Assembly (NCBI RefSeq): GCF_003703975.1
Contig: NZ_QTJY01000017.1
Span: forward strand, 1-64,000
Source of the DNA: Larkinella soli
GTDB taxonomy: Bacteria; Bacteroidota; Bacteroidia; Cytophagales; Spirosomataceae
DNA: 64,000 nt
Reading direction: 5' to 3'
In this document: in pieces, positions 1 to 64,000 of the stretch
Layout: every line of letters begins with the position of its first letter
Numbering within the stretch: position 1 is the first letter of the stretch
Translations under genes and position numbers: made by a program
The notes under the pieces: model-generated
The model's database searches: none
Told to the model about the DNA's origin: nothing
The model's input: only the letters and a program-made list of their open reading frames with translations

Positions 1-17
1 AAGAACTGATCACTTAG

Positions 18-215
18 TAGGGTATAGCACATCGGCAGGCAAAGGAATCGCGCTTTATCTACAATGATCAAAGCGAAATCATCAGGTGGTTAGCTAAATG
101 GTTCCTGATAGAAAAGGCCGGAAAAGTTGAAGCTCTTGAAGTTTCTACGCTTGAGGATTACTTCTACAAAAAGAGAAAGCCCGCAAAAAGTAAAAGAATC
201 CCCTATAATCCATAA
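18..215 (+). pseudogene. Open coding-like stretch at window edge, no start codon
   Basis: From the TAG at 15-17 to the TAA at 213-215 one frame stays open for 65 codons without an ATG. The residues look protein-like (aromatic and charged, ending in a Lys/Arg-rich tail). The first 65 bases are also open in another frame, so this may be the frameshifted 3' end of a gene cut by the window edge. It is followed at once by a strong terminator, which fits the end of a transcription unit. I do not recognise the family. Confidence 0.3.
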
Positions 216-222
216 AAAAGTG

Positions 223-263
223 ACCCACTTATTAACCCACCTGGGTTGATAAGTGGGTTTTTT
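223..263 (+). terminator. Rho-independent terminator
   Basis: A 17-bp inverted repeat (223-239 with 242-258, one G:U pair, 2-nt loop) is followed by a T-run at 259-263. It closes whatever transcript enters from the left edge and insulates the HTH gene at 302. Confidence 0.85.
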
Positions 264-301
264 CTTTATCTGTTTTGCATCGGCTCTAAAACTATACGCC
301 G

Positions 302-574
302 ATGCTCATTGATTTTAAACAGATCCAGGACGATTTAAATTTTATCAGAGAGACGGTCAACACGTTGACCGAACAGCTCAACCACTCTGCTCCTGCTGCT
401 CCGGACGATAAGCCTTTGTCCGTCTCGGAAGCCGCTGACTTCTTAGGCCTGACTGAGCAAACAATTTATCAAAACGCCAAGCGTTTACCCCACCGCAAGC
501 GTTTCGGAAGGTTGTACTTTTTCAGAAGAGAGCTGCTAGCCTTTCTGGACGGAAAGGAGGGCGATCATGCGTAA
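302..574 (+). CDS. Excisionase-like helix-turn-helix protein
   Basis: This is a 90-residue protein. Residues 1-30 look helical, possibly a short coiled coil. Residues 39-86 form a MerR/excisionase-type HTH (HTH_17-like), with the pattern LSVSEAADFLGLTEQTIYQ followed by a basic wing and a final helix that reads ELLAFLDG. Such proteins sit next to replication or mobilisation genes in Bacteroidota mobile elements and control excision or transcription. Here the replication initiator follows, linked by a small overlapping frame. The protein at 33314 has the same architecture. DNA binding is inferred from the fold; the target site is unknown. Confidence 0.75.
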   Translation: MLIDFKQIQDDLNFIRETVNTLTEQLNHSAPAAPDDKPLSVSEAADFLGLTEQTIYQNAKRLPHRKRFGRLYFFRRELLAFLDGKEGDHA

Positions 575-638
575 CGCCGAAATACTTTCTTGGATTGGGT
601 ATTGGCCTAAACTAGTGGGGGAAGATGCCGATCTGTAA
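567..638 (+). CDS. Possible 23-aa coupling peptide between HTH and Rep genes
   Basis: An ATG at 567 lies inside the end of the HTH gene and 6 nt after a GGAAAGGAGG stretch, an unusually good Shine-Dalgarno for this phylum. The frame runs 23 codons and its stop at 636-638 lies past the ATG of the replication gene at 625. The overlap at both ends suggests translational coupling that feeds ribosomes to the initiator gene. The peptide may have no role of its own. Confidence 0.35.
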   Translation: MRNAEILSWIGYWPKLVGEDADL

Positions 639-1704
639 CACGACGCTCACCTACTCCGGGGATCTGGCTCCAAAATTGCTGGAATCTCAATGGCTAGAGT
701 TTGAGGAAGTAAAAGACCGCCGAAGCGACACCATCCTACGGTACCGGACCCGTCAGAAGTTCAAGGATTTTTCCTTTATGATATACCCGGGAGGTGGGAA
801 AGTGTATATGAAAGGATCCTGGGCCAAGTTTCATAACGAGGGTCTACACAATTATAGCCGCTACACGGTGGTAGATTTCACCGAGGACATCACTAGCCTT
901 TCCGAGGTGTTTGGTTTCGACTTCTTTCAAGGGCTGCTTCACAGCCTGGAAGCCGGGGTTAACCTGCCATTGGAGGGACTCTTACAGCCCTATTTCTCGC
1001 CGGAATATCTGTTACCCAGGATCATCTCTTATCAGGGACGCAAACTGTTTGGGCCCATGACGACGATCCGGGGCAAGGGACTAGGCATCCAGTGCGAGCT
1101 GTCTAATTATCGACTTAAAATTTATGATAAGGGACTGCAGTACCACTTACCTGAAAAACTTTTGAGAGTAGAGTATGATTGCCACTCGGTGAAAGAACTA
1201 CAACCCATGGGCATTCGAACCCTGGCTGATCTGACCGATCCAGCCAAACTGCAGCAGCTTGGAAGGAAAGTTCATCGAATTCTGGCTGAGAGTATATTGA
1301 TCGAGCCGGTTGATTATCCGGCCTTGTCTGCTGCCGAAAGGAAACTGTATGGAAGTGCAGAGCGTCCGCTTTTCTGGTGGGATTTAACTCCTCGGGACCG
1401 GTTTTACCATTTCGGCCGTTTCAGGTCCATGATGGAAACGTATAGCACCTACCGTTTGAAAGATACGCTCGCCGAATTGACCCGGCAGGAGTGGGATCGA
1501 ATTACTCATACGGATACTTTTTTCGGAAAAGTAGCGGCCACAAGGGAAGGCGACACCCAAGCGAAGGATTGTAATAAATTCTCACTTATTAATTGTGGAA
1601 AACATTACAATTCCCTCGAGGAGAACAATCGCCTGGAAACGGTTCCTTTTCGGTCGTCGTCGTCAGTCCCTGGCAATCAAATCAGCTCGGCATTGGACAA
1701 GTAG
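625..1704 (+). CDS. Phage/plasmid replication initiator, gpII-like
   Basis: This 359-residue protein resembles the replication initiators of filamentous phages and small rolling-circle plasmids (gene II/X type), which nick the double-stranded origin. Visible features are a GSWAKFHN motif (64-71), an H-x-LE segment (106-109), a KIYDKG motif (165-170) that could supply the catalytic Tyr and Lys, and LRVEYD (180-185), typical of the beta strand after the catalytic motif. The last ~60 residues are low in structure and rich in Ser and Asn. It follows an HTH gene and precedes a structured non-coding region that could hold the origin. Family assignment is from motif layout only; the exact catalytic residues are inferred. 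Confidence 0.6.
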   Translation: MPICNTTLTYSGDLAPKLLESQWLEFEEVKDRRSDTILRYRTRQKFKDFSFMIYPGGGKVYMKGSWAKFHNEGLHNYSRYTVVDFTEDITSLSEVFGFDFFQGLLHSLEAGVNLPLEGLLQPYFSPEYLLPRIISYQGRKLFGPMTTIRGKGLGIQCELSNYRLKIYDKGLQYHLPEKLLRVEYDCHSVKELQPMGIRTLADLTDPAKLQQLGRKVHRILAESILIEPVDYPALSAAERKLYGSAERPLFWWDLTPRDRFYHFGRFRSMMETYSTYRLKDTLAELTRQEWDRITHTDTFFGKVAATREGDTQAKDCNKFSLINCGKHYNSLEENNRLETVPFRSSSSVPGNQISSALDK

Positions 1705-2234
1705 TCCCTTTCGAGTGGCGGGCCTGGTGAGGTGTTCGGGTTACCGTAGGGAAAGCCGGCCGAAGGCCTAAAGCCCCAGCCTTATGACAGAGAGTCCGAA
1801 GAAGCGTTGCCTACCTTCCCGAACTTCAATCACCGTACCTAACCAGGAAACATAACCAGAATCATCATTTAGAGAATAATCTAATGGCACATCGATCAAA
1901 AAAAGTGAAAAGTAGCGGGCTCAGCCTCTCGGCCAAAAGGTAAAATAGGCGATCTGTAACCCTCTTCTGTCTTGAGGATGTTCATTTGACTTAGTACTTA
2001 ATGAGAAACCTTGTTTTGAAAAAGTGGTTGCCGCCAGGTGACTGAAGAAAAGAATTCTTTTTCGATCTGGATTCTTCCAATGGCGGGGGGGCTATATAAA
2101 AAACGGGGCGGAGGGGGTAGGGGCATAGGCTACAGTCTCCGACGTCGCTTTTGAGCCGAATTGTTAAAGCAATTGGCAGCGTTTTTTGTTAAGTTATTGA
2201 AAGAAAGTACTTTACTTGAATCTGACTTGACCCA
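1705..2234. other. Non-coding region with nested inverted repeats; candidate replication origin
   Basis: No convincing gene lies in these 530 bases. The segment 1726-1834 is bounded by a broken inverted repeat: GGTGA plus GTTCGGG at 1726-1740 pairs with CCCGAAC plus TCACC at 1818-1834. Inside it, GTAGG pairs with CCTAC and a small GGCC hairpin sits near 1758-1768. A structured segment just after a gpII-like gene is where a double-stranded origin would be expected. A G-rich, purine-rich tract occurs around 2082-2125. Function is inferred. Confidence 0.35.
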
Positions 2235-2576
2235 ATGGCAGCGAACGTTCTTCAAAATCACAACCTTAACCCTTACCAAACGGCTAAAAGTGAGCAAAGA
2301 GTAGTGGTTTTCTCCCCGACGCCTTACCACTCGGGGCTACTCATGGTCATTAGCCCGATTGCCCTAAGGGTCTTGCTGGCGTTGGCGATCAATCTCAATG
2401 GGGAAGGGTATGCGATGGGTACGCTGGATGAGCTGGCCCAGTGTGTACAGACCTCCCGAAGCCACGTGAACAAGGGCCTGTTAGTCTTGGTCAAATACAA
2501 CCTGATCAGCAAGAAGAAACGGGGCGAATACTGGATCAATCCCGCCTTATTCCGGCCCGCCTACATGGAAATGTAA
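2235..2576 (+). CDS. RepL-like winged-helix protein
   Basis: This is a 113-residue protein. Residues 38-105 form a winged helix: a hydrophobic helix (ISPIALRVLLALA), a second helix starting LDELAQ, a recognition helix TSRSHVNKGLLVLVKYNLI, and a basic wing KKKRGEYWINPALF. This resembles plasmid RepL-type initiators and MarR-like replication regulators. It probably binds DNA to start or control replication of the module that begins at 302. It could equally be a simple transcription regulator of the element. Confidence 0.55.
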   Translation: MAANVLQNHNLNPYQTAKSEQRVVVFSPTPYHSGLLMVISPIALRVLLALAINLNGEGYAMGTLDELAQCVQTSRSHVNKGLLVLVKYNLISKKKRGEYWINPALFRPAYMEM

Positions 2577-2664
2577 GACCTCAACTGGGTCGACGCCAAC
2601 TTCCCTCCCTTTATTGGGTCTTACGGTAAGCCTGACACTGATTGTGGAGTTAAAGATCCCGTAT

Positions 2665-3183
2665 TTACTTTGCTCCATACTGTTTCAGTATGTGAACAAT
2701 CTCCGCCATTTCTTTACCGCTATCGTCTTTCGGATGATCGGTTTCTTCTAAGAACTGGTCAAACTTGGCCCAATCAAGTAGTGATTCATGGTCTTCCTTG
2801 CTGATGCAGTTTGGGTCAGCACCAGCTTCTAATAAGAGTATGACCAGTTCGGGCCTCTGGGTCAGACCCGCATTAAAGAGGCAGTTGAAGTAGCCATTCT
2901 GCGCGTAATTGGCATTGGCTCCTAATTTCAGCAGTAGTTCAATTAAGCTTAGATCCTGCTGCGGTTGCAGGTAGGCAATGGCTTCCTGTAGGACTGAGTT
3001 GCCGGTACTACTAACGGCATTTACGTCGGCTCCCCCCTCAACCAGTCTTTGTACAGTTTGCAGGTTAGGCTGCAGAGAAGTGATCTCGTGAAATAACTTG
3101 TTGTCTAAATCAATTTTAGCTTTTTGAAAAGTCGTGGCAGGGTACAGTTCGGTTTGCCGTTGCCATCTTTTCATAGCAGTCAT
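2665..3183 (-). CDS. Ankyrin-repeat protein
   Basis: This is a 172-residue cytoplasmic protein with no signal peptide. Ankyrin-type repeats cover about residues 35-145, with recognisable units such as LVEGGADVNAVSSTGNSVLQ, LLKLGANANYAQNG and LLEAGADPNCISKED. Ankyrin repeats are protein-binding scaffolds; the partner is unknown. It stands alone between a replicon-like module and a regulator gene, with non-coding DNA on the upstream side. Confidence 0.8.
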   Translation of the reverse strand: MTAMKRWQRQTELYPATTFQKAKIDLDNKLFHEITSLQPNLQTVQRLVEGGADVNAVSSTGNSVLQEAIAYLQPQQDLSLIELLLKLGANANYAQNGYFNCLFNAGLTQRPELVILLLEAGADPNCISKEDHESLLDWAKFDQFLEETDHPKDDSGKEMAEIVHILKQYGAK

Positions 3184-3760
3184 CTAGTGTTTAAGATACG
3201 GAAATTGTCCGACTCTTTCAAAATTTAGGACATTTATCACTATGAGACTACGCCATTAAGGACACCATTAATACGGCCTTTCGGAGAAGGGATGACCTGA
3301 ATTTGATGATGAGATCTTCTCCTTTAAGTAAATGTTTGCGTACCGATTTTTGGCAAAAACGCTCCTCCCAAAAAGAAAAGATATTTGTTTTATGGGTTAC
3401 ATAAAACTATCATTCCCGAATATTAATTCGCCGGTGCTGACAAGCTCAAACATTAAGGGGAAGCTTCTCTAGGGAACAAGGGGTAAATGTGTTTTTCCGG
3501 CAGGATTTGACTAATCCCACAACAGCGTCAAGAACGCCGTTCAGCCAGCCCTGGAATAAACTTCAAAAACAAGGCCCGGATCAAATGGCCGGGCCTGTTG
3601 GTATTACCTCTGTCATTAATAAAATTTGCTATATCTGCTTCGGAGGAAAAAACTGGAATAGACATACTGTCCAGCCTCAATGCGGATACTGAGGTTTATA
3701 GTGAACAAGAAATAAAAGGTTAGAATCTGGATTTGAGAAATAACACAGGTCTATTATTCA
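3184..3760. other. Intergenic region, no supported gene
   Basis: 577 bases separate the ankyrin gene from the LytTR-REC gene. A 67-codon plus-strand frame (3489-3692) has no recognisable features and contains the hairpin at 3572-3596. Nothing else stands out. Confidence 0.4.
3572..3596 (-). terminator. GCCCGG-type hairpin
   Basis: An 8-bp perfect inverted repeat (AGGCCCGG at 3572-3579 and CCGGGCCT at 3589-3596) has a T-rich flank on the minus strand. It could end minus-strand transcription of the LytTR-REC gene. The same core recurs at 30297, 52284, 53183, 56668 and 56896. Confidence 0.5.
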
Positions 3761-4591
3761 TCAGAAACCTTTTGCTTGTTCCGGGCATTCCCAATATTTG
3801 CTGAGTCCGTTAAATACATCTTGCCATTCCTCCCCGAAGGTAGGTTTGAACAGATAATCACTGGCTCCCCAGAAATAGGACTCTTCCACATCTTTTGGAT
3901 CACGAGAATAGCTCATGATGATCAGCGGGACGTCTTTCAGGTAGGATTGAGTCTTCAGTTTACGTAGCAATTGCCAGCCGTCCTCCCGTTTAGGCAGATA
4001 CAGGTCCAGAATAATCATCTGGGGAAGGGGCTTCTGGCTGATCTGGCAGTCGAGAAGATAGTTCAGCGCTTCCGTGGCCGTCACCACGGCATAGGGCCAG
4101 GACGAAAACTGTTTCTGAAGCGCATATTGCATGATGAGCTGCTGATCCGGATTATCCTCCACAAGCAGTATTTTAATCTGCTCCGCCTGAGGATCCGCCG
4201 GTTCGGTCAGTTTATCGGCCAGTTGGAGCCGGACTACCTGCCAACGACGGCGTGAGACGAAAAAAGACGCTCCGGTGGAAAGGAAAATTTTATATCCCTC
4301 CTGGAATCGTTCCACCCGTTCAATATACTGACGGTTTACGATGATGGTCCGGTTTAGCCGGACAAACTGTACGCCCGTCAGCCGGGTCTGGTGGTATTTG
4401 AGGGTCCGCGACGTCAGAGTCCGTGTGCCGTCTGCATTGTACAGCCAGCAATAACTCGCATCCGCTTCCAGGTAGATTATTGTTGGATCATTGGATGGTT
4501 GCTTTTCCTGTAATGGGTCGGAACCGGCCGGAGAGGAGGCCTGTCCTGTTTCGGCAACTATTCGATTGTGGATAGGACGTAAATAGGTCAT
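3761..4591 (-). CDS. LytTR-REC response regulator with reversed domain order
   Basis: This 276-residue protein has a LytTR DNA-binding domain at the N-terminus (about 36-125) with the typical segments FVRLNRTIIVNRQYI and FFVSRRR. A receiver domain follows (about 138-268). Receiver residues are intact: E145/D146 acid pair, phospho-acceptor D196 in ILDLYLP, S227 and K249 in LFKP. Classical regulators of this class are REC-LytTR, so the order here is inverted. The REC part is closest in style to the stand-alone receivers at 52454, 54437 and 56138 (LDLYLP motif). It probably regulates transcription when phosphorylated; no kinase lies beside it. Confidence 0.85.
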   Translation of the reverse strand: MTYLRPIHNRIVAETGQASSPAGSDPLQEKQPSNDPTIIYLEADASYCWLYNADGTRTLTSRTLKYHQTRLTGVQFVRLNRTIIVNRQYIERVERFQEGYKIFLSTGASFFVSRRRWQVVRLQLADKLTEPADPQAEQIKILLVEDNPDQQLIMQYALQKQFSSWPYAVVTATEALNYLLDCQISQKPLPQMIILDLYLPKREDGWQLLRKLKTQSYLKDVPLIIMSYSRDPKDVEESYFWGASDYLFKPTFGEEWQDVFNGLSKYWECPEQAKGF

Positions 4592-5063
4592 AGCAAATAT
4601 AAATTTTTTAATAAACCCTTAGATGTTAATATCATAATATTAGGTGGCTGCTTAACGTTCTGTTTATTCCTTGGCCTAATTTATCATAAAAATTATTTAA
4701 GAAATTCTCTTTTTAGCCTATAAAATTGCCCACATCGAAGAGTTTTGTGAGTGGCTTGCTCCCAAACATCCAATTAGACTATTTAATTACCAGACGAAGT
4801 TGTTGGCTTTTTTTATTGGCAGAAATAGTACTTGAGTAAGACAAAGGAAGTAAAGTCTAATTTTCCGACTGCTGACGGTGTATTGAATGCCGGAAGGACA
4901 TTCGGATTCCAGAGGGCTTCGGTAAAGAAGTTATCAGAAATCGAGGCTTTCCCGGATTAAGGTGAGAATGCAAAATCCATTAACTAAATAGAGAATAAGG
5001 ACTTTATGCAAATCCGAATGAAAGGCCCCTATTTTGGATAGCTTTGAATAGAAAAGTTTTATC
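4592..5063. other. AT-rich intergenic region
   Basis: This region separates the divergent LytTR-REC and Ig-like genes and must hold both promoters. A TAGCTTTG box at 5039-5046 matches the Bacteroidota -7 consensus (TAnnTTTG) but no TTG lies at the expected distance, and it is close to the start codon. Nothing else is recognised. Confidence 0.3.
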
Positions 5064-5759
5064 ATGGCGGCAACTTACGACCAGGCTTTCCCAGACCCGG
5101 CTTCCGGCAGTCAACGGCCGCCCAGAAGCACACGGCCGGAAAATGATCCGGCAGGGATTCAGGTAACCCCGCTCCTGTTTCTGGATGAGGTCCAGATCCG
5201 GTTCCCGGAAATTCGCTTGGGCGAAGAAGCTTTTCAGGTCGTTACCATATCGCAGATCGGCATACAGTCCGGCCTGACGCTTCGGACTGACTGGCCCGAC
5301 TGCTTCCAGTTCGCCACCGATGAGCACCCCGACTTCAGCCCTTACCTGACCATTGAGCCGCCTTTTCGGCAGGTGATCGTCCATGTCCGTTTTACGCCGG
5401 GTAAAGCCGGCCGTATTCAGGGCTTTCTTACTGTTTTAACTCCCTACTGCACGAAATGTATCTCCCTGAAAGGACGGTGCCGCCTGCGGCTCTCCCAGAC
5501 CTGGTGGTTTCGGGGTCTGGTGATGGTTCTGATCACCGGACTGTGCATCGCCGGTTATCTGGAGCGAAACCGGCTGATGACCTGGGCTTCGGGGAAAGAG
5601 GCCATCGTTTCGGAAACGGGCGACGAGACTGCAGCCGGACGGCCATCGCCGTCGGAGCTCACCCGGAAAAACGTTGCCCTGCGATATGAAATGTCCCGAA
5701 AGAAGCCACCTCTGCCAAAGGCAAACCGGAGCAGGAAGGGTAAAAAAACAAAAAAGTGA
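5064..5759 (+). CDS. Ig-like protein with one membrane segment and basic tail
   Basis: This 231-residue protein has a Pro-rich N-terminus, a beta-rich region (about 32-142) resembling bacterial Ig-like/ASPM-type domains, and one transmembrane helix (about 150-166, GLVMVLITGLCIAGYL). The cytosolic-looking tail ends in many Lys and Arg residues. It has no signal peptide, so it may be membrane-anchored from the cytoplasm. The stop codon sits inside a terminator hairpin. Gene family unknown. Confidence 0.55.
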   Translation: MAATYDQAFPDPASGSQRPPRSTRPENDPAGIQVTPLLFLDEVQIRFPEIRLGEEAFQVVTISQIGIQSGLTLRTDWPDCFQFATDEHPDFSPYLTIEPPFRQVIVHVRFTPGKAGRIQGFLTVLTPYCTKCISLKGRCRLRLSQTWWFRGLVMVLITGLCIAGYLERNRLMTWASGKEAIVSETGDETAAGRPSPSELTRKNVALRYEMSRKKPPLPKANRSRKGKKTKK

Positions 5760-5782
5760 CCGGGTTTCGATCCGGTCACTTT
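5753..5782. terminator. Bidirectional terminator between convergent genes
   Basis: A perfect 11-bp inverted repeat (AAAGTGACCGG at 5753-5763, its complement at 5772-5782) has A/T flanks on both sides. It serves the plus-strand gene ending at 5759 and the minus-strand gene ending at 5798. Confidence 0.85.
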
Positions 5783-5797
5783 TGAGGGCACGGCTGC

Positions 5798-7480
5798 TCA
5801 GCGGGCGGTCCAAACGAGCCTTACGTTATTCGACCCGGAGGGAGGAGCCGTCGTATAGTGGACGATGATGTTGGTTTCATCGGCCGTCAGATACAGATTA
5901 TCGGCGGCATCCGGACTGGTCGGGTCTACGGTGAAAACCTCCGGTTTCCGGCCCTGGCCGTGGGGGATTTCAAACTGGGTAAGGACCCCGTTCCCGCTGA
6001 ATATGGCCTCCCTGCCCGCCGATTCGCCTGATATCCGGGCGGAAGCACCTCCGGTTTTTAGCGGGTTGCCGTTGCCGTCGTAATTGTCGTAGATCTTATT
6101 CGACCCTCCCGAATCCGTGTCAATATAGAAACCGGCGGAAGGAACCTTGTGGATGACATTGTTGATCCAGGTGTTGTTCTTAGCCTTGGAACCATAACTG
6201 CGGCAGACGCTCCAGTTCTGATTATTGGTGTTGACGTTGGCGAAATAGTTTCCGATAAACCGATTATTGGAGACGTTATCATTGATGACGGCCACCGGAT
6301 CCTGTGATTCGATGTAATTCGATGTATAAAGTCCTCCGTTGGTACTGTGAACTAGTTCCAGCCGGCCGGTCATTCGGAAAATGTTATTCTCAAACAAGGC
6401 CTTGCCGCCGTTGGCAAGATAGATCGATCCCTTGCAGGTACCGATGGTCGTGTTGCTGGCGATGTGCATCCCGTCCGTTACGGACCCGCCGTTCATGCCG
6501 GCCCCATCGTTGTTTCCGGCGATCAACCGTTCGAAATTACCTCTGAACCGGTTTTTAGTTATGGAACAGTTCCGTATGGCTCCCGCAATTTCAATCCCGT
6601 ACAACGAGCAGTTGATGAAATAGTTGTTATCGGTTTTGATTCCGTCCAGCGGCCCGGAGAAAGATACGCCGAACTGACAGTTATCAAACGTATTGTCAAC
6701 TACCGATATATCCGATCCAGCATAAACTCCAAACTGGTCGTGGTTGATGATTTCAAATCCCATCCGAAAGCCTGAGGCATAATTATTCTCAATCTTAATG
6801 CCACGTGCGGTTTTACCGGCCTGGATTTTTATAAAGATAAAATTACAATAAGCCGCTGAATTCGAACTCCGGATTCCCTGGCAATTCCGGACTGTAAAGT
6901 TCTCCATCGAAGGCGCTTCACACATGATGGGTCCCCAGCTGCCGTTGTAGCTCTGGGTGGCTTTCACGTTAAAGTTAATTCCGTCGATCACCACGTTTTG
7001 CAGCGGAGTTCCCGGTTCACCGTTCCGCAGGGAAACATAACCACCCGGCAGGTTGATCGTTACCTTCCCTTTATGACCCCATACCGTGACGTTGCTCCGC
7101 ATGGCGACGGAGGTAAGCTGCGTATACGTACCGTCTTCGATGAAAAGGTTATTGACCGTATTCATGGCCGTCTGAAGTTCAGGCCCGATGTCGTTATCGC
7201 CGGGACGGATATCGAACCACGAAGCCAGAGCCGGACCGGTGTATTCCCGTTCGTAGTGCGAACCGTCCGCACCGGCAAGTAAAAGGGCACCATATCCGGG
7301 TTCGGCAGAATCAATACTCCCTTTCTTTTTGACCCAGTCACTTCCATCATATCGGACCCGTGTTTCGCTAAGACTGGTAAATAAGACCGGACTGGAGACT
7401 TCCTTTACCCGGACCTCCTTCGAAAAACAGAAATTAAAATGGAGGATTGCAAGCACTATGCACGATAAACACTTCTTCAT
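5798..7480 (-). CDS. Secreted right-handed parallel beta-helix protein
   Basis: This is a 560-residue protein with an N-terminal signal peptide (about 1-21, ending CFS). The body shows the repeating N-rich turns of pectate-lyase-superfamily beta-helices (for example VVDNTFDNCQFGVSFSG). The N-terminal part carries DIGPELQTAMNTVNN, seen in tail-spike-like and polysaccharide-acting beta-helices. About 75 C-terminal residues form a separate beta domain. It is paralogous to the lipoprotein at 9728, sharing the IINHDQFGVYAG versus IINHDNFSLYSG segment. The setting suggests a surface enzyme or binder acting on the polysaccharide made by the adjacent locus. Catalytic residues cannot be assigned by eye. 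Confidence 0.75.
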   Translation of the reverse strand: MKKCLSCIVLAILHFNFCFSKEVRVKEVSSPVLFTSLSETRVRYDGSDWVKKKGSIDSAEPGYGALLLAGADGSHYEREYTGPALASWFDIRPGDNDIGPELQTAMNTVNNLFIEDGTYTQLTSVAMRSNVTVWGHKGKVTINLPGGYVSLRNGEPGTPLQNVVIDGINFNVKATQSYNGSWGPIMCEAPSMENFTVRNCQGIRSSNSAAYCNFIFIKIQAGKTARGIKIENNYASGFRMGFEIINHDQFGVYAGSDISVVDNTFDNCQFGVSFSGPLDGIKTDNNYFINCSLYGIEIAGAIRNCSITKNRFRGNFERLIAGNNDGAGMNGGSVTDGMHIASNTTIGTCKGSIYLANGGKALFENNIFRMTGRLELVHSTNGGLYTSNYIESQDPVAVINDNVSNNRFIGNYFANVNTNNQNWSVCRSYGSKAKNNTWINNVIHKVPSAGFYIDTDSGGSNKIYDNYDGNGNPLKTGGASARISGESAGREAIFSGNGVLTQFEIPHGQGRKPEVFTVDPTSPDAADNLYLTADETNIIVHYTTAPPSGSNNVRLVWTAR

Positions 7481-8117
7481 ATTGAGCAGAAAAGATTAAT
7501 AAAGTACAAGACTGCATTCAGTTAATAGGGAAATTAAATTGCCTTCTTTACACTTATGGAGTTGGCGTTCTTAATACTGCCTACTCAAAAATAGGGCCAG
7601 ATATTGTTGATTCATTTTTGGAAATTTAGGATGCATTGGATGGTTAACAAGTGATTTGATCGAATACTTATCTGTTTTTTATGGAAGGTATTTTCCGGAG
7701 ATAAGTGTTTTGTCCAGGGTAAAACGCACATAATTAAGTGGTTATAAAAAAATAAGTAATCATTTTCATAATTAACGTACCTCCAGCATAGAATCTTATC
7801 TTGCATTGAATGAAAGATATATTAAATATTTTTCCGTCATGTGTTTGGATTTACTACGTGGGTTTGTAAGAATTTATGATTGTGTTCATATGACATAAAT
7901 TTTTTTAAAAATAAAATAAAGTCAACCAAAAATGGTATAGTTTTGGTGCTTAGCCATAAAATTGATTCAAAAGAAGTTCTTTAATTGATTCGTGTTTTTG
8001 AGTTTAATTGCAGAAGTCAATTTATATGTCGATTGGTATTCGGAAAAGGAGGGATGGGTAAACTGCATCGGCGGTGTTAACCTTCCTGTCTGATTAATTG
8101 TGACTTGTACGAAATTT
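7481..8117. other. AT-rich intergenic region between divergent surface-protein genes
   Basis: This 637-base region is much more AT-rich than its neighbours and must contain both divergent promoters. No full -33/-7 promoter pair was found with confidence; TACTTTAT on the minus strand just upstream of 7480 is a weak -7 candidate. The short minus-strand frames at 7612 and 7967 look spurious. Confidence 0.35.
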
Positions 8118-9704
8118 ATGAACCAACTCTTCCCCTGGCTCGGAACCAGCGGCTGTGTCGCTATTTTGCTGTGCCTTTCCATTGGCCCCCTTTGGGCCCA
8201 GAGCCTTCCTTCATACCGGCAGACTTTTGCGGGCGGCAGCCGGTACGATGAGATTCAGGCTGTTGCTTCACTTGCCTCCGGTGGTTTTATTGCCGCCGGC
8301 GGAACCTACTCCGCCGATGAATGGCTGCCCGATCATCACGGTATGGCCGACGTCTGGGTTTCGCGGTACGATGGAACCGGTAAAGTTCTCTGGCAGAAGA
8401 CCTTCGGCGGAAGTGACGAAGATCGTGCCCGCGCCGTTGCCGTCACCGAAGACGGAGATTTTCTGATTGCCGGGTTCACTAGGTCCACGGACGGTCAGGT
8501 AACTCATTGCCACGGCCGGGCCGACTATTGGGTCATCCGGCTCGACGGCCGGGGCGAATTGCTTTGGCAGAAGACTTTCGGCGGAAGCGAGGATGATTTC
8601 GCCAGCAGCGTTGCCTCCACCCCCGACGGCGGTGTTCTCGTTGGCGGTTTCACGAACTCGCAGGATGGCATGGTCAAAGATTTTTACGGGCAGACGGACG
8701 GCTGGATTTTGAAACTGGATGGTTCCGGAAACCTCGTCCGGCAGTTGACGGTCGGCGGAAAAGGCAGTGAAACCCTGAATGCCTTGACCGTATTTCCCGA
8801 CGGAAGCAGTCTGCTCGCGGGCAGTGCCGAATCAAAAAACGATTCGACTGGAAACCTCGACTTCTGGGTGGTCCGGCTGGACCCTGAGGGGCGGCTTCTC
8901 CGCCAGAAAAACCTGGGCGGCAATGGAGATGACGTGGTGACGGCCGTGGCGAAAGCCGCCGATGGGTCGGTTGCCCTGGCCGGCTACACCGCTTCGACGA
9001 ACGGCCCGTTCGCAAGGAATCATGGAAGCCGGGATTTCTGGGTGCTGAATTTGGGCCCGGAAGATCAGGTACGCTGGCAGCAGCTTTTAGGAGGTAGGCA
9101 GGATGATCTTGCTACGGCCGTCGTCTCCGCGCCGGGGGAGGGGTTCCTCGTGTCTGGCTACACTTACTCCATTGGTGGTCAGGTGCTGAACCGGCAGGGC
9201 CGGGCCGACTCCTGGCTCGTTCACCTGGATGCTTCGGGAAAACTGGTTTCCTGCCTGACCCTGGGGGGCGTGATGGAAGACCGGACCAACGGAATGGCCC
9301 TCGCTGCGGACGGCACCTTACTTCTGGCCGGTGTCACCGAATCCGTCTCCCCTCAAACGGATGCCCGCCTGGGCCGAGGAGACGGTCTGATTCTGCAACT
9401 AAAACTGAATCAGCCGACCCCCGTCCCATCCGCGGAGACGGCCACCTCCTGGACGGCGGCACTGCTCGAAAATCCGGTGCGGAACGGAGAGGTGTCCGTG
9501 GCGGTCAGGGGCGCGGCCGGGCAACCTTTCCGGTTGCGGCTTCTGAATCTTCAGGGCCGGGTGATTTCCGACCGGCAGGTTCGGCCGGCTGGCGAAGCGG
9601 ACCAATTTCGCCTTTCGGCCGGCGGACAGCCCGAGGGTGTCTTGATTCTGGAGGTGATCGGGGTGAACCGGACCCAAACCCTGAAAGTGCTGCTGCTACA
9701 CTGA
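8118..9704 (+). CDS. Secreted beta-propeller protein with T9SS sorting domain
   Basis: The start was set at the ATG at 8118 rather than the upstream GTG at 8100, giving 528 residues with a signal peptide ending near WAQ. About seven repeats of ~55 residues follow, each with a WQKTFGGSxDD-like strand, a DGGxLxxGxT strand and a DxWxxxLD strand, as expected of a seven-bladed propeller. The last ~80 residues match a type A sorting domain of the type IX secretion system (ENPVRNGEVSV, LLNLQGRVI, final VLLL). It should be exported through T9SS to the cell surface or medium. It is convergent with one beta-helix gene and divergent from the other. Confidence 0.85.
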   Translation: MNQLFPWLGTSGCVAILLCLSIGPLWAQSLPSYRQTFAGGSRYDEIQAVASLASGGFIAAGGTYSADEWLPDHHGMADVWVSRYDGTGKVLWQKTFGGSDEDRARAVAVTEDGDFLIAGFTRSTDGQVTHCHGRADYWVIRLDGRGELLWQKTFGGSEDDFASSVASTPDGGVLVGGFTNSQDGMVKDFYGQTDGWILKLDGSGNLVRQLTVGGKGSETLNALTVFPDGSSLLAGSAESKNDSTGNLDFWVVRLDPEGRLLRQKNLGGNGDDVVTAVAKAADGSVALAGYTASTNGPFARNHGSRDFWVLNLGPEDQVRWQQLLGGRQDDLATAVVSAPGEGFLVSGYTYSIGGQVLNRQGRADSWLVHLDASGKLVSCLTLGGVMEDRTNGMALAADGTLLLAGVTESVSPQTDARLGRGDGLILQLKLNQPTPVPSAETATSWTAALLENPVRNGEVSVAVRGAAGQPFRLRLLNLQGRVISDRQVRPAGEADQFRLSAGGQPEGVLILEVIGVNRTQTLKVLLLH

Positions 9705-9727
9705 CCGGTCCCGGCAGAAAAGGGGCG

Positions 9728-11191
9728 CTACCGGATCAGGTTGCCGTTTTCGTCAAAATTCATGGATGCCGTGTAGGTGCCGCCCAACAGGGCGTCGATA
9801 TAAAAGCCGCCTTCGCCTTTGATCAGCGTATTGTTGGCGAAGTGGTTGTTTTTCGCCTTGCTGCCGTAGACCAGGATTGTGGTATGATGCTGGGGGTTGT
9901 TTTTGTTGGAGATAATGTTTCGGATAAAGACGTTATTTGGCGAGTTGTCGCAGACTACGGCCTTGTCGGACTGGCTTTCGATAATGTTATCGGTAAACCG
10001 GCCCCCGGCGGTGGCGTGCCCGACTTCCAGAAAGCCCGTCATGGTCAGGACGTTATTTGAGAAGGAGATGGTGCCGCCGTTAAACAGCTGTATGCCGCCC
10101 TGACAGAGGCCCAGCGTCAAGTTATAGCTGACGTCCATACCCCCGATTACCGTCCCGTTTCCTCCTCCGTCGTTTGACCCGGCAAAGATTTTTCCGAATA
10201 TGCCTTCAAACCGGTTGTTGGTGATCCGGGCCTTCCGCGCGGCTCCGGCAATCTCAATGCCATATAGGCTACAGTCTTTCAGGTGGTTGTTGTCGACCAG
10301 AAGGTTTTCCAGCGTGCCGGACAGGGAAATGCCGAACTGACAGGACCGAAAGTAGTTGTCGGTGATGACGATGTTCCGGCCTGAATAGAGGCTGAAGTTG
10401 TCGTGGTTGATGATTTCGCAGCCCATTCGTTTGGCCTGGGCTGAATTATTCCTCACCGTGATATTATTGGCGGTTTTTCCGGACTGCACTTTCAGAAAAA
10501 ACCAGTTGGTCGTCGCCCGGGCTGTCCGGTCGGTGCTGGAGCAATTCTGGACGGTCAGATTATCGACGCTCGGTCCGTCGATATGAATCCTGCCCTCGCC
10601 CAGTTTGTCCTCCTGATCCGAAACCGCCTGCCAGGCAAGACCATCGATCAGCACGTTCACCAGTGGGACGGCCGGGTCCCCGTTGCCGAGGGAAACGTAC
10701 TCCTTCGGCAGGGAAATCAGCGCCCGGCCCGGATTGGCCCGGAGTTTCAGATGGCTCCTCAGGTTGACCCGGGTCAACTGGGTATAATGACCGTCAGGCA
10801 CCATTACATCGTCGGCGGCATCTACGGCCGCCTGAAGTTCGGGGCCGATGTCGTCGTCCGATTCGTCCATGCCGAACCAGGCCGCGCTGGCCGATCCGGT
10901 GAACGCCCGCTTATACCGTTGGCCGCCGGCCGTCACCAGAATCAGGCCGAGGTTGTCGGAACTCCGGTTGTCGTTCGGGTCGAGCAGGAAAATACCGTTT
11001 TTTTTATGATCGGTGATATACACCCGGGTCGGCATCGCCGGACTCGTCAGTGCCCGGAGCTGCGCGATGCTCATCACCTGATTCACCAGTTCGGCGGGCT
11101 TGACGGCCTGTTCCTGTCGTCGTCCGCAGTGCATCGTCAGAAGCGTGACCAGGGCGGCACTCACCCAGGAGAATGGAACCGTTGTTTTCAT
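9728..11191 (-). CDS. Beta-helix lipoprotein, last gene of the polysaccharide operon
   Basis: This is a 487-residue protein with a lipoprotein signal (lipobox LTMHC, Cys22), so it is membrane-anchored. The rest is a right-handed parallel beta-helix of the pectate-lyase superfamily, with DIGPELQAAVDAADD near residue 115 and many Asn-rich coils. It is a paralogue of the secreted protein at 5798 but lacks that protein's C-terminal domain. It lies 41 bp after the Wzi-like gene, so it is probably co-transcribed with capsule genes. Likely role: binding, trimming or modifying the surface glycan; no catalytic residues are claimed. Confidence 0.75.
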   Translation of the reverse strand: MKTTVPFSWVSAALVTLLTMHCGRRQEQAVKPAELVNQVMSIAQLRALTSPAMPTRVYITDHKKNGIFLLDPNDNRSSDNLGLILVTAGGQRYKRAFTGSASAAWFGMDESDDDIGPELQAAVDAADDVMVPDGHYTQLTRVNLRSHLKLRANPGRALISLPKEYVSLGNGDPAVPLVNVLIDGLAWQAVSDQEDKLGEGRIHIDGPSVDNLTVQNCSSTDRTARATTNWFFLKVQSGKTANNITVRNNSAQAKRMGCEIINHDNFSLYSGRNIVITDNYFRSCQFGISLSGTLENLLVDNNHLKDCSLYGIEIAGAARKARITNNRFEGIFGKIFAGSNDGGGNGTVIGGMDVSYNLTLGLCQGGIQLFNGGTISFSNNVLTMTGFLEVGHATAGGRFTDNIIESQSDKAVVCDNSPNNVFIRNIISNKNNPQHHTTILVYGSKAKNNHFANNTLIKGEGGFYIDALLGGTYTASMNFDENGNLIR

Positions 11192-11232
11192 TGGGCCGAA
11201 AAGAGAAGGTCTGGAAAATCAGAAATCCATGT

Positions 11233-12714
11233 TCACCATACTTTGCGGAGGCTGAGGCTTCCACCAACCCGGTCCGGGAGCCAGCCGCCCCTGTCCATCG
11301 CCAAACCGGCATTCAGATAGGTGTCTTTCAAACCCTTCAGGGGAAGAAGGACCTGAGCCAGTCCTGAAAACTGGCCGAAATCGGTCTGGGGCGCCGGTCG
11401 CATCGGCCGGCCCCGGTTCCAGCTCTGCGACAGCAGAACCCGGATTTGCCAGCCGGACCGGCCTTTTCCGGCCAGCCCGAGGTGAAGAACCCGGACGCGA
11501 TTGTTGCTGATCATCATCCGGGTGAAGGCTCCCGGCATATTATACCATTCCGGCCGGGCATCCATCCAGCGCGTAAAGAACGGCGTTCCGATCACCCGCC
11601 CCCGCGTGGTCCAGCCGTCGATGTACTGGTAATTATTGAAGTACTCATCCGCGCCTTCGTATCGGGAATTGGGCCGAACAATGGTCGCCCCACTCTGGTT
11701 CAGGGTAGTCAGGAATTCGGCTGTTATTTGAGACAGCCGGAACGGTCCCGGCGTGTCGGCCGACCGATTCCGCCATCGGACGCCGTAGAGCCCATCCGGA
11801 AAGTTTTTGAACAGGACGCCGGATTTGTCCTCAAACGGGTGCTGGGTGTAAATCAGCCAGTCGGAAGAGCCGAACCGGGCTTCGAGGGCCAGATCGATCG
11901 AGCCCAGATGATTGCCGAGGTAGTTCAGGCTGTCGTGCCGGGAATGGGCGCTCGAACCAGCATCGGGCTGGCGGGCGGTAATCACGTACAGGTAATCCCG
12001 GAAGGAGCTCGGCATTCGGCCGTTGACCGCATGCGCACTGGAGACATAGCGGGAGGTTCCTGCCCACTGAACAAAATGATTGATGCCGGCAAAAACTTTC
12101 AGGGGTCCACGACCGAATCGGCCAAACACGGATTTATGGTGCAGGTAGGCACCCCGGACCGAGTCGGTTCGGGCCAACCAGCCGTGGGCGTAAACCGCAT
12201 AAACGGCCATGAAACCCCGGCTGAAACCGAGCGGTACAAAACCGTTTGTACTCAGCTGGACCCTCGGGGTCGGCAGGGCATTGCCCGACCATGCGTAGGA
12301 GCCTCCCGATAGCAGCGTATCTACCAATCCGTAGATCTCCCGGCGACGCCCCCCGTAGAAGTTCAGCCACCGACCCCGGAGGGAAACGTAGGCTTCTGGT
12401 AGGATCACGCGCGAATGCCGGTTCAGATTGCCGACCACCTCCAGGCCATAGCCAATGTGAAGCGCCCGGGGTTTGTCCGGATTTGGGCGGTGGAGACGGC
12501 CCCTCATGCCGGCGCGGATGAAACCGGTCGGACTTTCCAGCGGAACGGTCCCGAACTGGTTGGCCCACAGCCAGAAAGGTGTCCGGGGACCGGAAGCGGT
12601 CAACCCGCCGACTTCCACGGAAAAGACGGTAGGCCGGTCGGGGTTCAGCGAATCGGACTGAGCCAGCGCAGTATGAAAACCACCCAGGAACAGAATCATC
12701 CATCGGACCATCAT
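11233..12714 (-). CDS. wzi: Wzi-like capsule assembly outer-membrane protein
   Basis: This is a 493-residue protein with a signal peptide (ending near ALAQ) and a long beta-barrel-like body of alternating hydrophobic strands. The N-terminal segment GGLTASGPRTPFWLWANQFG is characteristic of Bacteroidota capsule assembly Wzi-family proteins. Wzi barrels attach exported capsule to the outer membrane. Its place near the end of a complete Wzx/Wzy-type operon supports this. Confidence 0.8.
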   Translation of the reverse strand: MMVRWMILFLGGFHTALAQSDSLNPDRPTVFSVEVGGLTASGPRTPFWLWANQFGTVPLESPTGFIRAGMRGRLHRPNPDKPRALHIGYGLEVVGNLNRHSRVILPEAYVSLRGRWLNFYGGRRREIYGLVDTLLSGGSYAWSGNALPTPRVQLSTNGFVPLGFSRGFMAVYAVYAHGWLARTDSVRGAYLHHKSVFGRFGRGPLKVFAGINHFVQWAGTSRYVSSAHAVNGRMPSSFRDYLYVITARQPDAGSSAHSRHDSLNYLGNHLGSIDLALEARFGSSDWLIYTQHPFEDKSGVLFKNFPDGLYGVRWRNRSADTPGPFRLSQITAEFLTTLNQSGATIVRPNSRYEGADEYFNNYQYIDGWTTRGRVIGTPFFTRWMDARPEWYNMPGAFTRMMISNNRVRVLHLGLAGKGRSGWQIRVLLSQSWNRGRPMRPAPQTDFGQFSGLAQVLLPLKGLKDTYLNAGLAMDRGGWLPDRVGGSLSLRKVW

Positions 12715-12759
12715 AATACGAATCGGGTTTGGTGAAAGAGAAGCCGGGAGCGTTTGGGG

Positions 12760-13932
12760 TCAAGCCGAAAGGTGGAACCATCGGGCCGTTCTACGGGAGA
12801 GCATGACGCTCGGTTTTTCAAAGACGTGGTACATGATCCGGCTCCAGACCAGCACCAGCAGGAAGATCCCGGCCGGGACCAGGGTCACGTTCCAGAGGGG
12901 CGTTTCGGGAATCAGGTCGGTATGACGATGGTGATACAGAAAGGTGTTGATGAGGGGATGATGCCATAAATAGAAAGAATAACTGCACAAACCCACCGGG
13001 ATCAGCGCGGCCTCCCAGCGGGACAGCGGTGCTTTCCGTTGAATATACCGGTCGACCAGCAGCGCAGAAACCAGGGAGGCCAGGGAAAAGGAAAAGGCGT
13101 AGGCGGGTTTATAAAGGCTGGACAGAACAAAAAAGGCAATCAAGGCTGGCAGAAGAAACCGGGAAGCCCGGAAGGCGGGTTTTCCGTCGAAAAATCGTTC
13201 GGCCAGGAAGGCACCCAGAATCCAGTCGAACCACAGAATGCCGGGGAAGGTCCATTCGGCCGAGATGACGTAGGAACACTCCCGAAAGGCCAGCAGGGTC
13301 AACCGGCAGAACAGACTCAGGGCCAGAGCGGCCAGCAGCGAACCATTCAGCCCGATCTGACGACGCATGGACAGAAATAGGGGATAAAGGAGGTAAAACT
13401 GAACCTCCGTCGCTAAACTCCAGAAAGATCCGTTCACCCCAAAAAAGGTGTCTTCATGAAAATTGTGCAGAAAAAGCAGGTGGGTGACGAGCTGAATGGC
13501 CCCCTCCCTGCTCTGAATATCCAGCTTCGTGTACCAGCAGAAAAACAACAAGGCCGCCAGATAGGCCGGGTATATTTTCCAGAGCCTCCGCCAGTAAAAT
13601 GAACGGAGCTGAAACCGTTCGGATTTCAGGAAGGAATAATGGATCACGAATCCACTGATGATGAAAAATAGGGAAACGCCCGACCAGCCCAGGGTGACGG
13701 GATACATGATGTAACTGGCCGGAGTCGGGGCGAAGGTGCGCCAGTTGCCCTGCCAGGCATACAAATGGTCCCAACCGGACAGAGAGCCCATGAAATGAAA
13801 GCCGAATACGGTGGCGATTGCCAGAGCGCGGAGCACGTCCAGGCGAGAAAATCGTTCTTTCGAAACACCAGTTTTTACTGAAGACTCCGGAGGATTTTCC
13901 ATCCGGATGGGAAGCGTCGTTTCCATGGACAA
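12760..13932 (-). CDS. Acyltransferase-3 family membrane protein (OafA-like)
   Basis: This 390-residue protein has about ten hydrophobic segments. The N-terminal part has the acyltransferase-3 signature (RLDVLRALAIATVFGFHFMG) including the early Arg and His, and a later FIISGFVIHYSF segment. These enzymes transfer acetyl or other acyl groups onto extracytoplasmic glycans. It probably decorates the polysaccharide made by this operon. An in-frame ATG at 13902 is an alternative start. It lies 8 bp after the preceding glycosyltransferase gene. Confidence 0.85.
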   Translation of the reverse strand: MSMETTLPIRMENPPESSVKTGVSKERFSRLDVLRALAIATVFGFHFMGSLSGWDHLYAWQGNWRTFAPTPASYIMYPVTLGWSGVSLFFIISGFVIHYSFLKSERFQLRSFYWRRLWKIYPAYLAALLFFCWYTKLDIQSREGAIQLVTHLLFLHNFHEDTFFGVNGSFWSLATEVQFYLLYPLFLSMRRQIGLNGSLLAALALSLFCRLTLLAFRECSYVISAEWTFPGILWFDWILGAFLAERFFDGKPAFRASRFLLPALIAFFVLSSLYKPAYAFSFSLASLVSALLVDRYIQRKAPLSRWEAALIPVGLCSYSFYLWHHPLINTFLYHHRHTDLIPETPLWNVTLVPAGIFLLVLVWSRIMYHVFEKPSVMLSRRTARWFHLSA

Positions 13933-13940
13933 CGGCCGGT

Positions 13941-14837
13941 TTATCGCAAACCGGCATAGGTTTTTAGTTTGTTGAAAATTCGGACGGGTATGCTGTACCG
14001 CTTCAAGGTGAGGTCATGGTAATAGTCGGTGATACGGGCTTCCTCGGGCAGTTGAAAGCTTCGCCGGTACCCCTCGTCCAGGCGGGTTTTATACCGGTTA
14101 TAGATGTCCGTGTGGGTGGCCTCCGACCCGAAGCCGATATTCCTTACCTTTGAGTTCGTCGGGTAAACGGTCAGGGCATTGTGTTTGAACCGGTTGTAGC
14201 AGAACCGGATGTCCCAAGCGTCCGCTTCGCCATCCATCTGCCGGCGCAGCATGCCGACTAGGTCGGAGCCGCCCCGCAGAAAGCCCCTCTGCTGATCCGG
14301 ATCTTTCCGAAACTGCGCGTAATCGCTCATGCCCCAGTCCACGGTTTCCCACCGGTTCCGCCAGGTGGCCCAGCCCCACGGACTATGCCGGGGTACGAAA
14401 TAGGCATCATACGGGTATGTTTCATTCCGTTTGAAGGGGAAGGTGTACCCCGCCACGGAAAAAACCTGCGGGTTCGATTCGTATTGCCGAAGGCACTGGT
14501 TCATGTAATCCAGGAAATTCGGACTGGTCACAATATCATCTTCTATAATGATGGCAGCCGGGTGTCGTTCGAAAACATAGGAGATACCACGGATGACCGA
14601 ATCGGCACACCCGATATTGGTTTCGGAGTAAAATCGGTAGACCGTCCGAAAGCCGCTGACGTTATCCACTATACGGTGGACCTTTTCGACTTTGTAAGCG
14701 TCCTCCAACCGTTTGGGTCCATCGACGAAAACGTACAGTTCGCTTTGGGATGAAAGGTGGTTCTCCTGTAATGCCCGGAGGGCGGCTTCCAGTTCGGCCG
14801 GGCGTTTGTAGGCGAATAAGACGATAGGTGCTTCCAT
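13941..14837 (-). CDS. Glycosyltransferase, GT-A fold
   Basis: This 298-residue soluble enzyme opens with PIVLFAYKRPAELEAAL, a nucleotide-sugar-binding first strand of the GT-A type. It carries IIIEDDIVTSPNF near residue 100, the metal-binding DxD-like region also seen in GNT-I-type enzymes. A SPWGWATWRNRW segment near 150 is typical of a Bacteroidota capsule-locus transferase family. It is packed 2 bp from the next gene. Donor and acceptor sugars cannot be predicted. Confidence 0.8.
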   Translation of the reverse strand: MEAPIVLFAYKRPAELEAALRALQENHLSSQSELYVFVDGPKRLEDAYKVEKVHRIVDNVSGFRTVYRFYSETNIGCADSVIRGISYVFERHPAAIIIEDDIVTSPNFLDYMNQCLRQYESNPQVFSVAGYTFPFKRNETYPYDAYFVPRHSPWGWATWRNRWETVDWGMSDYAQFRKDPDQQRGFLRGGSDLVGMLRRQMDGEADAWDIRFCYNRFKHNALTVYPTNSKVRNIGFGSEATHTDIYNRYKTRLDEGYRRSFQLPEEARITDYYHDLTLKRYSIPVRIFNKLKTYAGLR

Positions 14838-14839
14838 AC

Positions 14840-15778
14840 TCAGGAGTGGTTCGACGAGGTCGCAAATCCATTTGCGTTGGTTTCAGCCGGTGAATTTTTC
14901 ACGCGGTTCGTTCTAATTTTCCGGAGCAGAAACCCGGCGGAAATGCGGCCGAGGTCCAGCAGGAAATAGATCAGTTTCGTTTTGGAATGGGCAAGGGCGA
15001 AGTGATACCGGGTTTTCAGATTCGTCGGTGATTTGATCGAGGAGAAACTGCTGAAGAATTGTTTCCAGCTTACGCCCTGAGCGACGAACAGGCCTGTGGC
15101 CCGGACGTACTCATGAACTACGCTTTTTACGTTTACGATCAGAGGAAACCCCGCCTTTCGTGCCCGAACTGAAAACTCGATATCCGACATATAATGGATG
15201 AACCGTCGGGAATCATACAGACCGATGGTGTCGAAAACGTACAGCGGAATCAGGGTTCCCCGCCCGGGAAGGCTGTGGGATTCAAGGTGGACGGCCCTGC
15301 CCGCCAGATTACCGTAGTTCCGTTTGAACCGGTTTTTCAGGTCGATCTCCTTTGCGAAATAAAAATCATGGATCGTTCCGGCATATTCCAGCTTTTCCGG
15401 ATCGTCGGCGTCGACACTGACCGAGCCGATCATGCAGGGCTTTTTCTGGTCGTAGGCATCCATTAGGGATTGTAGATAGTCCGACCCGACCCGGGTATCA
15501 TCGTTCAGCGTCAATACGAAGTTCTGTTCTCCGTCCGTCCGGTTATTGAGGGCATACCGAACGCCCTCATTGGTGGCTTCGGTCCACCAGAGGTGACCGT
15601 TGCCTTTCCGGAGGACCACCTCCGGGAACGACTGCCTGACCATCTCCTGCGTGCCGTCGGTGGACCCGTCGTCCACGACCACGATCCGGAAGTTCCGGTA
15701 GCGCTGTTCCGCCAGACACTGAAGACACTGGCGGGTAAATTCTTTGCGGTTATGGACTGGGATTACAATGAAGATCAT
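14840..15778 (-). CDS. Family 2 glycosyltransferase
   Basis: This is a 312-residue GT2 enzyme. The nucleotide-binding strand is IFIVIPVHNRKEF (2-14), followed by VVVDDGSTDGTQ (about 34-45) and the DxD-like LTLNDDTRVG (about 88-97). WWTEATNEGVRYAL is typical of the rhamnosyl/galactofuranosyl-like branch. It is cytosolic or peripheral and adds a sugar to the lipid-linked repeat unit. Specificity is unknown. Confidence 0.85.
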   Translation of the reverse strand: MIFIVIPVHNRKEFTRQCLQCLAEQRYRNFRIVVVDDGSTDGTQEMVRQSFPEVVLRKGNGHLWWTEATNEGVRYALNNRTDGEQNFVLTLNDDTRVGSDYLQSLMDAYDQKKPCMIGSVSVDADDPEKLEYAGTIHDFYFAKEIDLKNRFKRNYGNLAGRAVHLESHSLPGRGTLIPLYVFDTIGLYDSRRFIHYMSDIEFSVRARKAGFPLIVNVKSVVHEYVRATGLFVAQGVSWKQFFSSFSSIKSPTNLKTRYHFALAHSKTKLIYFLLDLGRISAGFLLRKIRTNRVKNSPAETNANGFATSSNHS

Positions 15779-15783
15779 AGTCT

Positions 15784-17019
15784 TTATACTTGATTATCAG
15801 CGTATCTATGAGGAGTGGAAGCCGCCGGCTCCGTTACCACTACAGCCTCTTCAAAGACCAGTTCGTGGTTTAATCCATAGTACATTCCCATCCCGACGAA
15901 GGCCCAGTAGAATACCGGTAGCTGGTAGCTGATACCGTAGGCCAGACCGCCCGCAATGAAGGCAAAAAGGCCCACCTGCTCGCTCGACATTTTGTCGTTC
16001 CGGCGGTAGAGGGAATACAGCGCACTGAAGATGATCAGCAGGTTTAATCCCAGACCGGCTATTCCGTAATTGTAGAGCATATCGATGTACTGGGAGTGGA
16101 TGTAAGTTCCTTTTTCGGCGAAGTTCTCCTCGACCATCACCTCGCCATGATCGTAGCCGACATACCGCCAGCCAAGCAGGGGTTTTTCCAGGATTTTAGC
16201 CCAGTAATAAATGGATTGTTCGTACCGCCAGCTGCCGGTATTGTCTTCTTTGGGAGAAATAATGCCGCTGATTTGACTGTAAAATTCGTCGAACCTAACA
16301 TCGGCAAAAATGCTCATCGACAACGGGATAACGATCAGGAAGACAATGATGGCTGCGAAGATATTACTGGTTTTTATCCGTTCAGTTTTCCCCAGTATGG
16401 ACAGAAAGAATACTGAAAGCGTGGCGACGACGGCGGTCGAAATCACCGAGCGATGCAGCAGAAAGAAGATTAAGCTCAGCGTAGCGATGGCCGCCAGCAT
16501 ATTCCGGGTGCTGTTTCTTTTCAGGTAAATATCCAGGAAATAAACCAGCGGCAATACCAGGTAAAGGGCCTCCGGAGCCGCCGTGGTCCGGGTTTCTGAG
16601 GTCAGTGCATAGGTCAGGATTTTACCCAGAACGACCTGGTTGAAAAAAAACAGGATGAAGATCACCCAGATGATTTTTTTCAATGAAAAATCGGTTGCCT
16701 TGCTGACGATGCAGTAGGCCACTATCGCCAGGCCGCAGTATGAAAACCGTTTAATAACGAAAGGCGAATACACTGATTGGTTATAGACGTGCAGCGCTTC
16801 CATTATCAATAAAAAAACGCCGATCAGGATCAACCAGGCGGCCAGCTTGTAGATGCCCGGAAAGTGGAAGTAAAGCAGCACCAGGCACGGGATGGTCATC
16901 AGGGCGACGCCGTTGGTAACCATTTCCAGCACCACACTGGTCTGGTCGCCCCCGTAGCTGATGCAGTTGACCCCAAACAGGACCAGCGTCATTAAAATCC
17001 GAAAAATCCAGGACATCAT
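15784..17019 (-). CDS. wzy: O-antigen/capsule polymerase-like membrane protein (Wzy/ligase family)
   Basis: This 411-residue protein has about ten hydrophobic segments and a large periplasmic-type loop around residues 225-290 with LLGWRYVGYDHGEV and YIHSQYIDMLYNYGIAGLG, hallmarks of the O-antigen ligase/polymerase family. In a locus with a Wzx-type flippase and an initiating phosphotransferase, it is most likely the Wzy polymerase. A ligase role cannot be excluded by sequence alone. Confidence 0.75.
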   Translation of the reverse strand: MMSWIFRILMTLVLFGVNCISYGGDQTSVVLEMVTNGVALMTIPCLVLLYFHFPGIYKLAAWLILIGVFLLIMEALHVYNQSVYSPFVIKRFSYCGLAIVAYCIVSKATDFSLKKIIWVIFILFFFNQVVLGKILTYALTSETRTTAAPEALYLVLPLVYFLDIYLKRNSTRNMLAAIATLSLIFFLLHRSVISTAVVATLSVFFLSILGKTERIKTSNIFAAIIVFLIVIPLSMSIFADVRFDEFYSQISGIISPKEDNTGSWRYEQSIYYWAKILEKPLLGWRYVGYDHGEVMVEENFAEKGTYIHSQYIDMLYNYGIAGLGLNLLIIFSALYSLYRRNDKMSSEQVGLFAFIAGGLAYGISYQLPVFYWAFVGMGMYYGLNHELVFEEAVVVTEPAASTPHRYADNQV

Positions 17020-17060
17020 AGCTAATCGAATGGTTTACAGGCTTTGTCGGTATGATAGCA

Positions 17061-18215
17061 TCAGGGGTTATTGAGCACCTTGTGATAAATCGACAGGGTA
17101 GTTTCGGTAATCCGATCCGGGTCAAACCGGCCTAAGGCTACTTCCCTCGCCTGGTGTGACAGTCTCTCCCGGAGCGAGTTGTCGGCCCAGAGGGTTTGGA
17201 CGGCCCCGGCGATTTCCGCCGGTTGCAGGGAGGTGAGCAGCCCGGTGTTTCCTGAATCGATCAGGGACGACACCCCCCCGACATCGGTGGCCACCACGGG
17301 AAGGCCGGCCAGCTGCGCTTCACAGACGCTGTTGGGACTGTTGTCGATGTGGGAGGGATGAAGCAGGCAGAAGGATTCCTGAAAGGCTTTCCAAAGCTGG
17401 TCCGGTCCCAACATGCCCCGATGTTCCAGATGAATCTCCCCAATGTTTTTTAATGATAGGGAGGACGCCATCTTCAGCAGTTCCGACCGGGTTCCGAAGC
17501 CGGTCACCAGAAGTCGAACCGGAAGCCTGGGAACCAGCAGATCCATTGCCCGGAGGGCTTCGCAGATTCCTTTGATGTAATTGGTGCCGCCGATGAACAG
17601 GATATTGTTTTTTTGGGTGGAGGATGTCCGGTTGATGGGATGATGGAATTGCGGCCGGAGCATCTCCCAGTTGTGGTGGATGATGGCCCCCGGGTGCAGT
17701 TTTCTGATCACGGCCTGGTCCCAGTGCGTGCGGCAGATAAAATGCCGGATTGTCGGGATGTATTTCTTCTCGTAATACCCGGCCGCCAGCCAGGAAAGAT
17801 GGCGGTAATCCGGTTTTTTAGGCAGGTGCCGGTAATACTCCGTCACGAACCCCTGCGCCGAAAGCACCCTCGGGAGGGTGATCCCGCTGGCCATCGCATG
17901 GTATTGCTGTTCTGCACCATGCACGTGCAGTAAGTCATACTGACCTGCCTCGCGGGACAGGTACTTTCTGACGATGCCGATTCGTCGGGTATAGCCTGAA
18001 AGCAGGTCCCACTTGTCGGGAGGAACCTTCAGAAAAACGTACCTTACTCCGTCCCTGTGCAGTTCCTCATCCTGACGGATATGCGAAGAATAGCTTACGA
18101 CGGTGATGTTCGTTCGCCGGCCGGCCACCAGCTTTGCAGCCAGAGAAGTGACCCAGGGCACCGGGTGGTCAATCACCGTGGGGTGCGGAACGGCCGCTAA
18201 CCAGAGGACATTCAT
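17061..18215 (-). CDS. Family 4 glycosyltransferase
   Basis: This 384-residue GT-B enzyme has a GT4 C-terminal donor-binding domain: NILFIGGTNYIKGICEAL, then the acidic signature around NSPNSVCEAQLAGLPVVATD, then GGVSSLIDSGNTG. Its start overlaps the preceding GT4 gene by 4 nt (ATGA), so the two are translationally coupled. It adds a sugar to the repeat unit; donor unknown. Confidence 0.85.
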   Translation of the reverse strand: MNVLWLAAVPHPTVIDHPVPWVTSLAAKLVAGRRTNITVVSYSSHIRQDEELHRDGVRYVFLKVPPDKWDLLSGYTRRIGIVRKYLSREAGQYDLLHVHGAEQQYHAMASGITLPRVLSAQGFVTEYYRHLPKKPDYRHLSWLAAGYYEKKYIPTIRHFICRTHWDQAVIRKLHPGAIIHHNWEMLRPQFHHPINRTSSTQKNNILFIGGTNYIKGICEALRAMDLLVPRLPVRLLVTGFGTRSELLKMASSLSLKNIGEIHLEHRGMLGPDQLWKAFQESFCLLHPSHIDNSPNSVCEAQLAGLPVVATDVGGVSSLIDSGNTGLLTSLQPAEIAGAVQTLWADNSLRERLSHQAREVALGRFDPDRITETTLSIYHKVLNNP

Positions 18216-19345
18216 TGGAAATGAATGGTTTCGTGATAAAAATCGATGAGTTTCCGGACGGCGACCTGGTGATCCAGATGGCCCCTGATGAAGTCAGTCT
18301 GGGCGGTGACCAGCTTTCTCCGTTCCTTTTCGTCGAAATATTTCTGAATCTGATCGGTCAGGGCAGGGACGGTTTCGCTAAGCAGCCATCCATAATCCCG
18401 GGGCAGGATTTCGGGGATTCCGCCCACCGGCAGGGCCAGCACCGGGGTTTTCACGGCCATCGCTTCGAGCAGGGCGTAGGGGCAATTATCGTTCAAGGCC
18501 GTATGGACGTACAGATGACTTCTGGCCACCAACTGCCACGGATCAACCTGCCGCCCCAGGAATTTGACCCGGTCGGTCAAGTGACTGGCCGCTGTCAGGG
18601 CCTCATACTCCTCCCGTTTCGGACCGTCTCCAATGATCCAGATCGTGAAGTTCTGAATGCCGCGCCGGGAAAGTTCCTTCCCGATTTGAATCAATAGTTT
18701 CTGGTTTTTCCGCTCCTCCACATAACCTACGTTGCTGATAATAAGATGATCCGGTGATAAGGGCGCTATTTTCGGATGAATCCGTTTCAGGTTGATGGTA
18801 TTGTGGATAATGATTTTCTTACAATCGGACGGAAACAGGTGGCAGGATTTTTCGAAAACATAGTTGGATACAAACACATAATGCTTTACGAAAGAAAACA
18901 GATAACGGTACCAATTTTCCGTCTGTTTAAGCAGATGCCCGTTCAGACCGAACGACTCTTTTCTTTCTGTTACGGGATTGTCGTTAAAGTGGCAGGTCAG
19001 CACCACCGGAATGCTTTTTTTTAAGGCCAGAAAGGCGGCTACTCCCGTCACCACATCCTGCGCATGAATGAGATCGAAAGTTTCACGCCGGGCTCTCCTG
19101 ACGGCCAGATAGATGGAAGTAAAGTGTGCGAACTCGTAATAAAGAAAAGTGGGAACTCTGCCGATACGAAGCATGATTCGGCGGAGTATTCCCAGGAAAT
19201 ACCGCCAGAAGCGCGGCATCGATCCGGAGCTAATGACCTCTACCCCAACCCCTTTATTTTTCAAATCTCGGGCCGTATTCCGGTAATAGGTCACCACCCC
19301 GGAAGGGTCGGTTTCAATTAAAAAACTTACCATCAGAACTCTCAT
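18212..19345 (-). CDS. Family 4 glycosyltransferase
   Basis: This 377-residue GT-B enzyme opens with MRVLMVSFLIETDPSGVVTY, typical of a retaining GT4 N-domain. The C-domain has ISNVGYVEERKNQKLLIQIG, IWIIGDGPKREEYE and NDNCPYALLEAMAVKTPVLA with the expected acidic residues. Both ends overlap neighbours by 4 nt, so it sits in the middle of a coupled run of three transferase genes. Confidence 0.87.
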   Translation of the reverse strand: MRVLMVSFLIETDPSGVVTYYRNTARDLKNKGVGVEVISSGSMPRFWRYFLGILRRIMLRIGRVPTFLYYEFAHFTSIYLAVRRARRETFDLIHAQDVVTGVAAFLALKKSIPVVLTCHFNDNPVTERKESFGLNGHLLKQTENWYRYLFSFVKHYVFVSNYVFEKSCHLFPSDCKKIIIHNTINLKRIHPKIAPLSPDHLIISNVGYVEERKNQKLLIQIGKELSRRGIQNFTIWIIGDGPKREEYEALTAASHLTDRVKFLGRQVDPWQLVARSHLYVHTALNDNCPYALLEAMAVKTPVLALPVGGIPEILPRDYGWLLSETVPALTDQIQKYFDEKERRKLVTAQTDFIRGHLDHQVAVRKLIDFYHETIHFQ

Positions 19346-20289
19346 AACTTCAATAGTTTTTTAGGTTTAGCATTGTCAAAATTGCCATACCAACCGTCCC
19401 GGTAAGCGTGGAAGTAAAATCGCATCCGTTTCATTTTATGGTCGTCAAACAAAATCACTTTGCACAGCTGTACTGAGAGTTCCTTGGAGAAGCTTAAAAA
19501 GAGGTTCAGCCGGTGGCGGGATTGAAGTTCTTTCCAGAGAGCTCGTTTCAGCCAGATATTATTCCGGATGCCGAAGAATCGGATCCAAAGCTTTTCGAGA
19601 GGGATCTGGTCCGGTTTTTTCTTCCCGTCTACCGGTTTACTGGCGGCCATCAAATGATCTATCCGGGCCTCATGAACCAGCCCGATCGGTCCGGCCTGCC
19701 GTTTTAACCGTAGACTGTATTCGACATCGTCATGATGGATAAAAAATTCCGGGCGTGGAAAGCCAACCTTCGTAACGGAACGATGGGGAAGCAACAGCCC
19801 GACGAAGGAAGCGTAGTCGATTTCCGAAATACGGGCCTGTTTCTCCGGCCGTTCGATCGGGACCTGAAGGATGGATAAATTCGGTTTATAAACCAGGTTT
19901 CCCCGGTGGAGCAACGGAATTTTACCCAGTTCATAAACGGTCGGCGCCAGGCCGGCATACTGCTCCTTATTTTCACTGCTCATCAGTAACTCCAGGCAGT
20001 TTTCAGCCGGGTAACAGTCGTCATCCATGAGCCAGTACCAGCCGAATTTCTGCCGGTAGGCTTCCTGAAGGGCAAAATGAAAACCGCCGGCTCCGCCGAT
20101 ATTCTGCTCGTATAAAATGCAGCCGATGTCCTGCTGGGAAAGCAGCCAGGAAGGAGTTCCGTCCGAACTTGCGTTGTCGAACACGATGATGTGCTTTAAA
20201 GGATACGATTGCAGCCTGAGACTCCGGATGCATTTCATCAATTCATCCAGCCGGTTATAGGTAACTATGACAGCAGCAACCGTTTCCAT
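19342..20289 (-). CDS. Family 2 glycosyltransferase, galactofuranosyltransferase-like
   Basis: This 315-residue GT2 enzyme has the nucleotide-binding VAAVIVTYNRLDELMKC, VFDNASSDGTPSWL and the metal-binding WLMDDDCYP (about 98-106). The EQNIGGAGGFHFAL segment is characteristic of the GlfT2-like branch that includes galactofuranosyl- and rhamnosyltransferases. It is paralogous to the orphan enzyme at 28264. It overlaps the GT4 gene by 4 nt and is 1 bp from the flippase. Confidence 0.85.
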   Translation of the reverse strand: METVAAVIVTYNRLDELMKCIRSLRLQSYPLKHIIVFDNASSDGTPSWLLSQQDIGCILYEQNIGGAGGFHFALQEAYRQKFGWYWLMDDDCYPAENCLELLMSSENKEQYAGLAPTVYELGKIPLLHRGNLVYKPNLSILQVPIERPEKQARISEIDYASFVGLLLPHRSVTKVGFPRPEFFIHHDDVEYSLRLKRQAGPIGLVHEARIDHLMAASKPVDGKKKPDQIPLEKLWIRFFGIRNNIWLKRALWKELQSRHRLNLFLSFSKELSVQLCKVILFDDHKMKRMRFYFHAYRDGWYGNFDNAKPKKLLKL

Positions 20290-20290
20290 A

Positions 20291-21649
20291 TCACTTCGTC
20301 AAATAGAGGGTTAATCGGATCTTGCCGTAATTGTATAACCGGAACAGGAGTGCCGGTTGGATCACCTGCACCCGCTGATAGACCAGAAAGAAATACATGG
20401 CGAGGGTGATGAAAATCTCCGACGCCACCCAGGCATAGGCCACGCCGGTATGCGTATACTCCCTGATAAGAATGACGTTCAGCACCAGCCCGATCAGGGA
20501 GCCGAAAACCGTTATTAAAAAAAAGGGTTTGTCCATTTTCAAGTTGAGCATGGTGTGAATCCCCAGGAGGTTGCTGATTCCGATGGTAACCGGCAGAATC
20601 GAGACCAGTCGAAGCACTGATTCTGCCTCCGAAAATTGCTTCCCATAGAACACGGTAATGAAATAGGGAGCGATGAACCAGAGACATAGCGAGATACAGA
20701 TCAATACCAGCAGCAATGGAAAAAAAGCCGTACGGATAATTTTCAAACCCTTCTCGGGACTTTCCCCGAATGCCCGGGCCATGATTGGAAACAGTGCCTG
20801 GTTTAACGCGAGGCCGACGAAAGAGCGGGCAATGGCTTCGAGCCGGGTGCCGGCCGAAAAGATACCGACATGATAGGGCGTACTTAAAAGCCCCAGAAGG
20901 AACACATTCGAACTGGAATAAAGCGTGATGGTGATGGAAGAATAAAATAGGATGCTATCCTGGCTGAATCGGTCTCGTAACTCCTGAAACGATGGAAATT
21001 TAAACAAGAGATTAAATCGCCGGAAAGCACGGAAAAGCGCCAGGCCGCTTACGATCACATGGGCAATACTTAGGGATAAATTATAATAGATGTAGTCGTC
21101 AGGCTGTCGGATGATCAGGAAGACCGAGCAGGTGAAAAGAAGCTTTATACCCAGTTGAAAGAGAGCCACTCTGCCCAGGTCTTCCATGGCCTGATACAGC
21201 CAAATTGGAAAAAATACCGTACCGAAACAGCTGATGAAAGTACTGAGATGAAGAATAAAATAGCGGTTAAAATCCGCCCTGGATACGGAAATGAACGCGA
21301 AGATCAGACACGAAACCAGTAATAAAAGAGCCTTGCCGACCAGAATTTCGCTGAAGATCCGATTGACGAGTGCTTTATCCTCGCGGTGGGCGGCAACCTT
21401 CCGGACGCCCGCCATGTCGAATCCGAAATTGATCAGCAGGGTAAAATAGGCAATATAGGCCTGGGAAAATTGAAGGAGTCCAAGGCGTTCGGGTCCGATG
21501 ATCCGGACTACAAACGGAACGGTGAGCAGGGGCAACAGATAATTGGCAATATGGACGCTGAAGAGGGAGGCCACATTGATCGCAAAGCGTCGCACCACCC
21601 GTTTTGAGAACGGAGAGCCGGCGGTCGTAGTCTGATTGATTGTAGTCAT
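20291..21649 (-). CDS. wzx: Oligosaccharide flippase, Wzx/MATE-like
   Basis: This 452-residue protein has about 12-14 hydrophobic segments. The N-terminal part (NYLLPLLTVPFVVRIIGPER) matches the polysaccharide biosynthesis/flippase family: NYLLPLLTVP, then PERLGLLQFSQAYIAYF. It moves lipid-linked repeat units across the inner membrane before polymerisation. Its place between transferases and polymerase fits Wzx. Confidence 0.87.
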   Translation of the reverse strand: MTTINQTTTAGSPFSKRVVRRFAINVASLFSVHIANYLLPLLTVPFVVRIIGPERLGLLQFSQAYIAYFTLLINFGFDMAGVRKVAAHREDKALVNRIFSEILVGKALLLLVSCLIFAFISVSRADFNRYFILHLSTFISCFGTVFFPIWLYQAMEDLGRVALFQLGIKLLFTCSVFLIIRQPDDYIYYNLSLSIAHVIVSGLALFRAFRRFNLLFKFPSFQELRDRFSQDSILFYSSITITLYSSSNVFLLGLLSTPYHVGIFSAGTRLEAIARSFVGLALNQALFPIMARAFGESPEKGLKIIRTAFFPLLLVLICISLCLWFIAPYFITVFYGKQFSEAESVLRLVSILPVTIGISNLLGIHTMLNLKMDKPFFLITVFGSLIGLVLNVILIREYTHTGVAYAWVASEIFITLAMYFFLVYQRVQVIQPALLFRLYNYGKIRLTLYLTK

Positions 21650-21677
21650 CGAATTTCGAATGCTATTTCGGAGGTGG

Positions 21678-22022
21678 TCACCCTATTGCAATGCCGAAGT
21701 AGATATATTCCAGCGGTTCCTCTCCAGTTGCGACCAGGCGGTGAGCGGCTCCTGCCGGTACCCGGACGAAAACCCCTTTTCCCAGGGGAATATGTTGTTC
21801 ACCGATCTCGAAACGGCCATCGCCCTTCAGAAAGAAAAAACACTCCTCCATGGTCGGATGAACGTGCCGTTCGCAGTGGTCGGTCCGCATAAATACCCCG
21901 TAGGCGAACTGGGTCAGTCCGGACAGGGAGTCTCCGGGCCTTAAAAAGACCTGTTTGGTGCCTTGAGCGTGAGCCGTCAGCTCACGCTCAAGGTGCGATA
22001 GGGAGGCCGTGATCCTGTCCAT
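21678..22022 (-). CDS. Small cupin protein
   Basis: The start was set at the ATG at 22022-22020, which forms a TGATG overlap with the stop of the epimerase gene, giving 114 residues. A single cupin barrel covers about residues 28-110, with the metal-binding pattern HCERHVHPTMEECFFFLKG (two His and a Glu) and a late GAAHRLVATG histidine. Cupins of this size in capsule loci can be sugar isomerases, epimerases or regulators. Coupling to the GDP-mannose epimerase suggests a role in nucleotide-sugar supply, but this is inference. Confidence 0.75.
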   Translation of the reverse strand: MDRITASLSHLERELTAHAQGTKQVFLRPGDSLSGLTQFAYGVFMRTDHCERHVHPTMEECFFFLKGDGRFEIGEQHIPLGKGVFVRVPAGAAHRLVATGEEPLEYIYFGIAIG

Positions 22023-23005
22023 CAGGCCGTTACGTGTTCCTGAATTTTCTCCTGAACCTGGCGGGTGATCCAGATGTAGGTTTTCGCTACCCCGGTCTGA
22101 AGCGGCAGGGTTGGTGCCCATCCCAGTTTATCCCGGATGAGCCGGTTGTCCGAGTTTCGTCCTCGCACCCCGACCGGCCCGGGAATGTTTCGGATGAATA
22201 CTTTCTTGCCGGAAAGTTCAATGACCATCCGGGCAAAGTCGTTGATGGCGATCATTTCCTCGGAACCGATGTTGACAGGTCCCGAAAAGTCGGACTGCAT
22301 CAGCCGTCTGATTCCCTCAATGCATTCGTCCACAAACAGAAACGAGCGGGTTTGCAGGCCATCCCCCCAGATTTCGATAAATCCCCCGTCTTCCGCCATC
22401 GCCACTTTCCGGCAGACGGCGGCCGGGGCCTTCTCGCGACCTCCGTCCCAAGTCCCTTCCGGTCCGAAGATGTTGTGAAACCGGGCAATCCGGACTTCCA
22501 GTCCGTAGTTTTTCTGGTAGGCCAGATAAAGCCGTTCAGAAAAAAGTTTCTCCCATCCGTATTCACTGTCAGGCGCAGCCGGATAGGCCGAGTTTTCCGA
22601 GCACTTCGGGTTGTCGGGGTCGAGCTGGTTATATTCCGGATACATACAGGCTGAAGACGAATAAAAAATCCGTTTTACGCCCTTTTTCCTGGCCTCTTCC
22701 AGGACATTGAGGTTGCAAAGGACGGAGTTATGCAGGATGTCGGCGTCGTTGTCGCCAGTAAAGACAAAACCGGCACCTCCCATGTCCGCGGCCAGTTGGT
22801 AGATTTCGTCTAAGTCGTCGGTGACGACGGCCCTGACCACTTCCGGCTGCCTGAGATCCCCCCGATAGAACTCATCGGCCCGATTGTTTCCGTATTCGTT
22901 CGTTTTGATGTCGACCCCCCGGACCCAGTAGCCTTCGGATTTGAGTCGATTGACCAAGTGCCCGCCAATAAAGCCCCCGGCTCCGCAAACAAGCGCCTTT
23001 TTCAT
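22022..23005 (-). CDS. gme: GDP-mannose 3,5-epimerase-like SDR enzyme
   Basis: This 327-residue extended SDR has the NAD-binding GAGGFIGGHL (8-17), the catalytic SSSACMYPE and YGWEK (Y-x3-K). It also shows segments strongly characteristic of plant-type GDP-mannose 3,5-epimerase: AADMGGAGF, RFHNIFGPEGTWDGGREKAP, WGDGLQTRSF and GVRGRNSDNRLI. The enzyme converts GDP-D-mannose to GDP-L-galactose (and GDP-L-gulose). This predicts an L-galactose or related sugar in the polysaccharide. It overlaps its neighbours on both sides (ATGA upstream, TGATG downstream). Confidence 0.85.
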   Translation of the reverse strand: MKKALVCGAGGFIGGHLVNRLKSEGYWVRGVDIKTNEYGNNRADEFYRGDLRQPEVVRAVVTDDLDEIYQLAADMGGAGFVFTGDNDADILHNSVLCNLNVLEEARKKGVKRIFYSSSACMYPEYNQLDPDNPKCSENSAYPAAPDSEYGWEKLFSERLYLAYQKNYGLEVRIARFHNIFGPEGTWDGGREKAPAAVCRKVAMAEDGGFIEIWGDGLQTRSFLFVDECIEGIRRLMQSDFSGPVNIGSEEMIAINDFARMVIELSGKKVFIRNIPGPVGVRGRNSDNRLIRDKLGWAPTLPLQTGVAKTYIWITRQVQEKIQEHVTA

Positions 23006-23802
23006 GCTTTGTATGTGTGTTTAGTGATGGAAAAAAACTCTTTTAGGTTGAGAAGAATGAACAGCGGGACGATCTCCAGATAGCGACGGTAGAGCCGTTT
23101 CGGCTCCATCAGCAACCGGAATAGCCACTCCAGGGAGGCTGCCTGCATCCAGGCCGGAGCCTGCCGAACCCGGCCGGTATGAAAGTCGAAAGCAGCCCCG
23201 ACGGTAATGAGAAAATTAACCTGCGTATACCGGGCCAGGCAATGGGCAAAACGCTCCTGTTTGGGGGTGCTGAGACCGATCCAGACGATTCTGGCCCCCG
23301 ACTGGTCGATTCGCCTTCCCAGCTCCTGAAACTCCTCCTCCGACAGGTCGCGGAAGGGCGGACAGAAGGTGCCGACCACGTTGAAATTCGAATACCTCGT
23401 TCCGACAGCCGCTTTCAGGGCCTCGGCAACGCCCTCCTTGCCGCCACACAGGAAATGTCCGATGGCCTGGTTGGCGGAGGCTTCTATCACTCTCCGGAAA
23501 AAATCGGGGCCGTAGCACCGGGTCATGCGGGCAGCTCCCCTAAGTCGGCCGACCCAGACCCCGGGCATACCGTCCGGTAAATTCCAGTAGAAGGAATCCA
23601 GGACTGCTTTAAATCCGGGGTCTTTCCAGGCCGTTACAAGTCCATGCGCTCCGGTCGCGCTGATGCATTTGCTGGGTGGGCCAGCCGGATGAGTGCATTC
23701 CTCGATTAACTGATCCACGGCGGCAGGCAGGCCGGCATCAAAAAGGCTTGTTTTCAATACTTTAACCATCGGATTGTCAGGTTTTATTGAATTAGCAGGC
23801 AT
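23002..23802 (-). CDS. WecG/TagA/CpsF-type glycosyltransferase
   Basis: This 266-residue GT26-type enzyme has the typical core of the WecG/TagA family, including NLPDGMPGVWVGRLRG near residue 73 and IVWIGLSTPKQERFAHCLA near residue 173. These enzymes add the second sugar to an undecaprenyl-linked primer. Its place directly after the initiating phosphotransferase gene (11-nt overlap) fits that step. An in-frame ATG at 23769 is an alternative start. Confidence 0.87.
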   Translation of the reverse strand: MPANSIKPDNPMVKVLKTSLFDAGLPAAVDQLIEECTHPAGPPSKCISATGAHGLVTAWKDPGFKAVLDSFYWNLPDGMPGVWVGRLRGAARMTRCYGPDFFRRVIEASANQAIGHFLCGGKEGVAEALKAAVGTRYSNFNVVGTFCPPFRDLSEEEFQELGRRIDQSGARIVWIGLSTPKQERFAHCLARYTQVNFLITVGAAFDFHTGRVRQAPAWMQAASLEWLFRLLMEPKRLYRRYLEIVPLFILLNLKEFFSITKHTYKA

Positions 23803-24460
23803 TATTGTTCTTCCTGAAAAGGGCGGCTATGGTCCACCAGCAGATCATCAGGTCTAGCCCCAGACTCTGCCGGCGGATATACCACTGGTCATAGCGCAGC
23901 CGCTGATGCATCTTGTACCATTCAGCGGTTTCTCCCCGCGCCCCACGGGCCTGGGCAAGTCCGGTAATGCCCGGCCGGACGCAGTACCGGTTTACATAGC
24001 CCGGAAGGGATTGCCAGTACTGGGCGTCGAGCTGGATGGGGTGAGGGCGCGGACCGATGATGCTCATATGCCCTGCCAGCACATTCAGGAACTGTGGCAT
24101 TTCGTCCAGATTGGTCTTCCGGAGAAGGTGGCCCAGGCGCGTGATGCGGGGATCGTTCGGGGTGGCCTGCAAAAACTCTGCATTCCGTTTATACCGCATA
24201 GTCCGGAACTTCAGGCAACGAAAGGGGTGCCCATTACGTCCGGTGCGCATCTGGACGAACAGGATCGGTCCTGGGGATTCCAGCCGGATGGCAATGCCTA
24301 TCAGAGGAATCAGCCAGAACAGGATGCCAGCAGTGACCAGGAAGGCAATCACGGAGTCGAACAGAAGTTTCCCCCAGCTCGTGTAATTACCCCCTGTTAT
24401 GGGCATAAGTGATCTGGCCGGACGCTGGGCGGCCAGCGTCCGAGAAAGTTGATCAACCAT
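23792..24460 (-). CDS. Initiating sugar-phosphate transferase (bacterial sugar transferase)
   Basis: This 222-residue protein has one N-terminal hydrophobic hairpin (about 33-58) and the catalytic domain of the WcaJ/WbaP/PglC group: KFRTMRYK, the Arg-rich RITRLGHLLRKTNLDEMP, and SIIGPRP. It lacks the extra N-terminal transmembrane bundle of full-length WcaJ, so it is the short PglC-like form. It transfers sugar-1-phosphate to undecaprenyl phosphate, starting repeat-unit synthesis. Confidence 0.88.
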   Translation of the reverse strand: MVDQLSRTLAAQRPARSLMPITGGNYTSWGKLLFDSVIAFLVTAGILFWLIPLIGIAIRLESPGPILFVQMRTGRNGHPFRCLKFRTMRYKRNAEFLQATPNDPRITRLGHLLRKTNLDEMPQFLNVLAGHMSIIGPRPHPIQLDAQYWQSLPGYVNRYCVRPGITGLAQARGARGETAEWYKMHQRLRYDQWYIRRQSLGLDLMICWWTIAALFRKNNNAC

Positions 24461-24514
24461 GACGAATTAAAGTTTAGCCCTGTTTAGGAAGGGAGTGGAC
24501 AGTATATTACCTGA

Positions 24515-26842
24515 TCAGATGCGTTCAATCAATCTCCGAATTGCACTCTTCGGCTCCGGTGTATAATAGTTATTATTATAGTTATAGTAGCCTGCCTGGG
24601 TGGTTTGTACGTCGTTTAGGATAATGCCGAGCCGGGGAAATCGCTGGTCTTTGTTCAGACTGTCGAGCATCCGCAAGTGTACTTTCGGCGTCATGTCATG
24701 CCGGACCACATACAGTGTGCTGTCGGCAAAGGGCGCGATCAGCTGCGCATCGGTGACCAGGCCGATTGGGGAGGAGTCAACGATCGTGAAGGCGAATCGC
24801 TGCCGTAACTCCTCAAACAACGCCGACAGGCGGGGAGTGGACATCAGTTCCGTCGGATTTGGCGGCAGAGGGCCGCTCGTGATGATCCAGTAATTCGGAA
24901 AACCGGGCACCGGCTGGAGCACATCCTCCAGCCCGGCTTCGCCGATCAGGTAGTTGCTCAGACCAGCGGCATTTTTAATGCCCAGCAGGGAATGCAGCTT
25001 GGGTTTCCGCAGATCCATTTCCAGGATGACGGTCGTCTGGTTCACCAGCGCCAGGCTGGCGCCGAGGTTCAGCGATATGAACGATTTCCCTTCACCACTG
25101 ATGCTCGACGTGAACAGAACGACCTGACTATCTCTGGGGTGGCTCCGCAGAAATTGAAGGTTCGTCCGTAGGGCGCGGATCTGTTCGGAGATGACCGAGC
25201 GGCTGGGCGTCTGAACCACCAGAGCCTGTCTGTTCTTGCTGTGCATGACCTCTCCCAGAATAGGTACGCTGGTGGCGCTTTCCACCTCCGACCGGCGATT
25301 CACCCGGTCATTCATCAGATCATATACCGACATGATGCCTACAGGAAAAAGTAACCCGAATACCCCGAAAAGCAGGTATATCATCCGTTTGACCGGTTTG
25401 ACGGGTTCGTCACCGCTGCTGGCGGGGTCGACGATGCGGCTGTCCGAGACCGTAGATGCATAGGACAGGGCAGTTTCTTCCCGTTTTTCAAGCAGGTAGG
25501 TATACAGGTTATTTTTGATGTACTGCTGGCGCGTGATATCGACCAGCGCACGTTCTTTGTGGGGAAGCGTCCGGATCGTGCTTTCGAGCTCAAGGTTGGC
25601 CGACACCAGATGCTGGCGGGTCCCGGAAAGCATTTGCTTCATAGAAGAAAGGTTTTCCGAAATACTAGTCCGGGCGGCCTTGATCTGGCTCTCCAGGGTT
25701 TGTAGGAGGGGGTTCCGAATAGAAGTGGTCCGGCTGATCTCATCGTGCTGAGCTTCCAGTTCGGTCAGCCGGGTGAGCAGCCCCAGCAGGATCGGATCGT
25801 TCAGGCCCAGAGTGGCGGGCGTCACGGTTCGGGCTTCAATCTTGCTGTTGACGTAATTCTCGACATCCCTCAGGATGCCCAACTGTATATCCGTCTGGTT
25901 CAGCTGAGCGTCGTTCTGCTGCACTCGAAGCAGAAAACTCTGGGCCTGGGTGCCCAGGTCAGTGATGCCCTGCGCAGCCTTGTAGGACTCTACCCTTTTC
26001 TCGGCGGCAGCCAGTTCGCCTGAGATCAGACGAAGCCGGTTTTCGATGAAATGCAGAGTGGCGTAGGCAACCCGATTTTTGTCCACGACGGCGGCCTTGT
26101 TATAGGCCATGATGAGTTGGTTGATGATGGCCTCTCCTTTTTCCGGAACGGGGTCTTCCAGGGAGATCTGCAAAACCGTAGAGGCCTTGCTGGTCGGTTC
26201 CACCTTGAGCCGGTCGAGGTAGCCCGTAACGGCCAGGGACCTCGGATATACCCGGATCAGCATCGGTTTGGTATCATTTTTTAGCGGGTGCCGGGCAAAC
26301 ACCCGGATGCGTCCGTAGGGGGAATCTACACTCTGGTTGATGGGATAGGGGTGTTCGTTGATCTGGACGATCCCGTTTTTGGTAAACGACAGTTTCAGCT
26401 CGGTCTCGTAAAGGGCGGCTTTGGGGCGCTCCACCACTAGCCGGACCGGAGCCTGTTTGTATATTTCCCGCATACCCCAGGGGGTTTCACCAAAATACTG
26501 GACGTCGATTCCCAACTGCGACACGATATCGGTCATCAGGGTCCGCGACCGAAGGATCTCGATTTCGTTCTCGACTACCTTTTTAGGAGTGAAGATGGAC
26601 AGTTCCTTGAGCACGCTTTCTTCCGAAAGTCCTTTCTTGTCGTCTTTGATCAGCAGACTTGCCTGAACCTTATATACCGGCTGCTGATAAAGGGTATAGA
26701 TGGAAGCGCCGATGAGTGCAGCCCCGATGGAAAGGAGAAACCAAGGCCAATGGCTCAGATGGCGCATCAGAACTGCCTGGGCGGAGGCATTCTTAACCTC
26801 ATGCACCCGATAGGTTGCATACGTGTATTCGTTCGTTGCCAT
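24515..26842 (-). CDS. wzc: Polysaccharide co-polymerase/tyrosine autokinase (Wzc-like BY-kinase)
   Basis: This 775-residue inner-membrane protein has a Wzz domain bounded by two membrane segments (about 34-50 and 488-508) with a long periplasmic coiled coil. The C-terminal cytoplasmic BY-kinase has Walker A SISGEGKS (G583-S587), Walker A' VILEMDLRKP (605-614) and Walker B FTIVDSSP (685-692). A C-terminal Tyr cluster (GYYNYNNNYY, about 169-178 from the Walker A start) is the expected autophosphorylation site. It controls chain length and export together with the Wza-like lipoprotein 14 bp upstream. Confidence 0.93.
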   Translation of the reverse strand: MATNEYTYATYRVHEVKNASAQAVLMRHLSHWPWFLLSIGAALIGASIYTLYQQPVYKVQASLLIKDDKKGLSEESVLKELSIFTPKKVVENEIEILRSRTLMTDIVSQLGIDVQYFGETPWGMREIYKQAPVRLVVERPKAALYETELKLSFTKNGIVQINEHPYPINQSVDSPYGRIRVFARHPLKNDTKPMLIRVYPRSLAVTGYLDRLKVEPTSKASTVLQISLEDPVPEKGEAIINQLIMAYNKAAVVDKNRVAYATLHFIENRLRLISGELAAAEKRVESYKAAQGITDLGTQAQSFLLRVQQNDAQLNQTDIQLGILRDVENYVNSKIEARTVTPATLGLNDPILLGLLTRLTELEAQHDEISRTTSIRNPLLQTLESQIKAARTSISENLSSMKQMLSGTRQHLVSANLELESTIRTLPHKERALVDITRQQYIKNNLYTYLLEKREETALSYASTVSDSRIVDPASSGDEPVKPVKRMIYLLFGVFGLLFPVGIMSVYDLMNDRVNRRSEVESATSVPILGEVMHSKNRQALVVQTPSRSVISEQIRALRTNLQFLRSHPRDSQVVLFTSSISGEGKSFISLNLGASLALVNQTTVILEMDLRKPKLHSLLGIKNAAGLSNYLIGEAGLEDVLQPVPGFPNYWIITSGPLPPNPTELMSTPRLSALFEELRQRFAFTIVDSSPIGLVTDAQLIAPFADSTLYVVRHDMTPKVHLRMLDSLNKDQRFPRLGIILNDVQTTQAGYYNYNNNYYTPEPKSAIRRLIERI

Positions 26843-26856
26843 ACGTAAAGGGGAGG

Positions 26857-27639
26857 TTAATACCGACGGACAATGATTGCAATAAAGGATAGGGCGCTCA
26901 GGACAATAGGCAAAATTTGGGAGGAACGATCTACGGTGGCAACCCGGGCTTTGCTCGGTTCCACATAGACGATGTCGTTGGGCCGCAGATAATAATACGG
27001 CGACCGGAAGATGTCCCGTCGCGTTAGGTCGATCCGGGCGAACACCCGCTTTCCGTTGGCTTCCCGGCTGATTAGAATATTTTCACGCCGGCCATAGATG
27101 GTAACGTCTCCGGCCAGGCTCAGGGCCTCCGGAAGAGTGATCTGTTCATTGGGAATTGTAAATAACGAAGGTCGGACCACTTCTCCCATCACCGAAATCC
27201 TAAAATTCAGGTTCCTGACACTCACCGTCGGCTCTTTCAGGAAATCTTTCAACGATTCGGTGATCAGTTCGCCGACCTGGTCGGTGGTCAGACCTGCAAC
27301 GACTATTTTCCCGACGAGCGGAAGTTGAATGGAACCGTCCCGGGCAACCAGGTAGCCCGGCGCTTGAGCCAGATGGGCGGTTTCGCTGGAAGCCTGTGTC
27401 TGGGCGGTAATAAATGAATACGGATTGAAGTAAGCGGAGGCTTTATTGTTTAAACTGGATATCTGAACCGACAGGACGTCCCCACTCTGGACGATCGGTA
27501 TAAACGGCTTTGCCACGGTCAGGCTGTCTCCCTCCGCCGTTTCACTCTGGAAGTAGGTAAGTTTCCGGGTAGATCCGCATGCGGTCGCCAGATAAATTAC
27601 CAGCATTAATGTGGAAATTTTCAGTAAAGTTTTTTTCAT
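26857..27639 (-). CDS. wza: Polysaccharide export lipoprotein (Wza-like)
   Basis: This 260-residue outer-membrane lipoprotein has a lipobox LATAC (Cys21). A Poly_export domain covers about residues 45-130 (IVQSGDVLSVQISSLN, then VARDGSIQLPLVGKIVVAGLT), followed by a SLBB-type domain (LNFRISVMGEVVRPSLF). A C-terminal hydrophobic helix (LPIVLSALSFIAIIV) could span the outer membrane as in Wza. It is the first gene of the long minus-strand operon, so the operon promoter should lie in 27640-28263. Confidence 0.92.
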   Translation of the reverse strand: MKKTLLKISTLMLVIYLATACGSTRKLTYFQSETAEGDSLTVAKPFIPIVQSGDVLSVQISSLNNKASAYFNPYSFITAQTQASSETAHLAQAPGYLVARDGSIQLPLVGKIVVAGLTTDQVGELITESLKDFLKEPTVSVRNLNFRISVMGEVVRPSLFTIPNEQITLPEALSLAGDVTIYGRRENILISREANGKRVFARIDLTRRDIFRSPYYYLRPNDIVYVEPSKARVATVDRSSQILPIVLSALSFIAIIVRRY

Positions 27640-28263
27640 ATAGCAGGTAGAAAATGATGTATTCCGCCCTAAAAAGCGTCTGCTTCCAAGACAAGTAAAA
27701 GTATGTAAAGGAATCCCTATATAACTTATAAAAAAATTAAAATATTAAACATTAATCATTTATAAAATTGAATTTTCTCAATTCACGACATGAGCGTCAT
27801 GTCTATTAATGAAAGGCATGATGGAATGGGAGCAGGAAGGCGGAATGGGCGGGCCTTCCCGTTCGATCGGATTTTAAGGCTAAACCAGGCCGTTCGATTA
27901 ATTAATACGGGCTTTTTGCCTACTTAAGTATTCCCTGAAGAGGAACCACTTTCTTCTGTAAGTAGATCCGACAGCCTGATTGTTGGAGGCAATGTCCGGT
28001 CAATCTAATTCGCCAGATGAACGATAGGGGTATTTCCATTCACAAAACATCCTGATTTGTTCAATGGAATCATAAAAAAGTTCAATCTTCATAGGTGATT
28101 CTACTTAAAGTCAAGCAAAGTATTTACTCGTTTGCTCGATAGAATTACTTAACTCCAAATTGGAAATTAGAAATCTTCCTGCCAATTTCAGGAAGAAGCT
28201 ATTTCAGGTCCAACCATACAGTGGAGACTGAAAACAGGCCCGGATCACCAGAACTACACTCAA
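27640..28263. other. Divergent promoter region of the polysaccharide locus
   Basis: This region separates the Wza-like gene (minus) from the orphan GT2 gene (plus). It is AT-rich near 27715-27780 and holds no supported gene. TACTTTTA on the minus strand (about 27697-27704) is a partial match to the -7 box, without a clear -33 TTG. No JUMPstart-like element was recognised. Confidence 0.35.
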
Positions 28264-29187
28264 ATGACTTCCACAGTAGCGGCCGTTGTAGTCACCTACA
28301 ATCGTCTGGAATTGTTAAAAGTTTGTATCGAAGCTCTTCATCGGCAAACCCGCCTGCCGGAAGCGATCCTGGTGGTGAACAACGGGAGCACAGACGGCAC
28401 GGAACAATGGCTGGAGAGGCAATCCGGACTGCTGGTCTTTCATCAGACCAATTCCGGTGGGGCAGGAGGCTTCCACCGGGGAATGATCGAAGCCTGCAAG
28501 CGGGGCTATGACTGGGTTTGGGTTATGGATGACGACGGGTTTCCTCACCCGCAGTCCCTTGCTAAATTAATGGCGTTTCCCAGGATGGGTCCTTGCATCC
28601 TTAATTCTCTGGTCGTGGCGAAAGAGAATCCAACCCGCCTGGCCTTTTCCCTGCGGTTCAATGATCACCTGATAACGACCCTGGAAGAAATTGAAGGTCT
28701 AAACGCCGTTTTCGGATCGATCAACCCGTTTAATGGGACATTGATTGCCCGGGAGGTATTCGGAAAGATCGGCTACCCCCTGAAAGAGATGTTCATCTGG
28801 GGAGATGAGACCGAGTTCTGTCTGCGGGCGCTCCATAACGGATTCCCGCTGATCACCGTGACAGACAGTCTGTTTTCCCATCCCAGTGCCAAGGAAGTAG
28901 TCAATCAGGACTGGAATCCGGAGATTATCTGGCGGAAATATTACGGGTTCCGCAACCATTCTCTCCTTTTAAGAAGCAGTCGGACCAGGCTTTATAAGCT
29001 TCAATATACAAAGTATATGATCAATGAACTGATTCAAATCTATAAATATCAGAAGTCGATGAAGCGGGTTAAATTTCTGGTAGCCCTGGAAGCGTACCTG
29101 GACGCGCTGACAAATAACTTTAATAAAAAGCCATATCACATCAGATCAATAAGCCGGATTATTTCTTCTCGTCCTAAAATAAACTAG
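28264..29187 (+). CDS. Orphan family 2 glycosyltransferase, galactofuranosyltransferase-like
   Basis: This 307-residue GT2 enzyme has VAAVVVTYNRLELLKVC, VVNNGSTDGTEQWL and the metal-binding VWVMDDDGFP (about 88-97). The HQTNSGGAGGFHRGM segment marks it as a paralogue of the enzyme at 19342. It is transcribed away from the main operon and stands alone. It may act in the same pathway or be a leftover of a former larger locus. The start ATG at 28264 gives a complete GT2 N-terminus. Confidence 0.85.
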   Translation: MTSTVAAVVVTYNRLELLKVCIEALHRQTRLPEAILVVNNGSTDGTEQWLERQSGLLVFHQTNSGGAGGFHRGMIEACKRGYDWVWVMDDDGFPHPQSLAKLMAFPRMGPCILNSLVVAKENPTRLAFSLRFNDHLITTLEEIEGLNAVFGSINPFNGTLIAREVFGKIGYPLKEMFIWGDETEFCLRALHNGFPLITVTDSLFSHPSAKEVVNQDWNPEIIWRKYYGFRNHSLLLRSSRTRLYKLQYTKYMINELIQIYKYQKSMKRVKFLVALEAYLDALTNNFNKKPYHIRSISRIISSRPKIN

Positions 29188-29410
29188 GCAATTTTATTCT
29201 TGACTGACCCATTTCGTGGTTGTGGTGGCGAAACCGCACGATACTGGCCCTCAGGCTGCTAAAGGTGCACACTAAACGTCAGTATGTATGAGCATTTAAC
29301 TCTTCGAGCGAAGACGCAACAAAGGCTTCAAGACGCCGATGAAAATCCCGGCCATGCTGCTTAACATCTTTGAGGACAATTCCGATGTTTGACAAGTCCT
29401 TTGAACATAA

Positions 29411-29466
29411 GAAAACCTTCCGGTTAGTTGTTCGCAACACTAAGCTCGGAAGGTTTTCGCTTTTTT
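29411..29466 (+). terminator. Large intrinsic terminator
   Basis: A perfect 12-bp inverted repeat (GAAAACCTTCCG at 29411-29422, CGGAAGGTTTTC at 29447-29458) encloses a smaller stem (TTAGTTGTT with AACACTAA) and is followed by GCTTTTTT. It lies 224 bp after the orphan GT2 gene on the same strand and likely ends its transcript. Confidence 0.7.
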
Positions 29467-29529
29467 GAATCACCTTAAATTTCGGGATGACTTATGTTTA
29501 TAGTCGGTTTGATAGGTATACCAACTTAG

Positions 29530-29793
29530 TTGCCTGACTGCATTTTTCTGGCCATCAACATGCCCCGCCTGGATGGATTGCAAACGCTGGTGCGAATCCG
29601 GACTCACCCCGCCACCCAATAGATTCCCACCTTCCTGTAGACCACCTCATCGCATGCCGCGGATCAGGAGCGGGGAAGACTGCTAGGCGCGACCTCCTTT
29701 TTTACAAAATTTCATCGACTTTACGACTACCAATTGCTGGCTCTCGCCTTCAAAGAGTTGTGGGCCGACACGTTAGGCAATCCGACCAAGTAA
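29530..29793 (+). pseudogene. Broken receiver-domain gene
   Basis: One frame reads as the second half of a CheY-like receiver: LPDCIFLAINMPRLDGLQTL, then RIRTHPAT, a stop, IPTF, a second stop, TTSSHAADQERGRLLGATSFFTKFHRLYDY, ending ALAFKELWAD. The phospho-acceptor Asp is replaced by Ala in FLAINMP and two in-frame stops (TAG near 29620 and 29638) interrupt it. The first half of the domain is missing. It is a dead relative of the receivers found elsewhere in the window. Confidence 0.7.
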
Positions 29794-29960
29794 GTGCTTC
29801 GAAAAAGGCAAGTCTGGTCTTATGGCAAGATGATATCCTGTCAGGAGCTGGGAAAATTATTCTGCCGATCACTCAATTCCTGTTCCATTTGCTCAGGAAG
29901 TGCTCCCTTTTTCTTTCCAAACGGTTAGTAAGGGAAGTTATATACGTAATTTAGTGGCCG

Positions 29961-30242
29961 ATGGGAAAGGGGTTGAATCTGTTGTCCTTTATTCTGATCA
30001 GTTATGTGGTTAGAGACGATCTGATTACGTGGTCGTGGTGGCAACCCTTCGTGCCTGAACCCTTGGTGGAAATCCTGGCTACCGTCACCGGATTGTTAAC
30101 CGGTGGCCTGGCCACAATGGGCATTTTTAGCTGGCTGGAGAGCCGGCATCCGGTCGAGGGGGTCAACCCGAAGATAATTATCCAGTCAGCAATGCCCTGG
30201 CGCAGGTCGAAGAATTGGGATAATAATTCTAAATTGTTTTAG
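29961..30242 (+). CDS. Possible small membrane protein
   Basis: This is a 93-residue frame with an ATG start. A hydrophobic stretch at the N-terminus (LLSFILISYVV) and a second at about 40-57 (ILATVTGLLTGGLATMGIF) would give two membrane segments. It ends 54 bp before a good terminator on the same strand. It has no recognisable family and lies among decayed genes, so it may be a remnant. Confidence 0.35.
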   Translation: MGKGLNLLSFILISYVVRDDLITWSWWQPFVPEPLVEILATVTGLLTGGLATMGIFSWLESRHPVEGVNPKIIIQSAMPWRRSKNWDNNSKLF

Positions 30243-30296
30243 CGATCATGAGGAGGGAAGTGGTTTTTACTCCACCTGATGAATTTAAAATGAAAC

Positions 30297-30327
30297 AGCC
30301 CGGCCATATGGGACCGGGTTTTGTTTT
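30297..30327 (+). terminator. GCCCGG-type terminator
   Basis: AGCCCGG (30297-30303) pairs with CCGGGTT (30314-30320) and is followed by TTGTTTT. It would end a transcript covering the small membrane-protein frame at 29961. Confidence 0.65.
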
Positions 30328-30480
30328 ACAGGAAGGCAAAGCGGTGGGAAAAGCAGGTAGATTTCCTTACCACTCAATAAAGGGAACTACCCATAGGCTC
30401 GAAGAATAGTCCGAAAGAAAAAGGGGGTAGTTACATCCCTATCATCTCCAACAAGGGTTTGAAAATTCCCGATCAACCTG

Positions 30481-30517
30481 AAAAGCCGGACTCAGTTGAG
30501 CCCCGGCTTTTTCTTTG
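30481..30517 (+). terminator. Intrinsic terminator
   Basis: AAAAGCCGG (30481-30489) pairs perfectly with CCGGCTTTT (30503-30511), followed by TTCTTT. No clear gene precedes it; it may be left over from a lost gene. Confidence 0.65.
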
Positions 30518-30597
30518 AATGGACTATAGATGCAGTTTACCTAACCTTTTTTCTGGCCATGCTTTCAGATGAATAATAGGTATCTAGATTTGTGAAA

Positions 30598-30958
30598 CTT
30601 CCTTCCATCCCCTCCTTTGTGCCTATCCGGGAGATTCTGTGGGTGGCGGGCCGGGGCAACTACTGTTGCTTTCATCTGGTGGATGGAGAGCGGGTACTTA
30701 CGGCGCGTCCTTCGATGGCAGGGCCATCTGACCTCATTTGTGCGGATCAGCAAGAAAGCCTTAATTAACCCCAACCACCATTCACGGCTAGAAAGGGAAA
30801 AATGTAGAAGTAAAGTTGTCCGGAGACTTGTTGCTGGCGGTTTCCCGTCGGAGAATTCCAGCGGTCATTCTGGCCTTACAGCCCCAAAAAACAGACTCAG
30901 TAGAATAAAAACAACCCAGCCTCAGGGCAACCGGGTTGTCAGTGATCACAAAAAATAA
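30598..30958 (+). pseudogene. Frameshifted LytTR domain
   Basis: Three frames in succession give consecutive pieces of a LytTR DNA-binding domain. Frame one (30598-30768) reads VPIREILWVAGRGNYCCFHL and DGERVLTARP. Frame two (about 30715-30800) reads LTSFVRISKKALINPNHHSR. Frame three (about 30797-30885) reads KLSGDLLLAVSRRRIPAV. In intact LytTR domains these follow one another, so at least two frameshifts have occurred. With the broken receiver at 29530 it marks a former regulator locus. Confidence 0.7.
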
Positions 30959-31195
30959 GGTTATTATGCCTAGGAGGTTAGAGCATATCCTATGCCAATA
31001 CAATAACTTGGTCCGAAACGGCCAATCTGGAATTCCTCTTTTTAACCTTGTAGGATAGACAGGTCAGGTCAATCGGGCCACGGGCTCCTCATTTCTTGAC
31101 AGTCTGATCGGTTTTCCTATTTTTATATGCTTCCCAGAAATTAAGACAGTGTAGGATTAGCCTCGAAAAGGTCTAATTTTAAATGTCACAGGAAA

Positions 31196-31240
31196 ATGAA
31201 AGCGTTCACCGAGAATCAGATTGTGGCCATCCTTAATCGG
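31196..31240 (+). pseudogene. IS3-family OrfA N-terminal remnant
   Basis: Fifteen codons from an ATG at 31196 read MKAFTENQIVAILNR, which matches the conserved first residues of IS3-family OrfA transposase subunits (FTESQIVAIL pattern). The similarity stops abruptly. Too short to be functional. Confidence 0.55.
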
Positions 31241-31255
31241 ACCAATTTCTATAAT

Positions 31256-31438
31256 CTAAACAATAGGGGGAGACAAATTTTTGTCATAATTACGGTCCTG
31301 CCGAACGCAAGCAAACATCCGTAAGACCAACTTGTTGCGAACATTATTGAGCACCAGCATGCGGTTCTTACCTTCACCTACCTTGCGCTCATAATAAGCT
31401 TTTAAGTGAGCACAGTGCTGGACAGCTGACATTGCTCA
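31256..31438 (-). pseudogene. IS110-family transposase C-terminal remnant
   Basis: A minus-strand frame ending at the TAG at 31256-31258 reads HCAHLKAYYERKVGEGKNRM followed by LVLNNVRNKLVLRMFACVRQ. This is the conserved C-terminal end of IS110/IS1111-type DEDD transposases, where a Lys/Arg-rich helix precedes the LNxVRNKL motif. Upstream catalytic parts are absent. Confidence 0.7.
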
Positions 31439-31601
31439 AAAGTGCAATAGGACTTGACCTTTTTGTTAGCTAAGTGAATGACCTGGGGTCGGCCTCTTTA
31501 AATAAAACCATATTAGCAAATTTTGAAATTTGTGGTGTCCCTTGTGGTGACCCTAATAAGAAAAGCCACTCAAGGTGCACCTTAAGTATTTGATTTTCAA
31601 G

Positions 31602-31648
31602 TGACCCCGGACAGGTTCGAACTGTCGGCCCACTGATTAAGAGTCAGT
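31602..31648 (-). other. attR-like: 3' fragment of tRNA-Lys(CTT): attachment site of the phage-like element
   Basis: Read on the minus strand, this stretch gives an intact anticodon arm (CTGA-CTCTTAA-TCAG, anticodon CTT), variable loop, T-arm (GACAG-TTCGAAC-CTGTC) and the 3' acceptor strand CGGGGTC. The 5' acceptor strand and a normal D-arm are missing. A duplicated 3' tRNA half beside an integrase gene is the standard trace of integration into a tRNA gene. By this polarity the element lies to the right and the intact tRNA-Lys should be at its far end. I did not find that copy in the window. Confidence 0.7.
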
Positions 31649-31810
31649 ATTACATCAGTTACCACCCTTTACCTCTTTTTACTAATAATTCACCAAATAG
31701 CTAAAAATAAGAGCTTTCTATCCTTATCTTTACTTTGTCTATTACTACTGTTTGGGAGGTTTTACTAAATTCGTGTATCAAATTGTGTAGCAAGGTCTGA
31801 TACACCCTGA

Positions 31811-33073
31811 ATGAAACTACCCTCCGCCACTGCCGCCGTCGTCCTGGATACCCGCCGTGAAAAAGCCGATGGCTCCTACCCTCTCAAGCTTCGGATCACC
31901 TACCAGCGCCTGCGCAAATATTACAGTATCGGCATGGACCTAACCGAGGCTACCTGGAAAGACGTCGAGGACAAAGCCAAAACCCGCCGTGACCTTCGGG
32001 AAATCAGAGAACGCATCACCGATTTTGAAAAGCGGGCTGAAAAAGTAATCAAGGGCATGGAAGTCTTTTCTTTCGATGGCTTTGAGAGTCTATACTTTAG
32101 AAGTGAAACCGAAGACGCCAGACAGGCGGCCCTTCGCAATGACCTTGCCCATGCATTTACCACCCACATTAAGAGCCTGGACGCCGAAGGCCGGCGGGCA
32201 ACGGCCGAGTCTTACGGCAATGCTCTTTCCTCGCTGACCTCCTACCGTAAGCGCCTGAAGCTTCCGGACATCACGGTCGACTTTCTGAAGGGCTACGAAA
32301 AGTACATGATTCTGGAAGGCCGGTCGGCAACCACCATCGGCATTTACCTCCGTGCTTTAAGGGCCATCATCAACCAGGCCATTGACCAAGGTGTTCTAAC
32401 TCCAAAACAGTACCCTTTTGGCAAGAATAGGTACCAGATTCCCGGAGGCCGAAACATCAAAAAGGCATTAACCCTGACCGAGGTGGAGAGACTGTTCCAC
32501 TACCCTGCCCTTCCCGGTAGCCCGGAAGACAAGGCCCGGGACTTCTGGGTATTTTCCTACCTGTGCAACGGCATCAACTTAAAAGACATCTGCCGGCTCA
32601 AATGGAAAGACATTGACGGGGACCGGATCGTATTTATCCGGGCCAAAACGGCTCGCAGTACCAAGGGCAAACAAAAGGCGGTAGTGGCCATTTTGACCGA
32701 TCCAGCGAAAGAGATTATTGAGAAGTGGGGCAACACCGAGAAACGCCCTGAAAGCTATGTATTCCCCATCCTTTCCCCAGGAATAACCCCAAAGCGGGAA
32801 AGAGAGTTGATTCAGTACATGAATAAGTATCTGAATAAGTACATGAAGCGTATTGCCTCCTCGCTGGGCATTGAGAAGCCGGTGACGACGTATTATGCCC
32901 GGCATAGCTTCGCCACCGTCATGAAGCGTTCAGGGGCTCCTATTGAGTTCATTTCCGAGAGTCTTGGACACAATGACCTAAAGACGACTGACAACTACCT
33001 CGATAGCTTTGAGGATGATGTCAAACGGGAGTACACGAAGGCACTACTCAATTTTGGAAAAAAGGAAAAGTAA
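31811..33073 (+). CDS. int: Tyrosine recombinase/integrase
   Basis: This 420-residue protein has an N-terminal Arm-type DNA-binding part (about 1-60), a SAM-like core-binding region (about 105-205), and a catalytic domain (about 215-415). In the catalytic part NGINLKDICRLKWKDI matches box I of Bacteroidota element integrases, YYARHSFATV carries the conserved Arg-His pair, and LGHNDLKTTDNYL ends with the nucleophilic Tyr. It should insert and excise the element at the tRNA-Lys fragment 160 bp upstream. A large terminator follows. Confidence 0.93.
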   Translation: MKLPSATAAVVLDTRREKADGSYPLKLRITYQRLRKYYSIGMDLTEATWKDVEDKAKTRRDLREIRERITDFEKRAEKVIKGMEVFSFDGFESLYFRSETEDARQAALRNDLAHAFTTHIKSLDAEGRRATAESYGNALSSLTSYRKRLKLPDITVDFLKGYEKYMILEGRSATTIGIYLRALRAIINQAIDQGVLTPKQYPFGKNRYQIPGGRNIKKALTLTEVERLFHYPALPGSPEDKARDFWVFSYLCNGINLKDICRLKWKDIDGDRIVFIRAKTARSTKGKQKAVVAILTDPAKEIIEKWGNTEKRPESYVFPILSPGITPKRERELIQYMNKYLNKYMKRIASSLGIEKPVTTYYARHSFATVMKRSGAPIEFISESLGHNDLKTTDNYLDSFEDDVKREYTKALLNFGKKEK

Positions 33074-33187
33074 AAATTTCTTGCTTTAACTAATTAAAAA
33101 TACTATTATTGCATTAGGCACATATGTGGTAGACAGACAATATAGTCTATTTAGCAGCCTGAAAGCATTAGTTATCAAACATTTCGG

Positions 33188-33254
33188 CTAAGGGGCAGTC
33201 GGATGGGTGATTCAACTTAGGTTGATCTCCTGTCGGCTGCTCCTTAGCTTTTTT
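33188..33254 (+). terminator. Very long bipartite hairpin ending the integrase transcript
   Basis: An outer stem of about 16 bp pairs CTAAGGGGCAGTCGG (from 33188) with GTCGGCTGCTCCTTAG (to 33247). A separate inner stem pairs GATTCAAC with GTTGATC. A TTTTTT run follows at 33249-33254. It is a strong terminator that insulates the integrase from the following early operon; its size allows an additional role. Confidence 0.8.
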
Positions 33255-33313
33255 GGCTTACAGGCAGGGTACAACCAGCTTTCCAAATCATTTTTCATTT
33301 AATCCATTCTTCA

Positions 33314-33709
33314 ATGGAAGCTAAAACGAAAAATGGGTCGGAACAGCCGCCCGTCTCCTGGGATCTCATCCCAACCATCATTTACAAGCAGAGTCAACAA
33401 ATCTCCGCTCTGACTGAAGAAATCACCTCCCTAAAAGAGCTGATTCAATCTCCCACTAAGCCCCATAAGCAGGATATAGGAGGTGTGGAGATTTTCTGCG
33501 AAGTGACCGGCCTCGCCAGGCAGACCGCCTACAATCTTACCGCAAAAGGCAGGGTTCCCCACAGTAAGGTCGCTGGTCGCCTATGGTTTTCCCGAACCGA
33601 ATTGATCCAATGGCTTCAATCGGGAAAACAAAAAACTAGTGCTGAAATTGGGGACGAAGTTGACAGCTACTTAGGTTCCCGGCGCAGAGGAGGGCGCAAA
33701 GCAGCATGA
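33314..33709 (+). CDS. Excisionase-like HTH protein
   Basis: This 131-residue protein has an N-terminal helical segment (QQISALTEEITSLKELI, about 29-45) likely to form a coiled coil. An HTH_17/excisionase domain follows (about 58-103: VEIFCEVTGLARQTAYNLTA, then RVPHSKVAGRLWFSRTELIQ). It matches the architecture of the protein at 302. Its place between integrase and replication genes suggests a directionality factor or early regulator. The basic C-terminus overlaps the nuclease gene by 4 nt (ATGA). Confidence 0.78.
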   Translation: MEAKTKNGSEQPPVSWDLIPTIIYKQSQQISALTEEITSLKELIQSPTKPHKQDIGGVEIFCEVTGLARQTAYNLTAKGRVPHSKVAGRLWFSRTELIQWLQSGKQKTSAEIGDEVDSYLGSRRRGGRKAA

Positions 33710-34152
33710 CCTCCCACTATTATCCTTCCCCCGAAAAACAATTGGCTGACCGGCTGTGGCAGCAAAAGCGGGAGCGATTCCCCAGCCTTCCGGATTACGG
33801 CATCCCCCGACCTATCATTAAGACCAACACCACCAATGGGCTGACCAGGGCTATCCTTCAGACCTTCGAGGCATTTGGCTTCTACGTGACACGGGTCCAA
33901 TCACAGGGCCAATATGATCCCAGGACCAAACGGTTCCGGGCAGGGCAGACCAAACGGGGCACCGCAGACCTCCATGGGGTTATTAACGGCCAGCATGTCA
34001 GTATCGAGATCAAATTTGGTAAGGACCGGATGAGCGATGCCCAGCGGAAGACGCAGCAGCAGATCGAGCAATCCGGCGGGATCTATTACGTGGCTCGTGA
34101 CTTCGCCAGTTTCTGGACCTGGTTTCACTCCTTATTGCCTTCCCATCCATGA
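33706..34152 (+). CDS. VRR-NUC domain nuclease
   Basis: This 148-residue protein matches the small phage VRR-NUC fold of the PD-(D/E)xK superfamily. The motif G-T-A-D-L-H-G (85-91) supplies the active-site Asp, and E101-x-K103 in VSIEIKFGK the Glu and Lys. A downstream helix QRKTQQQIEQSGG and a final beta strand (YYVARDF) also fit. Such nucleases cut structured DNA during phage replication or recombination. Both ends overlap neighbours with ATGA. Confidence 0.85.
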   Translation: MTSHYYPSPEKQLADRLWQQKRERFPSLPDYGIPRPIIKTNTTNGLTRAILQTFEAFGFYVTRVQSQGQYDPRTKRFRAGQTKRGTADLHGVINGQHVSIEIKFGKDRMSDAQRKTQQQIEQSGGIYYVARDFASFWTWFHSLLPSHP

Positions 34153-34415
34153 TCATCGACCATCCAACCCCGCAAGAAGTAGCTCTGATTCAGCAGGCGC
34201 AGCAGAGACGATGGGCGATCCTCAATGCAAAGCCCTATTGGTCCGAGGACGATTTTGAGGAAGCCCTCCACTGCCACAATACCTGGCTTCCGGAAGCAAA
34301 GTCCTGGAACTTCTCCCTTCAGACCCTGGAGATGCTGGCTTTTGACCCAAGGACCCCCGACTCGAAGGCTCACACGCTTCAGCAGCTAATCACTCAGTTT
34401 CGTCAGCCATCATGA
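34149..34415 (+). CDS. Small hypothetical phage protein
   Basis: This is an 88-residue, mostly helical, Trp- and Gln-rich protein of no recognised family. It is translationally coupled to the nuclease gene (ATGA at 34149) and to a 20-codon frame after it (ATGA at 34412), so it is very likely translated. It probably assists early replication. Confidence 0.6.
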   Translation: MIIDHPTPQEVALIQQAQQRRWAILNAKPYWSEDDFEEALHCHNTWLPEAKSWNFSLQTLEMLAFDPRTPDSKAHTLQQLITQFRQPS

Positions 34416-34474
34416 AACAGGGCGCCATGCACCACCATGAACGCCCTGCGTTAAAATCCCGCAATAATGTCTGA
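34412..34474 (+). CDS. 20-aa bridging frame in the early operon
   Basis: An ATG overlapping the previous stop (ATGA) opens 20 codons rich in His and Arg. It ends in an ATGTCTGA overlap with the ATPase start at 34467. It makes the translational chain continuous and may act only as a coupling device. The region also contains an AGGGCG/CGCCCT hairpin. Confidence 0.35.
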   Translation: MKQGAMHHHERPALKSRNNV

Positions 34475-35708
34475 ATATCACAAAGATACGCAGGAACCGC
34501 CCATTTTCGGCATGTCCGACGAAGATTTAGGAGATATTCCCAACTTCGAATTCACCAGCGAGGGATGGAAACAAAACGGCAAGGAGAAAGCTGGTCAGAG
34601 TATCGACTACGAAGCTCTTAAAAAAGCGTTTCGAGTCTTACCCGACGAGGATTTGCCCCCAGATCAGGTGTGCCTCAGCATCCAGCACAACGACCAGACC
34701 AGCACCTTTGGGACATTGGGCAACTTCTCGGCCGTAATTGGAAAGCCCAAGGCAAAAAAGACATTTTCAATCACGGCGGCGGTAGCCGCTGCTCTAAGCA
34801 GTGAAAAGATCCTACGTTTCACCGGCTCTCTACCACCTGAAAAAAGGGTTGTTATTCATCTGGACATGGAACAGTCCCGCTTTCACGTTTTGCGAGTGGT
34901 TAAACGGATCTGCCGGCTGGCCGGTCAGGAAATGCCGGAAAACCTCCACGTTTATTCCCTCCGTTCGCTTAGTACCGAACAACGTCTGGCACTGACCAAA
35001 TGGCTGATCTATAACACGCCTAATCTTGGCCTCGTCGTCATCGACGGCATCCGGGATCTGGTCGTCGACATCAATGATAATGCAGAATCTACCGCCCGAG
35101 TCGATGACCTGCTTCGGTGGACCTATGATCTGAACATTCATCTCATGGTCATCATTCACCAGAATAAGGGAAATGACATGATTCGGGGGGTTCTCGGAAC
35201 TGAGATTCAAAACAAATCCGAAACAGTCGTGTCCGTCGCCCTCGATCCCAATGACAAATCCATTTCCATCGTGAAGCCAGAATATTGCCGGGATAAGGAA
35301 TTTGAAGAGTTTGCATTTCAAATCGATGAATATGGTTTACCAAAACTGGTAAGTGATTGGGAGCCGGAACAGAAAGGTTCAGGCAAGAAAAACGGAAGAA
35401 GCGATGAGGAACCCAAAGCTCCGAGGTCCTTTGGTCCTTCCAACTTGGAGAGCCCTATTCATCAGCTGATCGTCTGGAGGGCTTTTCAAAACGTAGAACC
35501 TGGCAAACACGCAGCTACCAAGTTTCGCATCAAAGAGGCTGCGGCCTACTATGGGTATTCTTTCGGGGACAACAAGGCCGTCGAGTTTTTGACCTACTAC
35601 CTCGACTGCGGGCTGATCCGTAAGGAAGGCCAGACCTACCACCTCAACCTACCTCCGCAAGGTGATCAGGTTGATCCAATTATCCCCACTGAAAGTACAT
35701 TACTTTAA
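34467..35708 (+). CDS. RepA/KaiC-like P-loop ATPase, probable replicative helicase
   Basis: This 413-residue protein carries a RecA-fold ATPase (about 70-290). The Walker A is GKPKAKKTF (92-100), an atypical form also seen in RepA-type mobile-element helicases. The Walker B is GLVVIDG with D193, followed by RDLV. A sensor-like HLMVIIHQNKG segment lies near 230. The C-terminal ~90 residues form a winged-helix-like region (AATKFRIKEAAAYYGYSFGD). Together with the primase it would form the element's replication unit. A kinase role is unlikely. Confidence 0.78.
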   Translation: MSEYHKDTQEPPIFGMSDEDLGDIPNFEFTSEGWKQNGKEKAGQSIDYEALKKAFRVLPDEDLPPDQVCLSIQHNDQTSTFGTLGNFSAVIGKPKAKKTFSITAAVAAALSSEKILRFTGSLPPEKRVVIHLDMEQSRFHVLRVVKRICRLAGQEMPENLHVYSLRSLSTEQRLALTKWLIYNTPNLGLVVIDGIRDLVVDINDNAESTARVDDLLRWTYDLNIHLMVIIHQNKGNDMIRGVLGTEIQNKSETVVSVALDPNDKSISIVKPEYCRDKEFEEFAFQIDEYGLPKLVSDWEPEQKGSGKKNGRSDEEPKAPRSFGPSNLESPIHQLIVWRAFQNVEPGKHAATKFRIKEAAAYYGYSFGDNKAVEFLTYYLDCGLIRKEGQTYHLNLPPQGDQVDPIIPTESTLL

Positions 35709-35717
35709 CTGCTTTAA

Positions 35718-35791
35718 CACCCCCCTTATAGGGGGGGGTGATTAAAGTATTAAAGTACTTTAAAGTGGGGCCGTCTAAAGTACTTTAAAGT
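35718..35791. repeat. G/C hairpin and two 16-bp direct repeats upstream of the primase
   Basis: CACCCCCC (35718-35725) pairs with GGGGGGTG (35733-35740). TAAAGTACTTTAAAGT occurs twice, at 35751-35766 and 35776-35791, 25 bp apart start to start. Each repeat contains the palindrome AAAGTACTTT. A partial copy (TAAAGTAT) precedes at 35743. The layout is iteron- or operator-like and lies between helicase and primase genes, a likely origin or control site. Confidence 0.7.
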
Positions 35792-35823
35792 AATTCACTT
35801 CACTTAAAGCACTTGCCAGAACT

Positions 35824-37323
35824 ATGGAGGCTAACACCCCTCTGCTGGACCTGCCAATCAGCTTTTTCGAGTTCGACCACCAGCGCAACACCTTTGCCAA
35901 TGTGCCGGCTCAGCAGACCACCCTTCGGCGGATCGTGACTACCCGCTACTACCGCTCGACCATCGAAGCCATCCGGGCGGAGGTGGACCCGGCGAGACAG
36001 GATGAGATGAAGAAGCAGCTTCCGGCCATCTCCCCGGTGGCGCTGCTGAACCACCGCAAGCGGGACACCACCTTTGCCGAGAAGATCATCCGGCAGCACC
36101 CGCTGCTAATGGGCGATATCGACGTGAAGGACAATCCGGGCGTCGACATGGCCCGGCTAAAGTACCACCTCTGCCGGCTGCCCTATCTACTTCTCTGCGC
36201 CTACTCGGTCCGCGGAGGGCTGTGGTTTGTCGTGCGGCTGCCAGAACATCAAACACCGGACACACTGGCGGCTCACTTCCGCTACTTACAGAAGCTGTTT
36301 GGGGAGCGGTTTGGCATTCACCTCGACCCGACCAAAGGTGGCAACCCGACCCACCTGCGCTTTGTCTCCTACGATGGAGAGCCGTATTGGAACGAGTGTC
36401 CGGCGGTGATGTCGGGAACCTTTACCCCTCCCCCGCCTAAGCCGGTCTATACCCGAACAGCCAGGCAAACCGACGACAGCCAGATTCTAAGCTGGGTGAT
36501 CCGCCTGGTGCAGAACGCCGGACCCGGGGACCGCCATACCTCGCTGCTGAAAGCGTCTCGGCTGGCTGGAGGCTACATCGGCGCTGGCAGACTGGACGAG
36601 GAGACGGCCATCTACCGACTGGCAACCATCGCCAGCGAGTGGCCCATGTTTGCCAAGTCGCAGAAGACCATCCGTGACGGCATTCGTTTCGGCATGGCAG
36701 CGCCGATCTACGCCGAAACCTACGAGCGGCCTATTGAAGTCAAGACGAGGCCCGAACCCGTTAAGGTGGTTCGGCCCCAGGTGCAGCCGGATCATAGAGC
36801 CGCTGAGGTTGAATCTCCTTCCCCCGATGCGCAGCCTACCGAGAACCCACGAGAAGATCATTTAAAGGCCCTGGAAAACCTGAAGCAAGCCCTTGGTCTG
36901 GAAGTGATCTCGGTCAAGCCCCTTGTGGAGGAGAAGCCCCTGCAGGAAGGCGAGCTTTGGAATGTCATCGAGCTAGAGGAGTTCTTTGCCGCCACGCCCC
37001 TGCACGAAGGCCCAGTTTACCTCAACGGGCACAGTGTTATTACCGACCTTGGGCAGTTCGTCGACGCGCACCTGCGCTACGTAAGAGCCAACAACGGCCG
37101 CAAAGCCTTCCGGCCTTACTACGAACGCCTGCAGCTGGTCAAAACCATATTGGAAAAGGAGCCCAACGGCTACCCGAAGGAGTGGGATTCCCTACCGGAA
37201 GAAGCCCCCGCCCACCGGATGGTGGAGAGCCCCAGCCGCCCGACCTTCTCAACAATTCTAAACGTGCCGGCCCAGGATATTCCGCTATTCACTTTTCAAC
37301 CCCACCATTCCTACATCGTATGA
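35824..37323 (+). CDS. Primase-like replication protein (BT4734-like N-terminal domain)
   Basis: This 499-residue protein has an N-terminal domain (about 45-200) resembling the BT4734/VirE-N group of Bacteroidota mobile-element primases, with LLMGDIDVKDNPGVDMARLK, AYSVRGGLWFVVRL and LDPTKGGNPTHLRFVSYD. A PriCT-type helical region covers about 218-300 (GDRHTSLLKASRLAGGYIGA). The C-terminal ~170 residues are Pro/Glu-rich and end in a short conserved-looking domain. It probably makes primers for the element with the ATPase upstream. It overlaps the next gene by 4 nt. Confidence 0.72.
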   Translation: MEANTPLLDLPISFFEFDHQRNTFANVPAQQTTLRRIVTTRYYRSTIEAIRAEVDPARQDEMKKQLPAISPVALLNHRKRDTTFAEKIIRQHPLLMGDIDVKDNPGVDMARLKYHLCRLPYLLLCAYSVRGGLWFVVRLPEHQTPDTLAAHFRYLQKLFGERFGIHLDPTKGGNPTHLRFVSYDGEPYWNECPAVMSGTFTPPPPKPVYTRTARQTDDSQILSWVIRLVQNAGPGDRHTSLLKASRLAGGYIGAGRLDEETAIYRLATIASEWPMFAKSQKTIRDGIRFGMAAPIYAETYERPIEVKTRPEPVKVVRPQVQPDHRAAEVESPSPDAQPTENPREDHLKALENLKQALGLEVISVKPLVEEKPLQEGELWNVIELEEFFAATPLHEGPVYLNGHSVITDLGQFVDAHLRYVRANNGRKAFRPYYERLQLVKTILEKEPNGYPKEWDSLPEEAPAHRMVESPSRPTFSTILNVPAQDIPLFTFQPHHSYIV

Positions 37324-37664
37324 CCACCGATATCACCATGCCCTGGCAGACCCCTTCCTACGACCTCCTCCGCCCGCTGGCCGAAGCCCTGAGCTTTAGT
37401 TGCCTACAGCGCGAACAATCCTCCTTCAACGCCCAGGTCGTGCTGTTTCGCGGCAGCGCCGAAGCAGACCACTTCATCCTGGTCACCCCTACCCGCGAAG
37501 ACAGGCTGGAGGTGCTCATTTACCGCTACGACAAGCGGCTCTGCCCCCAGCCCACCAGTGAAGGACCGGACAGTCTCAAACGGCAGTGTCTATTCTATGG
37601 CAAGGTGCATTCTCACGACGAAGCGGGCATGAAAGCCATCCTGGAGGGCACAGTAGAACAATAA
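37320..37664 (+). CDS. Hypothetical protein coupled to primase
   Basis: A 114-residue frame starts at the ATG at 37320 that overlaps the primase stop (ATGA). The frame is open further upstream but only inside the primase gene, so this start is preferred. The protein alternates strands and helices (VVLFRGSAEADHFILVTPTR, LEVLIYRYDKRL) and ends in an acidic helix. No family was recognised. Confidence 0.6.
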   Translation: MTTDITMPWQTPSYDLLRPLAEALSFSCLQREQSSFNAQVVLFRGSAEADHFILVTPTREDRLEVLIYRYDKRLCPQPTSEGPDSLKRQCLFYGKVHSHDEAGMKAILEGTVEQ

Positions 37665-37730
37665 TGTAAAGTTGCGTATTTTAACATTGATTAAGGCATT
37701 ACACCAAAAGTAAAGCAAAAATTGTACACT

Positions 37731-38375
37731 ATGGAAGAACAACGGAATGAGGAGCTGGCTGGAGAAGAGCTGGATGGGGCGGCCGGACAGTGGTCCGATC
37801 CGCTCACCGACAAGCAGCGGCGCTTCGTCGAAGAGTACTGCGTCGACTTCAACGGCACCCAGGCGGCCATCCGTGCCGGCTACAGTGATCACGAACCCTC
37901 GGCGGCCACCATCGGCTGGCGGCTGCTGAGAAACGCGATCATCAAAGCGGCCATCGAAGCCCGGCTGGCCCGGCTGACCATGTCGACCGAAGAGGCCGCC
38001 GTGCGGCTGACCCGCTACGGCCGCGGCACGCTCGAGCCCTTCCTCAACGATGCCGGGCTCATCGACCTGCGCAGCGAAGCCGCCCGCCGGGCCCGGGGGC
38101 TTCTAAAGAAGGTGAAGCAGACAGTGCGTGTGGAGCGGAACGACGGAGAAGCCGCGGCCGAGGTGATCAGCACCGAAATCGAGCTGGTCGACCCCAAGGA
38201 CGCCATCGACAAGATGCTGCAGTACCACGGCAAATACATCAAGAAAGTCGAACTGGCCGGCCCCGACGGCGGGGCCATCCCCCTGGAAGACGTCACCCAA
38301 CTATCCGATGAAGAACTCCGACGACGCATTGGCGAGCTGGAAGCTCGAGTTATACCGCCGGCAGCTGGCGCGTAA
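37731..38375 (+). CDS. terS: Terminase small subunit
   Basis: This 214-residue protein contains the TerS HTH (about 25-85) with LTDKQRRFVEEYCVDFNGTQ, then AAIRAGYSD and a second helix before MSTEEAAVRL. This is the Terminase_2 pattern. It recognises the packaging site and recruits TerL. The start at 37731 was preferred over a TTG at 37722. Its end overlaps terL by 68 bp in another frame. Confidence 0.85.
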   Translation: MEEQRNEELAGEELDGAAGQWSDPLTDKQRRFVEEYCVDFNGTQAAIRAGYSDHEPSAATIGWRLLRNAIIKAAIEARLARLTMSTEEAAVRLTRYGRGTLEPFLNDAGLIDLRSEAARRARGLLKKVKQTVRVERNDGEAAAEVISTEIELVDPKDAIDKMLQYHGKYIKKVELAGPDGGAIPLEDVTQLSDEELRRRIGELEARVIPPAAGA

Positions 38376-39810
38376 CCACCTTCGTGACTTTATGCCTTAC
38401 ATCCGCCCCGGCTACCAGCCCCAGTGGTTTCACGGCGTCATCGCCGACCACCTGGAAAAGGTCTACACCCGCCAGATTCAGCGGCTGATGCTTTTTGTGC
38501 CGCCCCAGCACGGCAAGAGTGAGCTATCCACCCGCAGCTTCCCGGCCTGGGTGCTGGGGGAAGACCCCGACACCAAACTGGTAGTGTGTTCGTATTCGGC
38601 CACGCTGGCCGGCTCGTTTAACCGGGACATCCAGCGCCGCATGGATCAGCCCCGCTATCAGAACCTGTTTCCCCTCACCCGGCTGGGCGGTGGCCCGGGC
38701 AGTGCGGCCCTGCGCAACAGTGAAATCTTCGAGGTGGTGGGTCGGCAGGGCTTTGTTAAGACCGTGGGGGTGGGCGGGAGCCTGACAGGAACGCCCGTCG
38801 ACATCGGCATCATTGACGATCCGATCAAGGACCGCCAGGAGGCCTACTCACTGACGGTGCGGGAGAGCGTGTGGAACTGGTATACGGACGTGTTTGAGAC
38901 GCGCCTGCACAACAACTCGGCCCAGGTGCTGATTATGACCCGCTGGCACGAGGATGATCCGGGCGGCCGGCTGCTGGCCCGCGACGGGGTCTGGAGCCCC
39001 GAAAACCCCACGGGCTGGGTGGTCGTCTCCTTTCCGGCCCTGAAAACAGCGGATGAAAATGCCTTTGACCCCCGTAAGGTAGGCGAGGCCCTGTGGCCGC
39101 AGCGGCACAGCCAGGCCAAGATCGAAAAGATCCGTCAGGAGAACCCCATCACCTTCAACAGCCTCTACCAGCAGGACCCCAAGCCCTCCACCGAAGCGCT
39201 GATCTTCGGAGACTGGGTGGAAGTCGAGCAGTTTCCCTCTCACCTGGAGCAGGTGGCTTTCTTCGGTGGTGATTTCGGCTTTACTAACGACCCCACGGTA
39301 TTGGTGAAGATCGCCCGGGAGGGTCGGGACCTGTACGTCGATGAGCTCTTCTACGCCCGGGGTATGACCAACCCGGATATTCTTCAGGCCTACCACGCCC
39401 TGAAGCTGCCCGCCGGAAGAGAAAGCTGGTGGGATGGGGCTGAGCCTAAAAGCATTGCGGAGCTAAGAACCGGCGCTTTGGTCGAAGGCAAGGGCGGGAC
39501 TGTTCGGCTATCGGGCATCAACGCCATCGGTATCCGCAAGGGCCCGGGCAGCATCGAGGCGGGCATCAACAAGCTCAAGGAGTTCCGGGTCCACTACACC
39601 CGGCGCAGTCTGAACCTCAAACGGGAGAAGAACCACTACCAGTGGGTGATGTTCAACGGCGTGTCGACCAACGTGCCCATCGAAGGCAACGACCACGCCA
39701 TGGACGCCATCCGCGGGGCGGTCTTCTCCAAGTTCGGCAGTCCTTCGGGCGGGGTGAAAAAGTCTGATCCACACTGGGTCGATCCACGGCGGCAGCGGAT
39801 AGCCCGGTAG
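38308..39810 (+). CDS. terL: Terminase large subunit
   Basis: This 500-residue packaging motor has Walker A VPPQHGKSE (64-72), the coupling motif region VCSYSATLAGSFNRD, Walker B IGIIDD (166-171), and MTRWHEDDPGGRL near 210. The RNase H-like nuclease half begins near GGDFGFTNDP (about 315) and ends with GNDHAMDAIRG. All parts look intact. The start at 38308 lies inside terS; the next in-frame ATG (38392) would remove the conserved N-terminal helix. Confidence 0.92.
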   Translation: MKNSDDALASWKLELYRRQLARNHLRDFMPYIRPGYQPQWFHGVIADHLEKVYTRQIQRLMLFVPPQHGKSELSTRSFPAWVLGEDPDTKLVVCSYSATLAGSFNRDIQRRMDQPRYQNLFPLTRLGGGPGSAALRNSEIFEVVGRQGFVKTVGVGGSLTGTPVDIGIIDDPIKDRQEAYSLTVRESVWNWYTDVFETRLHNNSAQVLIMTRWHEDDPGGRLLARDGVWSPENPTGWVVVSFPALKTADENAFDPRKVGEALWPQRHSQAKIEKIRQENPITFNSLYQQDPKPSTEALIFGDWVEVEQFPSHLEQVAFFGGDFGFTNDPTVLVKIAREGRDLYVDELFYARGMTNPDILQAYHALKLPAGRESWWDGAEPKSIAELRTGALVEGKGGTVRLSGINAIGIRKGPGSIEAGINKLKEFRVHYTRRSLNLKREKNHYQWVMFNGVSTNVPIEGNDHAMDAIRGAVFSKFGSPSGGVKKSDPHWVDPRRQRIAR

Positions 39811-39812
39811 GC

Positions 39813-40268
39813 TCAGGCTTCTTCGGGCAGCGGCTTGAGCCGAACGGGGGTGAAAAAGCGGTCGACCTTCTCGTCATTGAGCGAAAAGGGACCCAGGTTC
39901 TCCAGGTAGAGGGGGGCGACCCACGCCTGACGGAGGTCCCACTCCATGGGCGGGGTGTCTTCAGTGAACGGGTAGCCGCACAGGCGCCGGTCGGGAATCA
40001 TCTCACCGGTGCGCCCCTGGTCGGCCACCCGGATGACGGCGTACTGCCGGAGGTAGTCATTGCCGTGTACCACCGGGCGGAAGCGGATGGCAATGTCGAT
40101 GAGAAAGGCCGAGCACCCGCCGGCCGCATCGTTGAAGAGCTCGACATCCTCGTAGAGGTGAATCAGCCCCTGCTCGTTGGCAAAGATGCCTCGCTGCATA
40201 ATGGCTTCGGCCTCCTCGGCCGCCACCAGATAGGTAAGAAATTCGTAAGAGGGCGCTGGGGTATCCAT
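39813..40268 (-). CDS. Hypothetical protein encoded against the phage operon
   Basis: This is a 151-residue protein on the opposite strand, filling the gap between TerL and the tape-measure genes where portal and capsid genes would normally begin. It has a helical start (YEFLTYLVAAEEAEAIMQRG), then mixed strands, and FNDAAGGCSAFLIDIAIRF in the middle. No catalytic motif was recognised. Its orientation and isolation suggest a moron or accessory cargo gene. Confidence 0.6.
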   Translation of the reverse strand: MDTPAPSYEFLTYLVAAEEAEAIMQRGIFANEQGLIHLYEDVELFNDAAGGCSAFLIDIAIRFRPVVHGNDYLRQYAVIRVADQGRTGEMIPDRRLCGYPFTEDTPPMEWDLRQAWVAPLYLENLGPFSLNDEKVDRFFTPVRLKPLPEEA

Positions 40269-40394
40269 AGGTGAAATTCGGGGATGAATTGACTCTAAAA
40301 AGATACGAAAAAAGGGCGAATAATTCGCCTAAAAAGTGGGCCGTTTCCAAGGTTAAACCATTAATAATCAGTATATTTAAATCAAAGGAATACC

Positions 40395-40619
40395 ATGAGC
40401 GAAGAAGAAAAACTCCAGACCTTAGCGCAGCTGAATCCCGCCGATATGGAGGCCGAGCGCGCCCGGCTGATCCAAATGATTGACGATGCCCTGGGCGAGG
40501 ATGCCGACATTCCACCTTCCGATGACTGGGACGGGCTGATCATCCTGGAAGATGACGTGATCAACACGGCCATTCTCAAAGCGAACCAGAACGCCACCAA
40601 CGATAACCGCCATGCCTAA
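40395..40619 (+). CDS. Small acidic phage protein
   Basis: This is a 74-residue protein with an N-terminal helix (MEAERARLIQMIDDALGED) and an acidic middle (PPSDDWDGLIILEDD). It overlaps the tape-measure start by 8 nt, so it is translated with it. In tailed phages a small protein before the tape measure often acts as a tail assembly chaperone; that role is only suggested by position. Confidence 0.65.
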   Translation: MSEEEKLQTLAQLNPADMEAERARLIQMIDDALGEDADIPPSDDWDGLIILEDDVINTAILKANQNATNDNRHA

Positions 40620-43600
40620 TCCCATCCGGCCCGAAGAGGTCATTGACATTCCCGGCCTCAAGGCCGGACTTTCCGACTTGCAGCAGCAGATGGCAGGTTG
40701 GCTGACCGAATCCAAACGACTGTTTGGTGAACTGGTAGCGACCTCGAAAGACCTTCAGGGGGAGCTGGGCCGCACCCGGGTCTCGCTGGCCTCCGAGGGC
40801 GACCTTCGCAAACTGGCCGAATACGACCAGCGCGTCGACCAGCTCTCGGCCCGGTTGCGTGAAAACCAGAAAGCGGCCAAAGCCGTCGAGGCCGCCGAGC
40901 ATCAGCTCCAGACCGTGCAGCAGTCGCTCACCCAGCGGACCGAGGAACTCATGAAGCGGTATGCCGAGCTGAACGGAACCTCGGCCAAAGTGGTGGCGGA
41001 GAAAAAGCGGATTGCCAAAGAACTGGTATCGCTGACGGCCAACTTCGAGCAGTTGGGCCGGGCGGTGAACACCTCGAAAGGGTCAGTCAGTGAAACGGCC
41101 AACACCTATTCGGCGCTCTCCCGAAGGCTGGCCGAGATGCGCAGCCAGCTCCGCAGTCTTGACGGGGCGTTTGATGCCAATACGGGCAAATTGAACCAGA
41201 ACAACCGGGCGGCCGTCCAACTGGCCGCCAGCATTCAGCGGACCGATACGGCGCTGAAGCGCATGGACGCCACGATGGGCGTTCACGGCCGCCAGGTGGG
41301 CAGCTACCAGCAGACCATCGCCGGGGCCTACCTGGGCTTTACCCGCTTTGCCGGCAGCATCATTACGCTTCAGGCCATTCTGGGCGAGGGCAAAGCCATT
41401 GTGGGGGCGGCCATTCAGATGGAGTCGCTGAACGCGGCCCTGAAGGCGGTGCATACCTCAGCGGAGGAAGCGGCCATTTCCGAGCGGTTCATCAAGGAGG
41501 AAGCCAGCCGCCTGGGGGCGGAGTTGGGCTCAACCGCCGATGCCTTTATCACCCTGGCCGGCGCCACGCGGGGAACCACGCTGGAGGGGGCCGAGACGCG
41601 CCGGATCTGGGATTCGATCATTGTGGCCGGCCGGGGGCTGAACCGCACCAACGAGCAGATTCAGCGGGCCATCATCGCCACCGGGCAGGTCTTCAGCAAG
41701 CAGAAGGTGCAGGCTGAGGATCTGGTGGGCCAGCTGGCCGAAGCCATGCCGGGCGCCTTGCAGATTCTGGCCAAAGAGCTGGGGGTCACGGTATCGCAGA
41801 TGCTGGAGATGGGCCAGAAAGGCCAGCTGCTGGCCGACGAGGTGCTGCCCAAACTGGCGGACGGTTTTCAGAAGACCTTCGGCGATAAGGTAGCCGAGAA
41901 CTCGGACCGGACGGCCTCGAACCTCAATCGGATGCGAAACGCGCTGACCGAGCTGCGGGCGACGGTCTTCAACGACACCGACGCCAACAGCTGGTTCTCG
42001 CGGCTGTTGAAGGCCGAGACCGAAGAGATGAAGGACTGGATCTACATTTTCCAGAACTGGAGCAAGCTCAGCGTGCTCCGGGGGGATCTGGGGGGCGACA
42101 ACGTCCGCCGGCTGCGGCAGGCCGAGGCCGCCAAACGTAAACCCATCGACGACTTCCGCAAGATGAACGCTGAGCAGCGCAACCAGGCGATCCTGAAGGC
42201 GTCAAGCAGCTCCCTGACTCTGGGCAATCAGTTCGACGCGGCATCGGGCGATCAGAAGAAGATCATTGGTCAGCGGATGGCCGACGCCCAGCGGCTGGTG
42301 GATGAGATGGTGAAGATCGACCTGAAGATGCTGGGCGAGGAAAAGGAGCGGGCGGAGGAAGTGGCCAAAAAGCGGGCGGCGATGCAAGCCGAGCAGCGGG
42401 AGAAAGACCAGAAGAAGCAGGCCGTCAAGGACCGGCAGGCATTGGCCGAACGGGAGCGCAAGCTCAGAGACGCCCTGCAAAAGATCGAGGCCGGCAATGA
42501 TCTGGATGAATCCCGACTGCGGGCCAACTTCGAGGCCGGGCTGATGACAGAAGCCGAGTACATCGATAAGCGGTATGAGATGCAGGTGGAAGGCGCCCGA
42601 AAGGAACTGCGGCTGCTGGTTGAGTCGGGCAAGGCCAACACCGATGAATACAACAAGGCCCAGAAGAAAGTCACCGACGCGCTGGCCAATGCCCAGAAAG
42701 ACCGCAAACAGATGGAAGACAAGGCCTGGCGCAAGGCAGTGGAAGCGGTGCGGGACGGGCTGCGGGTGATCGATGACCAGACGCAAACGGGGCTGACCAA
42801 ACGGCTGGCCGATCTGGAAAAGGCGTATGTCAAGGCGGAGCAGAACATCGAGCGGCAGGTAGCCCAGCGGCAGATGACTGAAGAGGCCGGACAAAAAGCC
42901 GTGTTTGACCTGCGGAACAAATACCTCGATGACATCGCCAAAGCGACCAGCGAGGCCTACGACGAAGACGAGAAGCGCAGCACCGAACTGCTGGACAAGC
43001 TGGCGGCCTCGGCGAAGGGAGAAACCCAGATCAAGGAAGCGGCCGCCCTGAAAGCCGAGGAAATCGAGAAGAACCAGCTGGACAAGCAGAAGGATGCCGC
43101 CGACGCCTCGGTAAAGATTACCGAAGATGCCGAGAAGCAGAAAACCAAGATTACCAAAGACGAGGCCGAGAAGCGGCAAGCGCTGGAGGAGATGGCCTGG
43201 CAGCTGGCCAGTCAGGCAGTGACCTCGTATCTGGAGATCACCGGTGCTAACCGGCAGCAGGACATCGAGCGGCTGGAAAAGCAGAAGGACTACGAGTTGT
43301 CCCTGGTGCAGGACAACGAAGAAGCCAAAACCCAGATCGAGCAGCGGTACAATGAGCGGCTCCGGGTGCTGCGCCGCCGGCAGGCCGAGGCGGATAAAGC
43401 CCAAGCGGCTTTTGAGATCATTCTCAACACGGCGGTAGGAGCGACCAACGCAGCCTCGAAGGCGGTCACCTTACCGCTGGTCCCCTTCATTATTGCGCTG
43501 GGGGCATTGCAGCTCGGGACGGTGCTGGCCAAACCAATTCCGGAGTTTTTCAAGGGCAAAAAGGACGGCTACGAGGGGCCGGGGTATGTTGGGGATCGGG

Positions 43601-43983
43601 GCTTTGAGATCGTCGAGCGCCGAGATTCAAACGGCGGACACCTGACCTACCAACTGGCGCCGACCCGGCAGCTAACCTACCTCCACCGGCACGACAAGGT
43701 ATATACCCACGAAGAGTCAAAGCGAATGATTCAGGTTAACCGGGAGATTGCCGACAACATCCGGCAGAGCGCCCCGCTGCCCTGGGAGTCCTCTACGGAT
43801 CGGCGATACACCTCGGCAGATATGGCTCAGGCGGTCGAGTCCGGAATGCGGAAGGCGATGAAAGATCAGCCGGTGCAGGAAAACCACTGGGATGATCTGG
43901 GGTACCGGCGCTACCTGCGGGATAAAAACCAGCGGACTCAGTGGCTCAACAATTGGTTTTCCTTCCCCAAGTCCAAGCATTAA
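40612..43983 (+). CDS. Phage tail tape-measure protein
   Basis: This is a 1123-residue protein. Long coiled coils occupy residues 1-200. A tape-measure core follows, with hydrophobic patches (AGAYLGFTRFAGSIITLQAI near 235) and the lysozyme-like entry GTTLEGAETRRIWDSIIVAG. Extensive Lys/Glu/Ala-rich coiled coil covers about 530-930. A hydrophobic C-terminal segment lies near 950-985 (AAFEIILNTAVGATNAASKA). Length and layout match siphovirus tape measures, which set tail length. Its presence without recognisable tail-tube genes is odd. Confidence 0.87.
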   Translation: MPNPIRPEEVIDIPGLKAGLSDLQQQMAGWLTESKRLFGELVATSKDLQGELGRTRVSLASEGDLRKLAEYDQRVDQLSARLRENQKAAKAVEAAEHQLQTVQQSLTQRTEELMKRYAELNGTSAKVVAEKKRIAKELVSLTANFEQLGRAVNTSKGSVSETANTYSALSRRLAEMRSQLRSLDGAFDANTGKLNQNNRAAVQLAASIQRTDTALKRMDATMGVHGRQVGSYQQTIAGAYLGFTRFAGSIITLQAILGEGKAIVGAAIQMESLNAALKAVHTSAEEAAISERFIKEEASRLGAELGSTADAFITLAGATRGTTLEGAETRRIWDSIIVAGRGLNRTNEQIQRAIIATGQVFSKQKVQAEDLVGQLAEAMPGALQILAKELGVTVSQMLEMGQKGQLLADEVLPKLADGFQKTFGDKVAENSDRTASNLNRMRNALTELRATVFNDTDANSWFSRLLKAETEEMKDWIYIFQNWSKLSVLRGDLGGDNVRRLRQAEAAKRKPIDDFRKMNAEQRNQAILKASSSSLTLGNQFDAASGDQKKIIGQRMADAQRLVDEMVKIDLKMLGEEKERAEEVAKKRAAMQAEQREKDQKKQAVKDRQALAERERKLRDALQKIEAGNDLDESRLRANFEAGLMTEAEYIDKRYEMQVEGARKELRLLVESGKANTDEYNKAQKKVTDALANAQKDRKQMEDKAWRKAVEAVRDGLRVIDDQTQTGLTKRLADLEKAYVKAEQNIERQVAQRQMTEEAGQKAVFDLRNKYLDDIAKATSEAYDEDEKRSTELLDKLAASAKGETQIKEAAALKAEEIEKNQLDKQKDAADASVKITEDAEKQKTKITKDEAEKRQALEEMAWQLASQAVTSYLEITGANRQQDIERLEKQKDYELSLVQDNEEAKTQIEQRYNERLRVLRRRQAEADKAQAAFEIILNTAVGATNAASKAVTLPLVPFIIALGALQLGTVLAKPIPEFFKGKKDGYEGPGYVGDRGFEIVERRDSNGGHLTYQLAPTRQLTYLHRHDKVYTHEESKRMIQVNREIADNIRQSAPLPWESSTDRRYTSADMAQAVESGMRKAMKDQPVQENHWDDLGYRRYLRDKNQRTQWLNNWFSFPKSKH

Positions 43984-44053
43984 CGCTCACCTATAGCTGC
44001 TTGCTTGCATATAGGGCGACAAGTCAGTATGATTGTCCGACCAAAGAAAACGA

Positions 44054-44662
44054 ATGGCTACATCGTCCGACTCTCGCGGCTGTCTTCCCTGGATTGCGTT
44101 GGTTATTGGGGTAATAAGCATTTTTTACATTGTTCGCGGCTGCGCGGACCTCACACGGTCAGATGACGACTTTGGTTTACGGGAGCCTGTGGCCAGGGCG
44201 GAACGGCCCATTTCCCCAAAAAAGAAATCGGTTCGCCTTTCCGTTTTTAAGGATGTTGAAGCCCTGAAAGGGAAGCTGGAAAAGGTCGGGGTAGGTAAAT
44301 TGAGAACCTGGCGCTATGATGGTATGGGGTGGATGTCTGCGACGGATTTCTATAACATTGGCCCAACCGGCACCAGCGGCCTGGCTAACAACCTGGCAAT
44401 CTATCTTGAGTCTGAATCCGAGGACTACGTAAGAACGGTTAAGCTCAACCTGAACGATTACGACAATTTGGGCTACCCCGTGATGCCAGCAAAGGCAAAA
44501 AGGCTGTTTCAGGCTATTGGACTTCCGGTACCTGACGGTTTATTGGCGGCCCTACGAAGAGGGGAGGATTTCAGCTACCTCGGCGACCATTACAAGGTTG
44601 AAACCCGGCTCACCAACAACAGCAAAGGCGGGTACTACCGATTGATTATTACCAGCAATTAA
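44054..44662 (+). CDS. Membrane-anchored hypothetical protein
   Basis: The start was set at the ATG at 44054 rather than an upstream TTG, giving 202 residues. One membrane segment (about 14-28, PWIALVIGVISIFYIV) is followed by a soluble C-terminal part with mixed alpha/beta content. It might be exported or anchored in the host membrane. No family was recognised. Confidence 0.55.
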   Translation: MATSSDSRGCLPWIALVIGVISIFYIVRGCADLTRSDDDFGLREPVARAERPISPKKKSVRLSVFKDVEALKGKLEKVGVGKLRTWRYDGMGWMSATDFYNIGPTGTSGLANNLAIYLESESEDYVRTVKLNLNDYDNLGYPVMPAKAKRLFQAIGLPVPDGLLAALRRGEDFSYLGDHYKVETRLTNNSKGGYYRLIITSN

Positions 44663-44745
44663 CCAGCTGGTTCACCTTCAAGTTTAGGAGAGAGGCGACG
44701 GCCTAAAAGCCACCTTGCCTTTCGAAAAAAAGAAAGGTCATTTTT

Positions 44746-44785
44746 AGCCCCGTAGAGACACGATCTCCTCGGGGCTTATTCTTAT
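44746..44785 (+). terminator. Intrinsic terminator
   Basis: AGCCCCG (44746-44752) pairs with CGGGGCT (44770-44776), followed by the T-rich TATTCTTAT. It ends the transcript covering the tape-measure and membrane-protein genes. A CCTTTC/GAAAGG hairpin lies just before it. Confidence 0.6.
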
Positions 44786-44835
44786 CCAAAAATCAGAAGA
44801 TCGGCCAACATTTGGCACTTTTGGCGACATTGTGG

Positions 44836-45336
44836 CTATTGGTTGCCTAAAAGCTTCTTTTTTTGCTTATCGTACTCTTCCTGAGTGATCGCTCCAGAGT
44901 CAAGCAGTTGCTTGAACTTCAACAGTTCATCGGCTACTGATCTGGAAGCGGTCGGCTTTACGGGCAGGCTGTTGATTCGGCTGATCTCCCCCGCATCGAT
45001 GGCCTGAACCAAATCAACCAGATGGTTGAAGCCGCCTGGGTTGATAAGGGCAAAGTATTGCTCACCACGCTTCTTATTTCCGTACAAGTCGACCCGTTTG
45101 ATGACAAAGAACCTGCGGCCGTTGGAACTGTGCAGGGGGGTCAGGGCCATCGATAAAAGGTTGGGTTTCGCCATGATGTACTTAAAATCGCCGTTGGGCA
45201 TCGTACCGGAGACCAGGTGTAGCGTATCGCCGGCTTTGATGGTGAAGCCGTTGGAGAGCGTAACCGGACCTTCAATGGTTTTTTGTCCGAAAGCTACCAG
45301 AGGAAAAAACAGGAGCAAGCAAAGGTAATTTTTCAT
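44836..45336 (-). CDS. Secreted protein with SHOCT-type C-terminus
   Basis: The start was set at the internal ATG at 45336, giving 166 residues with a good signal peptide (MKNYLCLLLFFPLVAFGQ). The middle is a small beta-rich domain (GPVTLSNGFTIKAGDTLHLV). The end matches a SHOCT motif (LLKFKQLLDSGAITQEEYDK), a short helical element found at the ends of many bacterial proteins. It is oriented against the phage genes and looks like a host-type or cargo gene. Confidence 0.7.
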   Translation of the reverse strand: MKNYLCLLLFFPLVAFGQKTIEGPVTLSNGFTIKAGDTLHLVSGTMPNGDFKYIMAKPNLLSMALTPLHSSNGRRFFVIKRVDLYGNKKRGEQYFALINPGGFNHLVDLVQAIDAGEISRINSLPVKPTASRSVADELLKFKQLLDSGAITQEEYDKQKKKLLGNQ

Positions 45337-45458
45337 GGTGTTGGATTTAGAACAACAATGATACCTAATCTGGAAATAGGTTGAGATTAATAATCCATGT
45401 ATGGCAAAGTGTTGCATTGCATTGGCCAATATTCTATTTTAGGTAAAAACTTTCAGGA

Positions 45459-45656
45459 ATGGCAAAACAAACTACATCTGTCCGCTTGCCGGCATCATCG
45501 CTTAAGCAAATCCAAGACCTTTCTGAGCTTTTTCAGGAGAGCAACAGTAAGATAGTGGAAAGGGCGGTCAGTATGCTTTATGAGAATCGGGAATCCGCTC
45601 TACGTCAATACGTTGAGGAGCGGCTGAAGAAATTCGAGGAAAGCAAGAACAAGTAA
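45459..45656 (+). CDS. Ribbon-helix-helix protein
   Basis: This is a 65-residue protein. The first strand TTSVRLPASSLKQIQDL and the following helices (NSKIVERAVSMLY) match the CopG/Arc RHH fold. The C-terminal helix is basic. Such proteins are dimeric repressors or antitoxins. No toxin gene is adjacent, so a repressor of the phage element is more likely. Confidence 0.7.
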   Translation: MAKQTTSVRLPASSLKQIQDLSELFQESNSKIVERAVSMLYENRESALRQYVEERLKKFEESKNK

Positions 45657-45912
45657 GGGGAGTCTTTGCCAGACGTCCGGACAAATAACTTTGTCCAAAA
45701 AAAGCAACACAAAGTATTGCTTTTAGTCTAACGGTATAGTATATTCGCTTATTCTAATTGAGGACGGGCCAAAGGTTGCATAGTACCGAAGAGGTTGCCC
45801 GACACAATAACCCCGAAATCAATTAGGCCACAAAAACAGAAAACCCGTGTCGCAACTTGCTTGGCGGCGGAGCGGCACGGGTCCAGTATCAACCTTAAAC
45901 TTTCGTTTAACG

Positions 45913-46563
45913 ATGACGGAGCAAAGTAACGCACCGGTAAGGGATTCTGCAACCCTTTCGGGGACAAATGAGCAAACGGCAGGACAAACGGCTGTAGAAA
46001 CTTCTGGCAGCCCGGCCCCTGCCTCCACAGAGAAGGCCGCTGATCCTCAGCCCACTTTCCGCAACGACCGCGAGAAGGAAGAGTACGCCAAGAACAACCT
46101 TCCGGAAGATTCCTTCATCGTTGGCCCGGTCGAGGATCACCCCATCATTATCAACTCGGCTACCATGTTCTTTGCGATGCTGACCAATGACGCCACGCTG
46201 GCCCGGTTGATGGAGTGCGTGTCGACCTGGTACGCCTGCTATGCGGCTTCGGATGATTGGGAGTCCTACGGCCTTCAGAAGGATGAGTCGGCCCGGCAGT
46301 TTGCTTACCTGATAGAGTTTTTGGCCCAGATGAGCGTTGAGGTAGCCCGGAAGAAAAAGCTGCTTGCGACGCAGAAGGCTGAGGAGAAGGTGACCTTCTA
46401 CAAGGACATGATCGGCCGATGGTCGGGTGTCGTTGACACCTACAAAGAGACGCTCGACGACTACAAGCAGATGAATGAAGCTCTGATTACTCAGCTGAAG
46501 CAAATGCGGGATCTGTACGACCCCCAGGCGCCTTCGGACTCAGGCGATAGCACTCCGGCCTGA
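45913..46563 (+). CDS. Hypothetical coiled-coil phage protein
   Basis: The start was set at the ATG at 45913, giving 216 residues. The N-terminal ~60 residues are Thr/Ser/Pro-rich. A conserved-looking region follows (SFIVGPVEDHPIIINSATMF), then long helices (VARKKKLLATQKAEEKVTFY) likely to coil. No family was recognised. It may be a structural or regulatory protein of the element. Confidence 0.6.
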   Translation: MTEQSNAPVRDSATLSGTNEQTAGQTAVETSGSPAPASTEKAADPQPTFRNDREKEEYAKNNLPEDSFIVGPVEDHPIIINSATMFFAMLTNDATLARLMECVSTWYACYAASDDWESYGLQKDESARQFAYLIEFLAQMSVEVARKKKLLATQKAEEKVTFYKDMIGRWSGVVDTYKETLDDYKQMNEALITQLKQMRDLYDPQAPSDSGDSTPA

Positions 46564-46577
46564 CCCGTTCACGGGTA

Positions 46578-46609
46578 AGCCGCCTCGGCTCTAACGGGCT
46601 GAGGCGGCT
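46578..46609 (+). terminator. Hairpin after coiled-coil gene
   Basis: AGCCGCCTCGGC pairs with GCTGAGGCGGCT with one wobble pair and a short loop. There is no long T-run, so it is a weak terminator or an mRNA-stabilising stem. Confidence 0.45.
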
Positions 46610-46656
46610 CCTGCCTACCAATCCCTTCTCCCACATCTTCCTAACATCGAAGCATT

Positions 46657-48105
46657 ATGCAACTTCCCGCATACATCCTGACCAGCGGCAACACGGCCGC
46701 CGTTGACCTTCGGCCCCTCTACGAACGCATGGGCCTCAGCTCTCGCCACTTTGCCGAGTGGTTCCGCACCTATGAGAGCCGGCTCAAGCCCGGCACCGAC
46801 TATGCACCCTACTATCAAGGGCGGCACTTTCACTGTATGGCCAGCCTGCCGGCGACCTTCGCCCTGCTGAACGCGGTGACGATCATTCGTAACCCCGGTA
46901 TCTGGCCGGAGCTGAAGGCCGTCGAGGCCCAGCTGATCGCTCAGGGCTTTCAGCTGGAAGGCGTTGACCTGGCCGGACTCTCAAGAGCCAGAAAGGCCGA
47001 TTTTAGCCCCACCCTGGCCCCGGATTCGGGCAGTTCAGACAATGTGCCGTCAAATGAAGAAGACCCCGCTCAAAGCCCGGATTCCGCTGGCAAGGTGATA
47101 ACCTCGGGACCACTGCCGATCTATGTGATTGGAGGGAGGGCGGCCGTCAAAGCCGAAGACCTGTATGCACGGCTTTCCCGGCCCGGCGCTAACGATGTGC
47201 TGCACTGGACCAGCTACCGTATTAAGCAGCTGGGCCTGATCAAGGGCAAGCACTTCCTGGATTACAAAGAGGGGCGGCATGTGCATTACCTGCTCAGCCT
47301 GGAAGCGGCCATTGAGATCACCCGATTCAAACCGAAAGCCCGGGCGAAGGAGATTGAAAGCTACCTTTCGGACTTCAAGCGGTTTCTCAAAGCGCAGAAG
47401 CTGCCCGCCACGGCTAAGCTCTCCGACTTCCTTCACTTGAAACCCGGCGAGGTAGTCACCGGACAACCCGAAGTCACGCAGGCCACTCTGTTCGATCAGC
47501 AGCCGCCCCTGATCCGGCCTGAAGCCCCTCAGACGGCTCTGGCTTCACCCTCTCCGGCAGAAACCACACCAGAGACCGAAAACAGCCCCGCAGAGCCGTC
47601 ATCGATCGCAGCGGAGGAAGATAGTCAGCCGGAGAAGAAAACGCCGACAGCGGCTGAATTGCTGGTGCAGATGGCCCAGATGGTGCTTCAGTCCGCGCAG
47701 CTGCTGGCTGATCTGGAACGGCGCCAGCAGTTCACCGAAACGACTACCCGCCAGATGGTAGCGATTGGTCAGCAGGCGGCCCTGCAAACGCTCGGCCTGC
47801 ACAAAGGGGATGCCCAGCCACCGGCCAACACGCTTCGGGATCAGATCCGCCACCGGGTCAACCAGCGCGCCCGCGCTACCCGGGAGACGCACGAGGACAT
47901 TTTCAAGGAAATCTACAGCCAGCTCTTCTACACCTACGGCATCAGCATTTCAGACCATACCCGGCTGAAAGACGAGACGCATCTGGGCTGCTGCGAACGG
48001 CTGGGCTTTCTGGATAAGGCCTGGGCCATCGTCGACAGCAAAGCCTTCAACGCCTACCGGGAGAAACTTGCACCTATGCAGGAAGGAGGGCCGGTCAATG
48101 GATAA
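46657..48105 (+). CDS. Tandem AntA-type antirepressor
   Basis: This is a 482-residue protein with two consecutive domains that both resemble AntA/AntB antirepressor modules. The first (about 15-75) reads VDLRPLYERMGLSSRHFAEW and ends with a GRHFHCMASL strand. The second (about 150-220) reads VKAEDLYARLSRPGANDVLH and ends with a GRHVHYLLSL strand. A Pro/Glu-rich linker (about 280-330), a coiled coil, and a C-terminal helical domain (about 395-470, DQIRHRVNQRARATRETHED) follow. Antirepressors relieve phage repressors. The tandem duplication is unusual. Confidence 0.7.
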   Translation: MQLPAYILTSGNTAAVDLRPLYERMGLSSRHFAEWFRTYESRLKPGTDYAPYYQGRHFHCMASLPATFALLNAVTIIRNPGIWPELKAVEAQLIAQGFQLEGVDLAGLSRARKADFSPTLAPDSGSSDNVPSNEEDPAQSPDSAGKVITSGPLPIYVIGGRAAVKAEDLYARLSRPGANDVLHWTSYRIKQLGLIKGKHFLDYKEGRHVHYLLSLEAAIEITRFKPKARAKEIESYLSDFKRFLKAQKLPATAKLSDFLHLKPGEVVTGQPEVTQATLFDQQPPLIRPEAPQTALASPSPAETTPETENSPAEPSSIAAEEDSQPEKKTPTAAELLVQMAQMVLQSAQLLADLERRQQFTETTTRQMVAIGQQAALQTLGLHKGDAQPPANTLRDQIRHRVNQRARATRETHEDIFKEIYSQLFYTYGISISDHTRLKDETHLGCCERLGFLDKAWAIVDSKAFNAYREKLAPMQEGGPVNG

Positions 48106-48397
48106 CCGCTGGAATACCGCAGATCTCTGCCAGTTCTCCCCCTCGGCCGATATGGCCAGCACCTTCCATTATGGCGAGGTAATCACCGGCAGCGAGGTGG
48201 CGCCCGACTATTGGGACACCACTGAGGGCAACGTAGCCATCGAAACCGGCCACAGCCTGACTATGGGACGGATCGTAGCGGTAACGGCATCCGCGGTCAT
48301 TGTGGGCTTCGATCACCCGCAGAAGCCCGCTGAGCGTATCGACCGAAGCCAGATCCGGGCCATCTACTCGCTGTGGGTCTTCCGCAAATCTTCCTGA
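48098..48397 (+). CDS. Small hypothetical phage protein
   Basis: The start was set at the ATG at 48098, preceded by GGAGG eight bases upstream and overlapping the antirepressor end by 8 nt, giving 99 residues. Beta-rich (GRIVAVTASAVIVGFDHPQK). No family was recognised. Confidence 0.6.
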   Translation: MDNRWNTADLCQFSPSADMASTFHYGEVITGSEVAPDYWDTTEGNVAIETGHSLTMGRIVAVTASAVIVGFDHPQKPAERIDRSQIRAIYSLWVFRKSS

Positions 48398-48477
48398 TTC
48401 GTTACGGTGGGTTGTAAGCAAAGGGCCGGGCTACTGGTCCGGCTCCTTTCTCTCTCTGCCGAAGACTTCCGCTGACC

Positions 48478-48591
48478 ATGAACGAAAACGACACTCTGAG
48501 CCGGTTTGCCCGATGGGTCGACCGTCACGACTCTCTGGCCCTGATGGCCGCCCTGCTGCTGTTTCTGCTGACCATTACCCTCGCGCCATGA
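48478..48591 (+). CDS. 37-aa single-pass membrane peptide
   Basis: The frame starts at ATG 48478 and ends TGA 48591. It has a charged N-terminus and one clear membrane segment (LALMAALLLFLLTITLA). Its stop overlaps the next start (ATGA at 48588). In phages such peptides can be holin-like or Rz-like; no lysin gene was seen next to it. Confidence 0.5.
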   Translation: MNENDTLSRFARWVDRHDSLALMAALLLFLLTITLAP

Positions 48592-48899
48592 AGCAGCTGC
48601 CTTACTTCGACTTTCAGATCTACGGCTACCTCGGCCCGTTCTGCCTGACGCTGTTAATGCTGACTACCGACCACACCGCGGGTGGCTGGTATGCCGAGAA
48701 CCGCGCCCTGAAACCGAACCTCGAACTGTTGGGGGCTAGGTACTCCGGCAACAATCAGCTGCTCGCCTGGCTGTTTCGAGGCCATTACCTGTTGAAGTAC
48801 TAGTTGTACGAAGAGGACGATAACTCCGACCGCTGGCATTGCATTGACCTGCTGTTCTACCGGCTATACTTGCCGGCCACGAAAGGGTGTCACGATTTG
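48588..48899 (+). pseudogene. Small phage gene interrupted by an amber codon
   Basis: From ATG 48588 the frame runs 71 codons (hydrophobic near 11-25) to a TAG at 48801-48803. It then continues in the same frame for 31 more protein-like codons (YEEDDNSDRWHCIDLLFYRL) to a TGA at 48897-48899. This suggests a nonsense mutation in a ~104-residue gene, or amber read-through. The coupling to the upstream membrane peptide shows the 5' part is translated. Confidence 0.55.
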
Positions 48900-48907
48900 T
48901 GACACCC
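48885..48907. repeat. GGGTGTCAC/GTGACACCC dyad
   Basis: A perfect 9-bp inverted repeat (48885-48893 and 48899-48907) with a 5-nt spacer GATTT lies at the end of the phage-like gene run. It shares its GGGTGTC half-site with dyads at 57192 and 57491. There is no T-run, so it looks more like a binding site or a REP-type hairpin than a terminator. Confidence 0.7.
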
Positions 48908-49133
48908 ACACAAAACCGAAGGGTCGTAAAACTCCCGACCCCCTTTGCCATCAAGGAAAGGGAAATGACAACTCATCACCCCCTTCCAGCTTCATTCCAA
49001 CAACCAATGAAAGAAATCCAGCCGGGGCATTTGTGAGAAAAGAAAACCTATCGGGCAAAACCAGTCAATACCGTTCAATTCACTACGTAAACCTGGGACT
49101 CGGGTGTTCAAGCTGATTCCTGCCATACTAAAT

Positions 49134-49526
49134 TCAAGTTACGATCCGATTGGTCTGCCGATAGGCCATGATGGACCAAACGACAAGCACCAGCGAAAGT
49201 AAAACCTGCCCCCATCCGGTTGCTTTTTCAACGCCGTTCAATACTGCCATCGTGTGAATTATGATCAGGGCCAGGTTGGACAAAAACACGGACAAAAGCA
49301 TGACCCTGCCGCCTAAAGAGGAGCCATCATTGCGGACAAACCAACACGCTAGGGCATACGCAATCAATTGAGTACCGTAAGATTGTGCTACCAATTTCGT
49401 AGAGTCATTCATCAATGAGGGATTGGTAAGATATTGCCCAGCCATAAACTCAGGGGCGAAAGTAAGCCCTAGCCCAAAGAGTGAAACAATGATCGCTACG
49501 AACGTAAATAGATTTTTGGTATTCAT
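49134..49526 (-). CDS. Small four-helix membrane protein
   Basis: This 130-residue protein has four hydrophobic segments (about 6-24, 48-66, 72-92 and 104-122). The second loop contains LVAQSYGTQLIAYALACWFVR. It resembles small DUF4345-like or generic inner-membrane proteins of Bacteroidota. The family is not assigned. It is host-type and marks the end of the phage-like DNA. Confidence 0.65.
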   Translation of the reverse strand: MNTKNLFTFVAIIVSLFGLGLTFAPEFMAGQYLTNPSLMNDSTKLVAQSYGTQLIAYALACWFVRNDGSSLGGRVMLLSVFLSNLALIIIHTMAVLNGVEKATGWGQVLLSLVLVVWSIMAYRQTNRIVT

Positions 49527-49783
49527 GGAAAGAGAAGTTTAAGAGTTGCGAATCACAGCTGTTTTAATCTGCCTACGTGGTATCGATGAGATGGAGAGAA
49601 TTCATTTTTATCCCAAGCTGTTCACCAAAAAATTGTTGTGGGCAACATCATTAAAATCATATAAACTAAGCAATGAGAAGTAGAGAGTTTAGTCAATGAA
49701 GGATCAATGGCCGGTATAGCTGAATAATAGATGAACTTGAGGCAATAACAATAACAAAAATCTCAATATTAGCCGCCAATTTA

Positions 49784-50116
49784 TTAAACGGACGTAGGGA
49801 AAGATTTCTTAATAAACGGCTTTGAATCTTCGGGAATGGCCTGTATGGGGACCTGATTCCCGCAACAATGGCGAAGCTGCTCCAGAATGACCCGGCCCCT
49901 TCCATCGGGCAGCGTCAGATCCGTCACGATCAGAGCGGGTTGATGAGTGGCCAGCAGGGTTTCGGCCATGCGAAGCGTACCGGCCAGCCGCACCTGGTGG
50001 CCGGCGCGTTCCAGATAGATCTTCAGCATCTTCTGTTGAATGGAGTCATCTTCTACTAAGAGAACGTCGTGTTGAATACAAGTATTAGGGACGGAGAACC
50101 CCTGATCTGACGCAAA
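49784..50116 (-). pseudogene. Receiver domain without start codon and with a shortened end
   Basis: The frame reads HDVLLVEDDSIQQKMLKIYL, then RAGHQVRLAGTL and PALIVTDLTLPDGRGRVILE, clearly a REC domain with its acidic pair and phospho-acceptor Asp. Upstream, the frame has no ATG back to a TGA; the first Met lies after the acidic pair. The part between the phospho-acceptor and the conserved Lys is shortened, ending PEDSKPFIKKSF. It is most likely decayed. Confidence 0.6.
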
Positions 50117-50187
50117 AATGATGCAACCTTCGTTTCAGCAGACAAGCTGTGATTATGCGATTCCTGGTCGCTGGAACGGCTTCCCGG

Positions 50188-50637
50188 TTAGGCTTGTCCG
50201 TCCTGGCCGGGACTGGCATAATCCGTTCTCCGTCCTCCCGGGCTTTCCAGCCATTGAAGACGAATCGATTTCAGCAAGGTCTTGTAGTCCTTCAACCGGT
50301 TCGGCTTGGGCAGATAAGCTGCGGCTCCCGCCTGCAGATAGGCGCTGACGTTGATATCGGCTTCATAGCCCGTCAAAATCAATACCGGGATGGGCCGGAA
50401 CCGGCTCTCGGCCTTCAGGCGGACCAGCAACTCCAACGAGGTTTCTTCCTGCAGGTTCACATCCAGGATGATCAGCAGCGGCCTGGAATCGGCTGCCTCC
50501 AGAAAATTCCAAGCGGCCGCCACCTGCTCCTGACAATGCACGTCAAAGTCTGGCCATTCCAGGCGGGCAATGGCACCTAACAATTCGCACTCTTCGGGAT
50601 CATCATCGACCAGCAATACATACTTTTTTGGTTCCAT
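50188..50637 (-). CDS. Stand-alone receiver protein
   Basis: The start was set at the internal ATG at 50637, giving 149 residues that align with the paralogue at 53226. It is one CheY-like REC domain with acid pair D11/D12, phospho-acceptor D59 (LLIILDVNLQEE), T89 and K111 (YLPKPNRLKDYKTLL). After the domain comes IRLQWLE and a disordered tail. It has no output domain. It is divergent from the pseudo-receiver at 50816, the same arrangement as 53226/53924. Confidence 0.87.
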   Translation of the reverse strand: MEPKKYVLLVDDDPEECELLGAIARLEWPDFDVHCQEQVAAAWNFLEAADSRPLLIILDVNLQEETSLELLVRLKAESRFRPIPVLILTGYEADINVSAYLQAGAAAYLPKPNRLKDYKTLLKSIRLQWLESPGGRRTDYASPGQDGQA

Positions 50638-50727
50638 CGATGCCACAAGGATTGGTTTTGAGCGATTGGGGGCCAAAAATAAGAAGCAGCAAAAATAATT
50701 ACCGAAATCTTACGGAATGGTAAGCCG

Positions 50728-50767
50728 ACGTATACTCTTGCCATGCTTTCTATAAGCCTTATCTTTG
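50728..50767 (+). promoter_or_regulatory. Bacteroidota-type promoter with upstream ACGTATA element
   Basis: ACGTATACTCTTG (50728-50740) supplies a TTG -33 box, followed after 19 bp by TATCTTTG (50760-50767). This matches the TTG-N19-TAnnTTTG consensus. The same extended element occurs at 53770 and 55998. It drives the pseudo-receiver gene at 50816. Confidence 0.75.
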
Positions 50768-50815
50768 CAGGTTACTTTCTCTCCACCCCCACTGGTCGTC
50801 TCCCTATCTGAAACT

Positions 50816-51238
50816 ATGAAGAAAACCGTGTACATCATCGAGAAGGACCCGGTCCTGGGCGAGCAGGTACAACGCTGTCTGGAGGAAGACTTTGACCTGG
50901 AAAAGGTCATCCGGTTCGACGATTTAGCGGCACTGGAGGCGCACCTTACTGAATCTGAATCCTGGCCCTCGCTGGTGCTGGTGGATCTGGATCCCCAACC
51001 TCAGGCCGTCGTGTCGGCGGTGGCTCAGCTGAAAGCCCATCCGCTGTGGAAGAAGGTGGTCGTGCTGGGTTGGGGTGAGAAGCTATCGGCCGAGCAGATT
51101 CACCAGGCGTATCTGGCCGGCTTCGGCTCGACCCATGACAAACCGGTGGACGGTGGCCAGAGGATTAGGATGATCCAACAAATGGCCCAGTACTGGCTGC
51201 ACACCTCTTCCCTGCCCCATGGCCTAACCGGGCCTTAA
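50816..51238 (+). CDS. Divergent receiver-like protein (pseudo-receiver)
   Basis: This 140-residue protein follows the REC pattern from YIIEKDP (8-12 region) through LVLVDLDPQPQ to HDKPVDGG. The phospho-acceptor D57 and K109 are kept. The acid pair is E9 and D11 with Lys between, and the Thr/Ser position is Gly (VVLGWGE). It is probably altered in phosphorylation chemistry. It is paralogous to the protein at 53924 (shared LKxxPLWKxxxxxGW core) and ends with AQYWLHTSSLP. Confidence 0.75.
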   Translation: MKKTVYIIEKDPVLGEQVQRCLEEDFDLEKVIRFDDLAALEAHLTESESWPSLVLVDLDPQPQAVVSAVAQLKAHPLWKKVVVLGWGEKLSAEQIHQAYLAGFGSTHDKPVDGGQRIRMIQQMAQYWLHTSSLPHGLTGP

Positions 51239-51305
51239 TCACAGCGGCCACCATCGGCCGCTGTTTACAAATTTGGAAACATAGTTGATGCCCTTGCCTT
51301 AGGAC

Positions 51306-51752
51306 TTAACGGGTTTTGGAAGGCTCCCGGCCGAAAGCCGCGCTAATGCCTCCATGACGCGACAGCCAATAGGTATGAACGGTATGGGTGATCCGGTCCA
51401 GGCCTGGAACCGAACTGGGCTTGACAAAGTAGGTCGTCACGCCTAACTGATGACTTTGCAGTATGTGATCCGGAAGGCTCGAATCAGTCATCACAAAGAT
51501 CGGGACAGTCTGGGTTTTGGCATGAGCGCGTAGCACCTCCATCGCTTCCAGGCCCGTCATGCGAGGCATATTCAGATCCAGAAAAATCATATCCGGCTTT
51601 AGGGAAGTCTGCTCGAGGCAGTCCATCAGGTCCTGCCCATTGGCAAACACGCGGATGGCACTGGCCGGAAATCGTCGGTGGAGGCTGCTTTGCAGCAAGA
51701 GGACATCGTCCTCATCATCTTCTACCAGACAGATCAGTGCCGGGTCATTCAT
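51306..51752 (-). CDS. Stand-alone receiver protein (Rcp1/CheY-like)
   Basis: This is a 148-residue REC domain with full catalytic set: E11/D12 (ICLVEDDEDD), D59 (MIFLDLNMPRMTG), T89 (VMTDSS), K111 (YFVKPSS). After the domain comes VHTYWLSRHGG and a basic tail. It is of the type often paired with phytochrome or hybrid kinases; none lies nearby. The D59 context differs from the neighbouring LDLYLP type. Confidence 0.9.
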   Translation of the reverse strand: MNDPALICLVEDDEDDVLLLQSSLHRRFPASAIRVFANGQDLMDCLEQTSLKPDMIFLDLNMPRMTGLEAMEVLRAHAKTQTVPIFVMTDSSLPDHILQSHQLGVTTYFVKPSSVPGLDRITHTVHTYWLSRHGGISAAFGREPSKTR

Positions 51753-51956
51753 GGGAATGGTGTTTTAGAAGGAACCGAGTGCTAAATAGACAATTATTAT
51801 TCCATTCATCCTAACCGGCATAAATACTTTCCTATTTTTTGAAAAAATAGTTTTCCCTTACCAAACCGTAAGTAGTCGGAATTTGGTCTCCATTCGTAAG
51901 TCAGCCCGATAGCAAGAGTACCAGTCGGTGACCAAAGTCTAAAATTTCGGACAACC

Positions 51957-51982
51957 GGCAGAAATATTTTACAAGTTTTTGC
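51957..51982 (+). promoter_or_regulatory. Conserved leader element before coiled-coil miniprotein
   Basis: The segment 51957-51982 contains GCAGAAATATTTTACA followed by TTTTTGC. A near-identical segment occurs at 55297-55323 before the paralogous gene. Its conservation outside the coding region suggests a promoter or regulatory site. Confidence 0.5.
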
Positions 51983-52011
51983 TTATTTACGGCACCATGT
52001 TTCGACTGTCC

Positions 52012-52206
52012 ATGAAAAAGCAAACTAAAACGAAAGAACAATTGCAGCGCCAGATCGAAGAGGCCAAAGCCGCCGAGAAGCAGGCTCAGGAGCAGATCCG
52101 GCACTGGAAAAAGGAAGAGAACAAAAACAAGGTCGAGCGCCTGCAGCGAGAAGCGGAGCTGAATGAATTAAACGATCCTGACCTGGAAGCCGGGGCGGAA
52201 CCGTAG
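52012..52206 (+). CDS. Coiled-coil miniprotein, copy 1
   Basis: This is a 64-residue, highly charged single helix with the core EAKAAEKQAQEQIRHWKKEE followed by NKNKVERLQREAEL. Coiled-coil formation is likely. The layout is loosely DUF3847-like, but the usual RTHRLI motif is absent. It is paralogous to 55348, with high DNA identity in the core, and is followed by a perfect GCCCGG terminator. Function unknown. Confidence 0.65.
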   Translation: MKKQTKTKEQLQRQIEEAKAAEKQAQEQIRHWKKEENKNKVERLQREAELNELNDPDLEAGAEP

Positions 52207-52283
52207 ACAGAAGACCTAACGGGAGAGATTCGATACGGACCCAGTCCGAATGCCTTCCAATTCATTCGGGAGAAAAAAGCACC

Positions 52284-52313
52284 AGCCCGGCTCTTTGAGC
52301 CGGGCTTTGTTTT
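52284..52313 (+). terminator. GCCCGG-type terminator, perfect
   Basis: AGCCCGGCTC (52284-52293) and GAGCCGGGCT (52297-52306) form a perfect 10-bp stem with a 3-nt loop, followed by TTGTTTT. It ends the coiled-coil gene transcript. Confidence 0.87.
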
Positions 52314-52453
52314 ACCGCCCTCATCGACCAACCGGGCCTGTCCTAGTGGAATTGAGCTTGTGACTCAAAAAATGCTTCATAGAACTTAAACATAAGGAAA
52401 GGGCGTAAACAAACGCCAGTTTTCCTATCTTAGCACCTCTTCTGGCCTTTACC

Positions 52454-52927
52454 ATGAACCCTCCGTCAAAACGAGCCGCCAAGGCTGAACCCAGGTTGTT
52501 GGTGCTAATCATTGAAGACAACCAGGACCATTGGTTATTAATGGAAACGGCACTCATTGCCTCCTATCCCCGGCTTACGCTGTCCCGGGTCGCTTCTAAA
52601 GCCGAGGCAGTGGCTTACCTCAACCAGCGGCAGGTCTCCGGCTTTCTGCCCGACCTGATCTTATTGGATCTCTATTTGCCCGACCGTCAGGAAGGTCTGA
52701 GTATGCTGGAGACGATACGATCCATGCCCTCCCCGATTCAAGTGTTACCGGTAGTGATCTTCAGTGCTTCGGCACGAGAAGAGGACATTAAGGAATGTTA
52801 TCAACAGGGAGCCAACTCGTATATCATCAAACCCCATCAGGCGAAAGAATGGCCGGAGTTTATGGCCATTCTGCTGGATTTCTGGGGCAGAACTGCCACT
52901 TTAGTTCAAACCGATTTCATAGATTGA
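52454..52927 (+). CDS. Stand-alone receiver protein, LDLYLP type
   Basis: This is a 157-residue REC domain with residues E21/D22 (LIIEDNQDHW), D72 (LILLDLYLPDRQEG), S104 and K126 (YIIKPHQAKEW). The end LLDFWGRTATLV is shared with the paralogue at 54437. The LDLYLP signature and the extra Arg-Gln-Glu-Gly after it also appear at 3761 and 56138, defining a subfamily. Downstream the reading frame stays open for ~34 codons after the TGA, which may be chance. Confidence 0.88.
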   Translation: MNPPSKRAAKAEPRLLVLIIEDNQDHWLLMETALIASYPRLTLSRVASKAEAVAYLNQRQVSGFLPDLILLDLYLPDRQEGLSMLETIRSMPSPIQVLPVVIFSASAREEDIKECYQQGANSYIIKPHQAKEWPEFMAILLDFWGRTATLVQTDFID

Positions 52928-53182
52928 GGCGGCTTTCTCTAAATAGGTGGGCCAATCAATTGCTGCCATGGCGTTTGCAGTTGATGAAAGGAGAAAGCAA
53001 AGGGCTGGCCATCGAAAACGTCCGGTGGTAGATCCATGTAATATTCCTGATCTTTATACTACACCCTCGGCTCTGGAGTACGGGCAGCGCTATGGTTGGG
53101 AGGTAGACGATACTACCAAAACAAAGGTCGGATGCCAGACCTGGAACTATTAAACGCAATACACGACAGAGATAGAGTATGG

Positions 53183-53212
53183 GCCCGGCTGCATTGCGCC
53201 GGGTTTGGTTTT
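53183..53212 (+). terminator. GCCCGG-type terminator
   Basis: GCCCGGC (53183-53189) pairs with GCCGGGT (53198-53204) and is followed by TTGGTTTTT. It would close the transcript of the receiver gene at 52454. Confidence 0.65.
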
Positions 53213-53225
53213 TATGAATCCTAGT

Positions 53226-53675
53226 CTAAACCGCTCCATCCCCTTCTGACGGATGAGGGGCTAGGGAGGCACCAGATCCAACCTCCAGCCACTGCGTCCG
53301 AATGGCCATCAGCAGCGTTTTATATTCTTTGAGTTGAGCCGGCTTATGCAGGTAGGCATTGGCCCCCGCCTGCAGAAAAAGCTCCACATACCTCTGGTTG
53401 TCTGAGCCCGTCAGAACCAGCACCGGCACTTTTTTAAAGCGTGGATCGGCTTTCATTCGGCCCAGCAGTTCCAGGCTGGTTTCCCCTTGCAAGTTGACAT
53501 CCATTAATATCAACGCGGGCAGGAGCTTGGCCTTCTCCAGAAAGTCCCAGACCTGCTGCGAGGTCTCCAAACACAAAAGCTCATAGTCGGGCCACTGAGA
53601 CTTCAGGATCAATAAAAGCAGTTCACATTCTTCCGGGTCATCATCGATGAGCAGGATCTCTTTGTTCTTTTCCAT
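53226..53675 (-). CDS. Stand-alone receiver protein, paralogue of 50188
   Basis: The start was set at the ATG at 53675, which aligns with the start of the paralogue, giving 149 residues. REC residues are D11/D12 (LLIDDDPEECELL, identical to the paralogue in DDDPEECELL), D59 (LILMDVNLQGE), T89 (VLTGSD), K111 (YLHKPAQLKEYKTLL). The tail is short and Ser/Pro-rich. It is divergent from the pseudo-receiver at 53924. Confidence 0.88.
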   Translation of the reverse strand: MEKNKEILLIDDDPEECELLLLILKSQWPDYELLCLETSQQVWDFLEKAKLLPALILMDVNLQGETSLELLGRMKADPRFKKVPVLVLTGSDNQRYVELFLQAGANAYLHKPAQLKEYKTLLMAIRTQWLEVGSGASLAPHPSEGDGAV

Positions 53676-53769
53676 CCCCTTCAATTCCTTGCCTTGTTTT
53701 TGCCGTATTAATCATATGAGAAAGGAAAGGTTTTCGGGTCTCGGAGAAACCTACTGACTGGCCTCGACA

Positions 53770-53809
53770 ACGTATACTATTGACAATAAGCCGCTGGGGC
53801 CTATCTTTG
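53770..53809 (+). promoter_or_regulatory. Bacteroidota-type promoter with upstream ACGTATA element
   Basis: ACGTATACTATTG (53770-53782) is followed after 19 bp by TATCTTTG (53802-53809). Spacing and both boxes match the promoter at 50728, including the bases upstream of the -33 box. It drives the pseudo-receiver at 53924. Confidence 0.75.
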
Positions 53810-53923
53810 CCGGTCCTTCCCAGCCGCCGGGGGCCATCGTTTTGGGCCAACGGCAGTGCTCCTCTAGGCAGGAACACTTCGGCAGGGTGTTAGCCAGTTA
53901 ACCTGTACGATTCTTTTGGAGCC

Positions 53924-54358
53924 ATGCCCCATCGTCTGTATATCATCGAACCGGATCCGGCTCTGGGGTCTACTCTCAACCAGAGTCTGCCGGCCGAGTA
54001 CCCCGCCGTGGAAGTAGCGGTCTTCGACGAGCTGCGGAAAATGGTCGATTGGGTCATCCTGACCGACCACTTTCCCTCCCTGCTGCTGGTGCATCTGCAG
54101 CCGCACCCTGAACGGCAAATGGCCGGCGTCAGCCGGCTGAAAAACGATCCGCTGTGGAAGCCTTGTATCTTCATTGGCTGGGCCGGGTCGCTCTCGTGGA
54201 CCCAGGTCAGTCGGGCGTATCATTCCGGCTTTCATTCGGTCCACCAGCTGGACACGGCCCTGCCCCAGGGCCTCAAGCCCATCCTCGACTACTGGTTGAC
54301 GCTGCCTCATCTGCCGCTGCTGAACCAGGCTCATGGACCGAGTTGGTCCAAAGATTAA
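53924..54358 (+). CDS. Pseudo-receiver lacking the phospho-acceptor
   Basis: This 144-residue paralogue of the protein at 50816 shares YIIExDPxLG, PSLLLV, the LKxDPLWK core and the FIGWAGSLSW region. The position of the phospho-acceptor is His57 (LLVHLQPHP), the second acid of the pair is shifted, the Thr/Ser position is Gly, and the conserved Lys is not present. It cannot be a conventional phosphorylated receiver. It may bind partners constitutively. Confidence 0.78.
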   Translation: MPHRLYIIEPDPALGSTLNQSLPAEYPAVEVAVFDELRKMVDWVILTDHFPSLLLVHLQPHPERQMAGVSRLKNDPLWKPCIFIGWAGSLSWTQVSRAYHSGFHSVHQLDTALPQGLKPILDYWLTLPHLPLLNQAHGPSWSKD

Positions 54359-54436
54359 CGATCCATTAAAAATCAGGAAGTTACAGTAAGAGGGCAGGAA
54401 TTTGTCTACCTTTGGGCGTCCCTTACCGTAACGACC

Positions 54437-54910
54437 ATGAACCGCCGGCTAGAACACTCCAATACTGCCGGCATAAAACTGGCGTTGCTGATCATTGAGG
54501 ACAATGAGGAGCAGTGGCTGCTGATGCAGGCGGCCCTGAAAAACGCCTCTCCTGAGCTGACCCTAACCTGGGCCGCCAGTCAGGCCCAGGCCCTGACTTA
54601 CCTCCAGCAGCAGCAGGCACTGGGCTACCTGCCTGATCTGATCCTACTGGATCTCTACCTGCCCGAGCGTCAGACGGGCCTGGATCTGCTTCAAACGATT
54701 AAAAGCAGTTCCTATCCCCTGCCCCTGTTACCGGTGATTGTCTTTAGCCAGTCGGCCCAAAAGCAGGACATCCAGGCATGTTACTGGCAGGGGGCCAACT
54801 CCTATATTACCAAACCGCTACGAGCTCAGGAGTGGGCAGACTGCCTGACGATTCTCCTGGAGTTCTGGGGCCGGACCGCCTCGAGAGTGCCTACCCGCTA
54901 TCTGAATTGA
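54437..54910 (+). CDS. Stand-alone receiver protein, paralogue of 52454
   Basis: This is a 157-residue REC domain, same length as its paralogue, with E21/D22 (LLIIEDNEEQWLLM), D72 (LILLDLYLPERQTG), S104 (VFSQSA) and K126 (YITKPLRAQEW). The ending LLEFWGRTASRV matches the paralogue. A TACCTTTG box at 54407-54414 is a -7 candidate but no TTG lies 19 bp upstream. After the TGA the frame stays open for 75 codons. Confidence 0.88.
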   Translation: MNRRLEHSNTAGIKLALLIIEDNEEQWLLMQAALKNASPELTLTWAASQAQALTYLQQQQALGYLPDLILLDLYLPERQTGLDLLQTIKSSSYPLPLLPVIVFSQSAQKQDIQACYWQGANSYITKPLRAQEWADCLTILLEFWGRTASRVPTRYLN

Positions 54911-55138
54911 CCGGCCCGCCTTCTAAGGGTTCGGACGAATCAGCAGCGGCCACCGGCTCTGCAGGGGCTGCTTTTGCTAGAGGTGCACGCTGGCGAGTAT
55001 CAACCCGTTTTTCATCTACCCATAGAGCAGGTCACCGGCCAATTCCACCGAGTCGAAGGAAAGCGTCAGGTTCAACCAGGGCAAAGGCACCTCACCGCGC
55101 CATCCGTTGATTGTCAGGATCATGAGAAATCTACTTAG
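54911..55138 (+). other. Protein-like frame continuing past the receiver stop
   Basis: In the same frame as the receiver gene, 75 codons run from its TGA to a TAG at 55136-55138, without an ATG. The middle reads EVHAGEYQPVFHLPIEQVTG and QRHLTAPSVDC, which looks coding. It may be the remnant of another gene or of a C-terminal extension. I recognise no family. Confidence 0.3.
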
Positions 55139-55296
55139 GGGGACACTGGAAAATCCTTCAAGGGAAACCTAAGTAGGACAGCAAGCAGCTTTATCACCGT
55201 TACGCACCTATTTTCATCAAATCATTTCCTGCCGCGAGGATCAGCGCCCGGTATCCGTGGAAAAAAAGAACAAAAGTTGGTAACAGGGGGTTGACT

Positions 55297-55323
55297 TGCA
55301 GAAATATTTTACAGAAATTTTGC
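55297..55323 (+). promoter_or_regulatory. Conserved leader element before coiled-coil miniprotein, copy 2
   Basis: GCAGAAATATTTTACA followed by TTTTGC repeats the element at 51957. Here a TTGACTTG segment lies just before it. Confidence 0.5.
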
Positions 55324-55347
55324 AAGCACAATCAATCACCGCTGGTC

Positions 55348-55554
55348 ATGGAAACGCACGGCAAGAAGGAAGAGGAAATATTAAAGCAGATCGAAGAGTC
55401 CAAAGCCGCCGAAGAGCAGGCCCAGGAACAAATCCGCCACTGGAAGAAGGAAGAAAACAAAAACAAGGTCGAACGCCTGCAGCGAGAGGCCGAATTAGAA
55501 GGAATAAGATACCCAACTCCTGAAAGAGATCCGAATTCAGAGGGAAACCACTAA
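55348..55554 (+). CDS. Coiled-coil miniprotein, copy 2
   Basis: This is a 68-residue charged helix. The core ESKAAEEQAQEQIRHWKKEE and NKNKVERLQREAEL are nearly identical to the protein at 52012; the ends differ. The start ATG at 55348 was chosen because it aligns with copy 1; an upstream in-frame ATG at 55291 lies before the leader element. Likely forms homo- or hetero-oligomers. Function unknown. Confidence 0.65.
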   Translation: METHGKKEEEILKQIEESKAAEEQAQEQIRHWKKEENKNKVERLQREAELEGIRYPTPERDPNSEGNH

Positions 55555-55574
55555 TTTTCCTGTGTCCGGCTCCG

Positions 55575-55826
55575 TTAGGCCTTTTCAAGGATCTGTCGCC
55601 AGTGCTGCTGAAGCCGCAGCATGGGTTCCTCGAAGGGTTGCCCGTCGAAGATTTCCGGGGGCAAATCCAAACATAGGCCCCGATCCTGTACCTGCACCCC
55701 GGTAAGTACTAGTCCGGTCCGGACTAACCGGTTGACAAAATCACAGCCGCGTTCGATTTCGTCAGTAGCATGGATAAGATTGCAATACACCAACCCTTCT
55801 TTGGTGCCGTTGATAATCACAATCAT
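55575..55826 (-). CDS. Small hypothetical protein
   Basis: The start was set at the ATG at 55826, giving 83 residues. The sequence starts with a beta strand (MIVIINGTKEGLVYCNLIHA), continues through FVNRLVRTGLVLTGVQVQD, and ends in an amphipathic helix (MLRLQQHWRQILEKA). A compact alpha/beta fold is likely. The frame upstream of 55826 overlaps the conserved promoter at 55998 and looks non-coding. Family not recognised. Confidence 0.55.
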   Translation of the reverse strand: MIVIINGTKEGLVYCNLIHATDEIERGCDFVNRLVRTGLVLTGVQVQDRGLCLDLPPEIFDGQPFEEPMLRLQQHWRQILEKA

Positions 55827-55997
55827 AAGGTTGGATAGGATAACTTTAAGCCTGACTAGGATAGCTATACGTCTGTTCGCTAATTTTTTGTATTGGGTCC
55901 ACAAAGGCAAGTAAAAATTATTTTGTAACCCTTTTGATTGGCTTCTCCCCTTCAAATATTGTTCCAAACAACGGCTATTCTTTCCAGGGGGTTGGTT

Positions 55998-56037
55998 ACG
56001 TATAATCTTGACACTAAATATGAAGTCTTTACCTTTG
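55998..56037 (+). promoter_or_regulatory. Bacteroidota-type promoter with upstream ACGTATA element
   Basis: ACGTATAATCTTG (55998-56010) is followed after 19 bp by TACCTTTG (56030-56037). It is the third copy of the extended promoter found at 50728 and 53770 and lies 100 bp before the receiver gene at 56138. Confidence 0.75.
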
Positions 56038-56137
56038 AAGCAGTAAACGGGACGCTTGAAGGGGCCCAGATTCTGCCTTGTCAGGTTGCGGCTCACTCTC
56101 CGGCTGGTTCATACCTACCTTTTTAATTCCTTAACTC

Positions 56138-56599
56138 ATGAAGAAGACGGGATTCTTACCGGCGGTACTGATCATTGAGGATGACGCGGATCACCGGAAG
56201 ATCATCCAATCGATGCTCGAGCAGAGCCACCCAACGCTTCAACTGGTTTTTGCCTCCTCGGATGGAGAAGCCCTTTCGCTGTTGGAGCACTGGCGATCGG
56301 CTGGCACCTTCCCTCAACTTATTCTGCTGGATCTGTACCTTCCGGAGCGGGAAACGGGCTTTCAGCTGCTGCAGACGTTCAAGACGCTGCCACTGCCGGT
56401 CAAATCGGTGCCTGTGGTGGTCTTAAGCCATTCGAATGATGCGCAGGAAATCTGGCGGGCTTATCACCTGGGAGCCAACTCTTTTCTGGTCAAACCTCTT
56501 CAGTTCCATGACTGGCAGCAGAACCTGCAGCTGCTGGTGGAATACTGGTTACAAACGGTCGCCGTAGTGGATCCCAGTCAATCGTTTGAGGGGTGGTAG
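56138..56599 (+). CDS. Stand-alone receiver protein, LDLYLP type
   Basis: This is a 153-residue REC domain with residues E14/D15 (LIIEDDADHRKII), D65 (LILLDLYLPERETG), S97 (VLSHSN) and K119 (FLVKPLQFHDW). It belongs to the same subfamily as 52454 and 54437. The short tail has no output domain. It is driven by the shared promoter at 55998 and followed by a GCCCGG terminator. Confidence 0.88.
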   Translation: MKKTGFLPAVLIIEDDADHRKIIQSMLEQSHPTLQLVFASSDGEALSLLEHWRSAGTFPQLILLDLYLPERETGFQLLQTFKTLPLPVKSVPVVVLSHSNDAQEIWRAYHLGANSFLVKPLQFHDWQQNLQLLVEYWLQTVAVVDPSQSFEGW

Positions 56600-56667
56600 T
56601 CACGCCATTTTGTTCCCGAAGGGGAAGTCCTTACTGTAGAATCTATTGTAAGCTATAGTCAAATTAG

Positions 56668-56695
56668 GCCCGGCAATTAACCGGGCTTTGTCTAT
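56668..56695 (+). terminator. GCCCGG-type terminator
   Basis: GCCCGG (56668-56673) pairs with CCGGGC (56681-56686), followed by TTTGTCTATT. It ends the receiver transcript. Confidence 0.7.
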
Positions 56696-56730
56696 TGTGA
56701 CTATACGGCGGAAGTATCGTCAAAAGGAAA

Positions 56731-56868
56731 ATGTTGCGGTTTGGCATCAACAATACCAGCAAGATATCGAACTGGATTAGCCGGGGCGTCATCCCTCCGG
56801 AGAACGTCTTAGAACTGCCGGAGCTAAACGGGATCCGCCTTATCAAGGCCATACCCTACCGGCCGTAG
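56731..56868 (+). CDS. Possible 45-aa HTH miniprotein
   Basis: The frame starts at ATG 56731 and ends TAG 56868. Residues 5-30 (GINNTSKISNWISRGVIPPE) resemble the second half of a phage-repressor HTH, in which an S-NWxxRGxIP motif ends the recognition helix. The first helix of a full HTH is missing. It lies between two terminators, so it may be a tiny regulator or a truncated repressor. Confidence 0.45.
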   Translation: MLRFGINNTSKISNWISRGVIPPENVLELPELNGIRLIKAIPYRP

Positions 56869-56895
56869 GTCCTTATTTGGGTTAGTTGAGCGACG

Positions 56896-56930
56896 ACAGC
56901 CTGGTTGCATCTGCGGCCGGGCTGTTTTGT
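56896..56930 (+). terminator. GCCCGG-like terminator
   Basis: ACAGCCTGG (56896-56904) pairs with CCGGGCTGT (56917-56925), followed by TTTGTT. It closes the miniprotein frame. Confidence 0.65.
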
Positions 56931-56955
56931 TGGCCCTACACTGATCCTCAACGTT

Positions 56956-57215
56956 TCGACATGGGTGTCGACAAGCCCGGGCATTTGTCCAAATTTGGAC
57001 GGACGTTACCCCGGGGTATTTTTCACGAGGATTCCTGAAAAATCAGAGCAGGGGCCGAAATCCGGATTTCTGCATAGCCACTCGACATATATGTCGAGTG
57101 CTGACAATCAAGTCGATACCAATGGAGTAATCTTCTTATACCCCGCGTGGCAAGAGTTCAAAGTCCGATTTTCGGACCCTGCTTACCCAAAGGGTGTCCA
57201 CTGATCTGGACACCC
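56956..57215. repeat. Cluster of about nine different dyads in 260 bp
   Basis: Dyads in order: TCGACA/TGTCGA (56956-56971), GCCCGGGC (56975-56982), GTCCAAATTTGGAC (56987-57000), TACCCCGGGGTA (57007-57018), ATTTTTCA/TGAAAAAT (57018-57043), GAAATCCGGATTTC (57057-57070), a 22-bp palindrome with centre TATA (57079-57100), GTCCGA/TCGGAC (57163-57177) and GGGTGTCCA/TGGACACCC (57192-57215). All arms are perfect and each sequence is different. This density is far beyond the neighbouring DNA. No convincing gene covers the region. Confidence 0.8.
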
Positions 57216-57221
57216 CTGCAC

Positions 57222-57543
57222 CTATGAGGAATGGGCTTCCCCGAAGGTAGTCAGGTAGTCGTCAATGGCTGTCAGCAACGCCGGATCGGATAGGTCGGAC
57301 TCGCTGTTGCAAAAAAACTGCCAGCCCTCCCGGCAAGGCATTAAGGAGAGATACGCCCCCCCAGGTTGACAAGGTAAGCTGAAAACAGTCCTTCCCTATT
57401 TCGAAGCTGCCGCGTTCAAAGCCCAGCCGGACAGCCAGATCTTGCGCCTGGGCATTGGTAATCTTTCTAAAAATCATTGATTGATGAAGAGGGTGTCCAC
57501 GAAATTGGACACCCTTTGTTCTGGCGAAGGTATAACGATTCAT
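57222..57543 (-). pseudogene. Small gene with a +/-1 frameshift in a G7 tract
   Basis: Translation from ATG 57543 (TAATG overlap with the upstream frame) reads MIFRKITNAQAQDLAVRLGF and GKDCFQLTLSTWGG, then hits a run of seven G residues (57356-57362). The long frame beyond it looks unnatural. With one G fewer it continues YLSLMPCREGWQFFCNSESD and DPALLTAIDDYLTTFGEAHS to a TAG at 57222-57224. This looks like a real gene broken, or switched, at the homopolymer. The GGGTGTCCA dyad lies inside its 5' part. Confidence 0.5.
57491..57514. repeat. GGGTGTCCA/TGGACACCC dyad
   Basis: A perfect 9-bp inverted repeat with spacer CGAAAT has identical arms to the dyad at 57192 (spacer CTGATC). It overlaps the 5' end of the frameshifted gene, between two possible start codons, so it could control it. 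Confidence 0.75.
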
Positions 57544-57740
57544 TACAGGTTGGCAAAGGGGTGGGGAGTTTCATCATCCTTAAAGATGGGCATAATGTTT
57601 TCGTCGAGTACCGAAAAGGCCGCAGCTTCAAGATTTCGCCATGGTTCACTTAAAGCCGATATATCTTGCCGCAATTTTTTCAGACGATCCTGAGCCACGA
57701 CCAGTAACTTACTTTTTGTCTCCTGATTTAAGCGAGCAAT
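57543..57740 (-). CDS. Small helical protein without an ATG start
   Basis: The minus-strand frame ends at the TAA at 57543-57545 (sharing an A with the ATG of the next gene). The residues KLLVVAQDRLKKLRQDISAL, EPWRNLEAAAFSVLDENIMP and FKDDETPHPFANL look coding. No ATG exists before a TAG near 57763; ATT at 57738-57740 is a possible rare start, or the start was lost. Coupling to the next gene suggests a two-gene unit. Function unknown. Confidence 0.4.
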   Translation of the reverse strand: MARLNQETKSKLLVVAQDRLKKLRQDISALSEPWRNLEAAAFSVLDENIMPIFKDDETPHPFANL

Positions 57741-57921
57741 TCCTGGTTTGATTTGGTGTACTACCTATTAATTAATAAAAATCAGCAAAGTGAACTTAGG
57801 GACAAAGCAGACCCCTTATGTGCTTTTTTTTAACTTATTATAAGGACTTTTTTTGTCTAACAAAACTATCAGCATTATCAATACCACAATCCACAACCCA
57901 AACAACAAATGATGTGCAACG

Positions 57922-58713
57922 CTAAGAGGTTTGATTAGCCATTTCATACTTTTGAGCATTAAAGTATAAGTCCAGTGCGTCTGCCGTCGCATTGGTGAAG
58001 TGGAAGTCAGTGTGGCGGATATGCGAAGCTAATCCAAAGCGTTTGGCTACTCTGTTCCGGTTCCAGCGGTTGAGGAACTCGTACGGCCAGCGAAGCGTCC
58101 AGCTTGGTAGTCGGTGCTGCAGGTCAAACCAGTCGTAACGTGTTAGTTGTTCAACAGTTCGCTTATTCTCTGCGTAATATGCCTTCACCCGTTCATTTCC
58201 CGTTACTCCACCGGCCTTTACTTTTACAAATGACCTTCTCAGCAAGGTCATTAACTCTTTATCCGTATACTCTCTAACGTGCCAAGGATTGCGCGTTAAA
58301 GAATGAAACCGGTTAATTGTCGTGAGCAGCAGCTTACCTCCGGGCTTAAGTACTCGGTGCATTTCCTCCACCAGCCGTTGATCCTCCCGAACGTGCTCAA
58401 TTACTTGGAAGCACAATACAAAGTCATAAAAGTCAGTTGGCAACTCTGAAAGAGGAGGGATCCGCATGGTTATGAATGAACCTTGTGGATGTTCCTGTTG
58501 TAAATGGTTAATGAGTGCCTTGTTTTTATCAATGCCTGTGTAGGACTTGACTACTGGTAACAACGTTTCAATACCCCGCCCCCAACCGCATCCCACCTCT
58601 AATACGTCCCCACCGATGCAAGAAGCTGCATGTACATATGGAAAGAGAAGCTGCTGATGTAGCGGGTTATCAGATGGAATGGTAGCGGAGGTGATTTCAG
58701 TGGAATTGTACAT
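57922..58713 (-). CDS. Class I SAM-dependent methyltransferase
   Basis: This is a 263-residue protein. Motif I is VLEVGCGWGRGIE (about 36-48), with an acidic residue at the end of strand 2 (YTGIDKNKALI), FDF-like strand 4 in YDFVLCFQVIEHVREDQRLV, and a post-motif VLKPGGKLLLTTINR. This is the Methyltransf_11/UbiE-like fold. The substrate cannot be told; VIEHV is typical of small-molecule or glycan-related enzymes. Monocistronic. Confidence 0.88.
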   Translation of the reverse strand: MYNSTEITSATIPSDNPLHQQLLFPYVHAASCIGGDVLEVGCGWGRGIETLLPVVKSYTGIDKNKALINHLQQEHPQGSFITMRIPPLSELPTDFYDFVLCFQVIEHVREDQRLVEEMHRVLKPGGKLLLTTINRFHSLTRNPWHVREYTDKELMTLLRRSFVKVKAGGVTGNERVKAYYAENKRTVEQLTRYDWFDLQHRLPSWTLRWPYEFLNRWNRNRVAKRFGLASHIRHTDFHFTNATADALDLYFNAQKYEMANQTS

Positions 58714-58902
58714 GATATAATTTTGAGGTAAGCCTTAAGTAGCGTACAAGGCATCTGCTTCAAACAATTGAAGTATCTGAACCGGGCTGGCAAACCAAGT
58801 CCTCTATTTGGCGCCTCTGCCCGAATGAGGAGAAATGGTAAAAAGGCCTCCCTCGATAGGTATTAACTATTGGGATGGCCTTCTCTAAGCCTTAAGGAAT
58901 CA

Positions 58903-60120
58903 CTACAAAGATTTTATAAGCCGGGTGAACCGGTTTTCTGCAGCGGCTCGGTTTTTGGCCTCAGGATCTACGTTTTGGAAGCTGACAATAACATAGCCTG
59001 TCTCGGGGTTAACAAAGAATACAGCACTATAGCCAAAAATACCTCCAGTGTGCCCGCTTAAATTAATTCCATTAAATTGGATCGTTTCAGACCCTAGGCC
59101 CCGTTTATGACCCTCCCGGACAGGTGCATCCTCATACTGGAATGTTCCATCTGGGTTCAAAATAGGCTCCTGCTCTGCTAAGATTGGATCCAATAATAAA
59201 CGGGTATGTTTATCATCGAGAAGTTGTCTGGATACGATTGCATGGGTAAATTTAAACATATCCTCAACGGTTCCCCAGGCTCCCCCCGCCGCTGTACCCT
59301 TTTGGTCTCCTACCCGGTCTGAAGTTTCAATTTTTTTTGTTGGCGCGAAGATTTTGTCTAACATGTAGCCTTTCGCCATGTCCGGATAATTGTCTTTCTT
59401 CTGGTAGTACCCCGTATTAGTCATTCTTAAGGGACTTAGGATTAATTCATTGATGTATTCATAGAAGTCCCTTCCAGTTACTTTTTCTATTACGGCGCCT
59501 AATGTTACAAACCCCGTATTGGAATAGGCATAGGCTTTCCCAGGGTTATATAGCAAAGGCTTATTTTTTAATATGGAAAATTGTTGTTGATGGTTTAGAG
59601 TTTTGCCTTTTAAGTCCGGGTCATCCAAGGCATTCCCCATGCCTGCCGTATGGGTCAGCAGTTGACTGATGGTAATTGTTTTCGTTTTTTCATTAGTTAT
59701 GTCTGGGAAAAATTTTCCGAGGTTATCAGTTAACGTCAATTTTCCCTCCTGAACCAGACGCATGATTCCCACTGCGGTAAACATTTTTCCGACTGAGGCC
59801 AGGTTAAACCGGGTAGTCAGTGTATTTAAGGTTTTAGCTTCATCATCAGCATAACCATAGGCTTTCTTAAAACTAATTACCCCATCCTTTCCCACAAGGA
59901 CTACCCCTGAAAATGCATAAGGTGAAGATTGGCTGAGCGAATCCATATACTTCTCAAAACTTCCACCTGCTAAAAAATAAGGGTGGATTGAAGTTAGAGG
60001 GGGCTGCTGATGATCGCGGCAACTGGTGGCTGATAAAATCATGAAAAACAAAAGTAGAGAGGACCACCAAGTTGGTAATTGAGCTGTGACTTTTTTCGAA
60101 TTAAGGTTCATACTTTTCAA
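58903..60120 (-). CDS. Serine hydrolase lipoprotein, class C beta-lactamase family
   Basis: This 405-residue protein has a lipobox LSATSC (Cys34). It carries the three motifs of the beta-lactamase/transpeptidase-like family: SxxK in NLASVGKMF, YxN in YAYSNTGFV, and HxG in LSGHTGGIFGYS. Family members include esterases, D-aminopeptidases and penicillin-binding-like proteins; true antibiotic resistance is not implied. It is anchored in the membrane facing the periplasm or surface. Confidence 0.9.
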   Translation of the reverse strand: MKSMNLNSKKVTAQLPTWWSSLLLFFMILSATSCRDHQQPPLTSIHPYFLAGGSFEKYMDSLSQSSPYAFSGVVLVGKDGVISFKKAYGYADDEAKTLNTLTTRFNLASVGKMFTAVGIMRLVQEGKLTLTDNLGKFFPDITNEKTKTITISQLLTHTAGMGNALDDPDLKGKTLNHQQQFSILKNKPLLYNPGKAYAYSNTGFVTLGAVIEKVTGRDFYEYINELILSPLRMTNTGYYQKKDNYPDMAKGYMLDKIFAPTKKIETSDRVGDQKGTAAGGAWGTVEDMFKFTHAIVSRQLLDDKHTRLLLDPILAEQEPILNPDGTFQYEDAPVREGHKRGLGSETIQFNGINLSGHTGGIFGYSAVFFVNPETGYVIVSFQNVDPEAKNRAAAENRFTRLIKSL

Positions 60121-60844
60121 TAAGTAAGTGTTGATCTTAAAATCGAAAGTACATGTTGCCTTAAGTTCTAAGTTTTATTTTCGACTAAAGCCACCATTTG
60201 CCCCATAGATCCGTCTTTGGTGCCCATAAATAGATTCTCTTCATACTTGCTCGGAATTGTTAGAGATATTATCACAGGATAATACTGGCCTGCATAGTTT
60301 GATTGTTTGTGAATCGTCTAATCGTTTCCTTGACTTCGCATAAGGGAATTATTAATGTCTCCTTGAATCAGCGACGGCCAAAAGCCTGAAGATCGCTTAC
60401 CTACAGCGATTGAGAAAAGGCCGCGACACAAAACAAAGTATGTGATTGACAGGTAACTAGCGCCAATCGATTCCTGCAATAGTCCGAATAGGCAGCGTGT
60501 CGATTCACGAATTTGGGTTAAACAACAAGCATCCCCCTGAGAGCAGCTGTCATCTAGCGGATGAATCTATTCATATACCTTATTGAAAATCACTAGTAAA
60601 AGCGTTTTATCACCTGCTGCTCAAAGCCTCTAGCTTTTCCACACCTTTGAGTTTCACCTTTTGGGACCATCGAGGTATTGTAAAAGGTTCTTTTTTTAAT
60701 TGTTATGGTCGGCAAGTTTTCCACTTCACGGGCGTTTCTAACAGGCAGAGGGCCAACATTCCTCCAGCGTGTTTTTCTTTCCAGGCTATCTAAGCAGGGC
60801 ATTTAGTCAGCTTGTTTTATAATCTACCTTGCCTTTACGAGAAG
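60121..60844. other. Intergenic region with a possible coding remnant
   Basis: This 724-bp region separates the divergent hydrolase and LytTR genes. On the minus strand 60168-60320 one frame reads NYAGQYYPVIISLTIPSKYE and FMGTKDGSMGQMVALV to a stop; it looks like the end of a lost gene, unidentified. The rest holds no recognised feature. Confidence 0.35.
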
Positions 60845-61561
60845 ATGACAAAACTTTCGTGCGTGGCCATTGATGATGAAATTCTGGCCTTAGAGTCCTT
60901 AAAGCAGTATATCCAAAAGGTAGCTGATTTAGACTTGATTTGTTCCTATACCTACCCTCTTGAAGCCATTGAGCAGCTTAACAAAGAACCTGTCGACCTT
61001 TTATTCCTGGATATTGATATGCCCTCCTTAAGCGGACTGGAATTTGTCAGGTTTATCGATAGCCAAAGAACGAAAATTGTTTTTTCGACTGCCTACCAGC
61101 AATTTGCCTATGACGGTTACAAACTGAATATGCTTGGTTACCTGCTTAAGCCCTATACGTTTGGCGAATTTTTGGAAGTCGTTCAGAAAGCACGTCAACT
61201 GCAAGCCCTACCCAAGGCGCCGACCGCTGCCGATCGCTACTTTTTCATTAAAATGGAAAAGGAATTTAAAAAATTGAATTTTCAGGATATCAATTATCTG
61301 GAGGCATTCGGGGACTACGTTAAAATTCACTTGGTTAATCAGAAGAACCCCTTGCTCGCCCACGTTCGCTTAAACCGGCTCCTGGATCTGTTACCCTCTG
61401 ACCAGTTTGTCCGTGTTCATCGGTCATTCGTTATTTCCATCGAGCATATCCAAGGATTTTCCAAAGAAGGGGTAGCCATGCACGCTAACCATTTTGTTCC
61501 CATCGGCTTGCATTACCGGGAAAATTTCGAGGCCTGCATCGAAACGAGAATCGTCAAATAA
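60845..61561 (+). CDS. LytTR response regulator
   Basis: This 238-residue protein has the classical order. REC is at 1-120 (acid pair D10/D11, phospho-acceptor D56 in LLFLDIDMP, Thr/Ser region VFSTAY, Lys in LLKPY). LytTR is at about 138-235 (INYLEAFGDYVKIHL, FVRVHRSFVISIEHI). The start was set at the ATG at 60845. It is the partner of the kinase at 61922, 360 bp downstream. It regulates transcription by binding direct repeats. Confidence 0.93.
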   Translation: MTKLSCVAIDDEILALESLKQYIQKVADLDLICSYTYPLEAIEQLNKEPVDLLFLDIDMPSLSGLEFVRFIDSQRTKIVFSTAYQQFAYDGYKLNMLGYLLKPYTFGEFLEVVQKARQLQALPKAPTAADRYFFIKMEKEFKKLNFQDINYLEAFGDYVKIHLVNQKNPLLAHVRLNRLLDLLPSDQFVRVHRSFVISIEHIQGFSKEGVAMHANHFVPIGLHYRENFEACIETRIVK

Positions 61562-61921
61562 TAGAGTTCATGGTAGCCTGAAGGGCATTTGTGGCTGGCC
61601 AGTAGCTGTTGGTCGAAAATAAACACAGAACCTTTTTTGAGTGTTTGTTTTGCCAACAGGGTACCAGACAAAAGCCTCCCTCGTCAAAGGTAATTTTTAA
61701 AATTCGACTTGTAGGCGCTACTATAGATTTCAGTTACAATTAACCTTATTTTTTACTGTTTAACAGTCGTTAACATAACTAAGGAATATCTTTGTCAATC
61801 AAAATGCCTCTTGTCGGCCAATAGTGGCAATTGGTTGCAATGAGTTAAAGCGATGGCATCCCTTATCCAGGCCGGCAGTTAAGTTGTAATCAATTTAAGC
61901 TCTTTCATTCAAATATGATGC
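61562..61921. other. Intergenic region before sensor kinase
   Basis: This 360-bp AT-rich stretch contains a TATCTTTG -7 box (61787-61794) without a matching TTG at 19 bp. A GTTGG/CCAAC pair and a T-rich tract near 61630 might form a terminator for the regulator gene. Otherwise nothing is seen. Confidence 0.35.
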
Positions 61922-63097
61922 ATGTTTAACATTCAATTGTGGGGTAGAAGCAAGCTAGCTATAAGCATATTAAGCTGGCTACTGGTATTTTGTTTGCCAA
62001 TCCTCTTACTGCAACTCGACTTTGAGAATCCGGTTTTTTTGACCCGACACCTTTGCAATACCTTCACTTATATAAGCCTATTTTATTTAGTTTATTATCG
62101 AGTGGCAGTATCTGTTTTTTTGCCAACTAAAGTCCGCTTTATTGGTCAATTATCAGGCTGTCTGGCCCTTTTTATTTCCTTTCAATACCTTATCGACCTA
62201 TTATTCCATCAGTTAAGTACGGCAAATGGCCATAAAAATGATTTAATATTACAAAGTTTCTCCCTTTCAATGCTCGTGGATAAAACCCCACAAAGTTTAC
62301 CTTTTGAGGGATTTAAACCCTATTCCTATAGCTTTTCTCAAACTTCTTTTTTATTAGGCCATTTTATAGCAGGGCCAATCTTGCTATTTTCTGTAATTGT
62401 CTGCATTGCTTTATTTAGTTATACATTCCGCCGTCACCAGGAAAAAGAGAATCAAATTGTTTTCCTTGAAAAGGAAAAACTTGAGGCTGAACTCGAGTCT
62501 TTAAAGTCTCAGATTAGTCCTCATTTTATTTTTAACCTCCTCCACAGTATCTGTTTCCTGGCCCGTCAGCAACCGGAACGGATCGAGCCCGTTTTGGTAA
62601 GCTTTTCGAAGCTGTTGCGCTTTTCGATTTATGACGCTTCTCATGCATCAATCCCTCTAACCAGAGAAGTTGCTTATATTCAAAGTTACATCAAGCTCCA
62701 GCAGCTTAGGTTTCCCAACACTGCCGTTCACTTTTACCTGGACGGGCCTTATGATCTTTTAAGCATTCAACCCATGCTCCTGATTCCGTTGGTAGAAAAT
62801 GCCTTTAAGCATGGGGCTGGTGTCAGTAGAGATTCGTTTGTTGAAATTCGCTTAACGGCTCATCAGGACCGGTTACACTTCTTTGTAAAAAATCGCTATT
62901 TAGCTGATTCACACCAACGGCTTAAGCTGGTAGGGGGGATTGGTTTATTGAATGTGAAGAAGCGTTTGGACCTACTCTATCCGGACCGGCATTACCTTCA
63001 TTTCAAGAAAGACCTCGACTTTTTTTTGGTTGAACTCCAACTCGCACTGCAAATTAAGGAAAGGCAATTTAACCATGGATTCGAGGACGCGAATTAG
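61922..63097 (+). CDS. Sensor histidine kinase, LytS/YehU type
   Basis: This 391-residue protein has four transmembrane segments in the first ~170 residues. A coiled linker (QEKENQIVFLEKEKLEAELE) leads into a His_kinase domain with phospho-acceptor His in LKSQISPHFIFNLLHSICFL. The ATPase part carries the N-box PLVENAFKHGAG and the G-box VGGIGLLNVKKRLDLLYP. No periplasmic sensor domain is visible, so it likely senses membrane-associated signals. It forms a two-component pair with the regulator at 60845. Confidence 0.92.
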   Translation: MFNIQLWGRSKLAISILSWLLVFCLPILLLQLDFENPVFLTRHLCNTFTYISLFYLVYYRVAVSVFLPTKVRFIGQLSGCLALFISFQYLIDLLFHQLSTANGHKNDLILQSFSLSMLVDKTPQSLPFEGFKPYSYSFSQTSFLLGHFIAGPILLFSVIVCIALFSYTFRRHQEKENQIVFLEKEKLEAELESLKSQISPHFIFNLLHSICFLARQQPERIEPVLVSFSKLLRFSIYDASHASIPLTREVAYIQSYIKLQQLRFPNTAVHFYLDGPYDLLSIQPMLLIPLVENAFKHGAGVSRDSFVEIRLTAHQDRLHFFVKNRYLADSHQRLKLVGGIGLLNVKKRLDLLYPDRHYLHFKKDLDFFLVELQLALQIKERQFNHGFEDAN

Positions 63098-63271
63098 CGA
63101 AGAATGTAACAGTTCCTTTTTTAGACTTTCCCCAAAAGCTTTCAGATGAGGCTTTTAGAGTTAATACATCTAAAATTTTAACAGGCACTTCGAACTATGA
63201 ATGGTCCTTACTTTTCTATTTCTAACCAGTTGCAGCCAACATCCGCCTGAGTTGCTCAGAAGGTTTTCCAA

Positions 63272-63865
63272 TTGTTGAAGAGGTTCTTAGTTGTAGCTTG
63301 GGTTGCTATGTTATCCTGGAGTGGCATCATTGACTGTTATGGACAAGCCTCGCCCCCGAACCCCAGATTAACTAACGCCAATCTAAGCCAAATTATAACA
63401 GATAATTACCTTCCTCCAAAAGAGAAGGTGTTTTCCGCCAGACCACCGGGACCTGTCACCTTATCAATGCCTGAGGCACGAGGCGATTCAGCGGAAGCAC
63501 TTATTTCGCGAGTAGCCCGCCTACGGGATCCAGCCGTCCGCCTGCTTACAGCCGACGAATTTAATCTTTTCTTCGACGAGTTTTTGGGTAAGCCTCACTT
63601 TGGAGTTGGTTTCCGTGAAGTTCTATCCATAGATATACTTTCTGATGGCTCAGTTGAATTTATAACCGCTCCAGAAGGATCTCCTGCTGATCAGGGCGGC
63701 CTCCAAGCAGTCGATCTCCTGCTTGCCATAAACCAGACCAATGTCCGGGGCCTTCCCCTTCAACAGGTGGTAAGCCTCACTCGGCTTGGCGCCGGTCAAC
63801 GGGTTGGGCTTTTGATTGAACGCAATGGTCGTTCCTTAAAACGTACATTCAAAGCCCAACGGTAA
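63272..63865 (+). CDS. Secreted PDZ-domain protein with TTG start
   Basis: This 197-residue protein starts at TTG (63272 or 63275), since the signal peptide (LKRFLVVAWVAMLSWSG, ending near YGQ) requires it and the next in-frame ATG (63308) would remove the positive N-region. A single PDZ domain covers about 100-195 (GVGFREVLSIDI, GSPADQGGLQAVDLLLAINQ). PDZ proteins bind C-terminal peptides and often act in proteolysis; here no protease domain is present. Confidence 0.75.
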   Translation: MLKRFLVVAWVAMLSWSGIIDCYGQASPPNPRLTNANLSQIITDNYLPPKEKVFSARPPGPVTLSMPEARGDSAEALISRVARLRDPAVRLLTADEFNLFFDEFLGKPHFGVGFREVLSIDILSDGSVEFITAPEGSPADQGGLQAVDLLLAINQTNVRGLPLQQVVSLTRLGAGQRVGLLIERNGRSLKRTFKAQR

Positions 63866-63869
63866 CCGG

Positions 63870-64000
63870 TTAAGACTTGAGGGAAGCAGTCTGATTTTTG
63901 AGGGTTTCTGTTGAAGGATTTTTGCGGTATTCTGAGGGGGTTTGGCCTGTTACTTTCTTGAAGACAGCATTAAAGCTGGCTTTGGAGTTGAACCCCGCGT
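63870..64000 (-). CDS. AraC-type regulator, C-terminal fragment
   Basis: The minus strand from the window edge to the TAA at 63870-63872 reads AGFNSKASFNAVFKKVTGQT followed by PSEYRK, the second HTH and end of an AraC-family DNA-binding domain. A Ser/Thr/Lys tail follows. The gene continues past the window. Confidence 0.9.
   Translation of the reverse strand, partial: AGFNSKASFNAVFKKVTGQTPSEYRKNPSTETLKNQTASLKS

Follow-up and report, generated by a model that had tools for sequence, protein, structure and literature searches.

Rcp1-type response regulators are encoded beside their partner phytochrome kinase and form stable dimers through their C-terminal region. BldM/WhiI and CmrR/CmrT are DNA-binding response regulators. 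According to a 2025 review, BldM and WhiI have been shown to form a heterodimer, and one has been proposed for CmrR with CmrT (PMC12632262). Single-domain receivers can also form phosphate sinks, as described for LovR with LovK (PMC5964349) and for DifD with the phosphatase DifG (PMC12802240), and these sinks involve either a phosphatase or a kinase with phosphatase activity. We analyzed a window of 64,000 nucleotides from Larkinella soli, in which the following cluster of genes, hereafter the island, was compared with these systems.

50188..50637, minus strand: A1, stand-alone receiver of the RECm type with five of five catalytic residues (PF00072, 53.6 bits; 57% to B1)
50816..51238, plus strand: A2, pseudo-receiver without DD2 and T; D (the phospho-acceptor Asp) and K kept
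51306..51752, minus strand: X, stand-alone receiver, catalytic residues intact (Pfam and residue check)
52012..52206, plus strand: A3, helical miniprotein of 64 aa, a single helix predicted over residues 3-53
52454..52927, plus strand: A4, stand-alone receiver, catalytic residues intact (Pfam, blastp, and residue check)
53226..53675, minus strand: B1, stand-alone receiver of the RECm type, catalytic residues intact (Pfam, blastp, and residue check)
53924..54358, plus strand: B2, pseudo-receiver without DD2, D, T, and K; predicted receiver fold (pLDDT 89.3)
54437..54910, plus strand: B4, stand-alone receiver, catalytic residues intact, starting 78 bp behind B2
55348..55554, plus strand: B3, helical miniprotein of 68 aa, 63% to A3 by alignment and 68% by blastp
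56138..56599, plus strand: C, stand-alone receiver belonging with A4 and B4 (39-43% to these), catalytic residues intact

Each named frame was open at these coordinates, and the most likely start of A1 was the ATG at 50637, instead of 50676. Pfam Response_reg scored over its cut-off (30.2 bits) in A1, X, A4, B1, B4, and C, whose products of 148-157 aa carried DD1, DD2, D, T/S, and K in six of six cases (five-residue check). PF00072 was their sole family over the cut-off and no output domain was found, as expected of single-domain receivers. A2 scored 17.6 bits, under the cut-off, and B2 matched no Pfam family. The 6.4 kb between 50188 and 56599 held six intact and two degenerate receivers, confirming the earlier note, which had claimed at least six and two within 6.5 kb. 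Its claim of paralogous sets at each position was likewise borne out by blastp for A1/B1 (57%, E 5e-46), A2/B2 (35%, E 7e-26), A4/B4 (53%, E 8e-62, with C as the third member), and A3/B3 (68%, E 2e-23; DNA 89% identical over 107 nt). Among solved structures, Rcp1, RcpA, and a Deinococcus bacteriophytochrome regulator were the closest to the intact receivers; with the RECm profile and B4 as queries, the top solved structures were 1i3c (E 5e-18) and 6xvu (E 2e-20), respectively.

With 46 small receivers counted genome-wide, the chance of finding five others within 6.3 kb was approximately 1e-9 per gene, and tandem duplication is the evident cause of the clustering. Simple tandem copying of one block fails to account for the gene order, as the miniprotein and A4-type gene are swapped between the two halves. 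A fragment of a broken receiver adjoins the island at approximately 49.78-50.07 kb. Four further sites in the genome carried family members: a third pseudo-receiver (C21:61490, 41% to B2), RECm-type receivers at C10:7505 and C3:230297, A4-type receivers on C10 and C21, and a third miniprotein (C3:313728) adjoining an X-type receiver (43% to X). The divergent receiver/pseudo-receiver pair, earlier noted as recurring in the island, was split at these sites, the C21 pseudo-receiver having no RECm partner and the C10 and C3 RECm genes no pseudo-receiver; the pair is therefore not a conserved unit. No relics of the missing partner were detected at C21 or C10 using tblastn.

Catalytic residues were lost to different degrees, two of five in A2 and four of five in both B2 and the C21 copy (residue table, of which the misaligned rows L056 and L071 were left out of all inference). 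By the aspartate-less receiver (ALR) criterion, the phospho-acceptor position is His in B2, Asn in the C21 copy, and still Asp in A2. The label pseudo-receiver fits A2 and B2, although A2 is merely half degenerate, its Asp and Lys being kept. The fold predicted for B2 gave 246 PDB matches at E <= 0.001 in Foldseek, the leading ones being receivers; 3cnb (a receiver) came first and 6xvu second, with Rcp1 and RcpB among the first ten. The three pseudo-receivers have a common signature (GW, W78, and GFxSxH), open frames, and 33-41% mutual identity. Under neutral drift at 0.25-1 substitutions per site, stops would be expected (the probability of none was 0.004-0.09 per gene), which speaks against neutral decay of these genes; the A2/B2 dN/dS of about 0.7, at a high dS, gave weak evidence of constraint.

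The DNA around these genes contained the following elements, the promoters being predicted by a pattern search of the genome.

50709..50724: palindrome CTTAC-N6-GTAAG, 5' of both A1 (at approximately 72 bp) and A2 (at approximately 92 bp)
50730..50767, plus strand: predicted A2 promoter, GTATACTCTTG-N19-TATCTTTG
51857..51872: palindrome CTTAC-N6-GTAAG, in the X/A3 intergenic DNA, 105 bp from X and 140 bp from A3
51959..51975, plus strand: A3 leader motif CAGAAATATTTTACAAG, 5' of A3
52284..52306, plus strand: terminator-like hairpin with a 10-bp stem, 3' of A3
53772..53809, plus strand: predicted B2 promoter, GTATACTATTG-N19-TATCTTTG
55299..55315, plus strand: B3 leader motif CAGAAATATTTTACAGA, 5' of B3
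56000..56037, plus strand: predicted C promoter, GTATAATCTTG-N19-TACCTTTG

A predicted promoter of the form GTATA-N3-TTG-N19-TAnnTTTG precedes three of three pseudo-receivers and one receiver, C. TAnnTTTG is the -7 box of flavobacterial sigma-A as described in PMC9723704. The narrower pattern GTATAC-N2-TTG-N15..22-TAnnTTTG had three matches genome-wide, each 5' of a pseudo-receiver, whereas the backward control had none. Of the 24 columns that make up the core and the -7 box, 21 were invariant across the three pseudo-receivers, compared with 14 of 116 flanking columns, and the proteins share only 33-41% identity. The exact palindrome occurred at four sites in 2.09 Mb of the 6.92-Mb genome, all four at family promoters. 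Approximately two sites were expected there by chance, and 14 of 200 shuffled-letter palindromes also gave at least four sites in 915 kb; therefore, the position of the sites, not their number, carries weight. When one mismatch was allowed, 13 sites were found in 915 kb, against 27 expected, and nine of them lay elsewhere. Such a 5-6-5 palindrome has the geometry of a CRP/FNR-type operator, and its recurrence at four family promoters is a likeness, not a membership.

The two elements coincide in part, the palindrome being absent at B2 and C and the promoter at X/A3 and the C10 RECm gene. Neither was found at A4, B4, the C3 RECm gene, the A4-type genes on C10 and C21, or the third miniprotein and its X-type neighbour. 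The palindrome was spotted by eye and counted afterwards, and the motif patterns were designed after seeing the sequences they matched; the promoter pattern matched only A2 and B2 in its first version and was widened after the C21 copy and again after C. Independent tests were those of the middle promoter pattern genome-wide and of the widest pattern and the palindrome in 1.18 Mb of fresh sequence, which gave no further matches; in the full 2.09 Mb, neither of the latter matched beyond family promoters. No exact palindrome was present in 392 kb from relatives, in stretches chosen for other reasons. As for the miniproteins, three of three genome matches to the leader motif precede the three miniprotein genes, and A3 scored above no cut-off in family searches. 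Terminator-like hairpins such as that behind A3 numbered 14, against 10.1 in shuffles. Judged from these patterns, shared promoter and operator DNA, of which the earlier note made no mention, is what links the copies.

Among 222 genomes of the family, the miniprotein was found in one, the host's own. Pseudo-receiver matches passing 1e-13 occurred in 14 of the 222; the host's three copies scored 233-242 bits, and no outside match exceeded 66.5 bits. RECm matches passing 1e-18 occurred in 28, host included, with the two island copies at 295 bits and the top outside match at 105 bits. In both searches the candidates scored numbered at most 17-18 per genome. No pseudo-receiver was present in the 3.4 kb around the best outside RECm match. 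By sequence similarity, the miniprotein and the A2/B2 type of pseudo-receiver are seen in the host alone among the genomes searched. A looser first pseudo-receiver search had matched 24 of 59 genomes, and a profile search of genome contigs gave six weak relatives (23-36%), two from Larkinella. In the looser search, the matches in eight congeners (32-36%) adjoin a receiver-bearing protein of approximately 1160-1190 aa, and most resemble C or X more closely than A2. The two of them that aligned properly in the residue table, L053 and L055, keep all five residues, and the congener matches were thus not counted as A2/B2-type. When right-flank synteny was examined by eye through the methyltransferase at 57922, the matches in eight of eight congeners had the neighbours of another host copy (C2:623257) and are therefore uninformative on the island. 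Nothing was found on searching viral contigs with the miniprotein, plasmids with B2, or 48-58 kb with Rfam.

No kinase, phosphotransfer, or output domain was detected in the island genes, in agreement with the earlier claim, and no kinase was identified within 5 kb of the island using profile searches and inspection of the ORF list by eye. The nearest histidine-kinase gene identified is of the LytS type (61922-63097), approximately 5.3 kb past the last receiver and beside a LytTR regulator. A genome search with PF02518 had its sole match on the island contig at C16:89720; it missed the LytS-type gene and is therefore not exhaustive. On the other side of the island lies a prophage-like element (31.8-48.1 kb), which separates it from an exopolysaccharide cluster (9.7-29 kb); the window also encodes a Wzc-like chain-length protein and, at 23792-24460, a sugar transferase of the initiating kind. 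No exact repeat of at least 13 bases, as might mark attachment sites of this element, was shared between 29.1-31.8 and 47.9-58.0 kb. The earlier idea that the receivers serve distant kinases agrees with their bare form, the lack of an identified local kinase, and 111 HATPase_c matches elsewhere; its sink, scaffold, and relay versions are not separable by sequence.

We propose, as a reading about evenly poised between right and wrong, that these genes form the principal cluster of a set of Rcp1-type single-domain response regulators that is lineage-specific, has arisen by duplication, and is regulated jointly, in which the intact members answer distant kinases and the pseudo-receivers act by binding at a promoter-set dose. 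A single transcription factor of the type binding 5-6-5 palindromes would set the joint amount of several family proteins, although no regulator gene for the palindrome was identified. The intact receivers would be phosphorylated by kinases whose genes lie elsewhere and would work through contacts with other proteins. The pseudo-receivers would no longer accept phosphate in the usual way and most likely work by binding; they may dimerise with the intact receivers or compete with them, and their signal would be dose, not phosphorylation. For the miniprotein, a role as a helical adaptor is possible. A further version, which we consider distinctly unlikely, is a private signalling set in which a dedicated regulator doses pseudo-receivers that retune intact receivers as heterodimers, with the miniprotein as adaptor, so that signals from many among the roughly 100 kinases of the cell would be weighed by receiver-receiver contacts with no output domain.

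A quite possible alternative is ordinary lineage-specific duplication, each receiver having its own distant kinase and the promoter DNA being inherited from a tandem origin, with no joint function. Small receivers far from kinases are common (for 27 of 46, the six island ones included, the nearest HATPase domain counted is over 4 kb away), gene order is shuffled within the two halves, and copies elsewhere lack the divergent pair; however, inheritance would have to account for a promoter far better kept than its surroundings, and for a palindrome also between X and A3, where the intergenic DNA aligns poorly with the other promoters. The six output-less receivers, whose catalytic residues are complete, could also form a phosphate sink draining one or a few kinases, with pseudo-receivers tuning the drain by competing for kinase docking. 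We regard this as unlikely: LovR/LovK and DifD/DifG provide precedents, but no phosphatase or kinase-as-phosphatase of the kind they involve was identified within 5 kb of the island. In addition, B2 and the C21 copy have no acceptor Asp, and B2 thus cannot itself be a sink.

It is highly unlikely that the receivers control the nearby exopolysaccharide cluster by direct contact. EpsW contacts the phosphoglycosyl transferase EpsZ in Myxococcus according to PMC12802240, and an initiating transferase and a Wzc-like protein are in the window; yet the prophage-like element intervenes, the local transferase is a short catalytic domain only (222 aa), and A1, X, A4, and C scored 26.3-38.7 bits on the EpsW model NF041866, whose cut-off is 200. 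Least probable of all is that the pseudo-receivers are decaying copies, as the uneven residue loss, the dN/dS, and the truly broken receiver beside the island would allow, against which stand three diverged open frames with a common signature, the kept promoter, and the confident receiver fold predicted for B2.

The 2025 review calls the activation and inactivation of bacterial pseudo-receivers a mystery (PMC12632262). The three paralogues described here form a graded series, from half to nearly fully degenerate, alongside intact paralogous receivers, and their common promoter across unlinked copies defines a set for direct tests of dose control and receiver/pseudo-receiver binding. The island is also an example of output-less receivers multiplying inside one lineage. 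Our literature search returned no described cluster of such receivers, pseudo-receivers, and miniproteins, and nothing joining Larkinella with a response regulator. Rcp1, RcpA, RcpB, and the Deinococcus bacteriophytochrome response regulator also consist of one receiver domain of approximately 140-160 aa; in contrast to them, the island has no identified nearby phytochrome or kinase and is a lineage-specific tandem set with pseudo-receivers and miniproteins. In the MrrA/LovR and EpsW/DifD networks, output-less receivers are likewise described as hubs, sinks, and allosteric effectors (PMC5964349, PMC12802240). BldM/WhiI and CmrR/CmrT resemble the island in that a receiver and an atypical receiver are encoded or work together (PMC12632262), whereas the island set has no output domain and its receiver/pseudo-receiver partnership is putative. 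Finally, the pseudo-receivers treated by Bourret et al. (PMC12632262) include orphan genes that have likewise lost DD2 and T; those of the present family differ from the ones described there in being stand-alone, in forming three diverged paralogues in one genome under one common promoter, and in carrying Trp at T-1.

The window covers the initial 64 kb of the 134,891-base contig C16, in a genome of 6.92 Mb. The genes named in the earlier note were all present, each in an open frame; together with receivers X and C, they make up the island between positions 50188 and 56599:

50188, minus strand: intact receiver A1
50816, plus strand: pseudo-receiver A2
51306, minus strand: intact receiver X
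52012, plus strand: helical miniprotein A3
52454, plus strand: intact receiver A4
53226, minus strand: intact receiver B1
53924, plus strand: pseudo-receiver B2
54437, plus strand: intact receiver B4
55348, plus strand: helical miniprotein B3
56138, plus strand: intact receiver C

The island is real and was well described in that note, and its description is extended here by promoter DNA common to unlinked copies. The four paralogous sets proposed were borne out by blastp, with identities of 57% for A1/B1, 35% for A2/B2, 53% for A4/B4, and 68% for the miniproteins; C was a third member of the A4/B4 set. Related genes were also found on other contigs of the same genome:

C21:61490: third pseudo-receiver, followed about 5 kb further on by an A4-type receiver
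C10:7.0-7.9 kb: A1/B1-type receiver, convergent with an A4-type receiver
C3:230.3 kb: A1/B1-type receiver, 41% identical to A1
C3:313.7 kb: miniprotein and an X-type receiver in convergent orientation (the receiver 43% identical to X)

Among these copies, the divergent receiver/pseudo-receiver pair occurred twice in the island and nowhere else.

The Pfam cut-off was reached by the six receivers; the protein at 50816 scored under it, and that at 53924 gave no match. According to passages of a recent review (PMC12632262), five residues separate receivers from pseudo-receivers. In an alignment of the island and related proteins, all five catalytic residues were kept in 6/6 intact receivers, A2 lacked DD2 and T, and B2 and the C21 copy lacked DD2, D, T, and K. 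The three pseudo-receivers had in common a Trp at T-1, as read off the alignment, and a GFxSxH stretch. B2 was predicted to fold as a receiver (pLDDT 89.3); the first Foldseek matches of the model were receiver 3cnb and a Deinococcus bacteriophytochrome regulator; RcpB and Rcp1 also ranked within the first ten. A two-sequence alignment of the miniprotein led to the prediction of a single long helix (residues 3-53), and family profile searches returned no family above a cut-off.

Distances were calculated by NG86. For A4/B4, dN was 0.34 and dS 1.45; for A3/B3, 0.24 and 2.06; for A1/B1, dN was 0.48 with dS saturated; for A2/B2, 0.72 and 1.02; and for B2 and the C21 copy, 0.58 and 1.36. By these distances, the intact receivers and the miniproteins look constrained, and the pseudo-receivers less so. 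Plain decay of the pseudo-receivers is argued against by their three open frames, since the probability of meeting no stop in a neutral simulation was 0.004-0.09 for each.

A2 and B2 were both preceded by ACGTATACT-N-TTG-N-CA and then a Bacteroidetes -7 box, TATCTTTG; the same element, with TAACTTTG, lay upstream of the C21 copy. The pattern GTATAC-N2-TTG-N15..22-TAnnTTTG matched the whole genome three times, at A2, B2, and the C21 copy, and the backward control gave no match. A looser GTATA form added one match, upstream of receiver C, and no others in 2.09 Mb of this genome. When the three promoters were aligned on the element, 21/24 columns were invariant in the core and -7 box, which were picked after the fact, and 14/116 elsewhere. 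The miniprotein leader CAGAAWTATTTTACA likewise had three genome matches, each at one of the three miniproteins (control, 0). A palindrome, CTTAC-N6-GTAAG, was found at four places:

in the gap separating A1 (72 bp away) and A2 (92 bp away)
in the intergenic stretch of X and A3
ahead of the pseudo-receiver on C21, with a 21-bp offset to GTATAC, as at A2
71 bp upstream of the C10 A1/B1-type receiver

No further exact site turned up in the 2.09 Mb scanned of this genome, where about two are expected by chance, and 392 kb from relatives, made up of stretches selected for other purposes, contained none. When the initial 915 kb were examined, 14/200 letter-shuffled palindromes reached at least four sites, and allowing one mismatch gave 13 sites, nine beyond the exact four, versus 27 expected. 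The weight of the palindrome rests on position, 4/4 exact sites being at family promoters. Its predicted binder is a protein of the CRP/FNR type. A second palindrome, CTCTTACCATGGTAAGAG, adjoins the site on C10 (L093, 7985-8002).

Among 222 family genomes, the miniprotein was found in this one only. Among the matches listed, the three pseudo-receivers scored 233-242 bits and all others at most 66.5, and the best A1/B1-type match outside this genome reached 105 bits versus 295 inside. Congeners do have other degenerate stand-alone receivers, such as G002:C244:180672, which lacks DD2 and K; degeneracy as such is therefore not special. One congener, G006, was 77% identical in DNA to Larkinella humicola over 1.8 kb, which makes Larkinella, of the family Spirosomataceae, the probable genus.

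A broken receiver adjoins the island (49784-50065, minus strand), covering only PF00072 profile positions 14-77 of 111 (26.4 bits versus a cut-off of 30.2); tblastn with A1 gave the in-frame extension to 50065. A polysaccharide cluster at 9700-29187 (initiating sugar transferase, Wzc-like protein, glycosyltransferase) adjoins the receivers and a prophage-like element at 31811-48105. The latter carries integrase, small and large terminase subunit, tape-measure, and antirepressor-like genes; six proteins tested included no portal or capsid protein, and no attachment repeat of at least 13 bases was found. At 3761-4591 (minus strand), a LytR-like DNA-binding part (residues 60-115) precedes an A4/B4/C-type receiver (34-35%), the reverse of the usual order. 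To the right of the island, G+C drops to 43%; a genome sample gave about 58%. A 331-bp stretch at 57188-57518, whose 28-nt terminal inverted repeats are 82% complementary, resembles a miniature transposable element, and a methyltransferase gene at 57922-58713 (minus strand) is a second copy of one present in 8/8 congeners searched.

The genome holds at least 150 receiver domains (150 of 183 candidates were scored, and all 150 matched) and 111 HATPase_c matches. Of the 150 domains, 46 were counted as small receivers, with open frames no longer than 205 aa. Using the 111 matches and the LytS gene of the window, a HATPase domain was counted within 4 kb of 19 of the 46 (island 0/6, elsewhere 19/40), indicating that kinase-distant receivers are common here. 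Every island receiver of the six had five other small receivers within 7 kb, and any other counted had two at most. The next densest group, at C2:589-613 kb, has seven in 24 kb; one large HATPase protein lies in this group.

Beyond these observations of composition, paralogy, residue states, cis elements, and confinement, within the genomes searched, to this one, we suggest that the family copies may be jointly regulated, that the intact receivers would be phosphorylated by distant kinases, and that the pseudo-receivers may act by binding. A phosphate sink built of the single-domain receivers is kept as a rival, such sinks being known from passages of two papers (PMC5964349, PMC12802240). Action of the pseudo-receivers by binding is suggested by analogy, because atypical receivers in known cases form pairs with others or may work through their dose, as parts of the review describe (PMC12632262). 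On present evidence, the island is not a new kind of system.
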